DNA of 52,416 nt from a virus. Below the pieces are notes generated by a model that did not search any database, was not told where the DNA came from, and saw only the letters and a program-made list of their open reading frames with translations. Positions 1-52,416 of the stretch are shown piece after piece. The stretch lies in the IMG/VR virus record IMGVR_UViG_3300032242_000872, positions 1-52,416 of that record; one strand, given 5' to 3'. The position numbers and the translations under genes are program-made. Within the stretch, counting starts at the first letter, position 1, and every line of letters starts with the position of its first letter.

Positions 1-1
1 T

Positions 2-241
2 TCAGGGGTCGGGCGTTCTGCTAAAACTTTGCAAGATTGTGTTGGGGTTCCTATGGATGGCGGTATTGGTCCAGCTACTTTGGCTGCCGTAAAAACCCAC
101 AACAGTGCCGAATTAATTGAAAACTTTTGTGCTAGTCGCTTACAATTCCTAAAGTCCCTCAAAACTTTTCCTGTGTTTGGTAATGGTTGGGAACGTAGAG
201 TAAATGAAGTAAAAGCAGAAGCATTAAAGATGTTAGGGTAA
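2..241 (+). CDS. Lysozyme-like protein, C-terminal peptidoglycan-binding part (5' end outside window)
   Basis: The reading frame is open from the first bases of the window, so this is the tail of a longer gene. The visible 79 residues contain GIGPATLAAV, FCASRLQFLKSL and GNGWERRVNEV. This pattern is typical of the predicted peptidoglycan-binding C-terminal domain of glycoside hydrolase family 108 phage/prophage muramidases (N-acetylmuramidase, endolysin). The catalytic N-terminal domain with its glutamate lies outside the window. A TTG or ATG inside the frame could be mistaken for the start, but the residues before it (SGVGRSAKTLQ) also fit the family. The gene is followed after 6 bases by the large tail protein. 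Role inferred: host wall degradation at lysis, or a virion-borne hydrolase. Confidence 0.75.
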   Translation, partial: SGVGRSAKTLQDCVGVPMDGGIGPATLAAVKTHNSAELIENFCASRLQFLKSLKTFPVFGNGWERRVNEVKAEALKMLG

Positions 242-247
242 ACCACT

Positions 248-2398
248 ATGCCATTACAAAAACTACAGCTACGTCCAGGATTAAACCGAGAGGGTACCAA
301 CTACTCTAACGAGGGTGGATTTTATGATGGTGATAAAGTACGCTTTCGTTCAGGGTTTCCTGAAAAGATTGGAGGCTGGGTTCGTTTAAGTACAGCTAAC
401 TTCCTAGGAATATGCCGTTCTATGTGGAACTGGGCCACTTTAAATAATTCAAACTATTTAGGTATTGGTACAAATTTAAAATATTATGTTGAAAGTGGTG
501 GTAATTACAACGACATTACTCCAATTGTTGCAACAGTCAACGAAACAAATGCTATAACCACAGGATTTACTACGTTAGTAAGCACTATCAATGCTACAAC
601 AACTACATTTACTATAAATAATGGTAATAACTTCCCACCGCAAAACGGGGTAGTTAAGATTAATTCTGAAGTTATTTTTTACAATACCTTAAGTAGCAAC
701 GTTGCTACAAACTGTATTCGTGGATATGCAAATACTACGGCAGCTTCTCATACCGCTGGTGCGAACGTAGCTAGTGCTTTCTTTATTTTAAAAGACTCAA
801 ACAATGACGTAAATGACAGAGACTTTGTTATTGTTTCTAACTGTTCTGTATCTTCTGTTGGCGGTATTGCTAATACAACGATTAATGGTGAACACCAGAT
901 ATTTAAGTATTCAACAAACGTAGAATACGCATTAGCTACTACAGCTGATAACAATTTAGCCAATGTTACTTATTGCACCTCTGCTGTTTCTAATACCGCC
1001 AATGTCACTGTTGCTAATGAATATCCTGTAGGTTTGGCTGTTTACTCTCTTGGTACAGGTTGGGGAGCAGGTCCTTGGAGCCGTGGTGGATGGGGTTCTG
1101 CTTATACTGGTGCTGGTATTGGTCAGCAATTACGCCTTTGGTCTAATGATAACTTTGGCGAAAACTTAGTTTTAGCTCCTCGTGGCGGTGCTATTTTCTA
1201 TTGGTATGGAGCTGGTGGTCTTGGTACAAGGGCACAATATTTGTCTGATTTATCTACAAATTTAGGATTTCAAGGCGCTTATGTACCAAACACAACAAAC
1301 CAAATTATTGCCTCTGCTATTCAACGATTTGTTATTGCTTACGGTGCAAACTCTTATTTAAATGGTACTCCAGCAACTACGTTTGATCCAATGCTAGTAC
1401 GCTGGTCAGACCAAGAAAACCCTTATGATTGGGTTCCTTCTGTAACAAACCAAGCTGGCGAGTTCCGTTTATCCAACGGATCTTCTATTATTTGCGCCAA
1501 AGCAACCCGTCAAGAGATTCTGGTTTGGACTGATTCGGCTATATATTCCCAGCAATATTTAGGTCCTCCCTACGTTTGGGGCTTTAACATTTTGATGGAC
1601 AACATTTCTATCATATCCCCCAACTCAGCTATTACGATTAATAACGTAACTTATTGGATGGGAACTGATAAGTTCTATATGTACTCTGGTCGTGTAGAAA
1701 CTCTGCCTTGTGCGCTTCGTCAATATATCTTTTCCGATATTAATAGAGACCAAGGTTATCAAGTTACTTGCGGTGGTAATGAAGGATATAACGAAATTTG
1801 GTGGTTCTATTGTTCTACTAACAGTACCCAGATTGATAAATATGTGATTTATAACTATTTAGAACGTGTTTGGTATTACGGAGCAATTAATCGTACTGCA
1901 TGGTTAGATTCTGGTATTCGTCAAAATCCAATGGGAACATTTATAAATGGTGTAGATGATGTAGGAAATCCATTAGGACGGGTTGTATACCATGAAGTAG
2001 GTACGGATGATGCTTCTGGTATTGCTACAGTTCCTATTGTTTCCTATGTTCAATCTTCAGACTTTGACATTGGAGATGGGCATAACTTTGGGTTTGTCTG
2101 GCGTATGCTGCCTGACGTAAACTTTAACGGTTCTAACGTAGACCAGCCATCTGTAGTAATGGAAGTTCAACCACGGCAAAACAGTGGATCTGCTTATGGA
2201 ACATCTGATACTCCTACTGTAACCAGTGCTGATAACTATGTTTTGTATCCACAGTACACAATTCAGCAGTTTACTGGTCAGGTTTATACCCGTCTTAGAG
2301 GCCGTCAAATGGCGTTTAAGATTAGCTCAGACAAGCTAGGCGTTGCTTGGCAGTTAGGTAGCCCACGTATTGATATTAAAAACGATGGCAGAAGATGA
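248..2398 (+). CDS. Large tail protein (nozzle/hub candidate)
   Basis: A 716-residue protein starting LQLRPGLNREGTNYSNEGG with the motif KVRFRSGFPEKIGGW, and ending in MAFKISSDKLGVAWQLGSPR. Begin and end signatures of this sort recur in short-tailed phages, in proteins of similar size encoded beside the head-tail genes. The role is probably like T7 gp12 or P22 gp10 (tail nozzle/stabilisation), but this is inference. Residues about 109-175 form a separate beta-type insert with RGYANTTAASHTAGANV, matched by a segment of the connector protein at 48738-49661. The protein is rich in Asn, Thr, Gly and aromatic residues, as expected for beta-structure, and has no signal peptide. Its stop overlaps the next start by 4 bases. 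Confidence 0.6.
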   Translation: MPLQKLQLRPGLNREGTNYSNEGGFYDGDKVRFRSGFPEKIGGWVRLSTANFLGICRSMWNWATLNNSNYLGIGTNLKYYVESGGNYNDITPIVATVNETNAITTGFTTLVSTINATTTTFTINNGNNFPPQNGVVKINSEVIFYNTLSSNVATNCIRGYANTTAASHTAGANVASAFFILKDSNNDVNDRDFVIVSNCSVSSVGGIANTTINGEHQIFKYSTNVEYALATTADNNLANVTYCTSAVSNTANVTVANEYPVGLAVYSLGTGWGAGPWSRGGWGSAYTGAGIGQQLRLWSNDNFGENLVLAPRGGAIFYWYGAGGLGTRAQYLSDLSTNLGFQGAYVPNTTNQIIASAIQRFVIAYGANSYLNGTPATTFDPMLVRWSDQENPYDWVPSVTNQAGEFRLSNGSSIICAKATRQEILVWTDSAIYSQQYLGPPYVWGFNILMDNISIISPNSAITINNVTYWMGTDKFYMYSGRVETLPCALRQYIFSDINRDQGYQVTCGGNEGYNEIWWFYCSTNSTQIDKYVIYNYLERVWYYGAINRTAWLDSGIRQNPMGTFINGVDDVGNPLGRVVYHEVGTDDASGIATVPIVSYVQSSDFDIGDGHNFGFVWRMLPDVNFNGSNVDQPSVVMEVQPRQNSGSAYGTSDTPTVTSADNYVLYPQYTIQQFTGQVYTRLRGRQMAFKISSDKLGVAWQLGSPRIDIKNDGRR

Positions 2399-2703
2399 GT
2401 ACAGGAACTACTAAATCCCCTAACTTGCCGATTGCGCCTGTTGAATATAGCCAGCAGTATCAAGACCAGCTTAATAACGTCTTGCGCCTGTACTTTTCCC
2501 AATTGGATAACCCTGGCCCATCAGCCATGTCTACCCAACGAAACGGTGGAAAAGTCATAGCTCCAGCCATTAACTGTAGCGAAGCTAATGCTACTAATGT
2601 AAGAGTTTTAAGCCTTCCAGATCAAACCGAATTAGCTAATATTTCAGTAGGCACTGTCTACGTAGATCTTACCGCTGGAAACGTTTTGAAAGTTAAGGTT
2701 TAA
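2395..2703 (+). CDS. Conserved-looking small protein, unknown
   Basis: A 102-residue protein whose ATG overlaps the upstream stop (ATGAG), implying translational coupling to the large tail protein. The N-terminal half (VEYSQQYQDQLNNVLRLYFSQLDN) looks like an amphipathic helix and the C-terminal half is short beta-type sequence (VRVLSLPDQTELANISVGTVYVD). There is no transmembrane segment or cysteine motif. Position between tail and internal-virion genes suggests a virion or assembly protein. I do not recognise a named family. Confidence 0.7.
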   Translation: MSTGTTKSPNLPIAPVEYSQQYQDQLNNVLRLYFSQLDNPGPSAMSTQRNGGKVIAPAINCSEANATNVRVLSLPDQTELANISVGTVYVDLTAGNVLKVKV

Positions 2704-2741
2704 ATGATAAAATTCAATAAAATTAACCCAGCGAGGCACAT

Positions 2742-4694
2742 ATGAGCCTAAAAGAAGCAGCCCAATACTTACAATCCCAAGGTCGTGGTACAGACTCTAG
2801 GCTTATGCACGTTTCTCCACAGGAGTTACAAAGCCTGCAAACCCTTGCTATGGCTAAAGGTGGATCTTTAACTATTAATCCACATACGGGTTTACCCGAA
2901 GCTGGATTTCTTGAAGATGTTCTTCCTGTAGCAGCTGCTGGCGCTATGATGGCTTTTGCCCCAGAAGCAGCCCCATTCATTGGTGAAGGTCTAGGGCTAG
3001 GCACTGGCGCACTAGGTACTGGTGTTGGCATGGGTTTATTGGCTGGTGGATCACAAGCTGTTGGACAGTTATTGACAACTGGAAAGTTGGACTTAAATTC
3101 TGCTTTGCGTACAGGCGCTATTTCTGGATTGACAGCTGGTGCAATTAAAGGTTTTAGTGGTACTGCCCCTCCTACATCAAATGTAAAGACTGATGTTCCA
3201 GCTTTAAACATATTAAGCCAATCTCCTACTATTCCAGGCGCTGATACATCAATTATTACTACTCCAACTGTTAATAGCGGAACACAGCCAATTAATCCTG
3301 CTTCATTTAATAACGCTGTTACTACAGCTGAAGATGCAGCTGGATATGCTGGTGCAAATAACCAAGTTGCTGGAACTTCTCCGTATAATCCAAGTCCTAC
3401 TACTGCCCCTCCAGCAGTAGATAAATCATGGTGGTCTAGCCTTAGTTCAGGTCAAAAATTAGCAACAGGTCTTGGTGGTGTTGCAGGACTTTCATTGTTA
3501 GCGGGTGCTAACCAGCCAAAGATTCAGACTCCAGCATCTACGTCTTATATAAGACCTTACACTTATGCTCAGACTCGTAATCCTAATTATGGTCAGCCTG
3601 GACAAAGTTACTATAACCAAAGTTATACAGCCCAACCTATATTTAAAGCAGCCCAAGGTGGTTTAATGGGCGGTCCAGTTGAGCAAATGAGTCAAATTAA
3701 TGCTGGTCAAACTAACTATCCACAATCAGGATTGGATCATGCTACTTATGCTGTTCCAAGCCAAATGCCAACAAGCGCAGAGGTAGTTAACTCTGATTAT
3801 GACGTAAATACTAATCCGTATACAGGCGATTTAAAACGTATGGCAGCTGGAGGATCTACTGATTCTGGTTACATTCCTACATCTCAGGCCGTTCAAGATT
3901 ACAACAAAATGTTATCTAGCCGTGCAGTAGAAGAGTATTTAAATAACCCAATGCCCTCTGCAATGATGCCAGCATCACAGCGCCCAGCGTTGGCTGCTGC
4001 TCCAGCACAAGCTCCTCAAACACCACCAATTGGTCAAGATATTAATGGTTTATACCAATATTACTTAGGTAGACAACCAAGCAAAGATGAAGTGGGCCAA
4101 TGGGCTAGTCAAATTAATGGACCTGTAACACCTGATATGGCTAATTATTTCCAACAGTTTACTGGTGGTGAGCTGGCTAAAACTGGCTATAAGCCAACAG
4201 GCCCTAATCCATTTTTAGGTCAAGCTGGTCTACCAATGAATGGACCTGCAAGTTCTTTAGCTGGTCAAACTGGATTGCCACAATACACTTATAACCAAGC
4301 TACTCGTAGTTATACCCCAGTAGCCCAGCAATACACTCCTTTTGTACAGCCAGCAGTAGCTGCGCCAGTTCCTGATTCTTCTAGCGGTGGTGGTAAAGCT
4401 GGCGGTTTGATGCCTTATAACTTAGGCGGATACTCAGATGGTGGTCGTTTATTGAAAGGGCCTGGAGATGGTATGTCGGACAATATTCCAGCATCTATTG
4501 GTGATAAACAGCCAGCACGTTTGGCTGATGGTGAGTTTGTTGTTCCTGCTGACGTTGTGTCGCATCTTGGTAACGGCTCTACTGATGCTGGTGCAAAGAA
4601 GCTCTATGCCATGATGGATAAAGTTCGCACGGCTCGTACTGGAAATAAGAAACAAGGTAAGGAAATTAAAGCGGAGAAGTTCTTAAAAACATGA
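2742..4694 (+). CDS. Internal virion / ejection-type protein with GEFVVPADVVSHLG tail motif
   Basis: A 650-residue protein. Residues about 60-130 are hydrophobic and Gly/Ala-rich (AAAGAMMAFAPEAAPF, GLGLGTGALGTGVGMGLL), resembling membrane-inserting stretches of phage ejection or tape-measure proteins. The middle is low-complexity Pro/Gln/Ser/Tyr sequence. The C-terminal 90 residues carry GPGDGMSDNIPASI, ARLADGEFVVPADVVSHLG and GAKKLYAMMDKVRTARTG, a module I know from many phage virion proteins, where it is often found at the end of tape-measure-like chains. It is first of four genes ending in the giant protein, matching the T7 internal-core block by order and size class. Start chosen by the GAGG ribosome site upstream. 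Exact role unproven. Confidence 0.6.
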   Translation: MSLKEAAQYLQSQGRGTDSRLMHVSPQELQSLQTLAMAKGGSLTINPHTGLPEAGFLEDVLPVAAAGAMMAFAPEAAPFIGEGLGLGTGALGTGVGMGLLAGGSQAVGQLLTTGKLDLNSALRTGAISGLTAGAIKGFSGTAPPTSNVKTDVPALNILSQSPTIPGADTSIITTPTVNSGTQPINPASFNNAVTTAEDAAGYAGANNQVAGTSPYNPSPTTAPPAVDKSWWSSLSSGQKLATGLGGVAGLSLLAGANQPKIQTPASTSYIRPYTYAQTRNPNYGQPGQSYYNQSYTAQPIFKAAQGGLMGGPVEQMSQINAGQTNYPQSGLDHATYAVPSQMPTSAEVVNSDYDVNTNPYTGDLKRMAAGGSTDSGYIPTSQAVQDYNKMLSSRAVEEYLNNPMPSAMMPASQRPALAAAPAQAPQTPPIGQDINGLYQYYLGRQPSKDEVGQWASQINGPVTPDMANYFQQFTGGELAKTGYKPTGPNPFLGQAGLPMNGPASSLAGQTGLPQYTYNQATRSYTPVAQQYTPFVQPAVAAPVPDSSSGGGKAGGLMPYNLGGYSDGGRLLKGPGDGMSDNIPASIGDKQPARLADGEFVVPADVVSHLGNGSTDAGAKKLYAMMDKVRTARTGNKKQGKEIKAEKFLKT

Positions 4695-5110
4695 TAGAAG
4701 TCTCTATGGTTCCCTCATCGTATGTAGATACTTGTTGGGACAAGATAGAGCCTTTTGCAGAGAAAGCAGCAAAGTATACCTACGGAAGATACACTGCTAA
4801 TAACATCTATGACAAGGTTAAAGATGATGCTTATCAGATGTGGGTTGCTTATGATGATGGTACGTTTAAAGGTTTAGTAGTAACAGAAGTTGTAACCTAC
4901 CCACAAAGAAAGTTGCTAAGTATGCACTTTTGCGGTGGAATAGAGTTAAAAGAATGGAAAGATCCTATGTTAAAGCTGCTTCAAAGGTTTGGAAAAGACA
5001 TGGGATGTGACGGAATAGAATCAGTCGGAAGACCTGGCTGGGGAAAAGTATTTGAACAAGATGGTTACAAAGCATTATGGGTAACCTATGAATTACCAAT
5101 TGGAGAATAG
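4691..5110 (+). CDS. GNAT-like acetyltransferase-fold protein (T7 gp13-like position)
   Basis: A 139-residue protein with the look of a GNAT fold: an N-terminal helix-rich part (VDTCWDKIEPFAEKAAKY), a central beta part (YQMWVAYDDGTFKGLVVTEVV) and a C-terminal helix-strand pair (LLQRFGKDMGCDGIESVGR, then GYKALWVTYELPI). The classical Q/RxxGxG/A acetyl-CoA loop is not clear, so catalysis is doubtful. It overlaps the upstream gene by 4 bases and lies between two ejection-type proteins. A protein of the same size and fold type, gp13, is encoded at this place in T7-like phages and is needed for internal-core assembly. That parallel is inference. Confidence 0.5.
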   Translation: MIEVSMVPSSYVDTCWDKIEPFAEKAAKYTYGRYTANNIYDKVKDDAYQMWVAYDDGTFKGLVVTEVVTYPQRKLLSMHFCGGIELKEWKDPMLKLLQRFGKDMGCDGIESVGRPGWGKVFEQDGYKALWVTYELPIGE

Positions 5111-5112
5111 AT

Positions 5113-7242
5113 ATGGGTAAAGGCTCTAGCCAACCAGCGCCATCACAGCAGTCAACGAATAACACTTCGATACCTTCATATGCACAGCCATATGTTGAGC
5201 AGATGCTTGGGCAGACCGCTGCATTAACAGACATTAATCAAAACCCATACCAAAACTATGGCGGTCAACGTGTTGCAGGGTTTACCCCAATGCAGACTCA
5301 GGCTATGACCAATGTAGGTAATATGCAAATTGCTCCTCAGTTAGGGCAAGCTACTGGATATGCTGGTCAAGCTGGTCAAGGTTATCTTGGTACTACAGGC
5401 GCTGCAATGGGTTATGGTCAGCAAGGTGCTGGATATGGTCAGCAAGCCACAGGTGCTGGGCAGGCATATCAGACGATGGCTACTGATCCTAGCCAAGTTC
5501 AAAAGTACATGAACCCCTATATTCAAGATGCTCTTAATCCACAGCTTCAATTATTAAATCAACAACAAGCATTACAAGGTCAAGGAATTGCAGCAAAGGC
5601 TGCAGGCCAAGGTGCATTTGGTGGTAATCGTGCAGCTTTGTCTCAAGGTTTAAATGCTCAGAACTATGCATTAGCTGGTCAACAAGCGATTGGTCAAGGT
5701 TATAGCGATGCATTTAAAGCAGCTCAACAAGCTCAACAGTTTGGTGCTGACTTAGGTTTACGTGGCTTACAAACTGGCATACAAGGCGCTCAAACAGGTT
5801 TACAAGGAATTAATGCTGCACAAGCTGGTTATGGTGGAGCTAATCAAGCAGCTGCTACATTAGGTCAATTAGGTCAAACTCAGTATGGTCAACAGATGGG
5901 TATCAACCAAGCTCAAATGCAAGCTGGCGCTATGCAACAAGCATTGCAACAACAAGGACTTGATGTTAACTATCAAGACTTCCTTAAAGAGCGTAACTAT
6001 CCATATCAGCAATTGGCTTTCCAATCAGATATGTTGCGTGGCTTACCGTTGTCTCAGTCTGCACAAACTATTTACTCAGCTCCTCCTAGCGCTGCCTCAC
6101 AAATTGGTGGTATTGGAACCGCTGGTTTAGGTATCTATGGTATGTCTGGAGGCTTTAAAGCCAAAGGAGGTATGGTAGGCGAAGGCTATGCCAAAGGCGG
6201 TAAGATTAGCTATGCAAGCGGTGGTGATATCTCAATGATGTCTACCGAGCAATTACAGCAATTATTAGATAGTCCAACACTGACTCCTATGGAATCAGCC
6301 ATGATTGAGCAGCAATTAATGCTTCGTGCTCGCATGGAGAATAATCCAAAGTCAGCTCAGATTATGAACAGTGGTCTGCAATCTCAAGGCGGTGGTTTAG
6401 ATACCATTCCTTCTGGAGATACATTTAATGCTGCTGGTGGCGGTATTGTAGCGTTTTCTGGAGAGACTGATGGGAGCTTGGTTCGTTCCAGCGAAAGATC
6501 TAGCACTCCAAAACCTATTCGACCAGAGATTAAAGATTATCAAAGTTTTTTAGAAAGTCAAATTCGTTCCTCTTTAGAAAATCAAGATAAAGTAAATCCT
6601 TTTGCTAAGTCTGAAGAACTTCAATCTCAATATGCAGAAGATATGAAAGCTCGCAGAGAACAGCGTCCTTATGAGCTTTTGACAGCTTTAGGATTAGGAA
6701 CTGCGGCTGGAACATCTCAATATGGTTTATCTAATTTAGGTCAAGGCGGTGTTTATGCTCTTCAACAACAGCAAAAACTGTCAGCTGAAGACGCTTCTGA
6801 TCGCAAACTTATGCTTCAACAAGCAGTTGAGCAAGAGAAATCTAAGTATGCCCGTGATACTGGCAAACTTGGTTCTATGCAAACAGCTCTTGGTCAAATG
6901 TATAGTAAAGAGATTGGACTTAAAAACGCTAACGCATCAGCAGCAAGTACTGCTGCATATCGTGATCAATTATTGGCTCAGAAATATGCAACTCTTTGGA
7001 AAGATACATTGGATGACACCAAGAACAGCCTCTTGAAACAAACTAAGTTCAATACTATTTATATGAAAGATCCTGTAAAATTCAATCGTTTAGCTGAACA
7101 AGAGGCAAAACGCAATATGCCTCCAGCTGCTCTTGATATACTTGGAAAAACTCCAGCTTTGATGGATACTGACGTTAGTAGCGGAACTTCTGCGCCAACT
7201 GGAAAAGCTCCAGCATTGCCAAAAGGTTTTGTAATACAGTAA
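5113..7242 (+). CDS. Gln/Gly/Ala-rich internal virion protein
   Basis: A 709-residue protein. Residues about 60-310 are strongly Q/G/A-rich with repeated YGQQ, GYGQQATGAG and LQTGIQGAQTGLQ segments, suggesting long helices or a flexible domain. Around residue 350 come KAKGGMVGEGYAKGG and ISYASGG, short tags also seen in the neighbouring 650-aa protein and in the small proteins at 46-50 kb. The C-terminal third is helical and charged (RSSLENQDKVNPFAKSEEL). No enzyme motif is visible. By order it corresponds to the middle internal-core proteins of short-tailed phages (T7 gp14/gp15 region). Ribosome site AGGAG is weak; the start lies 2 bases after the GNAT-like gene. Confidence 0.55.
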   Translation: MGKGSSQPAPSQQSTNNTSIPSYAQPYVEQMLGQTAALTDINQNPYQNYGGQRVAGFTPMQTQAMTNVGNMQIAPQLGQATGYAGQAGQGYLGTTGAAMGYGQQGAGYGQQATGAGQAYQTMATDPSQVQKYMNPYIQDALNPQLQLLNQQQALQGQGIAAKAAGQGAFGGNRAALSQGLNAQNYALAGQQAIGQGYSDAFKAAQQAQQFGADLGLRGLQTGIQGAQTGLQGINAAQAGYGGANQAAATLGQLGQTQYGQQMGINQAQMQAGAMQQALQQQGLDVNYQDFLKERNYPYQQLAFQSDMLRGLPLSQSAQTIYSAPPSAASQIGGIGTAGLGIYGMSGGFKAKGGMVGEGYAKGGKISYASGGDISMMSTEQLQQLLDSPTLTPMESAMIEQQLMLRARMENNPKSAQIMNSGLQSQGGGLDTIPSGDTFNAAGGGIVAFSGETDGSLVRSSERSSTPKPIRPEIKDYQSFLESQIRSSLENQDKVNPFAKSEELQSQYAEDMKARREQRPYELLTALGLGTAAGTSQYGLSNLGQGGVYALQQQQKLSAEDASDRKLMLQQAVEQEKSKYARDTGKLGSMQTALGQMYSKEIGLKNANASAASTAAYRDQLLAQKYATLWKDTLDDTKNSLLKQTKFNTIYMKDPVKFNRLAEQEAKRNMPPAALDILGKTPALMDTDVSSGTSAPTGKAPALPKGFVIQ

Positions 7243-7258
7243 TTTAGAAAGACACAAT

Positions 7259-10200
7259 ATGCAAAAAGCGGTTAATCCCCAGACGGGGGAGGTGTTGTTC
7301 CTTGTTGACAATCAATGGGTAAAACCAACACAGACCGCTATCAACCCCGATACTGGGGAGAATGCATTCCTTGTAAATAACGCTTGGCAAGTCATGCCAA
7401 TGCCAAAGCCAGCTGAACCTATCGTTTCTCCAGAAGAGCAAATGATGTCTTCTGTTGGACAAACTAGCCAACAACAGCCTTCTGCAGGTGTACTTTCTGG
7501 GACTACCCTACCAGCTAATCCGCCCCCTATGGGTAACAGAGATATCTCGGAAGTAGGCACAGCTTTACCTATTACTAAAGATCTGCCCAAGCTAGATGTC
7601 AGCCAAATGCCTACTGCAGAGGAAAGGGCTGTTGCTAATTTTGGTATTAGCCCTGAGATGGGTTTTGGCGAGAAGGCTTTACGCACTGCTAAAGGCGCTT
7701 TATATGGCGCATCCACAGGTTTAGAACAAAGCTGGGCTGGTGGAGCACGTTTAATTGCCGATATAACTGGTATTAATAAAGAAGAAGTAGCCTCTGCAAG
7801 CAGACAACTTGGTAAAGAACAGGCTGCCGTTGAAAAAACCTATGCCCCTGAATATGGATTTAAGATAGCCAAAGATATTGGCTCATCGGTAGTCCAGAAC
7901 ATTCCAACGATTGGAGCTGGTTTATACGCTGGAACCAGTTCTGCATTAACAAATATGTTCCTGCAGTCATTTACTCAGACTTATGACGACAGTCGTAATG
8001 AAGGATTAGGCGTTGGTGAAAGTACGGTACGCTCTACCCTCTATGGTACAGCCGAGGCATTAGGCGAAAGCCTAGGCCTTCCTAACCTATTAAAAGGCGT
8101 TAAAGGTGCTTTAAAGGGCGTTCCTACGGTAGATCTTGCCAAGGACATGGCTAAGTACATCCTTAAAGAGATTCCAGGAGAGCAGTTCACCTATGTGTCT
8201 CAGTTTTTGACAGACAAAGGGTTTGGTCTAAACCCAGAAGCTGGATTGACAGAGTTCTTACAGGGTGCTCAAGATACCGCTTTGGTCACGGTTGGCCAGA
8301 CTGCCATTATGGGTGGTGGTCTTGGGGCTACCAACAAGATTCTCAAAGAGCTACGTGGTCTTCACTCTAAGGGTGATGAAGGCATTCCTAATGCAGCTGA
8401 TATGGTTAAGCAAGCTGGATTTAATTTTCAAAGACCAGAACCACAAGGGCAGGTAACAATTCAAGGTGCTCCACCAGAGGCGGTAATGCCACCTCAAACA
8501 GCTCCTACTGCTCCAGGAGAGGTTGCTCCATCACGAGCTGTTATTCAAGAAGGTGAGATTGAAGTTCCAGAAGAGGAGGGGGTAACAGCTGTTACACCTA
8601 CAACTGTAGTTCCTAAAAAACCAACATTTGTAAAGAAACCCAATGATCCAGCCATTGAAGCAGAGGCAATAGCTATTGCTGATGAGCTAGATAAGCTAGG
8701 TGAAAAAGGATTTGCTATCGGATTTCGTTCTAAGATTGAAAAAGATGGTGGTCTAACTAAGTCAGAAGATTTGAATTTCTATCGTAATAAATTGCTTGAG
8801 GCACAACAAAAAGCTGGCAAGGCTGAAGAAATGCCACAAGAAAAATTTAATATTGAAAACTATTTGCCAAGCTCAAATAAAGCAGAAGTTAAGCGATTTA
8901 ATCAGTACGTGCCAAATGCGCCAGAACCTGTGCGGGAAATGGTTGGCAAGTCTAATGAATACTTACAAAAGCTTACAGACAAAATCAACAGCCTTGGTTA
9001 TAAGGTATTGGATGTAGACACCAGAGCGCCACAGGAAATTCAAGAATTAAAAAGAAAAATTAGCAATATTGCTGGATCAACATTTGCCTATACAAAAAAT
9101 GCAGAGCATATTGATAAAAACAATCGTTTTGCTAATCCAGACAAATTTGAAAATATTGCTCAGACTTTAGAAAAAGATTTTGCAGATGCAGATCAATTAC
9201 TTGGTATAGAGGCTGCTAAACCACAGGCAACTGAAGTTGTGACTGAAGAAGAACAATTACCTAAATTCTCTCAGGCAGAAAACGTACCAGTCATTCCTGA
9301 AGGGCAAACTGTAGATTCTACTAATCCAGAAGTTCTTAAAAAATTCAATGAGATTATTGAAACTTATGAACCAGAAAGTGGTATCTCGCAGGAAGATAGT
9401 TTTTTATCTGCTATTAATGAAGATGTTCAATCAAAAATTGAAGAAACAAAAGCGCCTCCATTTAAAAAGGGATATGTATCTACAGTTAGTTATGAAGTAG
9501 CCCCATTTAATGGTGGATGGGTAGGCGGTAGCAGCATTATGAGTGCTACTGGTGGCTATGCTTCTGGAGCCAGTATTTGGGATAAGGTTTACCCAACTAA
9601 ACAAGAAGCAATCAATGCACAAATTGATGAACTTCGTGATTCAGCTAAGATTTATGGCAATACCAAAGCATTGGCATGGTTAGATTCTGTTGATCCACGT
9701 TTAACCAAAGAATCCAAAATTGAAACTAATAAAGTTCGTCAGACTGAGAAGAAAACTAAAGCCAAGCCAATAGAAAAGCCTGTTGAAAGGGTAAAGCCAG
9801 TAGAGGCTAAAGAAGAAAAACCAGTTACTACTGAAGCTCTTGAAAAAGCCGTAACTAAAGCTGGAGAGAAAGTTGATTACGACAAGATCAAGAAGTCTGC
9901 TGAGAATCAAATAAATCAAGCCATCAAGCGCACTAAATACATGACCGAAGAAGCGTACAAAGATGCCAAGATTCCAGATGCGGAACGCTTTGTCACTATC
10001 AAACTTGAGGGCGATGGATCATTTAAAGTAAAGAATAATAAAGAACGTCTTGAAGAGTTTAAGAAAAAGTTAGTAAACGCTATCAAGCCTAAACAAGCTG
10101 GCACTCCACGAAGAGAATGGGAAAGCGCAGCTGTAGGATTTAAGGCAGATTCTGCATTTAAAAATTTCCTAAATGAGAAAGAGCCTGAAACAGCGATAGC

Positions 10201-13200
10201 TATTGCCAACTTGACTAAACTAGATATTAAAAAAGTTAAATTAAATGATGCCCAGCAAAAGGTATTAAACGACTACATTAAAGCTGCCAAAGAGGTTGGT
10301 AATGAGCCAATGATGGAGACTATTAAGTCTAAGCCAGGCGCTAACGTAGCTCGTATTGCTAAGTTATTAGGCCCACAGCTATATGGCAGCATGAGTGATA
10401 TCTCTAATGTGTCAGTTAAAGAAATGCTCCAAAACTCGTTTGATGCCATAAAAACTATGATTGAAAATGGCACGATTACACAAGGCAATATTAATATTGA
10501 TGTAGATAAAGACACTCGTACCATTGCAGTCACTGATGATGGTAGCGGTATGGATTCAGATGTTTTAGCAAATACTTTCTTTACCATTGCTGGAACAAAA
10601 AAGGAAACTGAGTTTGGATCTGGTGGTTTTGGTATTGCTAAAATGTTATTTTTATTTGGTAATGAAAACGTAGAAGTTATTACCATGCGTGATGGCAAAA
10701 TCAGCAGTATGCAGTCTACTGGCAAAAACTTGATGGCTGCCTTAGAAGATCCAGCATTTGCCCCTAATATTGAAGTAGATGACAAGAGCGAGTGGCCTGA
10801 CTACGAGAAGATGTTTCCTAAAGGTCATGGAACATTTGTACGAGTAACTGTTCCAAAGGAATACAAGGATCAGTCTACTGGTGAAATGAAAGAGATTAAG
10901 TTCACAGACAGTAAATATGCTTATCCTGTTTTGGAAAATAGCCCGTTGTTTGCTAACATCAATGTTAAGTTTAACGATGATACCGTTTGGGATATGGGTA
11001 CTGAGTTCCCAGCAAACGAATACACAACCTTTGTTGATGCTAATTTTGATTGGGGAACTGCTCGAATTTATGTTTCTAAAGATCAAAAAGATCAGTGGGG
11101 AGATAACCTTCACATTCTTTCCAATGGTTTATGGCAATTCAGCCAGGGAATGAAGTTAAATCCAATGGAAATGTTTGGCAAAAACATTCCACATAGGTTT
11201 TACCTTGATGTTGTTTCTAAAGTTAAGCCAGATGAAGAGGGCTATCCATTCCAACTAAACCGCCAAGGATTTACCAAGGAAGCTGAAAGCGATCTGGATT
11301 TAATTAAAAAATATTTGACGCTGCACTACCAGCAAAAAGACTTTGATACATCAGCTAAGACATTTGGCACAGTCCAATATCTTGGAAGAGAAAGAAGTTT
11401 ATTTGGTAAAGATAAAGGAATTAGCGTATCCGAGACAATTAACTTAATTCCAGAATCTCCAAAAGTAAAAGAAGTAGATGGAATTGAAGAAGGTTCTCAA
11501 GTAGAAGTTAAAAACGGTAAATTAATTGTTAACGGCAAAGTTGTACCAGTATTAACGCCAGAAGATATGAAAAAAGCTGCCATAAACATCGATGAATTGC
11601 AGATACCTCAAAGTAGTATTAACCCTAAGAAGGTTATGATCCATGACAATCTTGAGGTTAAAAATACAGATGGCACATTTTCTCCTATTACTCAGTTAGC
11701 TATAGATGAGTTTGGTGAAAGATTTCATGACTTTATGTTTAATCTTGGTGATGCTTTTATGGCATTAAGAGATGCTACAGCAAGATTGATGCCAGCAGAT
11801 AGAAAAGGCATAGACTATAAAAACTTAGCCAAAGAAGCTATTGGTATATCCTTTGACAAAGAATATCGTGGCGTTAGTATTACATTGCCATTCAAAGGCT
11901 TATTTATTAACCCAGCATTCCCAGAGTTTATAGATACGCCAGAAGAGGCAGCTTTGGGTATGTTTGGAACTATGATCCACGAACTAGCTCACCACAAGGT
12001 TCGCAACCACGGGGCTGATTTCCCAGCGGAAATGCAACGTATCATTATTAAATTGGAGTCCGCACCTTCTTTAGATATTCAGCAGCTCAAGAAAGATTTA
12101 ATCTTGACAGTTAAAGAAAATATGGACATTATTAAGTTCTTAAATAAAGAGGGATCAAATGAATCTAACAGGCCTATTGGACAGCGTTTCAAAGATAGCC
12201 AGTACCAAAAACGAGGCGAAGATACTTCTGCAGACCTTTCTAAACGAGGGAAGCAACAGCGGGGAGAACCCAGAGTATCTAGCGAGTCTGAGTCAGGGAT
12301 TGAAGATATTAGAGAAGAGCGAGAACTTGAACCAGTTTCGTCAGAAGGTAAAGGCTCAAAGTCAGACATAGAAGAAGTACAAAATCTTCTAAAGAAACAC
12401 GCTCGTTCTAATACTCCATTACATCCTAGTAATGAAGTAGCAGATGCCTTTATGGGATCTGTGCAAAAAGGCAAAAAGATCTACTCAAGGGTTAAAGAAA
12501 ATCCAATGATGGTTGCTCCAGCCATGATTAGTAAGTTAGATCGTGCCACTACCTTTGCTCGTAACAAAAATATCTGGTATGGAACTGGCCTAGAACAAGC
12601 AGACTTTGCAAAATACAATGGCCAATTGCGCACTGGTCAAGGAGATGCTATTGCATCATTAGCAGTAACGAATGCTATTCATGCGGGCCACGTAGGAACC
12701 CAAGTATTAATTGAAGGAAATTTACAATATAACCCTGTTACCCAACAGTTTCAATCTGTAAAGAGTGATAAGTCAATGGCAAATGTCATTACTTTGAAGT
12801 CTAAACTTATGAAAAAATTAGGAGATCAAGAAGCGACTGATCTTATTAATGGCTATTTTGAGGCTAAACGTTCACGTTCAATTATTAATGAATATTTAAA
12901 TCGTGAAGGGGCTTATGTCAAAGCGATTGAAGAGGGTGAAGATGAGGCTACAGCATCTAAGAATTTAAAAAATATTGAAGTAGCTATGCAAAAAGTAAAC
13001 ATGGATGATGATCAAATTGATGAGTTCATTGCCATGGATAAGAAGTTCCCAGAGCTACGTCAAATGATGGATAACTGGACTGCAGTAAACCATAATATGT
13101 TAGATAACATGGTTTTCTCAGGAGTCATTAGTAAGCGCAGAGCAAAAGATTTAAAAGCTATCAAGGACTATGTTCCTTGGTATAGGATTATGGATGAGCA

Positions 13201-15136
13201 AGCTGATATTCATCAGCCTACTGGTGGTGTAGTTCGCACCTTAACAAACGTAAGCCAGGACAAAAAGTTTAAAAAAGGTGTAGTAAACAGAGATATTGAT
13301 GACATTGTGGATAACATGATTCACAACGTTATGATGATGACTCGAAATTCTATGCGTAACTATGCTGCAAATCGTGTAGTTGCCGAATATGGAACTAGAA
13401 AAGAAAATGGCAAATTAAAAGTATTTTCAACTGAAGGTCGTGATAGCGATGGAGTACGTTTTAATATTATTGCTAATGGCCGTAGAATTATTGTTCAGAT
13501 AAAAGATCCGCTGATTGCTGAGTCAGTCATTGGTATGGAAAACATTGAGATTCCAATGAACAAAATATTGGCTGCAATGGCTAACGGCTTGCGTAGAACT
13601 ATTACCTTCTCTGGTGTATTCCAAGTTAAACAGTTATTTATGGATGCTCCTACAGCTGCTTGGGTATCTGGACTTAAGAATCCATTTGCCGTATGGGGAG
13701 GCACGTTTAGTTCATTTTTACAGGCATTAAGAAATAATGATCCAATTGTAAAGATGTTTAAATCTTATGGTATTGGTGGTTTCCAATCAACATCTAGAAC
13801 TCCTGAGAAAGAATTAAAGCTAGAAATTGGATTATTAAATCATTCAAACTATGCCAAATTAATTAAATTCTTAGATCACGTTGGTGATTCTTCTGACTAC
13901 GCTCAACGTAGAGCTATCTACAAACGGGTAATGAAAGAAACATCAAAAACTGGTAAATGGCAAGATGGTGATCAGATGCAAGCGTTGTTGCAAGCTAACA
14001 ATGTTATTGACTTTCTTAAACATGGTAGTGGTCAAACGGCTCAGTTTTTAACCAGGACTGTATCTTTCATGAACGCTTATGCACAGCAGATTGATGTACT
14101 AGCTCAGACATTAGCTGGTGGTGGACTCAAGGGTAAGGATCGCCAAGAAGGACTCAAGCGCATGGCAATTACAGGTGGCTTATTGTCAATGACAACCCTG
14201 CTTTATTGCATGGCTGTAGGCGCTGACGATGACTATCAAGAACTGGATGATCAAACTAAGGCACGTAATTTATATATTCCTGGTTCTAAAAAAGCATTTG
14301 GCCATGCCGTAGTATTACCAATGCATACTTCAGCCAGTTTCTTCTTTAAGGCAATACCAGAGTTACTCTATAACAAGGTAATGAATCAAGGAACTAATAA
14401 CGAGATGGATAATACTCGTTTGCGTACTGCCTTAAAAGAGGCTGCAATTGATTCTTTATTAGGGCCAAATGCCGTTCCAACTGGTGCAAAGCCATTTATT
14501 GAGATTGGTTTAAATAGAAACTTCTTTACTGGCGGTCAACTTACTCCAAAAGGAATGGAAAATTTAGAGGCAGTTGAACAATATACTTCAGCTACTTCTG
14601 AGCTTGGCAAAGTATTTAGCGCCCTTACATCGGTTCCTGGAACAGATAAACGTGCATTAAATCCAATTGAGGCAGATCATTTGATGCGCAGTTTGTTTGG
14701 TTCTGTTGCTGCAATGTCAATGTGGGGATCTAATATGTTTGCTGGAGATCGTCCAGAAGGCCGTGTTAAAGACATTCCAGTAATTGGTCAGTTTGTATTA
14801 CCAGAAGTTCCACGTGGTAATGAGGCTATGTTCTATGACTTTAAAGAGCGTTCTGATGAAAAGTACAACACTTACATGAGAATGCTAGACCGCAACAAAA
14901 TTGATGAAGCCGATCAATATCTTGAGAAAAATATGGGATTGGTAGCTGCCCATGATTATGTAACCTCTATGGATAGTGGCTTAAAAGAGCTTAATAAGCA
15001 GATCCGCAATATTGGTGAAACGAAAGATCCTGATTACACCAAGTCGGAAAGACGTAAAGACATTACTGATCTTCAAGAAACAAAGAAAGATATTCTTGAT
15101 GGAATTGGTTTAATCAGAAAAGATTCAGGCCTGTAA
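7259..15136 (+). CDS. Giant polyvalent virion protein with GHKL ATPase and zincin motifs
   Basis: 2625 residues in one uninterrupted frame. Residues 4-20 and 27-43 are a tandem repeat of AxNPxTGExxFLVxNxW. A GHKL-type (Hsp90/gyrase-like) ATP-binding module is visible: N box EMLQNSFDA (1055-1063), G1 box DDGSGM (1093-1098) and glycine-rich G2 loop GSGGFGIAK (1120-1128). A zinc metallopeptidase motif HELAHH follows at 1574-1579 (H1574, E1575, H1578). The C-terminal ~500 residues (from about 2100) are helical and resemble the domain named LPD38 in large polyvalent proteins. Such multi-enzyme proteins are known to be injected with phage DNA. The N-terminal third is low-complexity with no recognised fold. 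Last gene of the virion block, followed by hairpins. Family assignment is inference from motifs. Confidence 0.8.
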   Translation: MQKAVNPQTGEVLFLVDNQWVKPTQTAINPDTGENAFLVNNAWQVMPMPKPAEPIVSPEEQMMSSVGQTSQQQPSAGVLSGTTLPANPPPMGNRDISEVGTALPITKDLPKLDVSQMPTAEERAVANFGISPEMGFGEKALRTAKGALYGASTGLEQSWAGGARLIADITGINKEEVASASRQLGKEQAAVEKTYAPEYGFKIAKDIGSSVVQNIPTIGAGLYAGTSSALTNMFLQSFTQTYDDSRNEGLGVGESTVRSTLYGTAEALGESLGLPNLLKGVKGALKGVPTVDLAKDMAKYILKEIPGEQFTYVSQFLTDKGFGLNPEAGLTEFLQGAQDTALVTVGQTAIMGGGLGATNKILKELRGLHSKGDEGIPNAADMVKQAGFNFQRPEPQGQVTIQGAPPEAVMPPQTAPTAPGEVAPSRAVIQEGEIEVPEEEGVTAVTPTTVVPKKPTFVKKPNDPAIEAEAIAIADELDKLGEKGFAIGFRSKIEKDGGLTKSEDLNFYRNKLLEAQQKAGKAEEMPQEKFNIENYLPSSNKAEVKRFNQYVPNAPEPVREMVGKSNEYLQKLTDKINSLGYKVLDVDTRAPQEIQELKRKISNIAGSTFAYTKNAEHIDKNNRFANPDKFENIAQTLEKDFADADQLLGIEAAKPQATEVVTEEEQLPKFSQAENVPVIPEGQTVDSTNPEVLKKFNEIIETYEPESGISQEDSFLSAINEDVQSKIEETKAPPFKKGYVSTVSYEVAPFNGGWVGGSSIMSATGGYASGASIWDKVYPTKQEAINAQIDELRDSAKIYGNTKALAWLDSVDPRLTKESKIETNKVRQTEKKTKAKPIEKPVERVKPVEAKEEKPVTTEALEKAVTKAGEKVDYDKIKKSAENQINQAIKRTKYMTEEAYKDAKIPDAERFVTIKLEGDGSFKVKNNKERLEEFKKKLVNAIKPKQAGTPRREWESAAVGFKADSAFKNFLNEKEPETAIAIANLTKLDIKKVKLNDAQQKVLNDYIKAAKEVGNEPMMETIKSKPGANVARIAKLLGPQLYGSMSDISNVSVKEMLQNSFDAIKTMIENGTITQGNINIDVDKDTRTIAVTDDGSGMDSDVLANTFFTIAGTKKETEFGSGGFGIAKMLFLFGNENVEVITMRDGKISSMQSTGKNLMAALEDPAFAPNIEVDDKSEWPDYEKMFPKGHGTFVRVTVPKEYKDQSTGEMKEIKFTDSKYAYPVLENSPLFANINVKFNDDTVWDMGTEFPANEYTTFVDANFDWGTARIYVSKDQKDQWGDNLHILSNGLWQFSQGMKLNPMEMFGKNIPHRFYLDVVSKVKPDEEGYPFQLNRQGFTKEAESDLDLIKKYLTLHYQQKDFDTSAKTFGTVQYLGRERSLFGKDKGISVSETINLIPESPKVKEVDGIEEGSQVEVKNGKLIVNGKVVPVLTPEDMKKAAINIDELQIPQSSINPKKVMIHDNLEVKNTDGTFSPITQLAIDEFGERFHDFMFNLGDAFMALRDATARLMPADRKGIDYKNLAKEAIGISFDKEYRGVSITLPFKGLFINPAFPEFIDTPEEAALGMFGTMIHELAHHKVRNHGADFPAEMQRIIIKLESAPSLDIQQLKKDLILTVKENMDIIKFLNKEGSNESNRPIGQRFKDSQYQKRGEDTSADLSKRGKQQRGEPRVSSESESGIEDIREERELEPVSSEGKGSKSDIEEVQNLLKKHARSNTPLHPSNEVADAFMGSVQKGKKIYSRVKENPMMVAPAMISKLDRATTFARNKNIWYGTGLEQADFAKYNGQLRTGQGDAIASLAVTNAIHAGHVGTQVLIEGNLQYNPVTQQFQSVKSDKSMANVITLKSKLMKKLGDQEATDLINGYFEAKRSRSIINEYLNREGAYVKAIEEGEDEATASKNLKNIEVAMQKVNMDDDQIDEFIAMDKKFPELRQMMDNWTAVNHNMLDNMVFSGVISKRRAKDLKAIKDYVPWYRIMDEQADIHQPTGGVVRTLTNVSQDKKFKKGVVNRDIDDIVDNMIHNVMMMTRNSMRNYAANRVVAEYGTRKENGKLKVFSTEGRDSDGVRFNIIANGRRIIVQIKDPLIAESVIGMENIEIPMNKILAAMANGLRRTITFSGVFQVKQLFMDAPTAAWVSGLKNPFAVWGGTFSSFLQALRNNDPIVKMFKSYGIGGFQSTSRTPEKELKLEIGLLNHSNYAKLIKFLDHVGDSSDYAQRRAIYKRVMKETSKTGKWQDGDQMQALLQANNVIDFLKHGSGQTAQFLTRTVSFMNAYAQQIDVLAQTLAGGGLKGKDRQEGLKRMAITGGLLSMTTLLYCMAVGADDDYQELDDQTKARNLYIPGSKKAFGHAVVLPMHTSASFFFKAIPELLYNKVMNQGTNNEMDNTRLRTALKEAAIDSLLGPNAVPTGAKPFIEIGLNRNFFTGGQLTPKGMENLEAVEQYTSATSELGKVFSALTSVPGTDKRALNPIEADHLMRSLFGSVAAMSMWGSNMFAGDRPEGRVKDIPVIGQFVLPEVPRGNEAMFYDFKERSDEKYNTYMRMLDRNKIDEADQYLEKNMGLVAAHDYVTSMDSGLKELNKQIRNIGETKDPDYTKSERRKDITDLQETKKDILDGIGLIRKDSGL

Positions 15137-15140
15137 AAAA

Positions 15141-15163
15141 GGGGAGGTCTTTTGAACCTCCCC
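15141..15163 (-). terminator. Intrinsic terminator for the leftward RusA gene
   Basis: Stem GGGGAGGT pairs with ACCTCCCC around a 7-base loop. Read leftward, the stem is followed at once by a run of T (the AAAAAA at 15135-15140 on the plus strand). It lies about 40 bases past the leftward RusA stop. It begins 4 bases after the giant gene's stop, so it may also mark the end of rightward transcription, though no T run follows in that direction. Confidence 0.7.
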
Positions 15164-15182
15164 CAAGGACTAACGTGAAGAA

Positions 15183-15200
15183 GCCACAATCGGTAGTGGC
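15183..15200 (+). terminator. Possible weak terminator for the virion operon
   Basis: GCCAC and GTGGC form a 5-bp stem with an 8-base loop, followed rightward by the T-rich stretch ATCTTTATTTTA. Weak, but placed where rightward transcription from the giant gene should stop before the leftward RusA gene. Confidence 0.35.
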
Positions 15201-15204
15201 ATCT

Positions 15205-15546
15205 TTATTTTATCTCTATTTTGACCATACCAGCAACCTCTTCTTTAAAGAAAAAGCTCGGTAAAAATCGTTTGTCATTGACCTTTAGTGCATCTGCCAG
15301 CCCATCTAAGCCAGATTTAATGGATGCAACCATGTTATCTGCGTCTCTATGGCGTTTATCTGGTGGATAAAAAGTAATCTCTATAGGTATTTTCCCTTCC
15401 CCAGCAGGTGCTATTAGCTTGGCTTCAAGTGCTAAAGCCCAGCAAGCAGTCCTATATTCTTTTTTCTTTTTCGCCTTCTGAGCCCAGTGCAGACTTGAGT
15501 TAGGGGAAAGTTCTTTGGGAGGCCAAGGTAGGGTAACTTTGTTCAT
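15205..15546 (-). CDS. rusA: RusA-family Holliday junction resolvase
   Basis: A 113-residue protein with the RusA hallmarks: the N-terminal PPKELSPNSSLHW, then RHRDADN and a helix GLDGLADALKVND. The acidic residues D68, D70 and D91 fit the metal-binding carboxylates of RusA (D70, D72, D91 in E. coli). The length is normal. RusA cleaves four-way junctions as a dimer and helps resolve recombination or replication intermediates before packaging. It is the only leftward gene here, lying between the virion operon and the early operon, with its own terminator. Upstream on its strand is TAAAAT as a possible -10 close to the start, suggesting a short leader. No good Shine-Dalgarno is seen. Confidence 0.88.
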   Translation of the reverse strand: MNKVTLPWPPKELSPNSSLHWAQKAKKKKEYRTACWALALEAKLIAPAGEGKIPIEITFYPPDKRHRDADNMVASIKSGLDGLADALKVNDKRFLPSFFFKEEVAGMVKIEIK

Positions 15547-15588
15547 GTCATTATTTTACATCAGATGAATAAATATGAGAACAACCTG

Positions 15589-15617
15589 TTGACATACATT
15601 TTCTTTTGACGGATACT
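15589..15617 (+). promoter_or_regulatory. Sigma-70-type promoter for the rightward early operon
   Basis: A perfect -35 TTGACA (15589-15594) and GATACT (15612-15617, four of six matches) are separated by 17 bases. The leader then contains CTGCTAGGAG just before the first ATG of the early operon at 15648. A second near -35, TTGACG, starts at 15606. Confidence 0.6.
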
Positions 15618-15647
15618 TCTTGGTAGTTTAACTGCTAGGAGAACTAA

Positions 15648-15872
15648 ATGAAAACTATTCCTTACACAACCTCAACTGGCTTGAAAATTGGTTCACGCTG
15701 GAATGAGTCACCAAAGCCCATGCCTATTGATGATCCAGATATGGAAATCATTCAGACTTGGTTTATTCATACACCTAAATGGCACAAGGCTCGCAGGATG
15801 GAGCGCACTGTAGCTTATGTTTGCGCAGCTATTGCTGTTTTGATTATTTTAGCTTTGTGGGTAAGAGTATGA
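15648..15872 (+). CDS. Small membrane-anchored protein
   Basis: A 74-residue protein. The first ~50 residues are polar (TIPYTTSTGLKIGSRW); residues about 54-73 form a single transmembrane helix (VAYVCAAIAVLIILALWV) ending at the C-terminus, preceded by KARRMER, so a tail-anchored protein with the N-terminus inside is predicted. First gene of the early operon, with the strong ribosome site CTGCTAGGAG six bases before ATG. Its stop overlaps the next start (ATGA). Small proteins of this shape recur in phages, but I know no function. Confidence 0.75.
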   Translation: MKTIPYTTSTGLKIGSRWNESPKPMPIDDPDMEIIQTWFIHTPKWHKARRMERTVAYVCAAIAVLIILALWVRV

Positions 15873-16753
15873 AGATCACTAATAAATATGGCATCCCACA
15901 GACGTTTATGAACGTTTTGGAGCGTCCTACCTATAACAAGGGTAAGGCCCACCTATCTGCTACGCAGCTGCTTAACAGCCCTAAAATCGTGGCTCTGACG
16001 AAGAAATTTGAGGATGAACTAGAGCAGGACGCATCTGAGATGGTTTGGTCTATCTTTGGCTCTGCTGTTCATAACGTCTTAGAGCATGGAAAAGATGACC
16101 ATCACTTGGTAGAAGAGCGCATTCATGCCGAGGTTGATGGCTGGCAGATCTCTGGAGCCGTTGATTTACAGATCATTAACCCTAAAGGTCTAGACATTCG
16201 GGACTATAAGACTACCTCTGTTTGGGCTGCTATGAATGAAAAGCCTGAATGGGAAGACCAGCTCAATGTCTATGCTTGGCTAGTTGAGAAGGTTAAGAAT
16301 ACCCCAGTAACTTCCTTGGGTATTGTAGCAATCCTACGGGACTGGAAAGAACGGGAAAGTAAACAGAAAGAAAACTACCCAGAAGCGCCAATTAAAGAGA
16401 TACCTATCAGATTATGGTCTATGGAAGAGCGTACAGCTTATATATCAAGCCGTATAGCTATGCATAGTTCCTGTGATTTTGCCATTGAAACAGACGGTGA
16501 TTTGCCTGATTGCACACCATCTGAGATGTGGGAAAAGCCTACCACTTGGGCAATAAAAAAGAAGGGTGGAGTTCGTGCGTTCAAGGTTTATGAGACCGAG
16601 AAACACGCTTTAGAAGCGCTTGCAGCCATGGATAGTGTTTATGAAATTGAGGTGCGTCCTGGCGAGCGTACTCGTTGTGAGAATTACTGCCAAGTTTCCC
16701 ATTACTGCCAGCAGTATCGGGATTATTTATCCACTAAAGGAGAAGTTAAATGA
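15869..16753 (+). CDS. PD-(D/E)XK exonuclease with cysteine (Fe-S type) cluster, RecB/Cas4-like
   Basis: A 294-residue protein started at the ATG that overlaps the upstream stop; a longer in-frame extension lies inside the upstream gene and is ignored. Nuclease core motifs: GSAVHNVLE (H68), SGAVD (D99), DIRDYKTTS (D112, K114) and Q131, as in the RecB/Cas4/lambda-exonuclease superfamily. The C-terminus has ERTRCENYCQVSHYC, where C270, C274 and C280 with a further cysteine could bind a 4Fe-4S cluster. Predicted 5'-3' or 3'-5' DNA end resection that supplies single strands to the ERF protein three genes downstream. The polarity cannot be told from the sequence. Confidence 0.82.
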   Translation: MKITNKYGIPQTFMNVLERPTYNKGKAHLSATQLLNSPKIVALTKKFEDELEQDASEMVWSIFGSAVHNVLEHGKDDHHLVEERIHAEVDGWQISGAVDLQIINPKGLDIRDYKTTSVWAAMNEKPEWEDQLNVYAWLVEKVKNTPVTSLGIVAILRDWKERESKQKENYPEAPIKEIPIRLWSMEERTAYISSRIAMHSSCDFAIETDGDLPDCTPSEMWEKPTTWAIKKKGGVRAFKVYETEKHALEALAAMDSVYEIEVRPGERTRCENYCQVSHYCQQYRDYLSTKGEVK

Positions 16754-16893
16754 AGAAGCTAATCGGATTTGCAATCATTGTCCTAATTTCAACTGGCGTA
16801 TACGCTCAGACCAAATGTGTATCAGATGGTCGTGGTGGTATGTGCTGCTGGGATGTAGGTTCTCAAGGCCCATTTAAGCCAATTGGGTGCTGA
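16750..16893 (+). CDS. Small secreted Cys-rich peptide (47 aa)
   Basis: The start overlaps the exonuclease stop (ATGA). The N-terminus MKKLIGFAIIVLISTGVYAQ is a textbook signal peptide with an Ala-x-Ala-like cleavage region (VYA). The mature part of about 28 residues has four cysteines, including GGMCCWDVG and a C-terminal PIGC. Function unknown. The predicted site is periplasmic or outer surface. It would be translated from the early operon, unlike lysis genes. Confidence 0.65.
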   Translation: MKKLIGFAIIVLISTGVYAQTKCVSDGRGGMCCWDVGSQGPFKPIGC

Positions 16894-16894
16894 T

Positions 16895-17074
16895 ATGAAA
16901 ACAAGACAGGAAATGATTTACGACTTTATGGTTGCATTAGCCAGTAATTGTGATGCTATTGCTAAATCTGTAAAAGAATATAACGAGGAAAACGATGCTA
17001 AATGGACTGTTGCCGAAGAAATAGCTCTTATTGCAACTGAATTAGCGGATAGATATTTAAAGGAGGGTGCATGA
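16895..17074 (+). CDS. Small helical protein of the phage ADxM/ER family
   Basis: A 59-residue protein, started at ATG one base after the upstream TGA. Pattern: a polar N-terminus, FMVALASN, then IALIATELADRYLKEG at the C-terminus. The same layout occurs in the genes at 19500 and 22127, so three diverged copies exist in this operon. Probably all-helical. Related short genes are frequent in phage early regions, with no known role. The stop overlaps the ERF start by 4 bases. Confidence 0.65.
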   Translation: MKTRQEMIYDFMVALASNCDAIAKSVKEYNEENDAKWTVAEEIALIATELADRYLKEGA

Positions 17075-17814
17075 GTGTCTATAAAAAGTTGCAGGAAGCA
17101 CGGGTGAACCTGCATAAAACTCAATTAAATAAGTCAGGCAAGAATAAGTTTGCTGGATTTAGTTATTTTGAATTAAGTGACTTTATTCCGCAAGTGACTG
17201 ACATTTTTAACAAGGTTGGTCTTTGCGGGGTCGTATCTTTTACCCAAGATACGGCTTATCTGACTGTGCATGAGACTGAGGGTGATGGATTTATTACATT
17301 TACCTCACCTCTAGTTATGGCAGAGAACGCTAAAGGTCAGGCAATCCAATCTCTGGGCAGTACGCACACCTATTTTCGGAGATACCTCTGGCTTATGGCC
17401 ATGGAGATTACTGAGAATGATGCGATTGATGCAGGAGAGCAGCCAGCAAAAAAGTCTGATGCTGTCACTGTAACAGGTGTTACTAGTACAGCTAAACCTA
17501 TTCAAAACACCATTACCGTACCTGCAGGCGCTAAAGCCACAATAGAAGTAAAGCCTATTGTAGGTGAGGCTGGTGGGTGGCAGATTACAGCACCAGGAAA
17601 ACCAGAAGGTGATGTAAAGGCATGGCTGGACTTAGTTAGCACTGCAACCAATATGTTGCTAGATATCACAGCAAACGATGAAGATGTCATGAAGATATTT
17701 AAGAAAAACAAACTGTTATTCGATACCGTAAAAGCTACCGATGCAGCATTTTTTAAAGATTTAATGATTAATTTTACTGAACGCAAGAATATGTTTATCA
17801 AGGAGAAAGCATAA
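17071..17814 (+). CDS. erf: ERF-family single-strand annealing recombinase
   Basis: A 247-residue protein. The N-terminal half matches the ERF superfamily closely: VYKKLQEARVNLHKTQ, KNKFAGFSYFELSDFIPQ, LCGVVSF, ITFTSPL, QSLGSTHTYFRRYLW and a C-terminal core end MEITENDAIDAGE. ERF proteins form rings, anneal complementary single strands and help circularise or recombine phage DNA. The rest is a linker (VTVTGVTSTAKP) and a C-terminal helical domain. A GTAACAGGTGTTAC near-palindrome lies in the linker. The exonuclease upstream gives the expected partner, as in lambda exo/beta and P22 systems. Coupled at both ends to neighbours. Confidence 0.88.
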   Translation: MSVYKKLQEARVNLHKTQLNKSGKNKFAGFSYFELSDFIPQVTDIFNKVGLCGVVSFTQDTAYLTVHETEGDGFITFTSPLVMAENAKGQAIQSLGSTHTYFRRYLWLMAMEITENDAIDAGEQPAKKSDAVTVTGVTSTAKPIQNTITVPAGAKATIEVKPIVGEAGGWQITAPGKPEGDVKAWLDLVSTATNMLLDITANDEDVMKIFKKNKLLFDTVKATDAAFFKDLMINFTERKNMFIKEKA

Positions 17815-18071
17815 TGGCATACGATCCAAAACCAAACACAGGAACTTTGTTCCCTAATGATTACAAAAAAGCACCAAATCATCCAGATGTAAAAGGTGAT
17901 CTGTTCATTGAGCGTGATTTATTAAACGCTTTGATGATTAAAAACCCAGATGGCCTTATTAAGATTTCTATTTCTGGATGGAATAAAGAGTCTGCCAATG
18001 GCAAGTCATTTGTTTCATTATCTGCATCTGAGCCTTGGATTAAGCCAGCTGAAGATGAAGTTCCATACTAA
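17814..18071 (+). CDS. Conserved small protein next to ERF, possible ssDNA-related
   Basis: An 85-residue protein beginning YDPKPNTGTLFPNDYKKAPNHPD, with GDLFIERDLLNAL and KISISGWNKES...SFVSLSASEP. The GTLF start and the beta-strand pattern GLIKISISGW/FVSLSASE recall small OB-like or DUF736-type proteins. I have seen such proteins beside recombinases. A single-strand-binding role is possible but not shown. The ATG shares one base with the ERF stop. Confidence 0.6.
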   Translation: MAYDPKPNTGTLFPNDYKKAPNHPDVKGDLFIERDLLNALMIKNPDGLIKISISGWNKESANGKSFVSLSASEPWIKPAEDEVPY

Positions 18072-18080
18072 GGAGATGAC

Positions 18081-18386
18081 ATGAAGAAAAATCATAGTAT
18101 TTCTTTAGAAGAAAAGATTGCTGACTGGGAACCAGAGCCACGTGTAACAGAAGTAGATTACGAAGAGCTTTGTCAGAAACTTCAAAATGCGTTGGCCAAG
18201 TCTTATGTTGAAAATGAAGATCAGCAAAAGGAAATGGAGTTTTTAAGTTGTCTTCTATCTATCAAAAGAAAACGAGTTGAGCAGTTGGAAAGCTATTTAG
18301 CTATTGCAATTACTCATGGTGAGTTTGACATTGATGATACTGATGATGAGGAATCTTTATCTGAATACTTAAAGGCTAGGCAATGA
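18081..18386 (+). CDS. Acidic coiled-coil small protein, unknown
   Basis: A 101-residue, acidic protein with a long predicted coiled coil (YEELCQKLQNALAKSYVENE and KRKRVEQLESYLAI) and an Asp/Glu-rich C-terminus (DIDDTDDEESLSEYL). AAGGAGATGAC gives a good ribosome site. Its stop overlaps the next ATG. No family recognised. Acidic coiled-coil early proteins are often host-protein inhibitors, but nothing here proves that. Confidence 0.6.
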   Translation: MKKNHSISLEEKIADWEPEPRVTEVDYEELCQKLQNALAKSYVENEDQQKEMEFLSCLLSIKRKRVEQLESYLAIAITHGEFDIDDTDDEESLSEYLKARQ

Positions 18387-18802
18387 AAACCCTTCAGTTT
18401 GAGGCTGCCAAGGTTGCTCTCAAGCAGGATAAGACTGGCTATGTCTTAACCTTATCTCTGCACCCTGACGATATTCCTGAAGACTTACTCAGGGATTTCG
18501 TTGGTGCGAGGTATCAAGTAGTCATGGTCAGGATTGATGCCAATGAGAAACCAATGGATCGACAGGAAGAATTTCAAGGTGAAAGGGCTATTCGTATTGC
18601 AGCCCTACTTTGCCGAGATAAAGACTTCTGGAAATATCTTCATGAGGATGATCAGATTATGAATCCAAATGAAGAAGAATCAGCTGAATGGCTTAGAGAT
18701 TATTTAAATATCTCTAGTCGAGCAGAGTTAAAAACAAACCATAATGCAAGGCTAATGTTAGATAGCATTCACAGGGAATATACGAAATGGAAAGAAAACT
18801 AG
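18383..18802 (+). CDS. Conserved phage protein with LHPDDIPEDLLRDFVGARYQVV motif, unknown
   Basis: A 139-residue protein. The N-terminal part (FEAAKVALKQDKTGYVLTLS) looks like beta-strands, followed by the highly characteristic stretch DIPEDLLRDFVGARYQVVMV that I associate with hypothetical phage proteins of recombination regions. The middle part (AIRIAALLCRDKDFWKYL) and the end are helical. It might act on DNA with the ERF/exonuclease pair, judging only by position. It overlaps the next gene by 16 bases. Confidence 0.65.
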   Translation: MKTLQFEAAKVALKQDKTGYVLTLSLHPDDIPEDLLRDFVGARYQVVMVRIDANEKPMDRQEEFQGERAIRIAALLCRDKDFWKYLHEDDQIMNPNEEESAEWLRDYLNISSRAELKTNHNARLMLDSIHREYTKWKEN

Positions 18803-19068
18803 TACCGTATTCTGTCTATTTGCCAGTTGACTTGTACAACAAGATCAAAGCTCTGGCAAAGGAACGAAAAGCATCGGTGCTGATCAGGGATGCGATTGCC
18901 ATGATGTTAGGCGGTCATGACCTGTATAACAGCGGTTACAACCAGGCCCTTAAAGATGCCTCCCAAGTAGTCTATGACTGTGAAGAAGCTCAGATGGTCG
19001 CTATCAAAGGCAAAGATCTTGGCGCTATATTAGCTGAGAAGATTGATACCTTGGAGATTAAAAAATGA
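18787..19068 (+). CDS. Ribbon-helix-helix (CopG-like) DNA-binding protein
   Basis: A 93-residue protein. Residues 4-40 have the ribbon-helix-helix pattern: beta-strand VPYSVYLPVDL, then helix LYNKIKALAKER and helix ASVLIRDAIAMML. The rest (NQALKDASQVVYD) is a helical extension. Such proteins bind DNA as dimers and often repress their own operon. It could regulate the early operon, but its sites are not identified. ATG overlaps the upstream gene by 16 bases. Confidence 0.65.
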   Translation: MERKLVPYSVYLPVDLYNKIKALAKERKASVLIRDAIAMMLGGHDLYNSGYNQALKDASQVVYDCEEAQMVAIKGKDLGAILAEKIDTLEIKK

Positions 19069-19280
19069 ATTTATACGAAGTTACCTTGTATGAAACATTA
19101 ACAAAAACTTTAATTTATGAAGTTAAGGCTAGAGGCGAAAAGGAGGCTAAAAGAAAAGCTAAACGACTCTATAAGTATGAAAGCCCTGATGAACAATGGT
19201 GTACTGGCTACTCCATTAGTGAAGATGCTGGCGCTCTGATATTGCAAAATGATGTTCCAGAGGATGAAGAAGATGAGTGA
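19065..19280 (+). CDS. Small protein, possibly DpnD/PcfM-like
   Basis: A 71-residue protein: LYEVTLYETLTKTLIYEVKARGEKEAKRKAKRLY then an acidic tail DVPEDEEDE. The strand-strand-helix pattern with EVxxRGEKEAKRKA resembles small DpnD/PcfM-like proteins, for which no mechanism is established. The resemblance is weak. Start overlaps the RHH gene stop by 4 bases. Confidence 0.55.
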   Translation: MNLYEVTLYETLTKTLIYEVKARGEKEAKRKAKRLYKYESPDEQWCTGYSISEDAGALILQNDVPEDEEDE

Positions 19281-19500
19281 ACAAGAAATAACAGGTCAAC
19301 AACTTGGCGTAATGTTAATGGAGTTTTTAGGAACCCTTGAGAATATTCCAACTCCAAGTATGTTGGCTGCTCTTAGTATTGTTACGGCTACAGTGGCTTG
19401 TGAGTCTGGATACGATGAAGAGAAGGCCGTATATGCCTTTAGAAAGTGTTACGGAGAGGCTAAACGCAGGATTAAACGGCTACAGAAGGAGTTGAACTAA
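19273..19500 (+). CDS. Small helical protein, unknown
   Basis: A 75-residue protein started at the ATG preceded by GAGGATGAAGA; an upstream in-frame ATG at 19249 lies inside the previous gene and has no ribosome site. The chain is helical (GVMLMEFLGTLENIPT, LAALSIVTATVACES) with a basic C-terminus (GEAKRRIKRLQKEL). No transmembrane prediction is firm. It overlaps the preceding gene by 8 bases and shares one base with the next start. Confidence 0.6.
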   Translation: MSEQEITGQQLGVMLMEFLGTLENIPTPSMLAALSIVTATVACESGYDEEKAVYAFRKCYGEAKRRIKRLQKELN

Positions 19501-19691
19501 TGAACGAACAAGATCTAAGAGATTGCTTTGCCATGTTTGCATTAAATGGAATATTGTCTTGCAATTATGACGTTGGCGAAGAACCAGCTGTATTGGCCTA
19601 TAAGTATGCAGATGAAATGCTTGAAGCTAGGTCTGGAAAAGGATCTGTTGGTTTACCTCCAGTGCGGGCACGGAAGGCTAAAAGTAAATGA
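19500..19691 (+). CDS. Small protein of the phage ADxM/ER family, second copy
   Basis: A 63-residue protein: RDCFAMFALNGILS, then EPAVLAYKYADEMLEARS and a basic C-terminus (PPVRARKAKSK). The FAMFALNG and YADEMLEAR blocks align with the products at 16895 and 22127. Probably an ancient duplication or repeated acquisition within the operon. Function unknown. Directly precedes the glycan cassette, with a 4-base overlap. Confidence 0.6.
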   Translation: MNEQDLRDCFAMFALNGILSCNYDVGEEPAVLAYKYADEMLEARSGKGSVGLPPVRARKAKSK

Positions 19692-20545
19692 AAAACATAT
19701 GTGTAGTTAATTTTTGGGATGGAGCGTTTGATGGAGACTTCTTTGATTTTTTCTTTCGCAGCTGTTTTGGGGACATTAATTACATTAGCGACCCTTACAC
19801 CGCTGATCTCATTGTTACTTCTGTGTTTGGAAACACGCAAACAGATCCCAATAAGACTCTTGCCTACATTGGCGAAAATGTACGACCTAGTTTTGTGGGC
19901 TATAGCCACAGCCTGTCTTTTGATTACGACACTTATGGCGGTAGGAATTTACGTTTACCGATCTGGTATGCTCGTTTAGCTTGGCCTGGATTCATTCAAA
20001 AACCTAGGAAACCCAATTTCCACAATCATGGCTATGAAGACCTTATTTCAATTGATTCCCTCACAAGGGGACGCACTCTTGATATGAGCCAAAAAACTAA
20101 GTTTTGTGCCATGGTTGCTGGAAATCCAGAAGGGTTGCGGGTTAATTTATTTAACTCCATTTCAGAATACAAGCGAGTAGATGGTTATGGGAATATGTTT
20201 AATCGTCCTTTACGCAAGTCAAAGTTTGATATTTTAAAAGATTACAAATTTAGCCTATGCCCTGAGAATTCAATCTATGACGGCTATGTAACTGAAAAGT
20301 TAATAGATGCCTACGCTGGCGGTACTGTGCCTATTTATAGTGGTGATGCGTCTGTGGCTGAAGACTTTAATTACATGGCTTTCTTGAACTACCAAGAAGT
20401 TATGGACATGGACTTTCTTGTTTCAAAGGTGGCTATGTTAAGTACAGACGACAGGTACTATCGAGAGATTTACGAACAACCGTTGCTAACTAAAGAACCT
20501 AAACTAAACGATGCGATTGCATTCGTAAGGAGCATAGTTAAATGA
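19688..20545 (+). CDS. GT10 (alpha-1,3-fucosyltransferase-like) glycosyltransferase
   Basis: A 285-residue protein. The C-terminal half has the GT10 donor-binding signature: KFDILKDYKFSLCPENS (CPENS at residues 191-195), then DGYVTEKLIDAY and GGTVPIYSGD. The N-terminal half lacks a signal anchor, as in bacterial GT10 enzymes such as H. pylori FucT. These use GDP-fucose (or a related nucleotide sugar) to modify lipopolysaccharide O-chains. It opens a five-gene glycan cassette. The acceptor could be host LPS, or a phage glycan. The match to the family is good; the donor and acceptor are unknown. Confidence 0.8.
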   Translation: MKNICVVNFWDGAFDGDFFDFFFRSCFGDINYISDPYTADLIVTSVFGNTQTDPNKTLAYIGENVRPSFVGYSHSLSFDYDTYGGRNLRLPIWYARLAWPGFIQKPRKPNFHNHGYEDLISIDSLTRGRTLDMSQKTKFCAMVAGNPEGLRVNLFNSISEYKRVDGYGNMFNRPLRKSKFDILKDYKFSLCPENSIYDGYVTEKLIDAYAGGTVPIYSGDASVAEDFNYMAFLNYQEVMDMDFLVSKVAMLSTDDRYYREIYEQPLLTKEPKLNDAIAFVRSIVK

Positions 20546-21270
20546 AAGAAGAAATACAAAAGCTGATTGACTCATTGCGCCCAGTTAAGACTAAGTTTGA
20601 TTTAATTCGGGTAGGTGGTAACAATGATGGTGGATACCTTATTCCAAACGATTTAATGGGCATTACAGCTTGTTTCTCTCCTGGGGTAGATGTAACTGCA
20701 TCATTTGAAATAGATCTCTGTAAGCGTGGTATTGGCTCTCACCTTGCCGATGGGTCAGTTGATCAAGCCCCTCAAAACTTTACCCCTTTATCATTTACTA
20801 AAAAGTATTTAGGTGGCTGTAACAATGATACCCATATGACTTTAATGGAATGGGTATTAAATAAGCCTGAATATGATTTTGGCAAAGATTTAATACTTCA
20901 AATGGACATTGAAGGTGGAGAATACACTACATTACTATGCGCTCCATCCGTTATTTTGCGTAAGTTTAGAATCATTGTAGTAGAGATCCACAATGTACAT
21001 ACATGGTTTGACTCTTTAGCATGGCCCGTAGTTACAACATTTTTTGAGAAGTTATTAGAAGATTTTCGTGTGGTACACAACCATCCTAACAATAACTGTC
21101 CATTTATAGATGTTGACGGTATTTTAATGCCAACGGTATTTGAGTTAACTTTGCTGCGTAAAGATAGAACGATTGCGCTGGATTATTGTGATCAGTTCCC
21201 GCATCCATTAGACCAACCAAACGTATTAGATAAACCTGACAGACCATTACCTGAAGGATGGTACAAATGA
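20542..21270 (+). CDS. FkbM-like methyltransferase
   Basis: A 242-residue protein with DGGYLIP near residue 29, FSPGVDVTASFEIDL as a Rossmann SAM-binding region with an acidic residue, LQMDIEGGEYTTLL near residue 118 and VVEIHNV after it. The DxEGxE block and following hydrophobic strand with EIHN are typical of FkbM-family O-methyltransferases, which act on sugar or polyketide hydroxyls. In viral and cell-surface clusters they often cap glycans. Coupled by 4-base overlaps to the fucosyltransferase-like and radical SAM genes, which suggests one pathway. Confidence 0.75.
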   Translation: MKEEIQKLIDSLRPVKTKFDLIRVGGNNDGGYLIPNDLMGITACFSPGVDVTASFEIDLCKRGIGSHLADGSVDQAPQNFTPLSFTKKYLGGCNNDTHMTLMEWVLNKPEYDFGKDLILQMDIEGGEYTTLLCAPSVILRKFRIIVVEIHNVHTWFDSLAWPVVTTFFEKLLEDFRVVHNHPNNNCPFIDVDGILMPTVFELTLLRKDRTIALDYCDQFPHPLDQPNVLDKPDRPLPEGWYK

Positions 21271-22130
21271 GAGAGAAGTACGGAATAATCCATCACGATG
21301 GGCCTGTCATGGAATTGACCACCATGATAGGCTGTCCGTTGATGTGTACCTTTTGCCCACAAGATAACTTACGTACGCAATATGGTACGTCTACTAAGTA
21401 TATGACGCAGCGTGATCTGACCACTATGCTGGTTAAGTTACCAAGAAATACACGTGTTGATTTTTCAGGTATGTCAGAGCCCTGGGCTAATCCTGAATGT
21501 ACTGCCATGCTAGAAGAAGTGCTTTACATGGGGTTTAACGTAGCCATCTACTCAACTTTATACGGAATGACTGACCCTGAAAGAGTTAAGAAAGTAATTG
21601 AAGATCATCCTAATCAAATAGAAGTAGTAATGCTGCATATGCCTGATGCCAATGGGAATATGAAAGGTTGGAAGAAAACTGCTGAGTGGATGCACGCTCT
21701 ACATATTATGTCTACCTTACAAGTACCCTGTGGTGTTGGTGCTATGACTATGGATGGGTCGGGTTTAGTAGCTTTTGAGTTGCAGAATGACATTGGTAGG
21801 TTAGCGGGTTGGGTGGGCCATACTAGGGCAGATAGCCTCGATGTGGAGCAAATTAAAGGGCAAGTAATCAGTATCACGCCCCACAATGAGTTCTCACTCA
21901 CTTGTAAATCGACACCTTTCTATGATCGTAATGTTCTACTTCCTAATGGCGATGTGGTTTTATGCTGTATGGATTATAACCTAAAGCACGTTATTGGAAA
22001 CCTTCTTACGCAAACCTACGATGAAGTAATGCAAGGTAAACCTTTAATGGATTTAACTGCCATAAACGAAACCCCCGAATTTAATAAATGTAGTATTTGT
22101 AAATCCTGTGAAAACGTAAGGAAAATATGA
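21267..22130 (+). CDS. Radical SAM protein with SPASM-type C-terminus
   Basis: A 287-residue protein, started at the ATG overlapping the methyltransferase stop. The cluster motif is CxxxCxxC (C23, C27, C30 in GCPLMCTFCPQ). Later come GMSEPWANPEC, typical of the glycine-rich strand, and a C-terminal SPASM-like section LLPNGDVVLCCMDY, GNLL, then KCSICKSCENV with clustered cysteines for auxiliary Fe-S clusters. Such enzymes modify sugars, peptides or nucleosides by radical chemistry. In this operon a carbohydrate or peptide substrate is likely, but the chemistry cannot be told. Radical SAM/SPASM genes are uncommon in phages. Confidence 0.82.
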   Translation: MREKYGIIHHDGPVMELTTMIGCPLMCTFCPQDNLRTQYGTSTKYMTQRDLTTMLVKLPRNTRVDFSGMSEPWANPECTAMLEEVLYMGFNVAIYSTLYGMTDPERVKKVIEDHPNQIEVVMLHMPDANGNMKGWKKTAEWMHALHIMSTLQVPCGVGAMTMDGSGLVAFELQNDIGRLAGWVGHTRADSLDVEQIKGQVISITPHNEFSLTCKSTPFYDRNVLLPNGDVVLCCMDYNLKHVIGNLLTQTYDEVMQGKPLMDLTAINETPEFNKCSICKSCENVRKI

Positions 22131-22336
22131 AAAACCCAAGAACAGAAATGTTTGAAACCTTTGCCGTTAACGGTATGCAAATGCGAGATGCCTTTGCTGT
22201 AAAAATTATGGCTGGCATATGTGCTGGTGATTGGAAGTTTGATACATCAGTTAAAAGCTGGGATGAATTAGCAGTAGCCCGTGCCTATGAGATAGCAGAT
22301 GCAATGATAAAGGAAAGGGAAATTAGTAATGTTTAA
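22127..22336 (+). CDS. Small protein of the phage ADxM/ER family, third copy
   Basis: A 69-residue protein: EMFETFAVNGMQMRDAF, then SWDELAVARAYEIADAMIKERE. It aligns with the products at 16895 and 19500 in the FAVNG and ADAMIKER blocks. Start overlaps the radical SAM stop (ATGA). Function unknown. Its position between glycan genes suggests insertion of the cassette between related small genes. Confidence 0.6.
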   Translation: MKNPRTEMFETFAVNGMQMRDAFAVKIMAGICAGDWKFDTSVKSWDELAVARAYEIADAMIKEREISNV

Positions 22337-22493
22337 AAATATTGTGATAGCTGTTCTTCTTAGTGTTGTAGCTATCTATTTTTGGGGGGATGTTCCAGCC
22401 AAAGAATGTCCTGTGGAAAAGAAAACTCCACGATGGGAAGACAACTGCATCATTCAAAAAAGTGGTGATAGGGAGATAAAAACGTGCGGATAA
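22329..22493 (+). CDS. Small single-pass membrane protein (54 aa)
   Basis: Start overlaps the upstream gene. The N-terminus FKNIVIAVLLSVVAIYFWG is a transmembrane anchor or uncleaved signal; the remaining ~33 residues hold three cysteines (KECPVEKKTP, DNCIIQK, KTCG). GTG of the next gene lies inside its last codons. It has the shape of a short inner-membrane protein with a periplasmic tail. Function unknown. Confidence 0.6.
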   Translation: MFKNIVIAVLLSVVAIYFWGDVPAKECPVEKKTPRWEDNCIIQKSGDREIKTCG

Positions 22494-23161
22494 TGGTAAT
22501 CACCCCGACTACTGGGAAAGAAGAAATGAAACAGGCAGTGGAAAGCGTCAAAGCGCAGACTCTACCTACAGAACATTTGATTGTTTATGATGGATTAGAT
22601 GCTTACCAAAAACGCATTTTTCCCGAGTACCCATCTATACTTTTACCCGAAAACGTAGGCGGTAATGGTTGGTATGGACACCGAGTCTATGCGGCTATGC
22701 CACTACTGGTAAACGCTGATTACATCCTATTTTTAGATGAAGACAATTGGTTCGAACCTAATCATGTAGAAACCATGATTAATAAAATTAAATCAAAAGA
22801 CTTAATGTGGGCCTATAGCTTAAGGAGAATATGCAATGAAGCAGGAGAATACATCGAAGATGACGATTGTGAATCCCTTGGACGGTGGCCTACCTTTTAC
22901 GACCATACACTTAATTTTGTTGATACTAATTGCTATTGTTTTCGTAGGGAGTATTTGGTATCTATTGCCCATGCATTTTATGGCCAGTGGGGCGCAGACC
23001 GCCCGTTTTATAGAGCTGCCTCCACAAATTTGCCTTCCTTCGGATGCACGGGAGAGGCTACAGTTAATTACAGAGCGCCAGACAGACTACTTGCAATGTT
23101 TAAAGATGGTAATGAAAAAATGAAAAAGGCATACGAAGACTTACCGTGGAGAAAGAAATGA
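22484..23161 (+). CDS. GT2-like (GT-A fold) glycosyltransferase
   Basis: A 225-residue protein. The GTG at 22484 is preferred, eight bases after AGGGAG; ATG at 22493 would lose the first strand. The N-terminus RIMVITPTTGKEEMKQAVES and VKAQTLPTEHLIVYDG are the nucleotide-binding strands of family 2 glycosyltransferases. The metal motif is LFLDEDNWFEP (DED). After it come a long acceptor part with YCFRREYL. It likely transfers a nucleotide-activated sugar to a surface glycan, working with the fucosyltransferase-like gene. No membrane anchor. Confidence 0.75.
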   Translation: MRIMVITPTTGKEEMKQAVESVKAQTLPTEHLIVYDGLDAYQKRIFPEYPSILLPENVGGNGWYGHRVYAAMPLLVNADYILFLDEDNWFEPNHVETMINKIKSKDLMWAYSLRRICNEAGEYIEDDDCESLGRWPTFYDHTLNFVDTNCYCFRREYLVSIAHAFYGQWGADRPFYRAASTNLPSFGCTGEATVNYRAPDRLLAMFKDGNEKMKKAYEDLPWRKK

Positions 23162-23325
23162 TTGAAACTTTAGTCAAACCTCAAAAACTAGATAACGATG
23201 TTGCAGTAATTAAAATACTACAATTAATGGGTCAACTAAGTCCAAATGATATTGCTTACGTATTAAAGATATCGGCACAAGTTTACGATGCCATTGCATT
23301 GGGGGATACATGGAAATCACAGTAA
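23158..23325 (+). CDS. Small protein with helix-turn-helix-like segment (55 aa)
   Basis: Start overlaps the glycosyltransferase stop (ATGA). Sequence is a basic N-terminus (VKPQKLDNDVAVIKILQL) followed by LSPNDIAYVLKISAQVYDAI, the spacing of which recalls a helix-turn-helix of the AraC/LuxR/sigma type. The next gene starts 16 bases before its stop. Function unknown. Found only by translating the gap. Confidence 0.5.
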   Translation: MIETLVKPQKLDNDVAVIKILQLMGQLSPNDIAYVLKISAQVYDAIALGDTWKSQ

Positions 23326-23519
23326 AAGTAATTCGAGAAAACAAAGATGGATCTGCTGATGCAGTAGTTCATTTTGATAAAGAAGGTCTAGAGTTCTTGG
23401 TTCAAGAAGGTGTTTTACATATATTAGAAGCCTATGTTAAACAAAATAAGAATGCCAAGGAAGGTGCTAAATTGCGTAAAAGGTTATCTAAAGAAGTTGA
23501 CATAGACGGGAGATGCTAA
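23310..23519 (+). CDS. Small protein, unknown
   Basis: A 69-residue protein: strand pattern EITVKVIRENKDGSADAVVHF, helix GLEFLVQEGVLHILEAYVKQ, basic tail KLRKRLSKE. GGGGGATAC precedes the ATG, which lies inside the upstream gene's end. Comparable alpha-beta small proteins exist in phage early operons. Function unknown. Confidence 0.55.
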   Translation: MEITVKVIRENKDGSADAVVHFDKEGLEFLVQEGVLHILEAYVKQNKNAKEGAKLRKRLSKEVDIDGRC

Positions 23520-23750
23520 ATGGATGCAATATGGGAAAAAGCCAATCAGGTTAGTGAAGTAGGATATAAAATACATAGCGCTGCCATGATTGTAGAATTG
23601 GTTGCTGAAAGACTTACAGATAACGCTGAAAGTGGTGCTTTATGGGCTGCAGCTGAAATACTTAAACAATACAGTGAACAACTTGAAGAATTATCATCAG
23701 ATTTAATGGGTATTAATCGTAGTTTAGAAAAAAAAGGAAAAAAGAAATGA
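23520..23750 (+). CDS. Small helical protein, unknown
   Basis: A 76-residue protein: DAIWEKANQVSEVGYKI, HSAAMIVELVAERL, ALWAAAEILKQYSEQLEELS and a Lys-rich end (KKGKKK). All predicted helical. It follows the preceding stop with no gap and overlaps the next start by 4 bases. No family recognised. Confidence 0.6.
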   Translation: MDAIWEKANQVSEVGYKIHSAAMIVELVAERLTDNAESGALWAAAEILKQYSEQLEELSSDLMGINRSLEKKGKKK

Positions 23751-24526
23751 AGAAGCCAACAGTTACTATCGCTCCACCCCCGTCTGGGGCAACCATCTTT
23801 GTAGCAACTCCCATGTATGGTGGTATGTGTACTGGTATGTATTCCTCTGGCGTAATGCAGCTAGTAGGCGCTTGCGGGGCTAATAACATCAAGATGTATT
23901 ACTCATTTATGATGAACGAGTCTTTGATTACCCGTGCCCGCAACAGCATGGCTTATGACTTTTTGAAGTCCGATGCTACCCATCTAATGTTTATTGATGC
24001 AGATATCAACTTTAATCCCAATGACATACCTTTGATGATCAAGGCTGATAAAGACATTATCTGCGGTCTATACCCTAAGAAAGAGATCAACTGGGTAGAA
24101 GTAGAGGCTGCCGTTAAGCGTGGTGTGCCAGCAGCAGAACTTAGCAAATACACTGGCGCTTTTGTGGTTAACCTACCTCATGGTCAAACCAATAAGTCTG
24201 GCCCAATACAAGAGCCTATGGAGATTGATAATGGTGGCACAGGGTTTATGCTGATTAAGCGTGAGGTGTTTGATGCTCTTGCTGACAAAGTTCCAAGCTA
24301 TACCAATGATATGTACCATGCCGTAGATACAGTTCGAGAAGTAAAGATAATCAAAGAGTTCTTTGCCACCAGCATTGATGAAGAATCTAACCGCCTGTTA
24401 TCTGAAGATTATCATTTCTGCAAGATTGCACGGGAAGCTGGTTTTAAAGTTTATGCTGCACCTTGGGCACAATTCGGTCATACTGGAACCTATACATTTA
24501 GTGGACAACTTCCAAGATCAGCGTAA
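23747..24526 (+). CDS. Second GT-A glycosyltransferase
   Basis: A 259-residue protein. Features: IFVATPMYGGMCTGMYSSGV (first strand plus loop), RARNSMAYDFLKSD, then the metal motif LMFIDADINFNP (DAD), IICGLYPKK, and NGGTGFMLIKREVFDAL with EDYHFCKIARE near the end. This order is that of phage GT-A enzymes of the GT2/Anp1-like kind, and the ED near the C-terminus is a candidate catalytic base. Closes the glycan cassette. The acceptor is unknown. Family level confidence is fair. Confidence 0.72.
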   Translation: MKKPTVTIAPPPSGATIFVATPMYGGMCTGMYSSGVMQLVGACGANNIKMYYSFMMNESLITRARNSMAYDFLKSDATHLMFIDADINFNPNDIPLMIKADKDIICGLYPKKEINWVEVEAAVKRGVPAAELSKYTGAFVVNLPHGQTNKSGPIQEPMEIDNGGTGFMLIKREVFDALADKVPSYTNDMYHAVDTVREVKIIKEFFATSIDEESNRLLSEDYHFCKIAREAGFKVYAAPWAQFGHTGTYTFSGQLPRSA

Positions 24527-24536
24527 AGGAGTTTAG

Positions 24537-24737
24537 ATGACAACATTCACCACAGAAGATAGGGAAAATGCAGGGCGTGGGGCTGGAGAAGATGCCAATA
24601 TGTCCTATGCTGATATAGCCAAAGAATTGGGTGTAAGTAAAACCTACGTCCAAATGATTGAAACATCGGCTTTGGAAAAACTGCGCAAACGTCTTCTGTG
24701 GAGATATGACATCTTTAAATCAAAAGATATTATATAA
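24537..24737 (+). CDS. Sigma region-4-like HTH protein
   Basis: A 66-residue protein. Residues about 22-52 read MSYADIAKELGVSKTYVQ then MIETSALEKLRKRL, the helix-turn-helix of sigma-70 region 4 (recognises -35 DNA or contacts RNA polymerase). There is no region 2, so it is not a full sigma factor. A similar HTH protein lies at the end of the leftward accessory operon. It may redirect host transcription, as inference. Ribosome site AAAGGAG. Confidence 0.7.
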   Translation: MTTFTTEDRENAGRGAGEDANMSYADIAKELGVSKTYVQMIETSALEKLRKRLLWRYDIFKSKDII

Positions 24738-25179
24738 AATGTTAGAAAAAGGTCTTAATAGAAAGCAGGGCTGGCAAATAGAGCAAGACTCTATGAACCA
24801 GGCTGCTGCAGCTTATGAGTTAATGAATTTTCTTAGGGTTGATATTGAAACACAGGAACCTATGAGTATCTGGGATTGGGAATTTTATAAAGAAGATAAT
24901 TTAATTGCCATTGGGGAGTACCGCAGAAGATTTCATAATTTTGGTACATATCCAGACTTTCAGTTTGGACATCAAAAGTTTGTAAAAATGCAAAAGTTTG
25001 GCCAAGAACATAACATCCCAGCCTATATGTTTGTGGAGTTTGATGATTTATTTTTATATTTTCCTATAGCAGGCAGCCCAAAAATTAAAACAATGAAAAG
25101 AAATCATGAAATCAGGACAGAACAATGTGTTTGTATTCCTAATGCAGACTTCATTCCAGTTATGTCCTTGTATTTATGA
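24706..25179 (+). CDS. Possible PD-(D/E)XK-type nuclease, weak assignment
   Basis: A protein of about 157 residues if started at ATG 24706 (GGAG just upstream, very close); ATG 24739 follows the previous stop but has no ribosome site. The middle part has IWDWEFYKEDNLIAIGEYRRRF, then YPDFQFGHQKFVKMQKFGQE and IPAYMFVEFDDLFLYFPI. Acidic residue, then strand, then ExR and a long helix followed by a beta-hairpin resembles VRR-NUC or other restriction-like nucleases, but the canonical Lys is replaced by Arg. Function uncertain. Adjacent to an HNH-type gene. Confidence 0.5.
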   Translation: MTSLNQKILYKMLEKGLNRKQGWQIEQDSMNQAAAAYELMNFLRVDIETQEPMSIWDWEFYKEDNLIAIGEYRRRFHNFGTYPDFQFGHQKFVKMQKFGQEHNIPAYMFVEFDDLFLYFPIAGSPKIKTMKRNHEIRTEQCVCIPNADFIPVMSLYL

Positions 25180-25460
25180 TCTACAGAAATAGAAAGTTAT
25201 TAGACATTGTTAGACAATCTCCATGCCAGGCGTGTGGTAGAGAAGACGGGACAGTTGTGGCTGCACATTCCAATCAGCTTCGAGATGGTAAAGGTAGGGG
25301 ACTTAAAGCCCATGATTATCGGATTGCGGCCCTGTGTTTTAGCTGCCACTCGGAAATCGATCAAGGACAGAAACTCTCAAAGGCCGAAAGGACTGAGATG
25401 TGGGAAGATGCTCACCGTAAAACTATTGGCTGGTTGTTTGATAATAACCATATAGGTTAA
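25176..25460 (+). CDS. YbcO-like (DUF1364) HNH-type nuclease
   Basis: A 94-residue protein. MIYRNRKLLDIVRQSPC matches the YbcO/DUF1364 start. Cysteine pairs C17-C20 and C54-C57 and histidines H31, H46, H58 (DGTVVAAHSN, KAHDYRIAALCFSCH) form the zinc site and HNH-like active site. The end has WEDAHRKTIGWLF. In lambdoid phages such small nucleases sit among NinG/RusA recombination genes. It likely nicks or cuts DNA during recombination. Coupled to the upstream gene by 4 bases. Confidence 0.8.
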   Translation: MIYRNRKLLDIVRQSPCQACGREDGTVVAAHSNQLRDGKGRGLKAHDYRIAALCFSCHSEIDQGQKLSKAERTEMWEDAHRKTIGWLFDNNHIG

Positions 25461-25530
25461 AATACCAGACGGAGGTAAGGTCAGGTTTGGCTTTTTGTTG
25501 CGCAACACCTCCACCAAATAAAGGAAACCA

Positions 25531-25677
25531 ATGAGCTCCTGGCTAATCATTGTTACTGGGCTTATTTACGCCTATATAGGGGTAGAACAAGCCGTAAAGG
25601 GTAACCTACCTATGGGCATTACTTATTTTTGCTATGCAGGGGCTAATGTAGGCCTTTATATGATGGCAACTAAATGA
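25531..25677 (+). CDS. Small two-helix membrane protein (48 aa)
   Basis: Ribosome site AAAGGAAACC before ATG. Two hydrophobic segments, SWLIIVTGLIYAYIGVEQ and GITYFCYAGANVGLYMM, joined by KGNLPM. Small membrane proteins with a GNLPM-like turn recur in phage early regions. Function unknown. The last codons overlap the next start (ATGA). The 70-base gap before it has the inverted repeat GGAGGT...ACCTCC and a TGTTGCGCAACA palindrome. Confidence 0.65.
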   Translation: MSSWLIIVTGLIYAYIGVEQAVKGNLPMGITYFCYAGANVGLYMMATK

Positions 25678-25790
25678 GCTTTACTGTCTATTCCCATGAT
25701 GGGACTAAATATATTCAATGGTTTTTTAGCGTAGACGAGCTAATTTTTAGCATGATTAATAACCCGCTTGACAGATATCATAGAAATTAA
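25674..25790 (+). CDS. Tiny ORF (38 aa), low support
   Basis: Starts within the upstream stop (ATGA) and encodes a 38-residue peptide with SFTVYSHDGTKYIQWF and IFSMINNPLDRY. Coupling and frame position are the only support. The perfect -35 TTGACA of a downstream promoter overlaps its end. May be spurious. Confidence 0.35.
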   Translation: MSFTVYSHDGTKYIQWFFSVDELIFSMINNPLDRYHRN

Positions 25791-25798
25791 TGTAAAAT
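25768..25798 (+). promoter_or_regulatory. Sigma-70-type promoter before a 41-aa gene
   Basis: Perfect TTGACA (25768-25773) and TAAAAT (25793-25798, five of six) separated by 19 bases; TGTAAA two bases earlier gives 17. Either would start RNA near 25800, leading into the small gene at 25848 and the terminator at 25987-26014. Confidence 0.55.
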
Positions 25799-25847
25799 GG
25801 TGCATCGCAACAATGTGTTGTATGTTACACAATCTTAGGAGATGACT

Positions 25848-25973
25848 ATGTTTACATTTGAAGACCAATATAAAAAGGTTGAGCAGTTAGCCGAGCATTA
25901 CAAGCAAATCAACGATTTCTGGATTCACTCAGTTTTATCTAGTTTGAAGACTTTCTTTAAGACAGGTAAGTAA
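25848..25973 (+). CDS. Small helical protein (41 aa)
   Basis: ATG 25848 has AGGAG six bases before it; an in-frame ATG at 25842 is too close to that site. The peptide FEDQYKKVEQLAEHYKQIN then DFWIHSVLSSLKTFFKTGK is a single amphipathic helix or helix pair, vaguely phasin-like. It stands in its own transcription unit with promoter and terminator. Function unknown. Confidence 0.6.
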   Translation: MFTFEDQYKKVEQLAEHYKQINDFWIHSVLSSLKTFFKTGK

Positions 25974-25986
25974 TGGCGTGAGCCAG

Positions 25987-26014
25987 GGGTGAGTAGAAAC
26001 TGCTCACCCTTTTT
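25987..26014 (+). terminator. Strong intrinsic terminator ending the early operon
   Basis: GGGTGAG and CTCACCC form a 7-bp stem, extended through a T-G pair to AG/CT with AAA loop, and followed by TTTTT. It ends rightward transcription before the convergent leftward genes. Confidence 0.85.
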
Positions 26015-26135
26015 GTATAATTTTTGCCAATTTCTATACATATAACTATCAATATGCATAAAAAGTCTTTAATAAAAACAATTTTTATTAAAATTTCATG
26101 CAGTTTTTGTAAAGTTTTTTAAACTTATTGTAAAG

Positions 26136-26480
26136 TTATAACTCTAGCGGATCGAATCCAAGCTCTTCTGATACGACCTTGGTGCGCCTTCTGAACTCAG
26201 CATCATGGTGAGACCATTTGGAGGTCTTCCAACGGCTCATATGGACGGCTTCATGAGCCAGAACACGGATCACTGTCGATAGGTGACCACATTTCTTTTC
26301 TGAAATAGTTATAACGTGCTCGTACTTCTCGCCATCATCATATAAATAGGTTCCCATAGCATCGTCTTGATCTATGACAAACTTAATCTGCTCTGGCAAT
26401 GGCATAGGCCAGCGAACAAACGGCTTCATGCAATACATAGCCGAATACAGATTTTTAATAATTGATGGGGTCAATTTCAT
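26136..26480 (-). CDS. SprT-like zinc metallopeptidase
   Basis: A 114-residue leftward protein. The ATG at 26480 overlaps the upstream stop; a longer TTG-start form would lie inside that gene. The metal motif is LAHEAVHMSRW (H76, E77, H80), followed by SHHDAEFRRRTKVV, where H91/H92 and E95 could complete the site. This arrangement fits short SprT/minigluzincin-like phage proteases. Target unknown. Pair with the phosphoesterase suggests co-expression. The sequence downstream (26015-26135) is AT-rich with no gene. Confidence 0.72.
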   Translation of the reverse strand: MKLTPSIIKNLYSAMYCMKPFVRWPMPLPEQIKFVIDQDDAMGTYLYDDGEKYEHVITISEKKCGHLSTVIRVLAHEAVHMSRWKTSKWSHHDAEFRRRTKVVSEELGFDPLEL

Positions 26481-27457
26481 ACTTTGTTTATGCAACCACG
26501 AAACTCAAATTCACCATTTTCTTCATCACTGACCATAATAAGCTCTGGCATTAACATTCTACCTTGGTCAAAAGATAGCATTACAAAGCCTGAACGCCAA
26601 TCCTTGGGGCTATCCTCACAGTACTCGAAGGTAGATGACATAGGATCTGCAAGGCAGCCAGTCTGGATTCCCCAAAAGTTTCCTTGGTAATTTGAAATTG
26701 GTTGGGCAGCCAATACGTGTGTATGGCCAGTAATGATGTTTGTGTTACCAGCTGCTTGCAAATTGCTGTAACCTGCCGTGCGTCCGCCCTTATAACGGTG
26801 TTTTACCACAGTGTTCTCGCCAATCCAAAAGCTCCAACAAGTTTCCCATTCTGGGAAATGATACTTGAGAGAAAAGCCATCAACTCCGCTATACTCGGGA
26901 ACTTTATTAACCAGCCATGACTCATAGCGCATATCGTGGTTACCCAACGTCCATATGAGTCTGCAGCCTGCTGGCTTATGCTTAACTATCTCATCTAAGT
27001 GGTAACGACAAGCGCTCAACTCTTGCAAAACGCTGGGTTTTTGGTCGTAATTGATTGATGGGAATCGACTGAGAACTTGGCCATCAAAAGCATCTCCGTT
27101 ACAAATAATGACTTGGGGCTTAAATTCTTTTATCATTATCAGCAATGCTTTAAATGCCGTGGTAGTTGTTTCAGTGAAGTGAGCATCTGAAAAAACAATT
27201 ACCCTTTTAACTTTATCTACATCAATGCCTCTGCGGACATTGTGCGCTGCAAGATCTACTTTATTTTTGGGTTTTTTTTCATCTCGCTGAGAGTTAGTTG
27301 TAGGCAATTCAATGCCATAACGTATTTCAATATTACTTCTTCTGGTCATGGCACTTCGAGGATTTATTCCTAATTCCTTGCCAACCAGAAGTGGACTTCC
27401 TAATTTATTCCAAAGTTTAATAAACTCTTTATCCGACTTTTCATCATATCGTGCCAT
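26477..27457 (-). CDS. Calcineurin-like metallophosphoesterase with N-terminal HTH-like segment
   Basis: A 326-residue leftward protein. Metallophosphoesterase motifs in order: VIVFSDAHF, ICNGDAFDG, TLGNHDMR, VVKHRYKGG and NIITGHTHVL. These bind the two-metal centre. The N-terminal ~50 residues (SDKEFIKLWNKLGSPLLVGKEL, NPRSAMTRRSNIE) look like a helix-turn-helix, suggesting DNA binding. Such phage proteins may hydrolyse nucleotides or DNA ends, or counter signalling nucleotides; substrate is unknown. The ATG is preceded by AAGGGG. First gene of a two-gene leftward operon with a palindrome just upstream. Confidence 0.8.
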   Translation of the reverse strand: MARYDEKSDKEFIKLWNKLGSPLLVGKELGINPRSAMTRRSNIEIRYGIELPTTNSQRDEKKPKNKVDLAAHNVRRGIDVDKVKRVIVFSDAHFTETTTTAFKALLIMIKEFKPQVIICNGDAFDGQVLSRFPSINYDQKPSVLQELSACRYHLDEIVKHKPAGCRLIWTLGNHDMRYESWLVNKVPEYSGVDGFSLKYHFPEWETCWSFWIGENTVVKHRYKGGRTAGYSNLQAAGNTNIITGHTHVLAAQPISNYQGNFWGIQTGCLADPMSSTFEYCEDSPKDWRSGFVMLSFDQGRMLMPELIMVSDEENGEFEFRGCINKV

Positions 27458-27514
27458 CCCAACCCCTTGTATTTAAACGGAATTTAATACACTTTTCGGA
27501 ATATAACATAAAAT

Positions 27515-27532
27515 TATGTAAGTATTTACATA
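27515..27532. promoter_or_regulatory. Inverted repeat, candidate operator of the leftward phosphoesterase operon
   Basis: TATGTAAGTATTTACATA has 7-bp arms (TATGTAA/TTACATA) and a 4-base spacer, about 60 bases upstream of the phosphoesterase start in an AT-rich stretch that also holds -10-like TTATAT on the minus strand. Could be a protein-binding site; no partner is identified. Confidence 0.45.
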
Positions 27533-27559
27533 TATTTTTACAAAATAAGGCACTACATA

Positions 27560-27589
27560 TTGATCTATTCCAGTCTTTTGTGCTATATT
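27560..27589 (+). promoter_or_regulatory. Extended -10 promoter for a structured RNA
   Basis: TTGATC (27560-27565, four of six) and TATATT (27584-27589, five of six) with 18-base spacing. TGC right before the -10 makes an extended -10. It points rightward in a gene-free region, and the predicted start falls on the edge of a perfect hairpin. Confidence 0.55.
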
Positions 27590-27595
27590 TAGTAT

Positions 27596-27713
27596 ACCAA
27601 GCCCACTCTTGGTATCGCACTCCTTTTCTCCTAGCAGAGACTTGTGCAACGCAAGACCTCGGATCTACGATCCCCAAGACCCTCAGACTAAAAACCTGGG
27701 GGTCTTTTCTTTT
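27596..27713 (+). ncRNA. Candidate small structured RNA with own promoter and terminator
   Basis: About 118 nt. The 5' end falls at a perfect 8-bp hairpin ATACCAAG/CTTGGTAT (27594-27615). A 5-bp hairpin GGATC/GATCC lies at 27661-27673. The 3' end is an intrinsic terminator: AAGACCC (27676-27682) pairs with GGGTCTT (27700-27706), extended by CAG/CTG and followed by TTTTCTTTT. No good ORF lies inside on the plus strand. Either a stand-alone small RNA or an attenuated leader of the rightward operon that begins at 28104. Seen in sequence only. Confidence 0.5.
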
Positions 27714-27717
27714 GGGT

Positions 27718-27731
27718 GTAACAGCTGTTAC
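27718..27731. repeat. 14-bp palindrome GTAACAGCTGTTAC, intergenic copy
   Basis: A perfect palindrome right after the RNA terminator. The same 14 bases occur at 8582-8595 in the giant gene, and a one-base variant GTAACAGGTGTTAC at 17470-17483 (ERF gene) and 37455-37468 (small terminase gene). A recurrent DNA-binding site is possible. Confidence 0.6.
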
Positions 27732-27953
27732 GCTAAGATCCGCAATAAATACTTAATACGTAAAAATACTCTTGCAAATATTTTTGTATTGAGTTAATCT
27801 GATTGGGCTAGGTGAAAAGGAATGTGGATAAAGTGCTTAATTGCGCTTGTCTCTCATTTCATTTCACCATCGCTACACCATATAGGTCGGACATAACAGC
27901 AGCTATATGGGAAGAGCCCTTACTGTGGGAGTAGATTTGTAACAGGGGAAGAG
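27732..27953. other. Gene-free stretch in the regulatory region
   Basis: Between the palindrome and the possible short ORF at 27954 I see no convincing gene. There are AT-rich tracts (ATACTTAATACGTAAAAATA) and a weak promoter-like TTGCAA near 27772. A tiny ATG frame at 27907 encodes only 11 residues. The GC content rises after about 27850, as in structured RNA or short coding sequence. Confidence 0.4.
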
Positions 27954-28031
27954 ATGGCGAAGCCAGAGTCTCTAATCGAACGTCTGGCGGGTGCAGTGGC
28001 TCCAAAAAGCAAACTGTTGAAGGCAACCTAG
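27954..28031 (+). CDS. Possible 25-aa ORF in frame with the next gene, ending in TAG
   Basis: ATG follows the good ribosome site AGGGGAAGAG. It encodes AKPESLIERLAGAVAPKSK plus six residues and stops at a single amber codon. The frame then stays open through the GTG at 28104 and the whole next gene, so one amber codon separates a 25-residue leader from the nuclease-like protein. May be a leader peptide, a mutated N-terminus or chance. Confidence 0.3.
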   Translation: MAKPESLIERLAGAVAPKSKLLKAT

Positions 28032-28103
28032 GAGAGGCTAGGTGCGTTCACCAAAAAGCAATGTCGAGATGAGACTGGACTAATAGTTAACAAGGGGGGT
28101 GGT

Positions 28104-28520
28104 GTGAAGACCAAGCCGTTTAATCAGGCGGTGCATGATGCGTGTGATCCAGTGGCCAGAGATGTAGTGATTGAGAAGATCAAAGCCAAGTGGGGATGGG
28201 ATGCCAAGCCGTTTGATAAATATAAAGTGGATCTGATTGTTGAAAATGAGTTCATGGTGCCTATCTTTTACGCAGAAGTAGAGATGCGTGATTGGGAGGA
28301 TTGCCCGTTTAACACCATCCATGTACCAGGACGCAAGAAGAAGTTGTTTGATAACGATATGCCCACTACCTACTTTGTAGTCTCCAAGAGCTTAAAAAGT
28401 ATCTGGTATTGCAAGGCAAAGGATATACTTAATTCCCCTCTAGTGGAAATTAAGAATAAAGCAGTAAAAGAGGGCGAATATTTTTATGATGTGCCAATAG
28501 AAAAGTGGAGAAAATTATGA
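28104..28520 (+). CDS. Nuclease-like protein, PD-(D/E)XK-type suspected
   Basis: A 138-residue protein started at GTG after AAGGGGGG. The pattern KYKVDLIVENEFMVPIFYAEVEMRDW has an acidic residue, a strand and ExE, followed by TIHVPGRKKKLFDND and TTYFVVSKSLKSIWY. That layout fits restriction-like endonuclease folds but the usual ExK is absent, so the assignment is weak. The end has VKEGEYFYDVPI. First gene of the ParB/helicase/primase operon, coupled to it by overlap (ATGA). The frame is open upstream to an amber codon at 28029. Confidence 0.55.
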   Translation: MKTKPFNQAVHDACDPVARDVVIEKIKAKWGWDAKPFDKYKVDLIVENEFMVPIFYAEVEMRDWEDCPFNTIHVPGRKKKLFDNDMPTTYFVVSKSLKSIWYCKAKDILNSPLVEIKNKAVKEGEYFYDVPIEKWRKL

Positions 28521-29353
28521 AGGTTTTAAACATATCCAACATCAGAATTGATGGGGGAACTCAAGCACGTATTGCATTAAATCAAGATGTTGTTAAAGAC
28601 TATGCAGAAAAGATGCGTGATGGCGAACAATTTCCAGAGATTACCGTATTTTTTGACGGCTCAGACTATTGGCTGGCTGATGGTTTTCATCGTTACTTTG
28701 CTACTAAATCAAATAGCACAGTCAGCATCAATTGTGATATCAAGAATGGCACATTAGATGATGCAATTCTGTTTGCTTTTGGTGCTAATGGTAAGCGTGG
28801 TTTAACTATGTCTGCGGAAGATAACCGCAATGTAATTTATGCCATGCTGCGCCATGCAGAGTGGAGTAAGTGGTCTAACGCTGCAATTGCAAAGCACGTT
28901 GGTGTATCAAAGATGACAGTAGGCCGTGTTAAAGCTACGCTAGATATCAAAGATGAGGATAGTGTCAAAAAGTTTAAAGATAGGCACGGCAATGAATCAA
29001 CAATGGAGACTAAGAATCTCAAGTCTAAAAAACCCACCAAGCCTGATGTAATAACGGCTAATCCTTTTGCAGAATATGATGAAAAGATTAAAGAGCTAAC
29101 TGATACCATCATTGAGCAGGATAAAGAGAATCAAATACTGCGGGATCAAATTGCTATTGGCCAGTGGGATGCCAGCGATATAGAAAAGATTGATGTCCAA
29201 GATACCATCAAGGATTTGCGTGAACAGATCCGTATCCTTGAGATTGATAACAAGGCTATGCGTGAGAGCCGTGATATGTTTCAAAATCGTAACTCAGAAC
29301 TAATGAGATCTTTAAAAGCAGCGCAGAACAAACTAAAAAAACTGGAGGGATAA
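28517..29353 (+). CDS. ParB-like N-terminal domain protein with HTH and coiled coil
   Basis: A 278-residue protein started at ATG with GGAG seven bases before it. Residues 1-80 have the ParB/Srx fold: IRIDGGTQARIALNQDVVKDYA, FPEITVFFDG, YWLADGFHRYFA. The GFHR block is the conserved part equivalent to the GxxR motif of ParB (nucleotide/CTP site). A helix-turn-helix follows (NAAIAKHVGVSKMTVGRVK, about residues 118-136). The C-terminal 120 residues are coiled coil (IKELTDTIIEQDKENQ, LREQIRILEIDNKAM). No partner ParA is seen. In phages such proteins can be regulators or nicking nucleases. Here it likely acts in replication or transcription control. Confidence 0.75.
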   Translation: MKVLNISNIRIDGGTQARIALNQDVVKDYAEKMRDGEQFPEITVFFDGSDYWLADGFHRYFATKSNSTVSINCDIKNGTLDDAILFAFGANGKRGLTMSAEDNRNVIYAMLRHAEWSKWSNAAIAKHVGVSKMTVGRVKATLDIKDEDSVKKFKDRHGNESTMETKNLKSKKPTKPDVITANPFAEYDEKIKELTDTIIEQDKENQILRDQIAIGQWDASDIEKIDVQDTIKDLREQIRILEIDNKAMRESRDMFQNRNSELMRSLKAAQNKLKKLEG

Positions 29354-29514
29354 TGAAAGACTATGCACCATATCTAATCAACGCTAGAAAACTTTTGCGT
29401 GGAATAGAGGAAAGTACTAATAAGAGAGAATATAAAAAGGCCTTTGAATTAGCTTATCATCTAGGAGAGTTGTCTGAGATGTTAAAAGAGTCTTTGTTGC
29501 ACATGAAAAAATAG
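29353..29514 (+). CDS. Small helical protein (53 aa)
   Basis: ATG shares one base with the ParB-like stop and has GGAGG seven bases upstream. Sequence APYLINARKLLRGIEEST, KAFELAYHLGELSEML, all predicted helical. No family is recognised. The gap after it holds a GTCAGG/CCTGAC hairpin before the helicase. Confidence 0.6.
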   Translation: MKDYAPYLINARKLLRGIEESTNKREYKKAFELAYHLGELSEMLKESLLHMKK

Positions 29515-29532
29515 GTCGCAAGACCAGCCCAA

Positions 29533-29551
29533 GTCAGGGGGGAATCCTGAC
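29533..29551 (+). promoter_or_regulatory. Hairpin before the helicase gene
   Basis: GTCAGG and CCTGAC make a perfect 6-bp stem around a 7-base loop. No T run follows, so it is not a terminator. It lies 16 bases before the helicase ATG and could affect its translation or RNA stability. Confidence 0.4.
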
Positions 29552-29567
29552 AGTTAAAGGAATAGTA

Positions 29568-31076
29568 ATGTTAGAGTTGCGTGAGCATCAAGTGCAAGTC
29601 ATTGATGCGTTAAGAGATGGTTTTAGAAAAGGCCATCGTGCCCAATTGCTATATGCCCCAACGGGGTTTGGCAAAACAGAAGTAGCAATTTATTTAATGA
29701 AGGCTACCTCTGAGAAATACAAAAAGGCTGCCATGGTTTTAGATCGGCTAGTCTTAGTAGATCAAACCAGTATGCGTCTTACTAAGTATGGTATCAATCA
29801 TGGCGTATTTCAAGCGGATCACTGGAAATATGATATTCGTGAAAGGCTGCAAGTAGCTTCTGCACAGACCATGGAAAAGCGTAGTAACTTTCCAGAGATG
29901 GATTTAATCATCGTAGATGAATGTCATATCACCAGAGAGCAGACTACAGAGCTTATTAAATCTAATCCAAATGTCAGAGTGATTGGTTTAACTGCAACAC
30001 CTTTTACTAAAGGTCTGGGAGATATATATACCAATGTCGTTTGCGGATCTACTACGCAGGACTTAGTGCAAAAGAAATGGCTTGCACCGCTTAAGGTTTA
30101 TATCTCTAAAGAAATTGATATGACTGGAGTTAAGAAGGTTGCTGGAGAATGGAGTCAAGATCAGGTGACCCAGCGTGGTATGCAGATCACAGGCAACATT
30201 GTTGATGAATGGATTAAGAAGACTCATGAAGTATTTGGCAGACCAAGAAAGACGATTGTCTTTTGTGCTGGTGTTGCTCATGGTGCAGATCTAGTAGATC
30301 AGTTTGCTCAGAAGGGTTATAACTTTGTATCTATTTCTTATAAAGATAATGATGAGTTTAAGAAGGCAGCCATAGAAGACTTTGCACGGCCAGACACAGA
30401 GATCCATGGCCTCATAGCTACAGACATCCTCACCAGGGGATTTGATGTCCCCGATGTCATGATTGGTGTATCAGCAAGACCATTTTCTAAATCCTTATCA
30501 AGCCATATACAACAGATGGGTCGTGTGATGCGTAGCCATCCAGATAAAGAGTTTGCACTGTGGTTAGATCACTCAGGCAATTACCTTCGGTTCCGTGATG
30601 AATGGGATGATGTATATGAAGTAGGAGTCAGCAAGCTAGATCAGCACTCAGAAAAAGCCAAGCGTGAGCCTACAGAGAAGGTTAAAAAAGAATCTAAGTG
30701 CCCTAAGTGTGAGGCACTATGGCCTAAGAACTCAGATACTTGCTCATCTTGCGGGTTTGTGCGCCAAAAGCGTAATCAGGTGGACTCAGTAGCGGGTGAG
30801 CTAATTGAGCTTGGCAGCGTAGGTAAATCTCAAAAGCAGGAAAAGCAGATATTTTATTCAGAGCTGCTCTATATTGCTAAAGAAAGAAATTACAATGAGC
30901 ATTGGGCAAGCCATAAGTATCGAGAGAAGTTTGGAGTATGGCCTAGAGGATTAGATCAACAACCTATGCCCCCTACATTAAAGACGGCAAATTGGATTAA
31001 AAGCAAAAACATTGCTTGGGCTAAAAAGTCTAAGCGTAAACCTATGACAGTAAATTTGGAGAGATTAAATGACTAG
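29568..31076 (+). CDS. SF2 DEAD/DEAH-box helicase with C-terminal zinc ribbon
   Basis: A 502-residue protein. Motif I APTGFGKTE (30-38), motif II DECH (117-120), motif III TATP (142-145), motif IV/V regions TIVFCAGVAHGADLVDQF and TDILTRGFDVPDV, motif VI QMGRVMR (316-322). A zinc ribbon CPKC...CSSCG (378-396) follows. This is the layout of phage RAD25/UvsW/RecG-like SF2 enzymes, which unwind DNA or remodel recombination forks. Walker A and B are intact. Followed directly by a small protein and the Toprim primase, so a replication role is likely. Specific homologue not assigned. Confidence 0.85.
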   Translation: MLELREHQVQVIDALRDGFRKGHRAQLLYAPTGFGKTEVAIYLMKATSEKYKKAAMVLDRLVLVDQTSMRLTKYGINHGVFQADHWKYDIRERLQVASAQTMEKRSNFPEMDLIIVDECHITREQTTELIKSNPNVRVIGLTATPFTKGLGDIYTNVVCGSTTQDLVQKKWLAPLKVYISKEIDMTGVKKVAGEWSQDQVTQRGMQITGNIVDEWIKKTHEVFGRPRKTIVFCAGVAHGADLVDQFAQKGYNFVSISYKDNDEFKKAAIEDFARPDTEIHGLIATDILTRGFDVPDVMIGVSARPFSKSLSSHIQQMGRVMRSHPDKEFALWLDHSGNYLRFRDEWDDVYEVGVSKLDQHSEKAKREPTEKVKKESKCPKCEALWPKNSDTCSSCGFVRQKRNQVDSVAGELIELGSVGKSQKQEKQIFYSELLYIAKERNYNEHWASHKYREKFGVWPRGLDQQPMPPTLKTANWIKSKNIAWAKKSKRKPMTVNLERLND

Positions 31077-31230
31077 AGATGGTGGTAAGGGTGATGCACC
31101 TCGCCCATTGGTTGTGCCGATAGAAGAATTTGATAAGAACTTTGAAACAATCTTTGGTAAAAAAGAAAAGACTTACGAACCTATTCCATTTTTTGGTTTG
31201 ATTGAAAATGAGGATGAAGATGAGATTTGA
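31069..31230 (+). CDS. Conserved small phage protein (53 aa) upstream of primase
   Basis: ATG lies 8 bases before the helicase stop. The N-terminus TRDGGKGDAPRPLVVPIEEFDKNFE recalls a small protein present in many podovirus-type genomes, with a charged C-terminus (ENEDEDE). The GGKGDxPRPL start is the hallmark. Function unknown. It overlaps the primase start region. Confidence 0.65.
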   Translation: MTRDGGKGDAPRPLVVPIEEFDKNFETIFGKKEKTYEPIPFFGLIENEDEDEI

Positions 31231-32053
31231 AGACTTTGCTAAATCCCATGGGCTGCTTATTGAAAGCACTATTCCTTTCCGATGGGTATCTACGCCAACA
31301 GAAGATCATCCACGCAAACGTAACGGCAGATATAAATTCATGGGTGATATAGGTTGGGTTCAAAACTGGGCTACGATGGATAAACCAGCCCTGTGGAAGA
31401 TGGATGGTAAATTTTCGCTCTCTCCCGAACTATTAAGAGAGAGAAATTCCGCCTTCGGTCAGCGCCAAAGACTAGCTGATAAGGCCGCAGCCAAAGCTGG
31501 CTGGATCATGCACCAGACCAAGAGCGATCTGCATCCATATTTAAAGGAAAAAGGATTCCCAGAGGAGGAGGCCTCCGTCTGGGTTAAGGATGATAAGAAA
31601 CTAATCGTCATACCGATGCGTATAGCGGGGAAGTTGGTGGGCTGCCAGCTCATCGATGAACAAGGGCAGAAGAAGTTCCTCTATGGACAGATTACGAAGG
31701 GGGCATCTTTCACCATTGATGCAAGAGGCATCCCGATTCTTTGTGAGGGGTTTGCCACGGCTCTGTCCGTTCAGGCCGTGATGCGAGCAAACAAAATCCC
31801 TTACAGAATTGAGGTCTGCTTTTCGGCAGGAAACCTGAAGGAAATAGCTAGTCGGCACATCAACGGATTCATCGTTGCCGATAATGATCCCAATGGTATC
31901 GGAGAGTCGGTTGCCAAGCAAACAGGCAAACCTTATTGGATCTCCGACACAATCGGGGAGGATTTCAATGATTATCATCAAAGGGTGGGCTCTTTCAAGG
32001 CAAGTCAGTCGTTAAAGAAGACCTATATTCTTGCATCTTCCGCAAAAACTTAG
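31220..32053 (+). CDS. Toprim-domain DNA primase (catalytic part)
   Basis: A 277-residue protein. ATG 31220 is chosen because GAGG lies six bases before it; earlier in-frame starts overlap the previous gene further. The Toprim signature is LCEGFATALSVQAVM (E176) and FIVADNDPNGIG (D221, D223), with ISDTIGEDFNDYH after it. This matches phage Toprim primases that synthesise RNA primers, usually with a separate helicase, here the upstream SF2 gene or a host enzyme. No N-terminal zinc finger (CHC2) is visible, so template recognition may differ. The 3' end overlaps the convergent HTH gene by 59 bases. Confidence 0.8.
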   Translation: MRFEDFAKSHGLLIESTIPFRWVSTPTEDHPRKRNGRYKFMGDIGWVQNWATMDKPALWKMDGKFSLSPELLRERNSAFGQRQRLADKAAAKAGWIMHQTKSDLHPYLKEKGFPEEEASVWVKDDKKLIVIPMRIAGKLVGCQLIDEQGQKKFLYGQITKGASFTIDARGIPILCEGFATALSVQAVMRANKIPYRIEVCFSAGNLKEIASRHINGFIVADNDPNGIGESVAKQTGKPYWISDTIGEDFNDYHQRVGSFKASQSLKKTYILASSAKT

Positions 32054-32306
32054 CCTCAATCTGTCTGATGCGTTCTTTAGTTAGGTCAAAAGCCCGTCCA
32101 CACTCTGACAGGCTATGACCAGCTACCCTCATCTTAACAATTTCGTAATGTCTATCAATGGCTGCCTGACGATGATATTTCTGATACATCTTGGAAAAGA
32201 CTTCCTTCGTAGGGAAGTCCACCAAGACGATCACATCAACATTCCCAGTATTTCTAATGGGAATTTTACCGCCACAGAATCGTAGATTAACCATCGTAAC
32301 CGCCAT
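31995..32306 (-). CDS. Sigma region-4-like HTH protein at the end of the leftward operon
   Basis: A 103-residue protein. The C-terminal part AGHSLSECGRAFDLTKERIRQIEAKFLRKM has the sigma-70 region 4 pattern with LTxERIRQIE and a helix. The N-terminal 60 residues are unassigned, with a possible helical DRHYEIVKMRV. The start could be ATG 32306 or ATG 32294, the latter with a better spaced GGCGG. Downstream it overlaps the primase 3' end by 59 bases on the opposite strand, so antisense effects are possible. Function: transcription regulation suspected. Confidence 0.68.
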   Translation of the reverse strand: MAVTMVNLRFCGGKIPIRNTGNVDVIVLVDFPTKEVFSKMYQKYHRQAAIDRHYEIVKMRVAGHSLSECGRAFDLTKERIRQIEAKFLRKMQEYRSSLTTDLP

Positions 32307-32469
32307 CTACCTGACACGATTCAGAGTCGGTCACCTCGACCTCAAGATCACCAGCTAAATTTGCCAGCTCATCATGAGCAACATCAATGGCCTCCTCCTC
32401 ATCAGGAGCAGATATCGTGGTTGTGAAAGAACCAGAGTAATACAGCGTTACTTCAAAATCTTTAGGCAT
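32287..32469 (-). CDS. Small acidic protein, unknown
   Basis: A 60-residue leftward protein: FEVTLYYSGSFTTTISAPDEEEAIDVAHDEL then GDLEVEVTDSESCQVDGGYDG. The strand-strand-helix with DEEEAIDVAH resembles small acidic proteins common in phage accessory operons. Overlaps its neighbours on both sides. Function unknown. Confidence 0.6.
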   Translation of the reverse strand: MPKDFEVTLYYSGSFTTTISAPDEEEAIDVAHDELANLAGDLEVEVTDSESCQVDGGYDG

Positions 32470-32800
32470 TTATATTCTCCTTGCATATGCATCCAAAACC
32501 ATCTTTTGCTGGGCAATCATCTATATGATCTCTGTCCTTGAGTATTTCATCAATCCAATAATCAATTACATCCCAGTTAATTCCAATTGTGCAATCGTGC
32601 CTACGCATTACCATCGCCAGCACATCACGGCATTCTTGCTCGGTCAGCTCCTCGCCCATATTCTCGGCTTGTCCCTGAACATCATCAATATGCCACCATT
32701 CTGCCACCCAATCAGGATCAAAAGCCCGTTTAACAGCGGCTATTGCCTCTGATACAGAACGGCCAGCAGGAATATCTACTTCAATCATTACTTTTGCCAT
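32462..32800 (-). CDS. Small protein with cysteine-bearing C-terminus, unknown
   Basis: A 112-residue leftward protein. It begins VMIEVDIPAGRSVSEAIAAVK, then FDPDWVAEWWHIDD, LAMVMRRHDCTIGINWDVID and CPAKDGFGCICKEN at the end. The cysteines C95-like, C103 and C105 may bind a metal or form disulfides. No family recognised. It overlaps neighbouring genes by 8-13 bases, so expression is coupled. Confidence 0.58.
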   Translation of the reverse strand: MAKVMIEVDIPAGRSVSEAIAAVKRAFDPDWVAEWWHIDDVQGQAENMGEELTEQECRDVLAMVMRRHDCTIGINWDVIDYWIDEILKDRDHIDDCPAKDGFGCICKENINA

Positions 32801-33024
32801 GACTGTGCTCCTTCTGAATAATAAATTTCCCCATCAAATAAAGCTGGGATCAAATAACCTGAGTAATTATTTTTGAGCATACATTCATCTGCTTGTATCT
32901 CGCTCATTACTTGCATATCTTGAATTTCATGAATCAAAGCACAAGGAAATTTATCATCACTTTTAACAAACTCCCCAAACTCAAAATTGCCAAACAATAC
33001 TACTTGCATGGTATTACCAGTCAT
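32788..33024 (-). CDS. Small protein, unknown
   Basis: A 78-residue leftward protein. Start ATG 33024 is taken because AGGAG lies six bases before it; an ATG at 33030 sits directly on that site. A longer hydrophobic in-frame extension upstream overlaps the previous gene and is discarded. Sequence MQVVLFGNFEFGEFVKSDDKF, then ALIHEIQDMQVMSEIQ and YLIPALFDGEIYYSEG. Function unknown. Confidence 0.55.
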   Translation of the reverse strand: MTGNTMQVVLFGNFEFGEFVKSDDKFPCALIHEIQDMQVMSEIQADECMLKNNYSGYLIPALFDGEIYYSEGAQSWQK

Positions 33025-33412
33025 TTTCATCTCCTTCTGCTGGATCAGTATCAATAACAATATGGCCAAAGCGCAGTTTGCCATCCCCATTAGTGCTGCA
33101 AACAGTGCTCTTATTAAAAGTAACAATGTTATCGTGGTGCTCGGTAAGATCCTCGACCAGCTCAATCGGCACCAGACCGATCAGGCCAGCATCTACTGGA
33201 TACTCTTTACCATTAGAGCCAGCATAGCAGCCGTCACCCCATTGAGTCCCAAATGCCAACACTTTGAATGCACCAACAGACCCAATAGGATTACGGAAAA
33301 AATCGCATGAGGTTAGCAAACCATCCCAATCCTCATATGGCACGGCATAGCACGGATCACCCAGCACATACTGTCCAGCAGGAACAGTCACCTCTACTTT
33401 AGTTATTTGCAT
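33014..33412 (-). CDS. Beta-rich small protein with YVLGDPCY motif, unknown
   Basis: A 132-residue leftward protein started at ATG 33412 after GGAGGAAGAAA. The motif AGQYVLGDPCYAVPYEDWDGLL, then GDGCYAGSNGKEYPVDAGLIGLVPIELV. Similar YVLGDPCY proteins are widespread in phages and mobile elements, with unknown biochemical role; beta-rich fold suspected. The first 39 codons of a longer in-frame version overlap the previous gene and are discarded. Confidence 0.6.
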   Translation of the reverse strand: MQITKVEVTVPAGQYVLGDPCYAVPYEDWDGLLTSCDFFRNPIGSVGAFKVLAFGTQWGDGCYAGSNGKEYPVDAGLIGLVPIELVEDLTEHHDNIVTFNKSTVCSTNGDGKLRFGHIVIDTDPAEGDENDW

Positions 33413-33995
33413 TTTCTTCCTCCTGATCTTCTTTCTCTTGTTCATGCCATTCTTGATATTGCTCAACCAAATTAAATGTATTGAGGATGTTCGCTGGTAT
33501 ATTTTCCTCAAGCCATTCGGCAGCATCATTTTCTAAAGGAATGTCAATCGAATAGCAATAATCTTGACCATCAACAAATTCGCCACAAAAGCAGCATCCA
33601 TTTTCGTTGTAATAGGCTGTGACCTCATAACCCAGCTCGACCAGCTTTGCATATGCATCTACTGGTGGAGACCAAGCAGAATCAAACCAGACCCACATGG
33701 ACAAACCATCTTCGTCCAGCTTTGCCTTGTCCTGATGATCCGACCAACCAATATCCCATTTTGTGCCCCAGTTTTGAACCCTCCAATCCCACCAAGCCTC
33801 ATCGACAGGCACAAATTCAGGAGCTGGCTTACCAGTTCTGCTCTCAAATGTCGGCTTAACCTTCACTTTTTTATAATCAGGTTCTGGAACCAGCGTCCCT
33901 AAAAACTTGCCATTATTCCAAGCCTCCAATGCTTTTTGCATCATGGCTGGATCTTTATGAGAAATTGTCATCTCGTTTTCGCACCAATTAGGCAT
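33399..33995 (-). CDS. DUF1281 / YubB-Api92-like ferredoxin-fold protein
   Basis: A 198-residue leftward protein whose start is ATG 33995 with GGAGGAAGA upstream. MPNWCENEMTI is the well known start of this family, which appears on plasmids and phages and has a ferredoxin-like fold (strand-helix patterns MMQKALEAWNN and WVWFDSAWSPP). WWDWRVQNWGTKWDIGW is also a family feature. C-terminal part is acidic. The function is unknown, though family members sit in accessory or host-interaction regions. Confidence 0.72.
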   Translation of the reverse strand: MPNWCENEMTISHKDPAMMQKALEAWNNGKFLGTLVPEPDYKKVKVKPTFESRTGKPAPEFVPVDEAWWDWRVQNWGTKWDIGWSDHQDKAKLDEDGLSMWVWFDSAWSPPVDAYAKLVELGYEVTAYYNENGCCFCGEFVDGQDYCYSIDIPLENDAAEWLEENIPANILNTFNLVEQYQEWHEQEKEDQEEENANN

Positions 33996-34167
33996 TTTCT
34001 TCCTCCTCAATAAGGTCGCATTCTTCACAAATAAATTCTGGGCTAGTGTCTACAACAATTTCCCCAGATCTCCACATATACAAAGCCTTCATAGCCGCAT
34101 CGTTTGCGTTGTCGGCATCAATCTCAAAATACTCCTTTGTTTCAGCTAAAACATTGTATTTAGGCAT
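33988..34167 (-). CDS. Small acidic protein, unknown
   Basis: A 59-residue leftward protein. ATG 34167 is chosen because CTGCTAGGAG lies five bases before it. Sequence KYNVLAETKEYFEIDADNANDAAMKALY, then EFICEECDLIEEEE. It resembles the strand-helix small acidic proteins in the same operon. Function unknown. Overlaps the DUF1281-like gene by 8 bases. Confidence 0.6.
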   Translation of the reverse strand: MPKYNVLAETKEYFEIDADNANDAAMKALYMWRSGEIVVDTSPEFICEECDLIEEEENA

Positions 34168-34211
34168 AAGCCCTCCTAGCAGATAGTTATGATTACCAAA
34201 TGGCAATCCCT

Positions 34212-34227
34212 ATGCCCCGTAGGGCAT
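34212..34227 (-). promoter_or_regulatory. Hairpin between two accessory genes
   Basis: ATGCCC and GGGCAT form a perfect 6-bp stem with a 4-base loop. No T run follows in either direction, so it is not a standard terminator. It lies in the 74-base space between the genes at 34242-34463 and 33988-34167 and may tune downstream expression. Confidence 0.4.
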
Positions 34228-34241
34228 GAGGATTACAGCAC

Positions 34242-34463
34242 TTATCTAGAAAATATTTCGTATGCATCCCAGCTTTCAAATCTCATAGCTGGCTTTCCAT
34301 CCACCTTATCGTGCATAGCCCAAGTAAAGTTTTTGCCGTTGATGTCAGGATCAAGATCAGGGTAAAACAATTGAGCCTCCTCCAAATTTTTAAACTCGTA
34401 AGCCTCCCTTATAGACATAACAACAGTCACAGGACAATTCTTTTCAAATGGTAATTTGCTCAT
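34242..34463 (-). CDS. Small protein, unknown
   Basis: A 73-residue leftward protein: PFEKNCPVTVVMSIREAYEFKNLEEA, then PDINGKNFTWAMHDKVDGKP and SWDAYEIFSR. Start overlaps the upstream gene by 4 bases. No family recognised. Alpha-beta mixed. Confidence 0.58.
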   Translation of the reverse strand: MSKLPFEKNCPVTVVMSIREAYEFKNLEEAQLFYPDLDPDINGKNFTWAMHDKVDGKPAMRFESWDAYEIFSR

Positions 34464-34963
34464 GCTGCCTCCACAAATCCAAATCCGATAGACTCGCCAT
34501 TTTCTGTGAATTGATACTCGTTGATTTCCATCATTTCATTCACATATTCATCCGAGTAGTGATATTCAACATCGCCAGCAACATCGCACAGAGCAGCCTC
34601 AATTGCCTGCTGGAAAGCATAAAATGCGTCCCCCGTCTTTTTCCATTCATCGTGCATTGTGATCCAGAGGGTGCAGTCCAAACAGTAACCCGTGGGCATA
34701 TAGTCACGATCAATATCCTTTAGCTTATTGCCACGGAAAAAACTATGATCCAGTGTAGTCTTCACATAAGAGCGATAGACCTCTCCCCCAATTGAGTAAT
34801 CCAAAATCCTGCCGTGGAAGTGCTCAACAAAAGCAGTAATTGAGGCCATCGCATCAGAAAAATACGGATATTCGTCATGCTCTAAAAAATTCGCTTTCGC
34901 CCGAACTTTAGACGAGTCGGACAGCTCCCCATAAGAAAAAACCTTGATTTTTTTGATTTCCAT
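34460..34963 (-). CDS. Conserved-looking protein of the FSYGELSDSSK type, unknown
   Basis: A 167-residue leftward protein. The N-terminus KKIKVFSYGELSDSSKVRAKANFLE is a pattern I have seen at the start of phage proteins annotated as hypothetical. Later GGEVYRSYVKTTLDHSFFRG, CLDCTLWITMHDEW and acidic C-terminus DEYVNEMMEINEYQF. No catalytic motif can be read. Member of the accessory operon, coupled to the downstream gene by overlap. Confidence 0.62.
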   Translation of the reverse strand: MEIKKIKVFSYGELSDSSKVRAKANFLEHDEYPYFSDAMASITAFVEHFHGRILDYSIGGEVYRSYVKTTLDHSFFRGNKLKDIDRDYMPTGYCLDCTLWITMHDEWKKTGDAFYAFQQAIEAALCDVAGDVEYHYSDEYVNEMMEINEYQFTENGESIGFGFVEAA

Positions 34964-34975
34964 TTTCTAAACCCC

Positions 34976-35077
34976 TTAAATAAAAATTAATAAAGCACGA
35001 ACAGCCACGGACACGGCATAAACAGCCGAGGCCACAGCTCCAAGATCAAGCAAGTAATCACGGGTATGTGCGCTCAT
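34976..35077 (-). CDS. Small membrane protein (33 aa)
   Basis: Leftward ATG overlaps the upstream stop (TAATG). SAHTRDYLLDLGAVASAVYA then VSVAVRALLIFI has one hydrophobic helix after a short polar head. Below normal annotation length. Function unknown. Confidence 0.45.
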   Translation of the reverse strand: MSAHTRDYLLDLGAVASAVYAVSVAVRALLIFI

Positions 35078-35256
35078 TAGTAACCCCCAAACAAGTCCAG
35101 AACATCTTCCCGAAATTCAGCAGGGGTATAATCCCCGTTTGCCAGCTCGACCAGCAGACCCAGCAAAGCCTCTTTTGAGTCGTGATCGCTGCCGACCCAA
35201 TGAGAGACCATCATCTGATCTACTCGGATCATTTCATGCATTGAATTTAATTTCAT
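35077..35256 (-). CDS. Small helical protein (59 aa)
   Basis: Good ribosome site CTGCTAGGAG eight bases before ATG. Sequence KLNSMHEMIRVDQMMVSHWVG, SKEALLGLLVELANGDYTPAEF and a C-terminal LDLFGGY. Predicted helical. Stop overlaps the next ATG. Found by reading the minus strand; unknown function. Confidence 0.6.
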   Translation of the reverse strand: MKLNSMHEMIRVDQMMVSHWVGSDHDSKEALLGLLVELANGDYTPAEFREDVLDLFGGY

Positions 35257-35330
35257 TTTTAAAACTCCTAGCAGTTGAACATAGACCCCGTGGGGGGTTT
35301 CGCTGGGATCTCACCAGCTCATCAGTATGT

Positions 35331-35522
35331 TTATTTATTGAGCTGTGCCTGAATAGCCTTTCCGAGCTCGATCCAGCTCTCAGGATTGATTAGGCCTCGC
35401 TCTGGGTAGTCTTCAGGCTTAGACTCAGCGACCAGCGCAGAATATCGGAGCAGAGCCTCGATTGTCATCACAGCAGCCAGAGGGTGAGACTTAAGGATTT
35501 TATTTAAGGTTTTAGATTGCAT
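35331..35522 (-). CDS. Small helical protein, unknown
   Basis: A 63-residue leftward protein: KTLNKILKSHPLAAVMTIEALLRYSALV then SWIELGKAIQAQLNK. Shares one base with the upstream stop. Downstream (35257-35330) is a hairpin ACCCC/GGGGT without a T run. No family recognised. Confidence 0.6.
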   Translation of the reverse strand: MQSKTLNKILKSHPLAAVMTIEALLRYSALVAESKPEDYPERGLINPESWIELGKAIQAQLNK

Positions 35523-35965
35523 CAGGCAGCCTCCGCCATTTTGGGAGCGACAAAGTAGCCAATGGTATGACCTTTTTTATTGCCTTCCCATTGAACTTCT
35601 AAACCGAGAGCCTCGGCTATTCTAATCATTGACGATTGGCCACAAGCACCATCCAGAGAGACCGATCCGTCAGGCCTGACAGTCAGGCCATAAAAGCGAG
35701 GGTTAATTTCTTCGGTAACCCTGCGAAAACCAGCAACAGAATATCCGCAATCCTCCAAAGGCAAACGGGAAACCAACTCGACCAGCTCCGATTGATATTC
35801 GGACTCCAGCCAATCACCGAAGACTGTCCCAATCATGTCATAGCCACCACCAGAGCAGCGATAGCGTTTGCCAGACTGGCGAGAATCAAGACGGCATATG
35901 TTATAGCCGTAAGTATCACGACCACGGGAAATAGACCAAGTAACAGATAAATGATTGATATTCAT
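35522..35965 (-). CDS. Conserved phage protein with TWSISRGRDTYGYNICRL motif, unknown
   Basis: A 147-residue leftward protein. The N-terminal motif SRGRDTYGYNICRL followed by RYRCSGGGYDMIGTVFGDWL is one I associate with phage accessory proteins of unknown role; the C-terminal part has SLDGACGQSSMIRIAEALGL. Rich in Gly and Arg at the start. Ribosome site CTAGGAG precedes ATG. Probably compact beta-alpha fold. Function unknown. Confidence 0.62.
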   Translation of the reverse strand: MNINHLSVTWSISRGRDTYGYNICRLDSRQSGKRYRCSGGGYDMIGTVFGDWLESEYQSELVELVSRLPLEDCGYSVAGFRRVTEEINPRFYGLTVRPDGSVSLDGACGQSSMIRIAEALGLEVQWEGNKKGHTIGYFVAPKMAEAA

Positions 35966-35976
35966 TTGTAAAACTC

Positions 35977-36120
35977 CTAGTTAGATTCAAGAAAAGAAAC
36001 AGCAAGAACAACGCAACCCAGCAACAGATTGCCAGCAACAAACACGGCAGAGCAGCCACCAAGCCCGCCAAGAACAGCACCGAACAAGTGAGCAGCAGCC
36101 AAAGGGATATAAGCGTCCAT
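35977..36120 (-). CDS. Small two-helix membrane protein (47 aa)
   Basis: ATG overlaps the upstream stop. Sequence YIPLAAAHLFGAVLGGLGG and AVFVAGNLLLGCVVLAVSF gives two hydrophobic helices with Gly-rich turns. Function unknown. Small membrane proteins of this kind can be anti-host or lysis-related, but no evidence is available. Confidence 0.5.
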   Translation of the reverse strand: MDAYIPLAAAHLFGAVLGGLGGCSAVFVAGNLLLGCVVLAVSFLESN

Positions 36121-36302
36121 TAGTAATCAGACTCCCATAGTGCAGGGTGCTGGAGCTGCTGACCCTGTGAGTTAAACAAGCGTCCACAAGGGCAATCAAC
36201 ATCAGACCCTAGATAAGACTCAACACCACGACCACAAAAACATTTCCAGCGTTTACCGATGTAATCGCCCTGTGAGTCATATACAACCTCAGTTTTTACC
36301 AT
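36120..36302 (-). CDS. Small zinc-ribbon protein, first gene of the accessory operon
   Basis: A 60-residue leftward protein. WKCFCGRGVESYLGSDVDCPCGRLFNSQ has two CxCG pairs, a typical rubredoxin-like zinc ribbon with the GRLFNSQGQQL feature. Such small zinc proteins may bind nucleic acid or protein. CTGCTAGGAG lies eight bases before the ATG. It is the promoter-proximal gene of the 15-gene operon. Confidence 0.65.
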   Translation of the reverse strand: MVKTEVVYDSQGDYIGKRWKCFCGRGVESYLGSDVDCPCGRLFNSQGQQLQHPALWESDY

Positions 36303-36346
36303 TTTATAAACTCCTAGCAGATGATTAAAAAATAAACTACCTACCG

Positions 36347-36376
36347 ATTATCTTGGGGCAATCTATTGAATGTCAA
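36347..36376 (-). promoter_or_regulatory. Consensus sigma-70 promoter of the leftward accessory operon
   Basis: On the minus strand, perfect TTGACA (36371-36376) and GATAAT (36347-36352, five of six) with 18-base spacing. Transcription would start near 36340 and read into the zinc-ribbon gene at 36302. Confidence 0.75.
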
Positions 36377-36379
36377 TAG
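36363..36379. promoter_or_regulatory. Palindromic operator candidate overlapping the -35 box
   Basis: CTATTGAATGTCAATAG is an inverted repeat with 7-bp arms and a 3-base centre. It covers the -35 box of the leftward promoter, the classical position for repressor binding. Confidence 0.55.
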
Positions 36380-36429
36380 GTTTTAACAAATATTTTTAAT
36401 TTATTTTTAAATCACAGCTCGGGAAAACT

Positions 36430-36521
36430 AAAAGCCCGACAAATCAAGGGTTGCAGGGCAGCGAGTCCAGGAGCAAAGCACAGTAAAAAATTAAAAGCCC
36501 GACCAATGCGAGAGCAAAGCA
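36430..36521. repeat. Imperfect repeats upstream of the terminase, possible packaging or origin region
   Basis: AAAAGCCCGAC occurs at 36430-36440 and 36493-36503, and GAGCAAAGCA at 36471-36480 and 36512-36521, in the same order but with different spacing. The rest of the gap (36303-36650) holds the leftward promoter and AT-rich tracts and then purine-rich GAGAGACC/GAGAGATA tracts; no gene seen. Position before the small terminase suggests pac or regulation; not proven. Confidence 0.4.
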
Positions 36522-36650
36522 GCCCAGAGACTACAGACCAGAGAGACCAAGAGAGAGATAAACTACTAGGGGATGAGATAACTACTGTCCGATGCTGTTC
36601 TGATGTCCTATTATCTGGATTGTGCAAATACCCCGCTTATACCCTATTAA

Positions 36651-37529
36651 ATGAAACTATCACGCAAGGAAATCAAGGAAGGCCTAGAGCAGATCCCAGT
36701 AGAGAAACTCTTACTGGGTAGTGCAGCTCATGGGATCGGATTAACCAAGAAACAAAAAGCCTTTGCGAATGAAGTAGTGAAGTCTGGGAATAAAACTAAG
36801 GCCTATAAAACTGCCTACAATCACACAGGCAAACCAGAGACGGCCAGCCGTAACGCTCAGACCTTGGCAAACGATACCAAGGTTGCAACATATATCGCAG
36901 CTCTAGAAGCAGCAGAACAGGCAAGAGCGTACCTTGTTCCTGCTCGTTTAAGGGATCTGGCGATCCATAAGATCACAGAGAAGGCCTTAGACCCCGATGT
37001 CCCACCAGCCCAACAGTTAAAAGCTCTTGAATTGCTGGGCAAGATCACCGAAGTTAGTCTGTTTACCCATCGCACCGAGACAGTCCACCTCACCAGCTCA
37101 GCAGATATTAAAGAGCAGCTGATTAAATCCTTGCGCCTAGCGATGTCTGGGAACAATGTTACAGATGTCGAGGCCAAACCTGTTGATGATCTACTGGCAG
37201 AGCTGGCAGGCCGTGATGATCCTGCTGCTGCCATCGACAGCGACAGCTCCAACATCCTGCAAGACGCTGCGCCTCTGGACGATGCAGACCAAGACCCCGT
37301 CACCCCATCGCTAAACCCAGACCCAGCAGACCCACCATCCCCCGACCCCCAAAAGTCGGCCTTATCTATACCACCCCAGTTGCATAGTATTCCGCACAAT
37401 CAATCACTGCTAGAATCCAAAACCCTCAATTCAACGTTCCAATCAACGGTCACAGTAACAGGTGTTACACTGACACAGGGTAAACCCTTAGATGGGGAGG
37501 GGGTCATTGAAAATGCTAAGGACGAGTAA
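36651..37529 (+). CDS. terS: Terminase small subunit
   Basis: A 292-residue protein. Residues about 30-100 contain LTKKQKAFANEVVKSG, NKTKAYKTAYNHTGK, TASRNAQTLANDTKVATYIAALE, which is the DNA-binding helix-turn-helix of many small terminases. The C-terminal half is unusual: Asp/Pro-rich and low-complexity (DPADPPSPDPQK) with no fold visible, and it carries GTAACAGGTGTTAC coding VTVTGVT as in ERF. Recognises the packaging site and guides the large subunit. Nearby repeats at 36430-36521 are candidate sites. The large subunit is two genes downstream. Start has AAGGA-like site only weakly. Confidence 0.78.
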   Translation: MKLSRKEIKEGLEQIPVEKLLLGSAAHGIGLTKKQKAFANEVVKSGNKTKAYKTAYNHTGKPETASRNAQTLANDTKVATYIAALEAAEQARAYLVPARLRDLAIHKITEKALDPDVPPAQQLKALELLGKITEVSLFTHRTETVHLTSSADIKEQLIKSLRLAMSGNNVTDVEAKPVDDLLAELAGRDDPAAAIDSDSSNILQDAAPLDDADQDPVTPSLNPDPADPPSPDPQKSALSIPPQLHSIPHNQSLLESKTLNSTFQSTVTVTGVTLTQGKPLDGEGVIENAKDE

Positions 37530-37531
37530 AA

Positions 37532-37575
37532 TTTGGTATACGCAAACACCCCCCCGTCATGTTTTGTATACAAAA
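37532..37575. promoter_or_regulatory. Paired GTATAC palindromes before the LexA-like gene
   Basis: TTTGGTATACGCAA (37532-37545) and TTTTGTATACAAAA (37562-37575, a perfect 14-bp palindrome) have their GTATAC cores 30 bases apart, about three helical turns. They lie just upstream of the LexA-like HTH gene, fitting autoregulation. A similar site overlaps the RNA promoter at 27588. Confidence 0.45.
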
Positions 37576-37601
37576 GTGCTGGGGTATATTTTTTTTAAAA
37601 A

Positions 37602-37847
37602 ATGCGCAAAAAAAATAACACTGTGACTCCAGCTCAAAAAGAAACTTTCATGATCATTGACGAGTTCTGGAAGAGACACGGTTATGGTCCTACTATAGAT
37701 GACATTATGTATATCTCTGGAGAGAAGTCTAGAGGCAATGTAAATAGAAAGATGTGGAGACTAGTGGAGCTTGGTATCTGTAAAGGTGTTAAAAATCGAG
37801 CCAGATCGATCCGCCCAGCAGGTTTTAGGGTCAGGAGCGTGGAATGA
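37602..37847 (+). CDS. LexA-like winged-HTH DNA-binding protein
   Basis: An 81-residue protein. TPAQKETFMIIDEFWKRHGYGPT then DDIMYISGEKSRGNVNRKMW and LVELGICKGVKNRARSIRP match the LexA N-terminal DNA-binding domain, with no autoprotease/dimerisation domain. It is a repressor-type protein in the packaging operon, likely regulating its own or other phage promoters through the palindromes upstream. Its stop overlaps the large terminase start. It could also be a host-SOS mimic, not shown. Confidence 0.75.
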   Translation: MRKKNNTVTPAQKETFMIIDEFWKRHGYGPTIDDIMYISGEKSRGNVNRKMWRLVELGICKGVKNRARSIRPAGFRVRSVE

Positions 37848-39349
37848 ATATAGAAGAGTTGATTGATCAACTACCTGATCTGTTAGATAAGCTGCCTCAG
37901 AATGAAGCCGATGAGATTCGCCAGCTTTTAGAAAACTTCCAAAACGCTACAACAAGAGAAAAAGCCGAAACTGACTTTATGGCTTTTGTTAAAGTCATGT
38001 GGCCAGGATTTATCCACGGCAGACATCATGCGTTGATGGCAAAGAAGTTTGAAGAGATCGCAGCAGGTAAGACTAAGAGACTGATTATCAATATGCCACC
38101 TCGGCACACCAAGTCTGAGTTTGCCTCTTATTTATTGCCAGCTTGGTTTCTAGGTAAATACCCTAATAAGAAGATTATCCAGTGTTCTAACACGGCTGAA
38201 CTTGCCGTAGGATTTGGACGTAAGGTGCGTAACTTGGTTGACGGAGATGTATATGCAAAGATCTTTCCAAATGTCTCTCTTAGACATGATTCTAAGGCTG
38301 CTGGTCGCTGGGCTACTAATGCCAATGGCGATTATTTCGCTATCGGTGTTGGCGGTACTGTTACAGGTAAAGGAGCTGATTTACTTATTATTGACGATCC
38401 TCACTCGGAGCAAGAAGCAGCGTTAGCCGCCTCAGATCCTTCGGTCTACGATAAGGTCTATGAGTGGTTTACATCAGGTCCAAGGCAACGGCTACAACCT
38501 GGTGGCTCAATTGTCATTGTGATGACCCGCTGGGGTAAACGAGATTTAACTGGCCGAGTCTTACAGTCGATGATTGAAAAAGATGGTGATGAATGGGAAG
38601 TCATTAGCCTTCCTGCAATCATGCCGTCTGATAAACCATTATGGCCTGAGTTCTGGTCTTATGAAGAATTAAATAAACTACGCAATGTATTACCTCTACC
38701 TAAATGGCAAGCTCAGTATCAACAAGACCCAACATCTGAACAAGGTGCTATTGTTAAAAGAGAATGGTGGCAGATCTGGGAAAATGATAGACCTCCGCCA
38801 TGTGACTTTATTATTCAATCTTGGGATACGGCCTTTACCAAAAATGAACGCTCAGACTACTCAGCATGTACAACCTGGGGTGTCTTTAACATGAATGAAG
38901 ATCCTAATGATGTCAATATCATTTTGCTTGACGCTCATAAAGAACGGCTGGAGTTTCCAGAATTAAAGAAACGGGCTATGGAACTTTATAATGAATGGGA
39001 GCCCGATGCGTTTATTGTCGAGGCAAAAGCCTCTGGCGCTCCCCTTATTTATGAGTTACGCTCTATGGGGATACCCGTTCAAGAGTTTACGCCAGTTAGG
39101 GGAAATGATAAGATCACCCGTATTAATGCGGTGGCGGATTTGTTCGCCTCTGGAAAAGTTTGGTGTCCACCTACACGATGGGCAGAAGAGGTAATGGAAG
39201 AGATGGCTGCGTTTCCTAATTCAGATCACGATGACTTAGTAGACTCAACAACCCAAGCTCTGATTAGATTTAGAAAAGGCGGGTTTTTACGGCTTCAAAC
39301 AGATGAAGTTGATGAACCAGTATACAGACGAAAAGCAGCATATTACTAG
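37844..39349 (+). CDS. terL: Terminase large subunit (ATPase/nuclease)
   Basis: A 501-residue protein. ATPase motifs: MPPRHTKSE (84-92, Walker A variant) and LLIIDDPH (D184, D185, Walker B). Nuclease motifs: QSWDTAF (D328), IVEAKASG (E393) and SDHDDLVDS (D463, D464), the RNase H-like metal ligands. The enzyme translocates DNA into the procapsid and cuts it. Domain order and length are normal. Coupled to the LexA-like gene by 4-base overlap, with the portal 8 bases later. Confidence 0.93.
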   Translation: MNIEELIDQLPDLLDKLPQNEADEIRQLLENFQNATTREKAETDFMAFVKVMWPGFIHGRHHALMAKKFEEIAAGKTKRLIINMPPRHTKSEFASYLLPAWFLGKYPNKKIIQCSNTAELAVGFGRKVRNLVDGDVYAKIFPNVSLRHDSKAAGRWATNANGDYFAIGVGGTVTGKGADLLIIDDPHSEQEAALAASDPSVYDKVYEWFTSGPRQRLQPGGSIVIVMTRWGKRDLTGRVLQSMIEKDGDEWEVISLPAIMPSDKPLWPEFWSYEELNKLRNVLPLPKWQAQYQQDPTSEQGAIVKREWWQIWENDRPPPCDFIIQSWDTAFTKNERSDYSACTTWGVFNMNEDPNDVNIILLDAHKERLEFPELKKRAMELYNEWEPDAFIVEAKASGAPLIYELRSMGIPVQEFTPVRGNDKITRINAVADLFASGKVWCPPTRWAEEVMEEMAAFPNSDHDDLVDSTTQALIRFRKGGFLRLQTDEVDEPVYRRKAAYY

Positions 39350-39357
39350 GAAATATT

Positions 39358-41817
39358 ATGGCAATGGAAAAAGCACTCTACGAACTCCCAGCTGGGCTTG
39401 ATGCAATTGATGATCAAGAACCTGCTCTGGAAATTGAAATCGAAGATCCAAAATCTTTAATGATTAATGGATTAGAGCTTGCTAAAGATGACCTAGAAGA
39501 AGGCGAAGATGATTTTGATGAAAACTTAGCCGAGTTTATGAATGATGGCGATCTAGCGATGATCGCTGGTGAAATACTTGGAGACATTGATGCCGACATC
39601 TCTTCTCGTAAAGACTGGATGCAAACCTATACAGACGGACTAGAACTTCTAGGACTTAAGATTGAAACCCGTACTGAACCTTGGGAAGGCGCTTGTGGTG
39701 TTTATCACCCATTAATGTCTGAAGCCCTTGTGAAGTTTCAAGCCGAGACAGTCATGGAGACTATTCCTGCTGGCGGTCCAGTAAAGACATTAGTCATTGG
39801 CAAAGAAACACCAGAAAAAATGCAAGCTGCAGATCGTGTTCAAAAGGACATGAACTACCAGATTATGGAGAAAATGCCAGAGTATCGCCCTGAGCATGAG
39901 CGCATGATTTGGGGCTTAGGACTCTCAGGTAACGCCTTTAAGAAAGTCTATTACGATCCAAATTTAGAGCGCCAAGTATCATTGTTTGTTCCAGCTGAAG
40001 ATTTAATTGTTCCTTATGGCGCATCAGACCTACGTAGTGCAGAGCGTGTCACCCATGTCATGCGTAAGACAGAAAATGAATTACGTAAACTCCAAGTTGC
40101 TGGTTTTTACCGTGATGTTGAATTAGGTCAGCCTTCTACTGCTTTTGATGAAGTAGAAAAGAAGATTGCCGAGAAGATGGGCTTTACTGCCAGCTCGGAT
40201 GATCGTTACAAGCTCTGTGAATGTCAGGTAAATCTAGACCTTTCTGGCTTTGAGCACAAAGATGAAGATGGCGATCCAACAGGTATTGCCTTGCCTTACA
40301 TTGTGACCATCGAAAAAGGCACTCAAACTGTTTTGGCAATTCGCAGAAACTGGAGACCAGAAGATGAAACTTTTCAAAAGAGAAACCATTTTGTCCATTA
40401 TGGATACGTTCCAGGTTTTGGTTTTTATTGCTTTGGCCTTATCCATCTTGTCGGGGCTTTTGCTAAGTCTGGCACTAGTATTATTCGCCAACTCGTGGAT
40501 GCAGGAACCCTCTCGAATTTGCCAGGTGGCTTTAAGACCCGTGGCTTGCGAGTCAAAGGCGATGACACACCGATAGCTCCAGGAGAGTTCCGTGATGTTG
40601 ATGTACCAAGCGGAGTCTTAAAAGACAATATCCTGCCGTTACCTTATAAAGAACCATCACAAGTTCTCTATAGCTTGCTTGGCACAATCGTTGATGAAGG
40701 CCGTAGATTTGCCTCTGCAGCCGACATTGAGATTTCAGATATGTCAGCCAACACTCCAGTTGGCACTACTCTGGCAATTTTAGAGCGTACTCTTAAAGTC
40801 ATGTCTGCGGTACAAGCCCGTGTTCATTACTCAATGAAGCAAGAGTTACAGCTGTTAAAAGACATTATCCGTGATTACACCCCGCCAGATTATGATTATC
40901 AACCTGACGAAGGCACTCGTTTTGCTAAAAAGTCTGACTATGACGATGTAGACGTTATTCCAGTTTCAGACCCTAATGCTGCAACCATGAGCCAAAAGGT
41001 AGTTCAGTACCAAGCGGTATTACAACTGGCTCAACAAGCTCCTCAGTTATATGACTTGGCACAATTGCACCGTCAAATGCTAGAAGTTCTAGGGATTAAA
41101 AATGCTAAAAAACTGATCAAGCTAGAAGATGATCAACTGCCACAAGATCCTATTCTTGAAAACATGAACATCATGAATATGCGTCCAGTAAAAGCGTTCT
41201 TATATCAAGACCATGAAGCCCATATTCAAGTTCACGTAAATGCTATGAAAGATCCAAAGATTGCACAGATGATGGGTCAAAACCCTAATGCCCAAGCAAT
41301 TGGCGCAGCAGCTATGGCACACATCAATGAGCATCTAGCCTACGCTTATCGTAGACAAATGGAACAACTTATGGGTGTTCAATTGCCTGATCCTGATCAA
41401 GAAAAGGATGAAGGTATTCCACGGGATATGGAAGTACAGATTTCTGCTATGGCAGCTCAAGCATCTAATATGTTGTTAAACCGCAATCAAACAGAGATTG
41501 CAGCGCAACAAGCACAACAGGCCCAGCAAGATCCTGTGATTCAAATGCAAGCAAAAGAGCTGCAACTGAAAGAAGCAGAAGAAATGCGCAAAAAGCAAAA
41601 AGACGTTATGGATGCATCTGCCGAGGCAGACCGCCTACGTATCGAAAGGGAACGCATCGCTTCACAAGAGCGTATTGCTGGCCTACAAGTTGGTGCTAAA
41701 CAAGCAGCTGACAAAGAGAAGTTGGAATTAGAAAAAATGAAAGAAGGGTTTCAGATTGGCAAGCAAATTACTGAAATGAAAAAAAACCCCCAAGAATTAC
41801 CTTCAACCAAGGAATAA
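39358..41817 (+). CDS. Portal protein
   Basis: An 819-residue protein directly after terL. The core has GVYHPLMSEALVKFQAETVME, MEKMPEYRPEHERMIWGLG and later QYQAVLQLAQQAPQLYDLAQ. Length and position match the podovirus-type portal. The long helical Gln/Glu-rich C-terminus (QEKDEGIPRDMEVQIS, QAQQAQQDPVIQMQ, EADRLRIERERIA) fits a portal barrel and crown. It forms the dodecameric ring at one head vertex for DNA passage. Acidic N-terminal part (LEEGEDDFDENLAEF). Strong contextual assignment. Confidence 0.85.
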   Translation: MAMEKALYELPAGLDAIDDQEPALEIEIEDPKSLMINGLELAKDDLEEGEDDFDENLAEFMNDGDLAMIAGEILGDIDADISSRKDWMQTYTDGLELLGLKIETRTEPWEGACGVYHPLMSEALVKFQAETVMETIPAGGPVKTLVIGKETPEKMQAADRVQKDMNYQIMEKMPEYRPEHERMIWGLGLSGNAFKKVYYDPNLERQVSLFVPAEDLIVPYGASDLRSAERVTHVMRKTENELRKLQVAGFYRDVELGQPSTAFDEVEKKIAEKMGFTASSDDRYKLCECQVNLDLSGFEHKDEDGDPTGIALPYIVTIEKGTQTVLAIRRNWRPEDETFQKRNHFVHYGYVPGFGFYCFGLIHLVGAFAKSGTSIIRQLVDAGTLSNLPGGFKTRGLRVKGDDTPIAPGEFRDVDVPSGVLKDNILPLPYKEPSQVLYSLLGTIVDEGRRFASAADIEISDMSANTPVGTTLAILERTLKVMSAVQARVHYSMKQELQLLKDIIRDYTPPDYDYQPDEGTRFAKKSDYDDVDVIPVSDPNAATMSQKVVQYQAVLQLAQQAPQLYDLAQLHRQMLEVLGIKNAKKLIKLEDDQLPQDPILENMNIMNMRPVKAFLYQDHEAHIQVHVNAMKDPKIAQMMGQNPNAQAIGAAAMAHINEHLAYAYRRQMEQLMGVQLPDPDQEKDEGIPRDMEVQISAMAAQASNMLLNRNQTEIAAQQAQQAQQDPVIQMQAKELQLKEAEEMRKKQKDVMDASAEADRLRIERERIASQERIAGLQVGAKQAADKEKLELEKMKEGFQIGKQITEMKKNPQELPSTKE

Positions 41818-41823
41818 AGACTA

Positions 41824-42015
41824 ATGGATAAGAATTTGGAATACCTCTTAGATGAATACAAAGAGCGCATCAGCGTCCTCAAACAGGCCGTTGCAGCAGG
41901 AAATTGTCAATCTTTTGAGGAATACAAATACGCTTGTGGACAACTTCGAGGTCTGGAGTCCGCTTGTTTAATTATTACAGACCTCAAACAACGATTGGAG
42001 AACTCGGATGAGTGA
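41824..42015 (+). CDS. Small helical protein after portal, unknown
   Basis: A 63-residue protein: DKNLEYLLDEYKERISVLKQAV, EEYKYACGQLRGLESACLIITDLKQRL. All helical, probably coiled coil. Small genes of this type lie between portal and scaffold in many phages and may be assembly helpers. It overlaps the GroES-like gene by 8 bases. Confidence 0.62.
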   Translation: MDKNLEYLLDEYKERISVLKQAVAAGNCQSFEEYKYACGQLRGLESACLIITDLKQRLENSDE

Positions 42016-42439
42016 AATCCTTATCGGCTCAAACCCCGATAACCCGCAAATAGTGGGGGTAGTAAATTTTGAAGCAAGCAGTGAAGAAAAAGCAAAAGCC
42101 TTACCAGAGCCTTCTGGCTACCGCATTTTAGTGGCAATACCAGAAGTAGAAAAAGAAATGGATTTGGGTGACAGCGGTTTGAAATTGTTAAAAGCAGATC
42201 AAACCATGCACTACGAAGAAGTACTTTCTACTGTCTTTTTTGTCGTAAAAATGGGCCCAGATTGCTACCAAGATAAGACTAGGTTCCCAAACGGTCCCTG
42301 GTGCAAAGTTGGTGACTTTATTCTAGCCAGACCAAACTCTGGTACACGATTAAAGATTCATGGTAGAGAGTTCAGGATTTTAAATGATGACTCTGTAGAG
42401 GGCATTGTTCAAGATCCACGTGGAATAACACGAGTATAA
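42008..42439 (+). CDS. GroES-like co-chaperonin
   Basis: A 143-residue protein with a GroES beta-barrel pattern: PSGYRILVAIPEVEK, KMGPDCYQDKTRFPNGPWCKVGDFILARPNSG, REFRILNDDSVEGIVQDP. The mobile-loop region is represented by LGDSGLKLLKADQTM. Phage co-chaperonins (T4 gp31, RB49 CocO) work with host GroEL to fold capsid proteins. Its place between portal and scaffold matches that job. Longer than bacterial GroES (about 97) with an N-terminal extension (EASSEEKAKALPE). A good family match. Confidence 0.75.
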   Translation: MSEILIGSNPDNPQIVGVVNFEASSEEKAKALPEPSGYRILVAIPEVEKEMDLGDSGLKLLKADQTMHYEEVLSTVFFVVKMGPDCYQDKTRFPNGPWCKVGDFILARPNSGTRLKIHGREFRILNDDSVEGIVQDPRGITRV

Positions 42440-42449
42440 GGAGAAAATA

Positions 42450-43415
42450 ATGACTCAAATGAAGACTGAAGAGTTTAAATTCCCCGATGAAACAGATGAA
42501 ACAGCGCAAAACGCTGAGCCAGAGTTTGAAATCGAGGTAGTTGAAGATGAATTAGAACCAAATCAACTCAATAAAGACCCAATGCCTAAGGAAATTGTTG
42601 ATGAAATTGATCAAGATGACCTAGAAGCCTATTCAGATGCTGCAAAACAGCGTTTAAAACAGCTTAAAAAGGTATGGAACGATGAACGTAGACGTGCTGA
42701 TGCTGCTGAAAGCGACCAAAAAGAAGCTTTGCGTGTAGCCCAAGCCATTATTGACGAAAACAAACGCTTAAAAGGCCGTTTATTTGAAGGTGAAAAGAAT
42801 TTAGTCACCAGTTACAAAGAAAACGTAGCCAGCGCCCTAGAAAAAGCAAAGCAAGAATACAAAGATGCTTATGATTCTGGGGATAGTGATCGTTTAGTAG
42901 AGGCTCAAGAAAAATTAACGGATGTAAAGCTTAAAGCGCAACAAATTGAGCAATATAAACCTGAATTTTCTGAAGATACTTTACAAAACCCAGAAAGTAA
43001 TGTACAAATACAGTCACAACCTCAACGATTGGATTCAAAAACCCAGTCGTGGCTTGACAAAAACAAGTGGTACGGGGTTGATGATGACATGAGCTATCTC
43101 GCTCACGGAGTTCATAGAAGGCTTGAAAGAGAAGGAGTCCCAATCGGCTCTGACTTTTACTGGTCTACTATAGACAACGAAATGAGAAAGAGGTTCCCCG
43201 ATAAATTCGAGGAAAGCGAGGATGGCAAAAACTCCTCGAACGCAGAGGCAAAAACTACTGCAAAAAATAGCAAACCTGCTACTGTGGTTGCCCCTGCGAC
43301 AAGATCGACTTCGCCAAAACGAGTCACCCTATCGCTTCGTCAACAAGCGTTGGCTAAGAAACTTAATCTAACCAATGAGCAGTACGCTCGTGAACTAACT
43401 AAATTGGAGTCTTAA
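42450..43415 (+). CDS. Scaffolding protein
   Basis: A 321-residue protein between portal and capsid genes. The N-terminal 60 residues are acidic (EPEFEIEVVEDELEPNQL). A long helical middle (YSDAAKQRLKQLKKVWNDERRR, ESDQKEALRVAQAIIDENKR) is followed by a Gln/Pro linker and a basic C-terminal segment (PKRVTLSLRQQALAKKLNLTN) that could bind coat protein. Typical procapsid scaffold: helical, charged, later removed. No protease motif. Inference from position and composition, but strong. Confidence 0.75.
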   Translation: MTQMKTEEFKFPDETDETAQNAEPEFEIEVVEDELEPNQLNKDPMPKEIVDEIDQDDLEAYSDAAKQRLKQLKKVWNDERRRADAAESDQKEALRVAQAIIDENKRLKGRLFEGEKNLVTSYKENVASALEKAKQEYKDAYDSGDSDRLVEAQEKLTDVKLKAQQIEQYKPEFSEDTLQNPESNVQIQSQPQRLDSKTQSWLDKNKWYGVDDDMSYLAHGVHRRLEREGVPIGSDFYWSTIDNEMRKRFPDKFEESEDGKNSSNAEAKTTAKNSKPATVVAPATRSTSPKRVTLSLRQQALAKKLNLTNEQYARELTKLES

Positions 43416-43416
43416 A

Positions 43417-43860
43417 ATGGCTGAAACAAGAACACCTAGAGAAGTAAGTAACCGTCAACAATCTATGCGGGTAGAAGCATGGAAACCGCCTGAATTGTTG
43501 CCAGAACCAGATAAACAATCTGGGTTTGCTTATCGCTGGATTCGAGTATCTACAAATGGTCAAGCTGACCCCCGCAACCTTTCAGCAAAACTGAGAGAAG
43601 GATGGGAACCAGTAAGAGCAGAAGAACAGCCAAAATTTGAACTGTTAGTCGATCCAACTAGTCGTTTTAAAGACAACATTGAGATTGGCGGGTTGTTGCT
43701 TTGCAAAACTCCGAGTGAATTTGTGAATCAGCGTAATACTTATTATGCTAATCAAACACAAGCTCAAACGGATGCTGTAGACAATAACTTAATGCGCCAA
43801 AGCGACCCAAGGATGCCTCTCTTTAAAGAGAATAAATCCTCAAGTAGCGTTGGTAGATAG
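43417..43860 (+). CDS. Capsid-associated protein, unknown
   Basis: A 147-residue protein after the scaffold. RNRQQSMRVEAW-like N-terminus (RQQSMRVEAWKPPELLP), then GFAYRWIRVSTNGQADPRNLS and REGWEPVRAEEQPKF. Such proteins occur next to scaffold and capsid genes in short-tailed phage genomes; role perhaps decoration or scaffold partner. The tail (NKSSSSVGR) is low-complexity. Confidence 0.62.
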   Translation: MAETRTPREVSNRQQSMRVEAWKPPELLPEPDKQSGFAYRWIRVSTNGQADPRNLSAKLREGWEPVRAEEQPKFELLVDPTSRFKDNIEIGGLLLCKTPSEFVNQRNTYYANQTQAQTDAVDNNLMRQSDPRMPLFKENKSSSSVGR

Positions 43861-43890
43861 TATTTTTTATTAACTTATTAGGAGAATTAA

Positions 43891-44517
43891 ATGGCTTATC
43901 CAACCGTTTCTGCTCCCTACGGCTTAGACCCTGTTAACCGTATTGACTTCATGCCATATGCTGGTGCGACTCGTCAATTACCGATTGCTAGTACTTATAA
44001 CACTGCAATCTACAACGGTGACATCGTTTTAGTCTCAGGTGGCACAGTTAAGAAATCCGCAGTAACAACTGACTCAACCACAGACAAAGGCAATAACGCA
44101 ACTTATGGCGTGTTTATGGGTGTTCAGTACGTTAATACACAAGGCCAGACTGTACAAGCTCAATATTACCCAGGTAATGCTGCTGCTACTTCAGCTGTTG
44201 CTTATGTTGTTGACGATGCAGCTGCAGCTTTCAAAGTAGCAATTACCTTCTCTGGTAACGCTACTGTAACTACCGCTAACGCATCTGTAGTTGGTACAAA
44301 CTTGTCTATCCGTCAGGGTACAGGTTCTGCTACTACTGGTGACTCAGCAGTTTCAGTAATCGCTCCAACAGCAGGTACAGGTAATGCAGCAGCATTGCCA
44401 GTTCGTGTAGTTGCAGTTGTTCCAGAAACAGCAGTTAACACAACCGCCTTTACAGAAGTTATCGTAAAGTTAAATAACCCACAAATCTTGCTAGCTGCTG
44501 GCAACGATTACGTATAA
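43891..44517 (+). CDS. Head decoration-type structural protein
   Basis: A 208-residue, Ala/Thr/Val-rich protein: PTVSAPYGLDPVNRIDFMPYAG, QLPIASTYNTAIYNGDIVLV, TKGNNATYGVFMGVQYV and C-terminal NNPQILLAAGNDYV. The start resembles small virion proteins found just before the capsid gene in many phages. Beta-rich. Ribosome site AGGAG present. Probably capsid decoration or head completion. Inference from place. Confidence 0.65.
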   Translation: MAYPTVSAPYGLDPVNRIDFMPYAGATRQLPIASTYNTAIYNGDIVLVSGGTVKKSAVTTDSTTDKGNNATYGVFMGVQYVNTQGQTVQAQYYPGNAAATSAVAYVVDDAAAAFKVAITFSGNATVTTANASVVGTNLSIRQGTGSATTGDSAVSVIAPTAGTGNAAALPVRVVAVVPETAVNTTAFTEVIVKLNNPQILLAAGNDYV

Positions 44518-44529
44518 GGAGCTAATTAA

Positions 44530-45438
44530 ATGGCTATTTCACGTGCACAACTACTGAAAGAGTTGCTCCCAGGATTGAACGCATTGTTCGGACTTGAGTA
44601 CGCTCGTTATGGTGAAGAACACAAAGAAGTTTATGAAACAGAGACTTCTGAGCGTTCTTTTGAAGAAGAAACAAAACTGTCAGGCTTTAGTGCTGCTCCT
44701 GTTAAAAACGAAGGCTCTGCCATCGCTTATGACAATGCGCAAGAAGCATGGACAGCTCGCTACAACCACGAAACTATCGCTTTGGGCTTCAGCTTAACTG
44801 AAGAAGCTATCGAAGATAACTTGTATGACAGCCTTTCTGGCCGTTATACCAAGGGATTAGCTCGTGCTATGGCGTACACAAAGCAAGTTAAAGCTGCTGC
44901 AGTATTGAACAACGGTTTCACAACTGGTTATAACGGTGGTGATGGCGTTCCTTTGTTCTCTACAGCTCATCCTTTAGTTAATGGTGGTACTAACAGCAAC
45001 ACTCCATCTGTTGCCGCTGACTTGAATGAGACTTCTTTGGAAGCCGCTGTTATTCAAATCGCTGCTTGGACCGATGAGCGTGGTCTGTTGATCGCTGCTA
45101 AACCTAAGAAGCTGGTTGTTCCTCCTGCATTACAGTTCGTTGCAACTCGCTTGCTCGAAACTGAATTGCGTGTTGGTACAAATGATAACGATATCAACGC
45201 TATCAAAAACAACGGTTCAGTCTCTGAAGGTTATTGCATTAACCACTTCTTGACCGATACAAACGGTTGGTTCTTGACTACTGATGTTCCTAACGGCATG
45301 AAGCACTTTGTGCGTACTCCGTTACAGAACTCTATGGATGGCGATTTTGATACTGGTAACGTTCGTTACAAGTCTCGTGAGCGTTATTCATTCGGCTGGT
45401 CTGATCCACTAGGAATGTTCGGATCACCTGGCGCTTAA
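44530..45438 (+). CDS. Major capsid protein (HK97-fold/gpT-like)
   Basis: A 302-residue protein. Blocks such as ARYGEEHKEVYETETSERSFEEET, WTARYNHETIALGFSLTEEAIEDN and PLQNSMDGDFDTGNVRYKSRERYSFGW resemble the Mu gpT-like group of major head subunits (HK97 fold). The central segment has GDGVPLFSTAHPLVNGG, typical of the P-domain loop. It forms the icosahedral shell. A strong terminator follows 26 bases after the stop, consistent with high-level expression. High confidence for capsid, moderate for the subfamily. Confidence 0.88.
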   Translation: MAISRAQLLKELLPGLNALFGLEYARYGEEHKEVYETETSERSFEEETKLSGFSAAPVKNEGSAIAYDNAQEAWTARYNHETIALGFSLTEEAIEDNLYDSLSGRYTKGLARAMAYTKQVKAAAVLNNGFTTGYNGGDGVPLFSTAHPLVNGGTNSNTPSVAADLNETSLEAAVIQIAAWTDERGLLIAAKPKKLVVPPALQFVATRLLETELRVGTNDNDINAIKNNGSVSEGYCINHFLTDTNGWFLTTDVPNGMKHFVRTPLQNSMDGDFDTGNVRYKSRERYSFGWSDPLGMFGSPGA

Positions 45439-45463
45439 TCATAGCAAGCTGGGAAAAAGAAAG

Positions 45464-45492
45464 CCCCACCCTACAAGGTGGGGTTTTTCTTT
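45464..45492 (+). terminator. Intrinsic terminator after the capsid gene
   Basis: CCCCACC and GGTGGGG form a 7-bp stem with a 6-base loop, followed by TTTTTCTTT. It limits transcription of downstream genes. Confidence 0.88.
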
Positions 45493-45501
45493 ATAAAAGA
45501 C

Positions 45502-45529
45502 TTGCACTTATTTAAAAATGTAGTAATAT
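45502..45529 (+). promoter_or_regulatory. Weak promoter candidate after the capsid terminator
   Basis: TTGCAC and TAATAT spaced 16 bases apart, three and four of six consensus matches. Placed between the terminator and the next operon, so some promoter is expected in this 127-base gap. Confidence 0.3.
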
Positions 45530-45619
45530 CAAAGAAACCAGAATTTTGGTCTATCAAACTGATCTGGCAGACGCATACACGATTGATAGACTTGATCTTT
45601 GTATGAAGGACAATTTAAA

Positions 45620-46129
45620 ATGACTTTAGCTACTACCTCGTCTTTATGGCGTTCTACAGGTGGCGATTCAACTCGCACCGCTTATGCTGGCTCCATGGAT
45701 ATGGTTGCCCAGTTTTACATCGCTAACACATCAGCTACATCAAACGTAGTAGTTTCATCTGCTGCTAATGCGGCAGCATTGATTCTGCCAGCAAACGCTG
45801 TTGTATTGACTGTAAATATTACTAACCCATCTACAGGCGCTAATTCTACCTGTAACATAGGGTTTACCCCACTAATTAGCGTTGGCCCTGGTCAAAATAC
45901 AACTTTAGGCACTAACGTTCCTGCAGCTTTTGTAAATAATGCTAACTTAACAACTCGTCAAGTAATCAATATTGCTGGTACAGGCGCAGGCGCTTCATTA
46001 GGAAACGTAGCTAACGCAACTAACTTAATCGTTGTTACTTCTGCTATCGGTACTGCTGGTGCTGTTGGTGGTCCAGTTACTGGATCTATTCGTTACTACG
46101 TTGCGGACAACGGTCAGCAAAACGTTTAA
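45620..46129 (+). CDS. Beta-rich structural protein, unknown
   Basis: A 169-residue protein started at ATG 45620 (AAGGA nine bases before); an earlier in-frame ATG-like start is less well placed. Ala/Thr/Asn-rich: TLATTSSLWRSTGGDSTRTAYA, then AALILPANAVVLTVNITNPS and IRYYVADNGQQNV. Similar Ala/Thr-rich proteins follow the capsid gene in related phages. Virion location suspected. Confidence 0.6.
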   Translation: MTLATTSSLWRSTGGDSTRTAYAGSMDMVAQFYIANTSATSNVVVSSAANAAALILPANAVVLTVNITNPSTGANSTCNIGFTPLISVGPGQNTTLGTNVPAAFVNNANLTTRQVINIAGTGAGASLGNVANATNLIVVTSAIGTAGAVGGPVTGSIRYYVADNGQQNV

Positions 46130-46137
46130 TTAATCTA

Positions 46138-46153
46138 GGGGGATTCGTCCCCC
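46138..46153 (+). promoter_or_regulatory. UUCG-loop hairpin
   Basis: GGGGGA and TCCCCC form a 6-bp stem around TTCG. No clear T run follows. Between two structural genes; could stabilise or terminate part of the RNA. Confidence 0.45.
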
Positions 46154-46177
46154 ACTTAAATCTTTAGGAGATTAATT

Positions 46178-46468
46178 ATGACGATGCAATATGACGTAAA
46201 AGCAGCGAGTGCTAATGCTAGTGCACAGCTTGTTACTGGTCGTGCTCGCTTAAAAAGCGGAGTTTTTGTAGGCGGAGGAACGGCTGGGTATGTTAATTTT
46301 TATGATACTGCAGCTAACTCAGCCACTGGCTCTATTTTGTGGCAAACCAAAACAAATACTGGTGTACAACCGTTTCAAATTTTAATTCCTGGAGAAGGAA
46401 TTTTGGCACAAAATGGTATTTATGCAGAGTTTGCTAACGTGCTTTCAGTAACAATTACTTATGGCTAA
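46178..46468 (+). CDS. Small structural-type protein
   Basis: A 96-residue protein: YDVKAASANASAQLVTGRARLK, GGGTAGYVNFYDTAANSATGSILW and EGILAQNGIYAEFANVLSVTITYG. Beta-sandwich-like, reminiscent of small virion proteins that end in VTITYG. AGGAG upstream. Overlaps the next gene by 8 bases. Confidence 0.62.
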   Translation: MTMQYDVKAASANASAQLVTGRARLKSGVFVGGGTAGYVNFYDTAANSATGSILWQTKTNTGVQPFQILIPGEGILAQNGIYAEFANVLSVTITYG

Positions 46469-46718
46469 GAAAAAAGGCCCCTCTCTTGCAGTTGGGCGTG
46501 GCGAAAAGCTCCCAGTGTCGAAAGGCGCTGGGCTTACAGCTAAAGGCCGTGCTAAATATAATGCAGCTACTGGCTCAAATCTAAAAGCTCCACAGCCTGA
46601 AGGTGGTCCACGCAAGAAATCGTTTTGCGCACGTATGTCTGGTATGCCTGGACCAATGAAAGATGAAAACGGCAAACCAACTCGTAAGGCGGCTTCACTA
46701 GCACGATGGAAATGTTAA
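46461..46718 (+). CDS. Small basic protein with SFCARMSG motif
   Basis: An 85-residue, strongly basic protein: SLAVGRGEKLPVSKGAGLTAKGRAKYNAAT and KKSFCARMSGMPGPMKDENG then PTRKAASLARWKC. The GLTAKGRAKYN...SFCARM...ARWxC pattern recurs in aquatic-phage genomes (possibly the group filed as DUF6321, not verified). Its function is unknown. Likely virion or DNA-associated because of the charge. Start overlaps the upstream gene. Confidence 0.65.
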   Translation: MAKKKGPSLAVGRGEKLPVSKGAGLTAKGRAKYNAATGSNLKAPQPEGGPRKKSFCARMSGMPGPMKDENGKPTRKAASLARWKC

Positions 46719-46719
46719 A

Positions 46720-46980
46720 ATGATGGAGCTTCAAATTAACGACCCAGAAATTGTGACTGCTAGAGAATTAGCTACTCACGCTAATGACATTAAGCACTTA
46801 CAGGATGACATGGACAAATTGATAAAAGATATGGAAGAAGTTAAAAAATCCTTATCAGAAATTCAAAGATTACTGTCAGAAGCGCAGGCCAGTAAAAAAG
46901 TTTGGCATACCATTTTTACAGTTGGCGCTGGATTAGTTGGCGGTATCATTGTTTGGGCGCTAGATAGGGTCTGGAAATAA
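46720..46980 (+). CDS. Coiled-coil, tail-anchored membrane protein (XhlA-like, holin-associated candidate)
   Basis: An 86-residue protein (MM start; the first or second ATG). Residues about 5-60 form a coiled coil (ANDIKHLQDDMDKLIKDMEEV, SEIQRLLSEAQASKK), residues about 63-82 a transmembrane helix (IFTVGAGLVGGIIVWAL) at the C-terminus, then RVWK. XhlA-like haemolysin proteins of phage lysis modules have this shape. It may alternatively be a virion membrane component. No endolysin is adjacent. Confidence 0.55.
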   Translation: MMELQINDPEIVTARELATHANDIKHLQDDMDKLIKDMEEVKKSLSEIQRLLSEAQASKKVWHTIFTVGAGLVGGIIVWALDRVWK

Positions 46981-46981
46981 A

Positions 46982-47698
46982 ATGCCATCTACATCTAAAA
47001 AACAGCATAACTTTATGGCAGCTATTGCTCATTCAAAAGAATTTGCAAAAAAAGCTGGTGTTCCTATGTCTGTAGGCAAAGACTTTATTAATGCTGATAA
47101 AGGTAAAAAGTTTCGCAAGGGTGGATCTACAAACCCTATGGAAGCTAAAATAGCGAATCCAAGAGTGCATCACGGGCAGATCCAGATGCCTAATGCAAGT
47201 CTATCAAAATATACTGGATTTAAGGAAGGTGGAACAATGAAACCAGTGGATAAAAAGAAAAACCCAGGATTGGCAAAATTACCTACAGCTGTCCGCAATA
47301 AAATGGGATACATGAAAAAAGGCGGTATGGCAGATGATGCTAAAGAAGACATGAAAATGGACAAAAAGCAAGATATTGCCATGATTAAAAAGGCGTTCAA
47401 AGAGCACGATGCTCAAGAACATAAGGGCGGTAAAGGTACTAAAATTTCTCTAGCAAAAGGCGGAATGATGAAAGAAACAATGGGGCCACGCACAATGGCT
47501 AAAGATGTAGAGGCTGGATCAAACAAACTAACTAAGTTTGGTGAATCCGCTGTTCAAAAACGTGGACATACTAAAGGCATGAACTTGGGTGATACAGGAA
47601 AAACTATGCCTATCCAAAAGATGGCTAAAGGTGGTTCTGCTTCTTCACGTGCTGATGGTGTTGCACAACGTGGAAAAACTAAAGGGAAGTATTGCTAA
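46982..47698 (+). CDS. Lys/Gly-rich protein with KGG tags
   Basis: A 238-residue, basic, low-complexity protein. The N-terminus PSTSKKQHNFMAAIAHSKEF is recurrent in phages. Repeated tags KKGGM, AKGGMM and AKGGSASSRADG...RGKTKGK, plus RGHTKGMNLGDTGK. C-terminal motif DGVAQRGKTKGKYC is shared with neighbours. Charge suggests binding of DNA or a virion surface, but no domain is recognised. Possibly processed or disordered. Confidence 0.62.
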   Translation: MPSTSKKQHNFMAAIAHSKEFAKKAGVPMSVGKDFINADKGKKFRKGGSTNPMEAKIANPRVHHGQIQMPNASLSKYTGFKEGGTMKPVDKKKNPGLAKLPTAVRNKMGYMKKGGMADDAKEDMKMDKKQDIAMIKKAFKEHDAQEHKGGKGTKISLAKGGMMKETMGPRTMAKDVEAGSNKLTKFGESAVQKRGHTKGMNLGDTGKTMPIQKMAKGGSASSRADGVAQRGKTKGKYC

Positions 47699-47700
47699 TC

Positions 47701-48039
47701 ATGGCATTTACTGAGACTGGTAAAGAGAAAGAGAAGCGGGAAGCTTATTACAAGGCTAATAAGGAAAAAGGTATTCGTGCTGAAAAAGAGCGTGATTACA
47801 AAATGTTTGGCACAACTGAACAGAATATTCCTGCCGTTGACACAATGGGTAATGTTACCAATATGAAGAAAGGTGGAAAAGTTATGGAACACAAACACAA
47901 TATGGAGCACGTGAAACAGCACTCCGCTGGTCATATGCACGAGCAAGAGAAAGTAAAACAACACTCTGCTGGTCATAAAATGCATCACGATCATGTAAAA
48001 GCGATGTGTGGTGGCGGTATGGCTAAAGGCAAAAAGTAA
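47701..48039 (+). CDS. His/Lys-rich small protein
   Basis: A 112-residue protein, ATG 47701 after the previous stop. The C-terminal half is His-rich: MEHVKQHSAGH and KVKQHSAGHKM form a tandem VKQHSAGH repeat, followed by HHDHVKAMCGGG. Contains MKKGGKV, a KGG tag. The His content suggests metal binding but could be simple low complexity. Part of the KGG cluster. Confidence 0.58.
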   Translation: MAFTETGKEKEKREAYYKANKEKGIRAEKERDYKMFGTTEQNIPAVDTMGNVTNMKKGGKVMEHKHNMEHVKQHSAGHMHEQEKVKQHSAGHKMHHDHVKAMCGGGMAKGKK

Positions 48040-48317
48040 TGTCTGAAGAAAAGACCCCTGCCGAAAAAGCTGAAGAGGCTAGAGCAAAGCTCAGAGAATT
48101 TGTGGAAAGTGGACCTAAGTCTACTCCCAAAGCATATTCTGATACTGGCCCTCGTCCTGGTGTTAAACAAGGCGGATTTGGTGGTGGATCTGGCGGTGTA
48201 GAATTAAAAAGCATTTTGAATCCAAGAGCAATGAAAAAAGGCGGTAAAATTAGTTCAGCCTCTAAACGTGCTGATGGATGTTGCACTAAAGGTAAAACCA
48301 AAGGAAGAATGGTATGA
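48039..48317 (+). CDS. Small KGG-tag protein
   Basis: A 92-residue protein. N-terminus is charged helix (EKTPAEKAEEARAKLREFVE), C-terminus MKKGGKISSASKRADGCC then TKGKTKGRMV, the same tag module as in the protein at 46982-47698. ATG shares one base with the upstream stop. Basic. Function unknown. Confidence 0.6.
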   Translation: MSEEKTPAEKAEEARAKLREFVESGPKSTPKAYSDTGPRPGVKQGGFGGGSGGVELKSILNPRAMKKGGKISSASKRADGCCTKGKTKGRMV

Positions 48318-48562
48318 GAGCTTCTCGTGGTATGGGAGATATTTCCCCGTCAAAAATGCCTAAAGGTAAGGTAAAACCACGTAGAGATAATACGGATTTT
48401 ACCCAATATGCTGAAGGTGGAAAAGTTGGCCTATACGAAAATATTCATAAAAAGCAAGCACGTATTGCAGCTGGCTCTGGTGAAAAGATGCGTAAGCCTG
48501 GATCTAAAGGTGCGCCTACTAAAGCGGACTTTATTAAATCTGCTAAAACGGCAAAAAAATAA
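48314..48562 (+). CDS. Small basic protein with HKKQARIAAGSGEKMRKPG motif
   Basis: An 82-residue, basic protein. MPKGKVKPRRDNTDF, AEGGKVGLYENIHKKQARIAAGSG and KMRKPGSKGAPTKADFIKS. The last motif is common in phages of aquatic bacteria, typically as a small virion-associated gene. KGG-like tag AEGGK is present. Start overlaps the upstream gene by 4 bases. Function unknown. Confidence 0.62.
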   Translation: MRASRGMGDISPSKMPKGKVKPRRDNTDFTQYAEGGKVGLYENIHKKQARIAAGSGEKMRKPGSKGAPTKADFIKSAKTAKK

Positions 48563-48738
48563 TGTTTAAAAAACATATTGTAAAAGCCTTGAAATGGGCA
48601 TTAAGCAAGTTTGAAGATAAACCTGTAGAGGTATGGCCTTTCCCTGTAAAAGTAGAAAAGAAAAAACCACAGGTCAAAAAAGCTACTACTAGAACAGTTG
48701 CTAAAAAGGCAACTAAAGTTGTCAAAAAGGCTAAGTAA
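48562..48738 (+). CDS. Histone H1-like Lys-rich protein (58 aa)
   Basis: ATG shares one base with the upstream stop. The N-terminal part FKKHIVKALKWALSKFEDKP is an amphipathic helix; the tail KKATTRTVAKKATKVVKKAK is an AlgP/H1-like Lys/Ala repeat. It should bind DNA non-specifically, so a head-internal or nucleoid-like role is possible. Too short for standard gene finders; stop is TAA overlapping the connector ATG. Confidence 0.6.
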   Translation: MFKKHIVKALKWALSKFEDKPVEVWPFPVKVEKKKPQVKKATTRTVAKKATKVVKKAK

Positions 48739-49661
48739 TGAGCACAACTGGAACCACAGCATTTAACTTAGATGTCAACGACCTCATAGAGGAGGCGTTT
48801 GAGCGCTGTGGAAGAGAGCTACGTACTGGATATGATTTTAGAACCGCTAGGCGCTCTTTAAACCTGCTTACAATCGAATGGGCTAACAAGGGTATTAACT
48901 TGTGGACAGTCGAGCAGGGAGTCATTCCTATGGTCACTGGGCAGGCTATGTATCCCTACCCAGCAGATACGATTGACCTAATGGATATGGTTATTCGCCA
49001 GAACAATGGTACATCTAACCAGATGGACATTAATATTAGCCGTATTGCAGAACCTACTTATATGTCTTTGCCTAATAAACTGGCACAAGGCCGTCCGATT
49101 CAGGTATATATCAATCGCCAATCAGGTCAAGAAAACCTAAGTGATGCTGTTTTATCGGGAAATGTTAGCTCTACAAGTACTACAATTACTGTTACAAATG
49201 CCTCTGGATTGACTTCTTCTGGATTTATCAAGATTGGTACAGAGACTATTAGCTATCCAAACGTCAATGGAAACCAGTTAATTAACTGCGCCCGTGGACA
49301 AAATGGCACTACAGCAGCTGCTCATACCTCTGGCGCAGCCATTACAGTGCAGAATTTACCTTGTATCAATGTATGGCCTACGCCAAATGCGCCTGGCAAT
49401 CAGTATTTATTTGTTTATTACAGGTTGCGTAGAATACAAGATGCAGGGACTGGTACATATGTACAGGACATTCCTTTCCGTTTTATACCTTGTATGGTTG
49501 CAGGATTGGCTTATCAATTAAGTACGAAGTTACCAGATGTGCAGCCAGATAGAATAATGATGCTCAAAATGGCGTATGACGAGTCTTTCCAATTAGCAGC
49601 TGACGAAGATAGAGATAAGTCTCCAGTTCGGTTTGTACCAAGGAATATGTTCTATGCCTAA
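48738..49661 (+). CDS. Head-tail connector / adaptor protein with inserted beta domain
   Basis: A 307-residue protein. FNLDVNDLIEEAFERCGRELRTGYDF, TARRSLNLLTIEWANKGINLW and IPMVTGQAMYPYP match the pattern of the adaptor protein (P22 gp4-like/T7 gp11-type) common in podoviruses. Residues about 137-204 (SSTSTTITVTNASGLT ... CARGQNGTTAAAHTSGAAI) form a beta-type insert that also occurs in the 716-aa tail protein. C-terminal helices PCMVAGLAYQLSTKL and MMLKMAYDESFQLAADED return to the adaptor fold. Joins portal to tail tube. Confidence 0.7.
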   Translation: MSTTGTTAFNLDVNDLIEEAFERCGRELRTGYDFRTARRSLNLLTIEWANKGINLWTVEQGVIPMVTGQAMYPYPADTIDLMDMVIRQNNGTSNQMDINISRIAEPTYMSLPNKLAQGRPIQVYINRQSGQENLSDAVLSGNVSSTSTTITVTNASGLTSSGFIKIGTETISYPNVNGNQLINCARGQNGTTAAAHTSGAAITVQNLPCINVWPTPNAPGNQYLFVYYRLRRIQDAGTGTYVQDIPFRFIPCMVAGLAYQLSTKLPDVQPDRIMMLKMAYDESFQLAADEDRDKSPVRFVPRNMFYA

Positions 49662-50079
49662 TCAATTTGCATCTGGCAAACATTCCATTGCCGAATGTGA
49701 TCGATGTGCTCAGAGATATAAACTAAAGGAACTAAGAACACAGACAGTAAAGACAAAACCATTTAAAATCAAGGTTTGTCCTACTTGCTGGGATCCAGAT
49801 CATCCTCAATTACAGTTGGGTATGTACCCTGTAAATGATCCGCAAGCGGTTCGGGAACCAAGACCTGATGTCAGTTATTTGGCTTCTGGTACAAATGGTT
49901 TACAGATTAATTTGACTGGTATTGGTCCTTATGGTTTAGGCGGTCAAGATATGGGTAGTAGAGTATTCCAATGGGGTTGGAATCCAGTAGGCGGATCAAG
50001 ATTATTTGATAATGGTTTAACACCAAATGACTTGATAGGTATCACACAACTTGGTACAGTTACAGTTAATATTACTTAG
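49654..50079 (+). CDS. Zinc-finger structural protein with CDRC...CPTCWD motif
   Basis: A 141-residue protein started at ATG 49654; the ATG upstream lies within the connector's end. KHSIAECDRCAQRYKLKEL and KVCPTCWDPDHPQLQ contain two CxxC pairs, likely zinc, followed by a Gly-rich part (GLGGQDMGSRVFQWGW). Proteins with this CxRC...CPxCWD layout are recurrent near head-tail genes of podovirus-type phages. Function unknown, perhaps head-tail joining. Overlaps the upstream gene by 8 bases. Confidence 0.65.
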   Translation: MPNQFASGKHSIAECDRCAQRYKLKELRTQTVKTKPFKIKVCPTCWDPDHPQLQLGMYPVNDPQAVREPRPDVSYLASGTNGLQINLTGIGPYGLGGQDMGSRVFQWGWNPVGGSRLFDNGLTPNDLIGITQLGTVTVNIT

Positions 50080-50088
50080 GAGTAAATA

Positions 50089-50286
50089 ATGACATTTAGA
50101 AAAACAGCAGATGGTGTTACAGAATCAGGCAAAACCAAAGGTACAAACCTTGGTGATTCAGGTCCATCCATTGGGATTGAAAAAGGTCCTAAAAAGGGTC
50201 CACAGAAATTGGGTAACTCCATGAAAGCTGTAGGACGCAATATGGCTCGTGCTATGCTGCAGAAATCTTCAGGAAGAGGTCGTTAA
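50089..50286 (+). CDS. Small basic protein with SGKTKGTNLGDSG tag
   Basis: A 65-residue basic protein: FRKTADGVTESGKTKGTNLGDS, then KKGPQKLGNSMKAVGRNMARAM. The GKTKGxNLGDxG block also occurs in the 238-residue protein at 46982-47698 (RGHTKGMNLGDTG). Ribosome site TAGGAG. Cluster of KGG/KTKG proteins. Function unknown. Confidence 0.6.
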   Translation: MTFRKTADGVTESGKTKGTNLGDSGPSIGIEKGPKKGPQKLGNSMKAVGRNMARAMLQKSSGRGR

Positions 50287-50288
50287 TC

Positions 50289-50579
50289 ATGGCTAAATTT
50301 TCTATGAAAAAAGATGGTAAAGAGGTTGGTCCAGCATCAGTTTATGCCCAGCCACATACCATGAAAGGCACTGCTTTAAGTGCAAAAGAAGCTATGTTAG
50401 CTGTCAGCCATAAGCCAGACCCAACCCGTCAATTGGCAAGTGATTTCAAGCCAGGAAAACCAGCTGCTCGTGTTAGTTTAGGTGATCCAGATCGTGACGA
50501 TGTGAAGACTGATGGTATGAAACAGCGTGGATCTGGTGCAGCTACTAAGGGTTTCACTTCTAGAGGCCCAATGGCATAA
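50289..50579 (+). CDS. Small basic protein with RGSGAATKG tail
   Basis: A 96-residue protein: KFSMKKDGKEVGPASVYAQPHTM, ALSAKEAMLAVSHKPDP and KQRGSGAATKGFTSRGPMA at the end. The RGxGAATKGxxxRGPMA tail is common in short phage proteins near head-tail genes. Basic. Function unknown. Shares its stop base with the next start. Confidence 0.62.
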   Translation: MAKFSMKKDGKEVGPASVYAQPHTMKGTALSAKEAMLAVSHKPDPTRQLASDFKPGKPAARVSLGDPDRDDVKTDGMKQRGSGAATKGFTSRGPMA

Positions 50580-51271
50580 TGAACTACCAAGAACTTTTTT
50601 CGCAAATTCAGACGTATACGGAAAATATATTTCCTGATACGTATCTTGCTAATGGAAGTGCTGTTACTGCTACAACGCAGATCAATACTTTTATTCAGCA
50701 GGCAGAAGAGCGCATCTATAATACGGTGCAGATCCCTTCTTTGCGAAGAAACGTTACTGGTAATTTAACGGCTAATAATAAGTATCTGGCTTGCCCAAAT
50801 GATTACTTATCTACTTATTCCTTGGCTATTATTGATTCAGATGGCACATATGAGTATTTGCTTAATAAAGATGTTAACTTTATTCGACAAGCCTACCCAG
50901 ACCCTAATGCTACTGGATTACCCCGTTATTACGCTTTGTTTGGGTCTAGATTAAATGATCCTAATGAACTAGCCTTCATACTAGGCCCGACACCAGACGC
51001 TGTATATACAGCAGAATTGCATTATTTCTATTATCCAGAGTCTATTGTTACCCAGGGCACTTCATGGCTTGGTGATAACTACAGCCCTGCCCTTTTATAT
51101 GGCTCTTTAGTAGAGGCTTACACCTATATGAAAGGTGAAACAGATATGCTTTTAGCGTATAACACCAAGTATAATGAGTCATTACAACAGCTCAAACGTC
51201 TTGGTGATGGCCTTGAAAGAAATGATGCTTATAGGGCTGGTCAGACTAGTTTGCAATATAACAAGTTATAA
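50579..51271 (+). CDS. Tail adaptor / tubular protein A-like
   Basis: A 230-residue protein. INTFIQQAEERIYNTVQIPSLRR, LTANNKYLACPNDYLSTYSLA, EYLLNKDVNFIRQAYPDPNATG and LGPTPDAVYTAELHYFYYPESI resemble the T7 gp11-like tail tubular/adaptor protein (ring at head-tail join). Length fits (T7 gp11 196). Final helices LLYGSLVEAYTYMKGETDM, LQQLKRLGDG are typical. Good family impression, inferred from pattern. Confidence 0.72.
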   Translation: MNYQELFSQIQTYTENIFPDTYLANGSAVTATTQINTFIQQAEERIYNTVQIPSLRRNVTGNLTANNKYLACPNDYLSTYSLAIIDSDGTYEYLLNKDVNFIRQAYPDPNATGLPRYYALFGSRLNDPNELAFILGPTPDAVYTAELHYFYYPESIVTQGTSWLGDNYSPALLYGSLVEAYTYMKGETDMLLAYNTKYNESLQQLKRLGDGLERNDAYRAGQTSLQYNKL

Positions 51272-51309
51272 GAACGCAGTAAAATTAAACAAATTTTTAG
51301 GAGTATAAA

Positions 51310-51744
51310 ATGGCAATTACCCAAGGAATGGCAGATTCGTTTAAGGTTCAAATCCTTAGCGGTCAGCAAAACTTAGTTTCAGGCGCAAGCCCAGTATATA
51401 AACTTGCTTTGTATACAAGCTCTGCAACATTAAGCAACTCAACTGCTGCTTACACTACATTGAACGAAGTTTCTAGTTCAGGATCAAACTACACTGCTGG
51501 CGGTAATACGCTGTCAATTAGTACAAGCCCGACAAGTACAGGTAACGTAGCGTTTATGTCTTTTGCTAACAGCTCATGGACAAATGCAAATATTACTGCA
51601 AACGGTGCTTTGATCTATAACAGCACAGCAAATACCGCTGTTGCCGTGTTAGCTTTTGGTGGCGATAAAACTGCTACTAACGGTACTTTTACAGTGATCT
51701 TCCCAACCGCAGACTCTACTAACGCTATTATTCGTATAGCATAA
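51310..51744 (+). CDS. Small beta-rich tail/virion protein
   Basis: A 144-residue protein: QGMADSFKVQILSGQQNLVSGA, SPVYKLALYTSSATLSN, YTTLNEVSSSGSNYTAGGNTLS. Such VYKLALYT...YTxxNEVS proteins are frequent in phage structural regions, often next to the fibre gene. Beta-sandwich type, Thr/Asn/Ser-rich. Ribosome site AGGAG. Exact role unknown. Confidence 0.65.
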   Translation: MAITQGMADSFKVQILSGQQNLVSGASPVYKLALYTSSATLSNSTAAYTTLNEVSSSGSNYTAGGNTLSISTSPTSTGNVAFMSFANSSWTNANITANGALIYNSTANTAVAVLAFGGDKTATNGTFTVIFPTADSTNAIIRIA

Positions 51745-51754
51745 GGAGCCTAAA

Positions 51755-52416
51755 ATGGCTTTTGCAATAGCGGATCGGGTTCAAGAGACTTCGACTACAC
51801 AAGGTACTGGCACTGTTGTATTGGCTGGAGCTGTAACAGGCTATCAGTCTTTTGCTGTTATCGGTAATACTAATACTACTTACTACACCATTGCGGATCA
51901 AGCGGGGGTTAACTGGGAAGTAGGTATTGGCACGTACTATTCTGGTAACGTATCTTTAGCCCGTACTACGGTTCTTGCATCTAGTAATGCAAACGCAGCC
52001 GTTAACTTTGGTGTTGGTACTAAAGCAGTCTTTGTTACTTATCCTGCTGAACGGGCTATTTATGCTGATTCAAGCAACTTAACAACAGTTACAAATTTTG
52101 CATCTGGTAACGTAAACATTACTGGCGGTACGATTTCTGGTGCTAACTTTACTGGCTTAGGCACTATGTCTACCCAGAATGCCAATAGCGTTACGATTAC
52201 TGGTGGTTCTTTAAACAACGTCATTATTGGTAACTCAACACCAAACTTAGCAACGTTTACTAATGTAACTGCTGCATACCATATTGCAACGGCTAACATT
52301 ACTGGAAACTCTTCAACTGGTGCTATTTCCTACAGCAACTTAAGTTATTCAGACGTTAATATTTTTGCATCATATACAGCCAACGCTAATAACTACGTAC
52401 AAAAGATTATTCAAAA
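51755..52416 (+). CDS. Tail fibre / appendage protein, N-terminal part (runs past window end)
   Basis: An open frame of 220 codons with no stop in the window, preceded by AGGAGCC. The N-terminus AFAIADRVQETSTTQGTGTV, TGYQSFAVIGNTNTTYYTIADQ, GNVSLARTTVLASSNA and KAVFVTYPAERAIYADSSN is a common start of phage fibre and appendage proteins. Then repeats of GNVNITGGTISGA and NSVTITGGSLNNV, typical of beta-helix shafts. It would bind the baseplate or tail by its N-terminus and host glycan by the missing C-terminus. Confidence 0.72.
   Translation, partial: MAFAIADRVQETSTTQGTGTVVLAGAVTGYQSFAVIGNTNTTYYTIADQAGVNWEVGIGTYYSGNVSLARTTVLASSNANAAVNFGVGTKAVFVTYPAERAIYADSSNLTTVTNFASGNVNITGGTISGANFTGLGTMSTQNANSVTITGGSLNNVIIGNSTPNLATFTNVTAAYHIATANITGNSSTGAISYSNLSYSDVNIFASYTANANNYVQKIIQ

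What the first reader, a model, noticed from the sequence alone, without database searches (positions are those of the whole stretch)
7259..15136. 2625-residue protein with GHKL ATPase plus zinc-protease motifs inside a virion operon
One intact chain contains N, G1 and G2 boxes of a GHKL ATP-binding fold (KEMLQNSFDA, DDGSGM, GSGGFGIAK) and a HELAHH zinc motif, with an LPD38-like helical C-terminus. Polyvalent proteins that enter the host with phage DNA are described in the literature, but I do not know this specific combination. An injected Hsp90/MORC-like ATPase with an in-chain protease could disarm host defence or help ejection.
Basis: partly seen in the sequence, partly recalled or inferred. 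Interest (0 to 1): 0.72.

Follow-up and report, generated by a model that had tools for sequence, protein, structure and literature searches.

The report
Phage giant protein with ATPase-protease cassette
This uncultured phage carries a very large protein, probably injected with its DNA, that contains an Hsp90-like ATP-driven engine welded to a zinc protease; the pair is found, always together and with both active sites intact, in giant proteins of many other uncultured phages, but is in none of the family libraries or papers we could search.

Summary
ORF 7259-15136 (2625 aa) is intact, and the named motifs sit at the named residues. Residues 1020-1647 form a cassette: a GHKL ATP-binding domain, a transducer-like middle domain, a beta linker, and a zincin with HExxHx5H. 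AlphaFold2 supports it (pLDDT 87 whole, 96 zincin alone). Residues 1020-1447 match Hsp90, topoisomerase VI-B, GyrB and MORC (Z about 20). The zincin matches Wss1 best (Z 8.6, moderate).

The cassette is a family. IMG/VR scans seeded separately from ATPase, middle and protease parts each found about 100 loci. Among distinct copies inspected, all 71 protease-seeded ORFs carry the ATPase in-chain, and all 69 middle-seeded copies keep HExxHx5H and the middle-domain Arg; complete copies keep the ATPase catalytic residues. It sits in giant ORFs, in 48 of 53 cases downstream of homologues of this phage's virion/ejection genes. Flanks vary. No full-module match was found in 50,697 cultured phage records, and Pfam, PHROGs and NCBIfam have no model of the pair.

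Best reading: a two-enzyme cassette of polyvalent ejected proteins, an ATP clamp that gates a minigluzincin-like protease in the infected cell. Ejection, proteolysis and targets are inferred. Polyvalent proteins are known; this combination is a new variant.

The parts
7259..15136 (+). Giant ORF, 2625 aa, last gene of the virion/ejection cassette
   Evidence: AGAAAG upstream of the ATG
10316..12199 (+). Whole conserved cassette, residues 1020-1647: GHKL ATPase + middle domain + zincin
   Evidence: Aligned over its length in 58 loci; AF2 pLDDT 87, pTM 0.74
10346..10912 (+). GHKL ATP-binding domain, about residues 1030-1218
   Evidence: Pfam HATPase_c_3, PDB profile hit TRAP1 E 2.3e-7, Foldseek/VIA
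10418..10447 (+). N box KEMLQNSFDA; E1055, N1059, D1062
10535..10552 (+). G1 box DDGSGM (D1093)
10616..10642 (+). G2 box / ATP lid GSGGFGIAK
10823..10834 (+). GHGT motif (T1192), the later GHKL nucleotide motif
   Evidence: G1191 and T1192 invariant in 58; position
10913..11365 (+). Middle (transducer/S5-like) domain, about residues 1219-1369, with invariant R1335
   Evidence: Model residues 200-350 covered by Hsp90 / Topo VI-B / GyrB matches; R1335 69/69
11603..12199 (+). Zincin domain, residues 1449-1647
   Evidence: AF2 pLDDT 96, pTM 0.92; best match Wss1 Z 8.6
11978..12013 (+). HELAHHKVRNHG, HExxHx5H motif (H1574, E1575, H1578, H1584)
   Evidence: 69/69 conserved with seeds outside the domain
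14225..14785 (+). LPD38, large polyvalent protein associated domain (residues 2323-2509)
   Evidence: Pfam 1.1e-21
5113..7242 (+). Upstream 'DNA ejection protein' gene (709 aa)
   Evidence: phrog_4287 E 7e-16; homologue upstream of 44 of 53 relatives' giant ORFs
4691..5110 (+). Small conserved gene of the cassette (139 aa)
   Evidence: Weak PHROG hits of unknown function; syntenic in some relatives
2742..4694 (+). Conserved cassette gene (650 aa), no family
   Evidence: Homologue upstream of 45 of 53 relatives' giant ORFs
2395..2703 (+). Small conserved gene of the cassette (102 aa)
   Evidence: Syntenic in relatives
248..2398 (+). Virion structural protein (716 aa)
   Evidence: phrog_3287 E 1e-59; syntenic

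Best explanation
Residues 1020-1647 are a single two-enzyme machine carried inside a polyvalent, virion-packaged giant protein. A GHKL ATPase of the Hsp90 / Topo VI-B / MORC type (ATP pocket plus transducer-like middle domain) works as an ATP-driven clamp. A zincin of the Wss1/WLM/SprT-like (minigluzincin) type is attached through a beta linker. The most likely mechanism: the protein leaves the capsid with the DNA; ATP met in the host cytoplasm closes the clamp on a client, either a protein or DNA with proteins bound; closure positions or unlocks the zincin, which cuts proteins that would hinder the incoming genome (defence, nucleoid or regulatory proteins). Shown here: the domains, their obligate linkage, the conserved catalytic residues and the gene context. 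Inferred: ejection, ATP gating, protease activity and targets.
For: Domains: Pfam HATPase; profile hits TRAP1/Hsp90 E 2e-7 and Topo VI-B E 3e-4; hhalign to E. coli HtpG probability 93.5 over the N and G1 boxes; model matches Hsp90, Topo VI-B, GyrB and MORC over both ATPase and middle domain, Z 18-21. Zincin: YgjP-like hit in 31 and WLM in 12 of 58 members; top PDB matches are Wss1 (Z 8.6, 8.4, 8.3, 7.9), SPRTN Z 6.1. Obligate cassette: ATPase present in 71/71 zincin-seeded ORFs, zincin motif intact in 69/69 middle-domain-seeded copies. Pairwise identities of the two halves correlate at r 0.81, against 0.59 and 0.52 with the neighbouring ejection gene, so they appear to evolve as one unit. Catalytic residues of both enzymes, and R1335 where a transducer residue would lie, are invariant although the alignment averages 40% column identity. 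Gene context: downstream of virion/ejection gene homologues in 48 of 53 relatives; LPD38 described as phage-type polyvalent only. In cultured phages the LPD38-bearing matches lie under genes annotated as adenine methylase, DarB-like antirestriction or RelA/SpoT. Many giants carry a separate polyvalent-type zincin, so self-processing need not be the job of this one. Precedents: N4 giant RNA polymerase is ejected and has an HExxH domain (PMC12633501); Wss1 works with an ATPase, Cdc48, and is activated by DNA (PMC4559962).
Against: No virion proteomics and no enzymology: ejection, proteolysis and ATP hydrolysis are not shown. The zincin-to-Wss1 fold match is moderate (Foldseek E 0.3, Z 8.6), and 1oz9 (AQ_1354, to my knowledge a YbeY-family protein, a nuclease-type relative) scores close (Z 7.3). 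The middle domain has no sequence match in the PDB, and R1335 was not structurally superposed on the Hsp90/GHL catalytic residue. The window's own protein lacks the second zincin, so here this zincin could be the processing one. No target is identified and DNA binding is not tested.
Confidence: 0.5

Rival explanations
1. Self-processing: the zincin cuts the giant polypeptide into functional pieces after or during ejection, and the Hsp90-like part acts as an in-chain chaperone that folds or presents the chain to it.
For: Iyer et al. propose that zincin-like peptidases process polyvalent proteins (PMC5512222). The window protein has no other HExxH. Wss1 cleaves itself when activated (PMC4559962).
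Against: 38 distinct sequences among the relatives carry a second, unrelated zincin of HExxH...E type before or after the cassette, which could already supply the described processing activity. A dedicated ATPase is not described as needed for processing in polyvalent proteins.
Confidence: 0.22
2. DNA entry or genome-organising role: the clamp binds phage DNA (as topoisomerase VI-B, GyrB and MORC do) and helps draw in, hold or compact the genome; the protease clears the internal core or ejection proteins.
For: Position directly after an ejection-protein gene; structural closeness to DNA-acting Topo VI-B, GyrB and MORC.
Against: Equal closeness to Hsp90, which acts on proteins. ATP is not expected inside the capsid (general knowledge). 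No DNA-binding element was identified.
Confidence: 0.15
3. An rIIA/MORC-like counter-defence ATPase in which the zincin is structural or regulatory only.
For: rIIA proteins are prominent among the viral structural matches after one direct homologue; rIIA has an N-terminal GHKL ATPase and is considered counter-defence (PMC7824862).
Against: All three putative zinc-binding histidines and the catalytic Glu are kept in 69 of 69 distinct copies, as expected for an active enzyme. Most rIIA-like matches have aligned lengths of about the ATPase part only.
Confidence: 0.08

Closest known systems
Polyvalent proteins of phages and conjugative elements (Iyer et al. 2017, PMC5512222)
   Same: Giant multidomain protein, LPD38, several enzymes in one chain, zincin present, encoded with virion/ejection genes
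   Different: No GHKL/Hsp90 domain is mentioned there; described zincins use a Glu from a second helix as third ligand, here His five residues after HExxH; this zincin shows no profile similarity to the HExxH...E zincin of its own relatives beyond the motif
Hsp90 / HtpG / TRAP1
   Same: GHKL pocket plus middle domain, same order; best sequence hits and Z about 20
   Different: No Hsp90 C-terminal dimerisation domain identified; a zincin follows; embedded in a 2200-5500 aa phage protein
MORC / topoisomerase VI-B / GyrB GHKL-S5 ATPases
   Same: ATPase plus S5-type transducer
   Different: No nuclease, Toprim or CW domain identified; fused to a protease-type domain
Wss1 / SPRTN (WLM, SprT) DNA-protein-crosslink proteases, minigluzincins
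   Same: HExxHx5H motif and fold; Wss1 works with an ATPase (PMC4559962)
   Different: Longer domain, low identity (9-17%), partner ATPase is a GHKL clamp in cis rather than the AAA ATPase Cdc48
T4 rIIA family
   Same: Phage GHKL ATPase; structural match over the ATPase part
   Different: Not a giant ejection-cassette protein; no zincin reported in the source read (PMC7824862)
N4 giant virion RNA polymerase (gp50)
   Same: Ejected ~3500-residue protein with an HExxH domain (PMC12633501)
   Different: Carries an RNA polymerase, no GHKL domain described in the passages read

Membership tests
GHKL ATPase superfamily | N box with catalytic Glu and Mg-binding Asn; DxGxG (G1); Gly-rich lid (G2); later Gly-Thr motif | tested here: met
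   E1055, N1059, D1093, G1097, G1122, G1125 and T1192 present; invariant or nearly so in 58 and 69 relatives; Pfam above cut-off
GHKL ATPase superfamily | Bergerat fold | tested here: met
   AF2 model matches Hsp90, Topo VI-B, GyrB, MORC at Z 18-21
Hsp90 / MORC / Topo VI-B-type ATPase machines | Transducer (S5-type) domain directly after the ATPase with a catalytic basic residue | tested here: inconclusive
   Fold of model residues 200-350 lies inside the matches and R1335 is invariant, but residue-level superposition was not available and the middle domain has no sequence hit
Hsp90 proper | C-terminal dimerisation domain and overall N-M-C architecture | tested here: inconclusive
   Matches end at model residue 428; a zincin follows where the C domain would be; the rest of the giant chain was not folded
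Zincin metallopeptidase, minigluzincin-like (Wss1/WLM/SprT) | HExxH on a helix with third His ligand | tested here: met
   HELAHHKVRNH; H1574, E1575, H1578, H1584 in 69/69; motif helix 113-129 in the model
Zincin metallopeptidase, minigluzincin-like (Wss1/WLM/SprT) | Fold and sequence membership | tested here: inconclusive
   Best structural matches are Wss1 at Z 7.9-8.6 with 1oz9 at 7.3; YgjP hit below Pfam cut-off for the window (18.3 against 26)
Zincin metallopeptidase, minigluzincin-like (Wss1/WLM/SprT) | Zinc-dependent peptidase activity | not testable with these tools
   Needs purified protein
Phage polyvalent proteins | Very large multidomain chain with LPD-type domains and unrelated enzymes | tested here: met
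   LPD38 above cut-off; relatives have LPD38, LPD39, LPD22, ART-PolyVal
Phage polyvalent proteins | Encoded with virion/ejection genes | tested here: met
Phage polyvalent proteins | Packaged and injected with DNA | not testable with these tools
   No virion proteomics
Polyvalent-type MPTase zincin (Iyer et al.) | HExxH with Glu from a second helix as third ligand | tested here: not met
   Third ligand position is His1584 in the window and in 69/69; profile comparison with the relatives' HExxH...E zincin gives probability 12%, motif only

The most novel reading that the evidence does not exclude
A phage injects an ATP-driven DNA or protein clamp carrying its own Wss1/SPRTN-like protease, which rides the incoming genome and strips host proteins (restriction, nucleoid or sensor proteins) from it: a proteolytic counter-defence machine acting in cis on the genome, analogous in placement to the DarB methylase-helicase dyad.
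Probability: 0.2. Interest if true: 0.85.

Novelty: new variant of a known kind. Interest (0 to 1): 0.64.

Why it matters
Polyvalent ejected proteins are known to carry zincins, methylases, helicase-like ATPases, ART and RNase domains, but in the sources searched not a GHKL ATPase, nor an ATPase and protease fused as an obligate pair. An ATP-gated protease delivered at the first moment of infection would be a new kind of phage opening move, and the strict conservation of both active sites across diverse uncultured phages makes it directly testable with a 628-residue recombinant construct. It would also give a single-chain example of a Wss1-type protease coupled to a GHKL clamp.

Tried and rejected
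Chance motifs: rejected (shuffles; profiles; structure). Frameshift or assembly fusion of two genes: rejected, since the same fusion recurs in about 70 distinct sequences from many samples. Seed bias (first relatives were found with N-box and lid peptides): tested by scanning again with only the middle domain and only the zincin; linkage and motifs held. Only the best 80 loci of each scan are kept, so weaker relatives (13 to 67 per scan) were not inspected. Metzincin membership (HExxHxxGxxH spacing): snake-venom metzincins give weak motif-level sequence hits and Val replaces the Gly; structure prefers Wss1. YbeY-type nuclease: 1oz9 is close in fold (Z 7.3), but the catalytic Glu of HExxH is kept in every copy, which to my knowledge YbeY lacks. 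Cellular homologues: the genome scan gave only one full-length relative, in a phage-like giant ORF of an Acidobacteria MAG contig (L087; HETTHVKVRSE, Glu at the third-ligand position), plus ATPase-only matches. Plasmids: ATPase-only hits. Ejection gene E in cultured phages: no match. PADLOC and NCBIfam: only generic GHKL or MORC-type restriction-enzyme hits, below cut-off where one is given. Middle domain against PDB sequences: nothing. Literature searches for the combination: none found, within an open-licence library only; supplementary files were not searchable.

Full report
OBSERVATION. The ORF at 7259-15136 (+) is a single 2625-residue frame. Pfam gives HATPase_c_3 at 35 bits (cut-off 25) and LPD38 at 78 bits (cut-off 27). 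HExxHx5H occurred in 0 of 2000 shuffles of the protein.

CONTEXT. The window is a virus record of 52,416 bases without an exact terminal repeat. Terminase, portal and capsid genes lie at 36.6-45.4 kb and further virion genes to 51.3 kb. At the other end of the window lie a virion structural protein (248-2398), three unassigned or weakly assigned genes and a DNA ejection protein (5113-7242, phrog_4287), and then the giant ORF. Exonuclease and Erf recombinase genes follow.

RELATIVES. A first scan with the central region found four contigs (one sequence type) at 42% identity; pairwise alignment showed that only residues 1020-1647 are well conserved (50%), the flanks hardly. Scans of IMG/VR seeded from the ATPase (93 relatives), the middle domain alone (104) and the zincin alone (147) brought many more, 80 kept each. 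In the first set every relative has the module in a giant ORF, 2200-5500 aa where not cut by the contig end. There is no full-module match in 50,697 cultured phage records or 72,556 plasmids, and only one full-length relative in the genome collection, a phage-like giant ORF on an Acidobacteria MAG contig. The cultured-phage matches to the whole protein are to its C-terminal, LPD38-bearing region only.

OBLIGATE PAIR WITH INTACT ACTIVE SITES. In 69 distinct copies found with middle-domain seeds, H1574, E1575, H1578, H1584 and R1335 are all invariant; E1055, N1059, D1062 and D1093 are invariant in every copy whose contig reaches that far. R1335 lies in one of the middle-domain seed peptides, so its count is partly by selection; the other residues were not seeds. 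In 71 of 71 distinct ORFs found with zincin seeds the ATPase is in the same chain. In the 58-member alignment the invariant columns include the N, G1, G2 and later Gly-Thr motifs, R1335 and the zinc motif, while mean column identity is 40%. Pairwise identities of the ATPase and zincin halves correlate at r 0.81, but at 0.59 and 0.52 with the neighbouring ejection gene (alignment quality may contribute to that difference). The simplest reading is one functional cassette under selection for both activities.

STRUCTURE. AlphaFold2 with 58 sequences: pLDDT 87, pTM 0.74 for 628 residues; zincin alone pLDDT 96, pTM 0.92. The first 428 residues match HtpG/Hsp90/TRAP1 (Foldseek E to 5e-13) and MORC (E 2e-11), and Topo VI-B, Hsp90, GyrB and MORC3 at Z 18-21, covering both the ATPase and the middle domain. 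Sequence profiles agree: TRAP1 E 2e-7, Topo VI-B E 3e-4; HtpG by hhalign 93.5% over the N and G1 boxes. The zincin's best matches are four Wss1 structures (Z 7.9-8.6), then 1oz9 (7.3), BepA and SPRTN (about 6); by sequence, YgjP-like is matched by 31 and WLM by 12 of 58 members. These Z values are moderate, so 'Wss1-like' is a lead supported by motif, profile and fold together, not a proven membership.

GENE SYNTENY. Of 53 distinct giant ORFs with at least 3 kb upstream, 48 have a homologue of one of the five window genes upstream of the giant, 44 of the ejection gene and 45 of the 650-aa gene. Two of the five others have an endolysin-type domain in the gene just upstream (L058, L072), in keeping with an ejection cassette.

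A SECOND, DIFFERENT ZINCIN. 38 distinct sequences among the relatives hold another HExxH domain (mostly HELLHAATNRK or HEVLHAATEAI) before or after the cassette, with a conserved Glu ~70 residues later, i.e. the kind described for polyvalent proteins (PMC5512222). It is not detectably related to the cassette's zincin (hhalign 12%, motif only). So the processing job proposed for polyvalent zincins often has its own candidate enzyme, which argues that the ATPase-linked zincin does something else. The window's protein lacks this second zincin, so self-processing is not excluded here.

MECHANISM. GHKL machines with a transducer close as ATP clamps; Hsp90 closes on proteins, Topo VI, GyrB and MORC on DNA (established knowledge). 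ATP is expected only after entry into the cell. I therefore favour a clamp that closes on client protein or protein-covered DNA in the infected cell and places or unlocks the zincin there. Wss1 is a useful parallel: a latent minigluzincin activated by DNA and partnered with an ATPase (PMC4559962). The same type of giant LPD38 protein in cultured phages is annotated with methylase, DarB-like antirestriction or RelA/SpoT functions, which favours an early anti-host role. Shown: architecture, conservation, context. Inferred: ejection, ATP gating, proteolysis, targets.

NOVELTY. The polyvalent-protein paper does not mention GHKL, Hsp90, HATPase, histidine kinase or gyrase; MORC appears only in a reference title. 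Pfam, PHROGs and NCBIfam have no model for the pair, and literature searches found no description. One homologue lies in the viral structure library (A0A516L4L2, 637 aligned columns, 32% identity), unnamed in the tables at hand. Verdict: a new variant of a known kind, an undescribed obligate two-enzyme cassette in polyvalent ejected proteins.

Noticed in passing
window 19688-22130: Three adjacent genes: family-10 fucosyltransferase, FkbM-type methyltransferase and a radical SAM/SPASM protein; a possible sugar- or surface-modifying cluster, unusual for a 52-kb phage genome.
   Followed up: no
window 23747-24526: Weak Anp1-like glycosyltransferase hit just below the Pfam cut-off, near the fucosyltransferase cluster.
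   Followed up: no
L002, L013, L010, L018, L036, L082 and others: A second, unrelated zincin (HExxH...E) in the same giant proteins, placed before the cassette in some and after it in others.
   Followed up: partly
L087:7307-15727 (Acidobacteria MAG contig): Divergent cassette member in a 2807-aa ORF with HETTHVKVRSE, i.e. Glu instead of His at the third-ligand position.
   Followed up: partly
L094, L095: Two close relatives of the window's module with Ala aligned at the G1-box Gly (G1095) and Ser at T1192; possibly an altered ATP site or a local misalignment.
   Followed up: no
L063 and L085: Very large ORFs running off the contig start (5553 aa and 3529 aa seen) with the cassette beginning at residue 3331 in both.
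   Followed up: no
window 31200-36650: Stretch with only short overlapping ORFs on both strands, GC 0.44 against 0.41 overall; gene content unclear.
   Followed up: no
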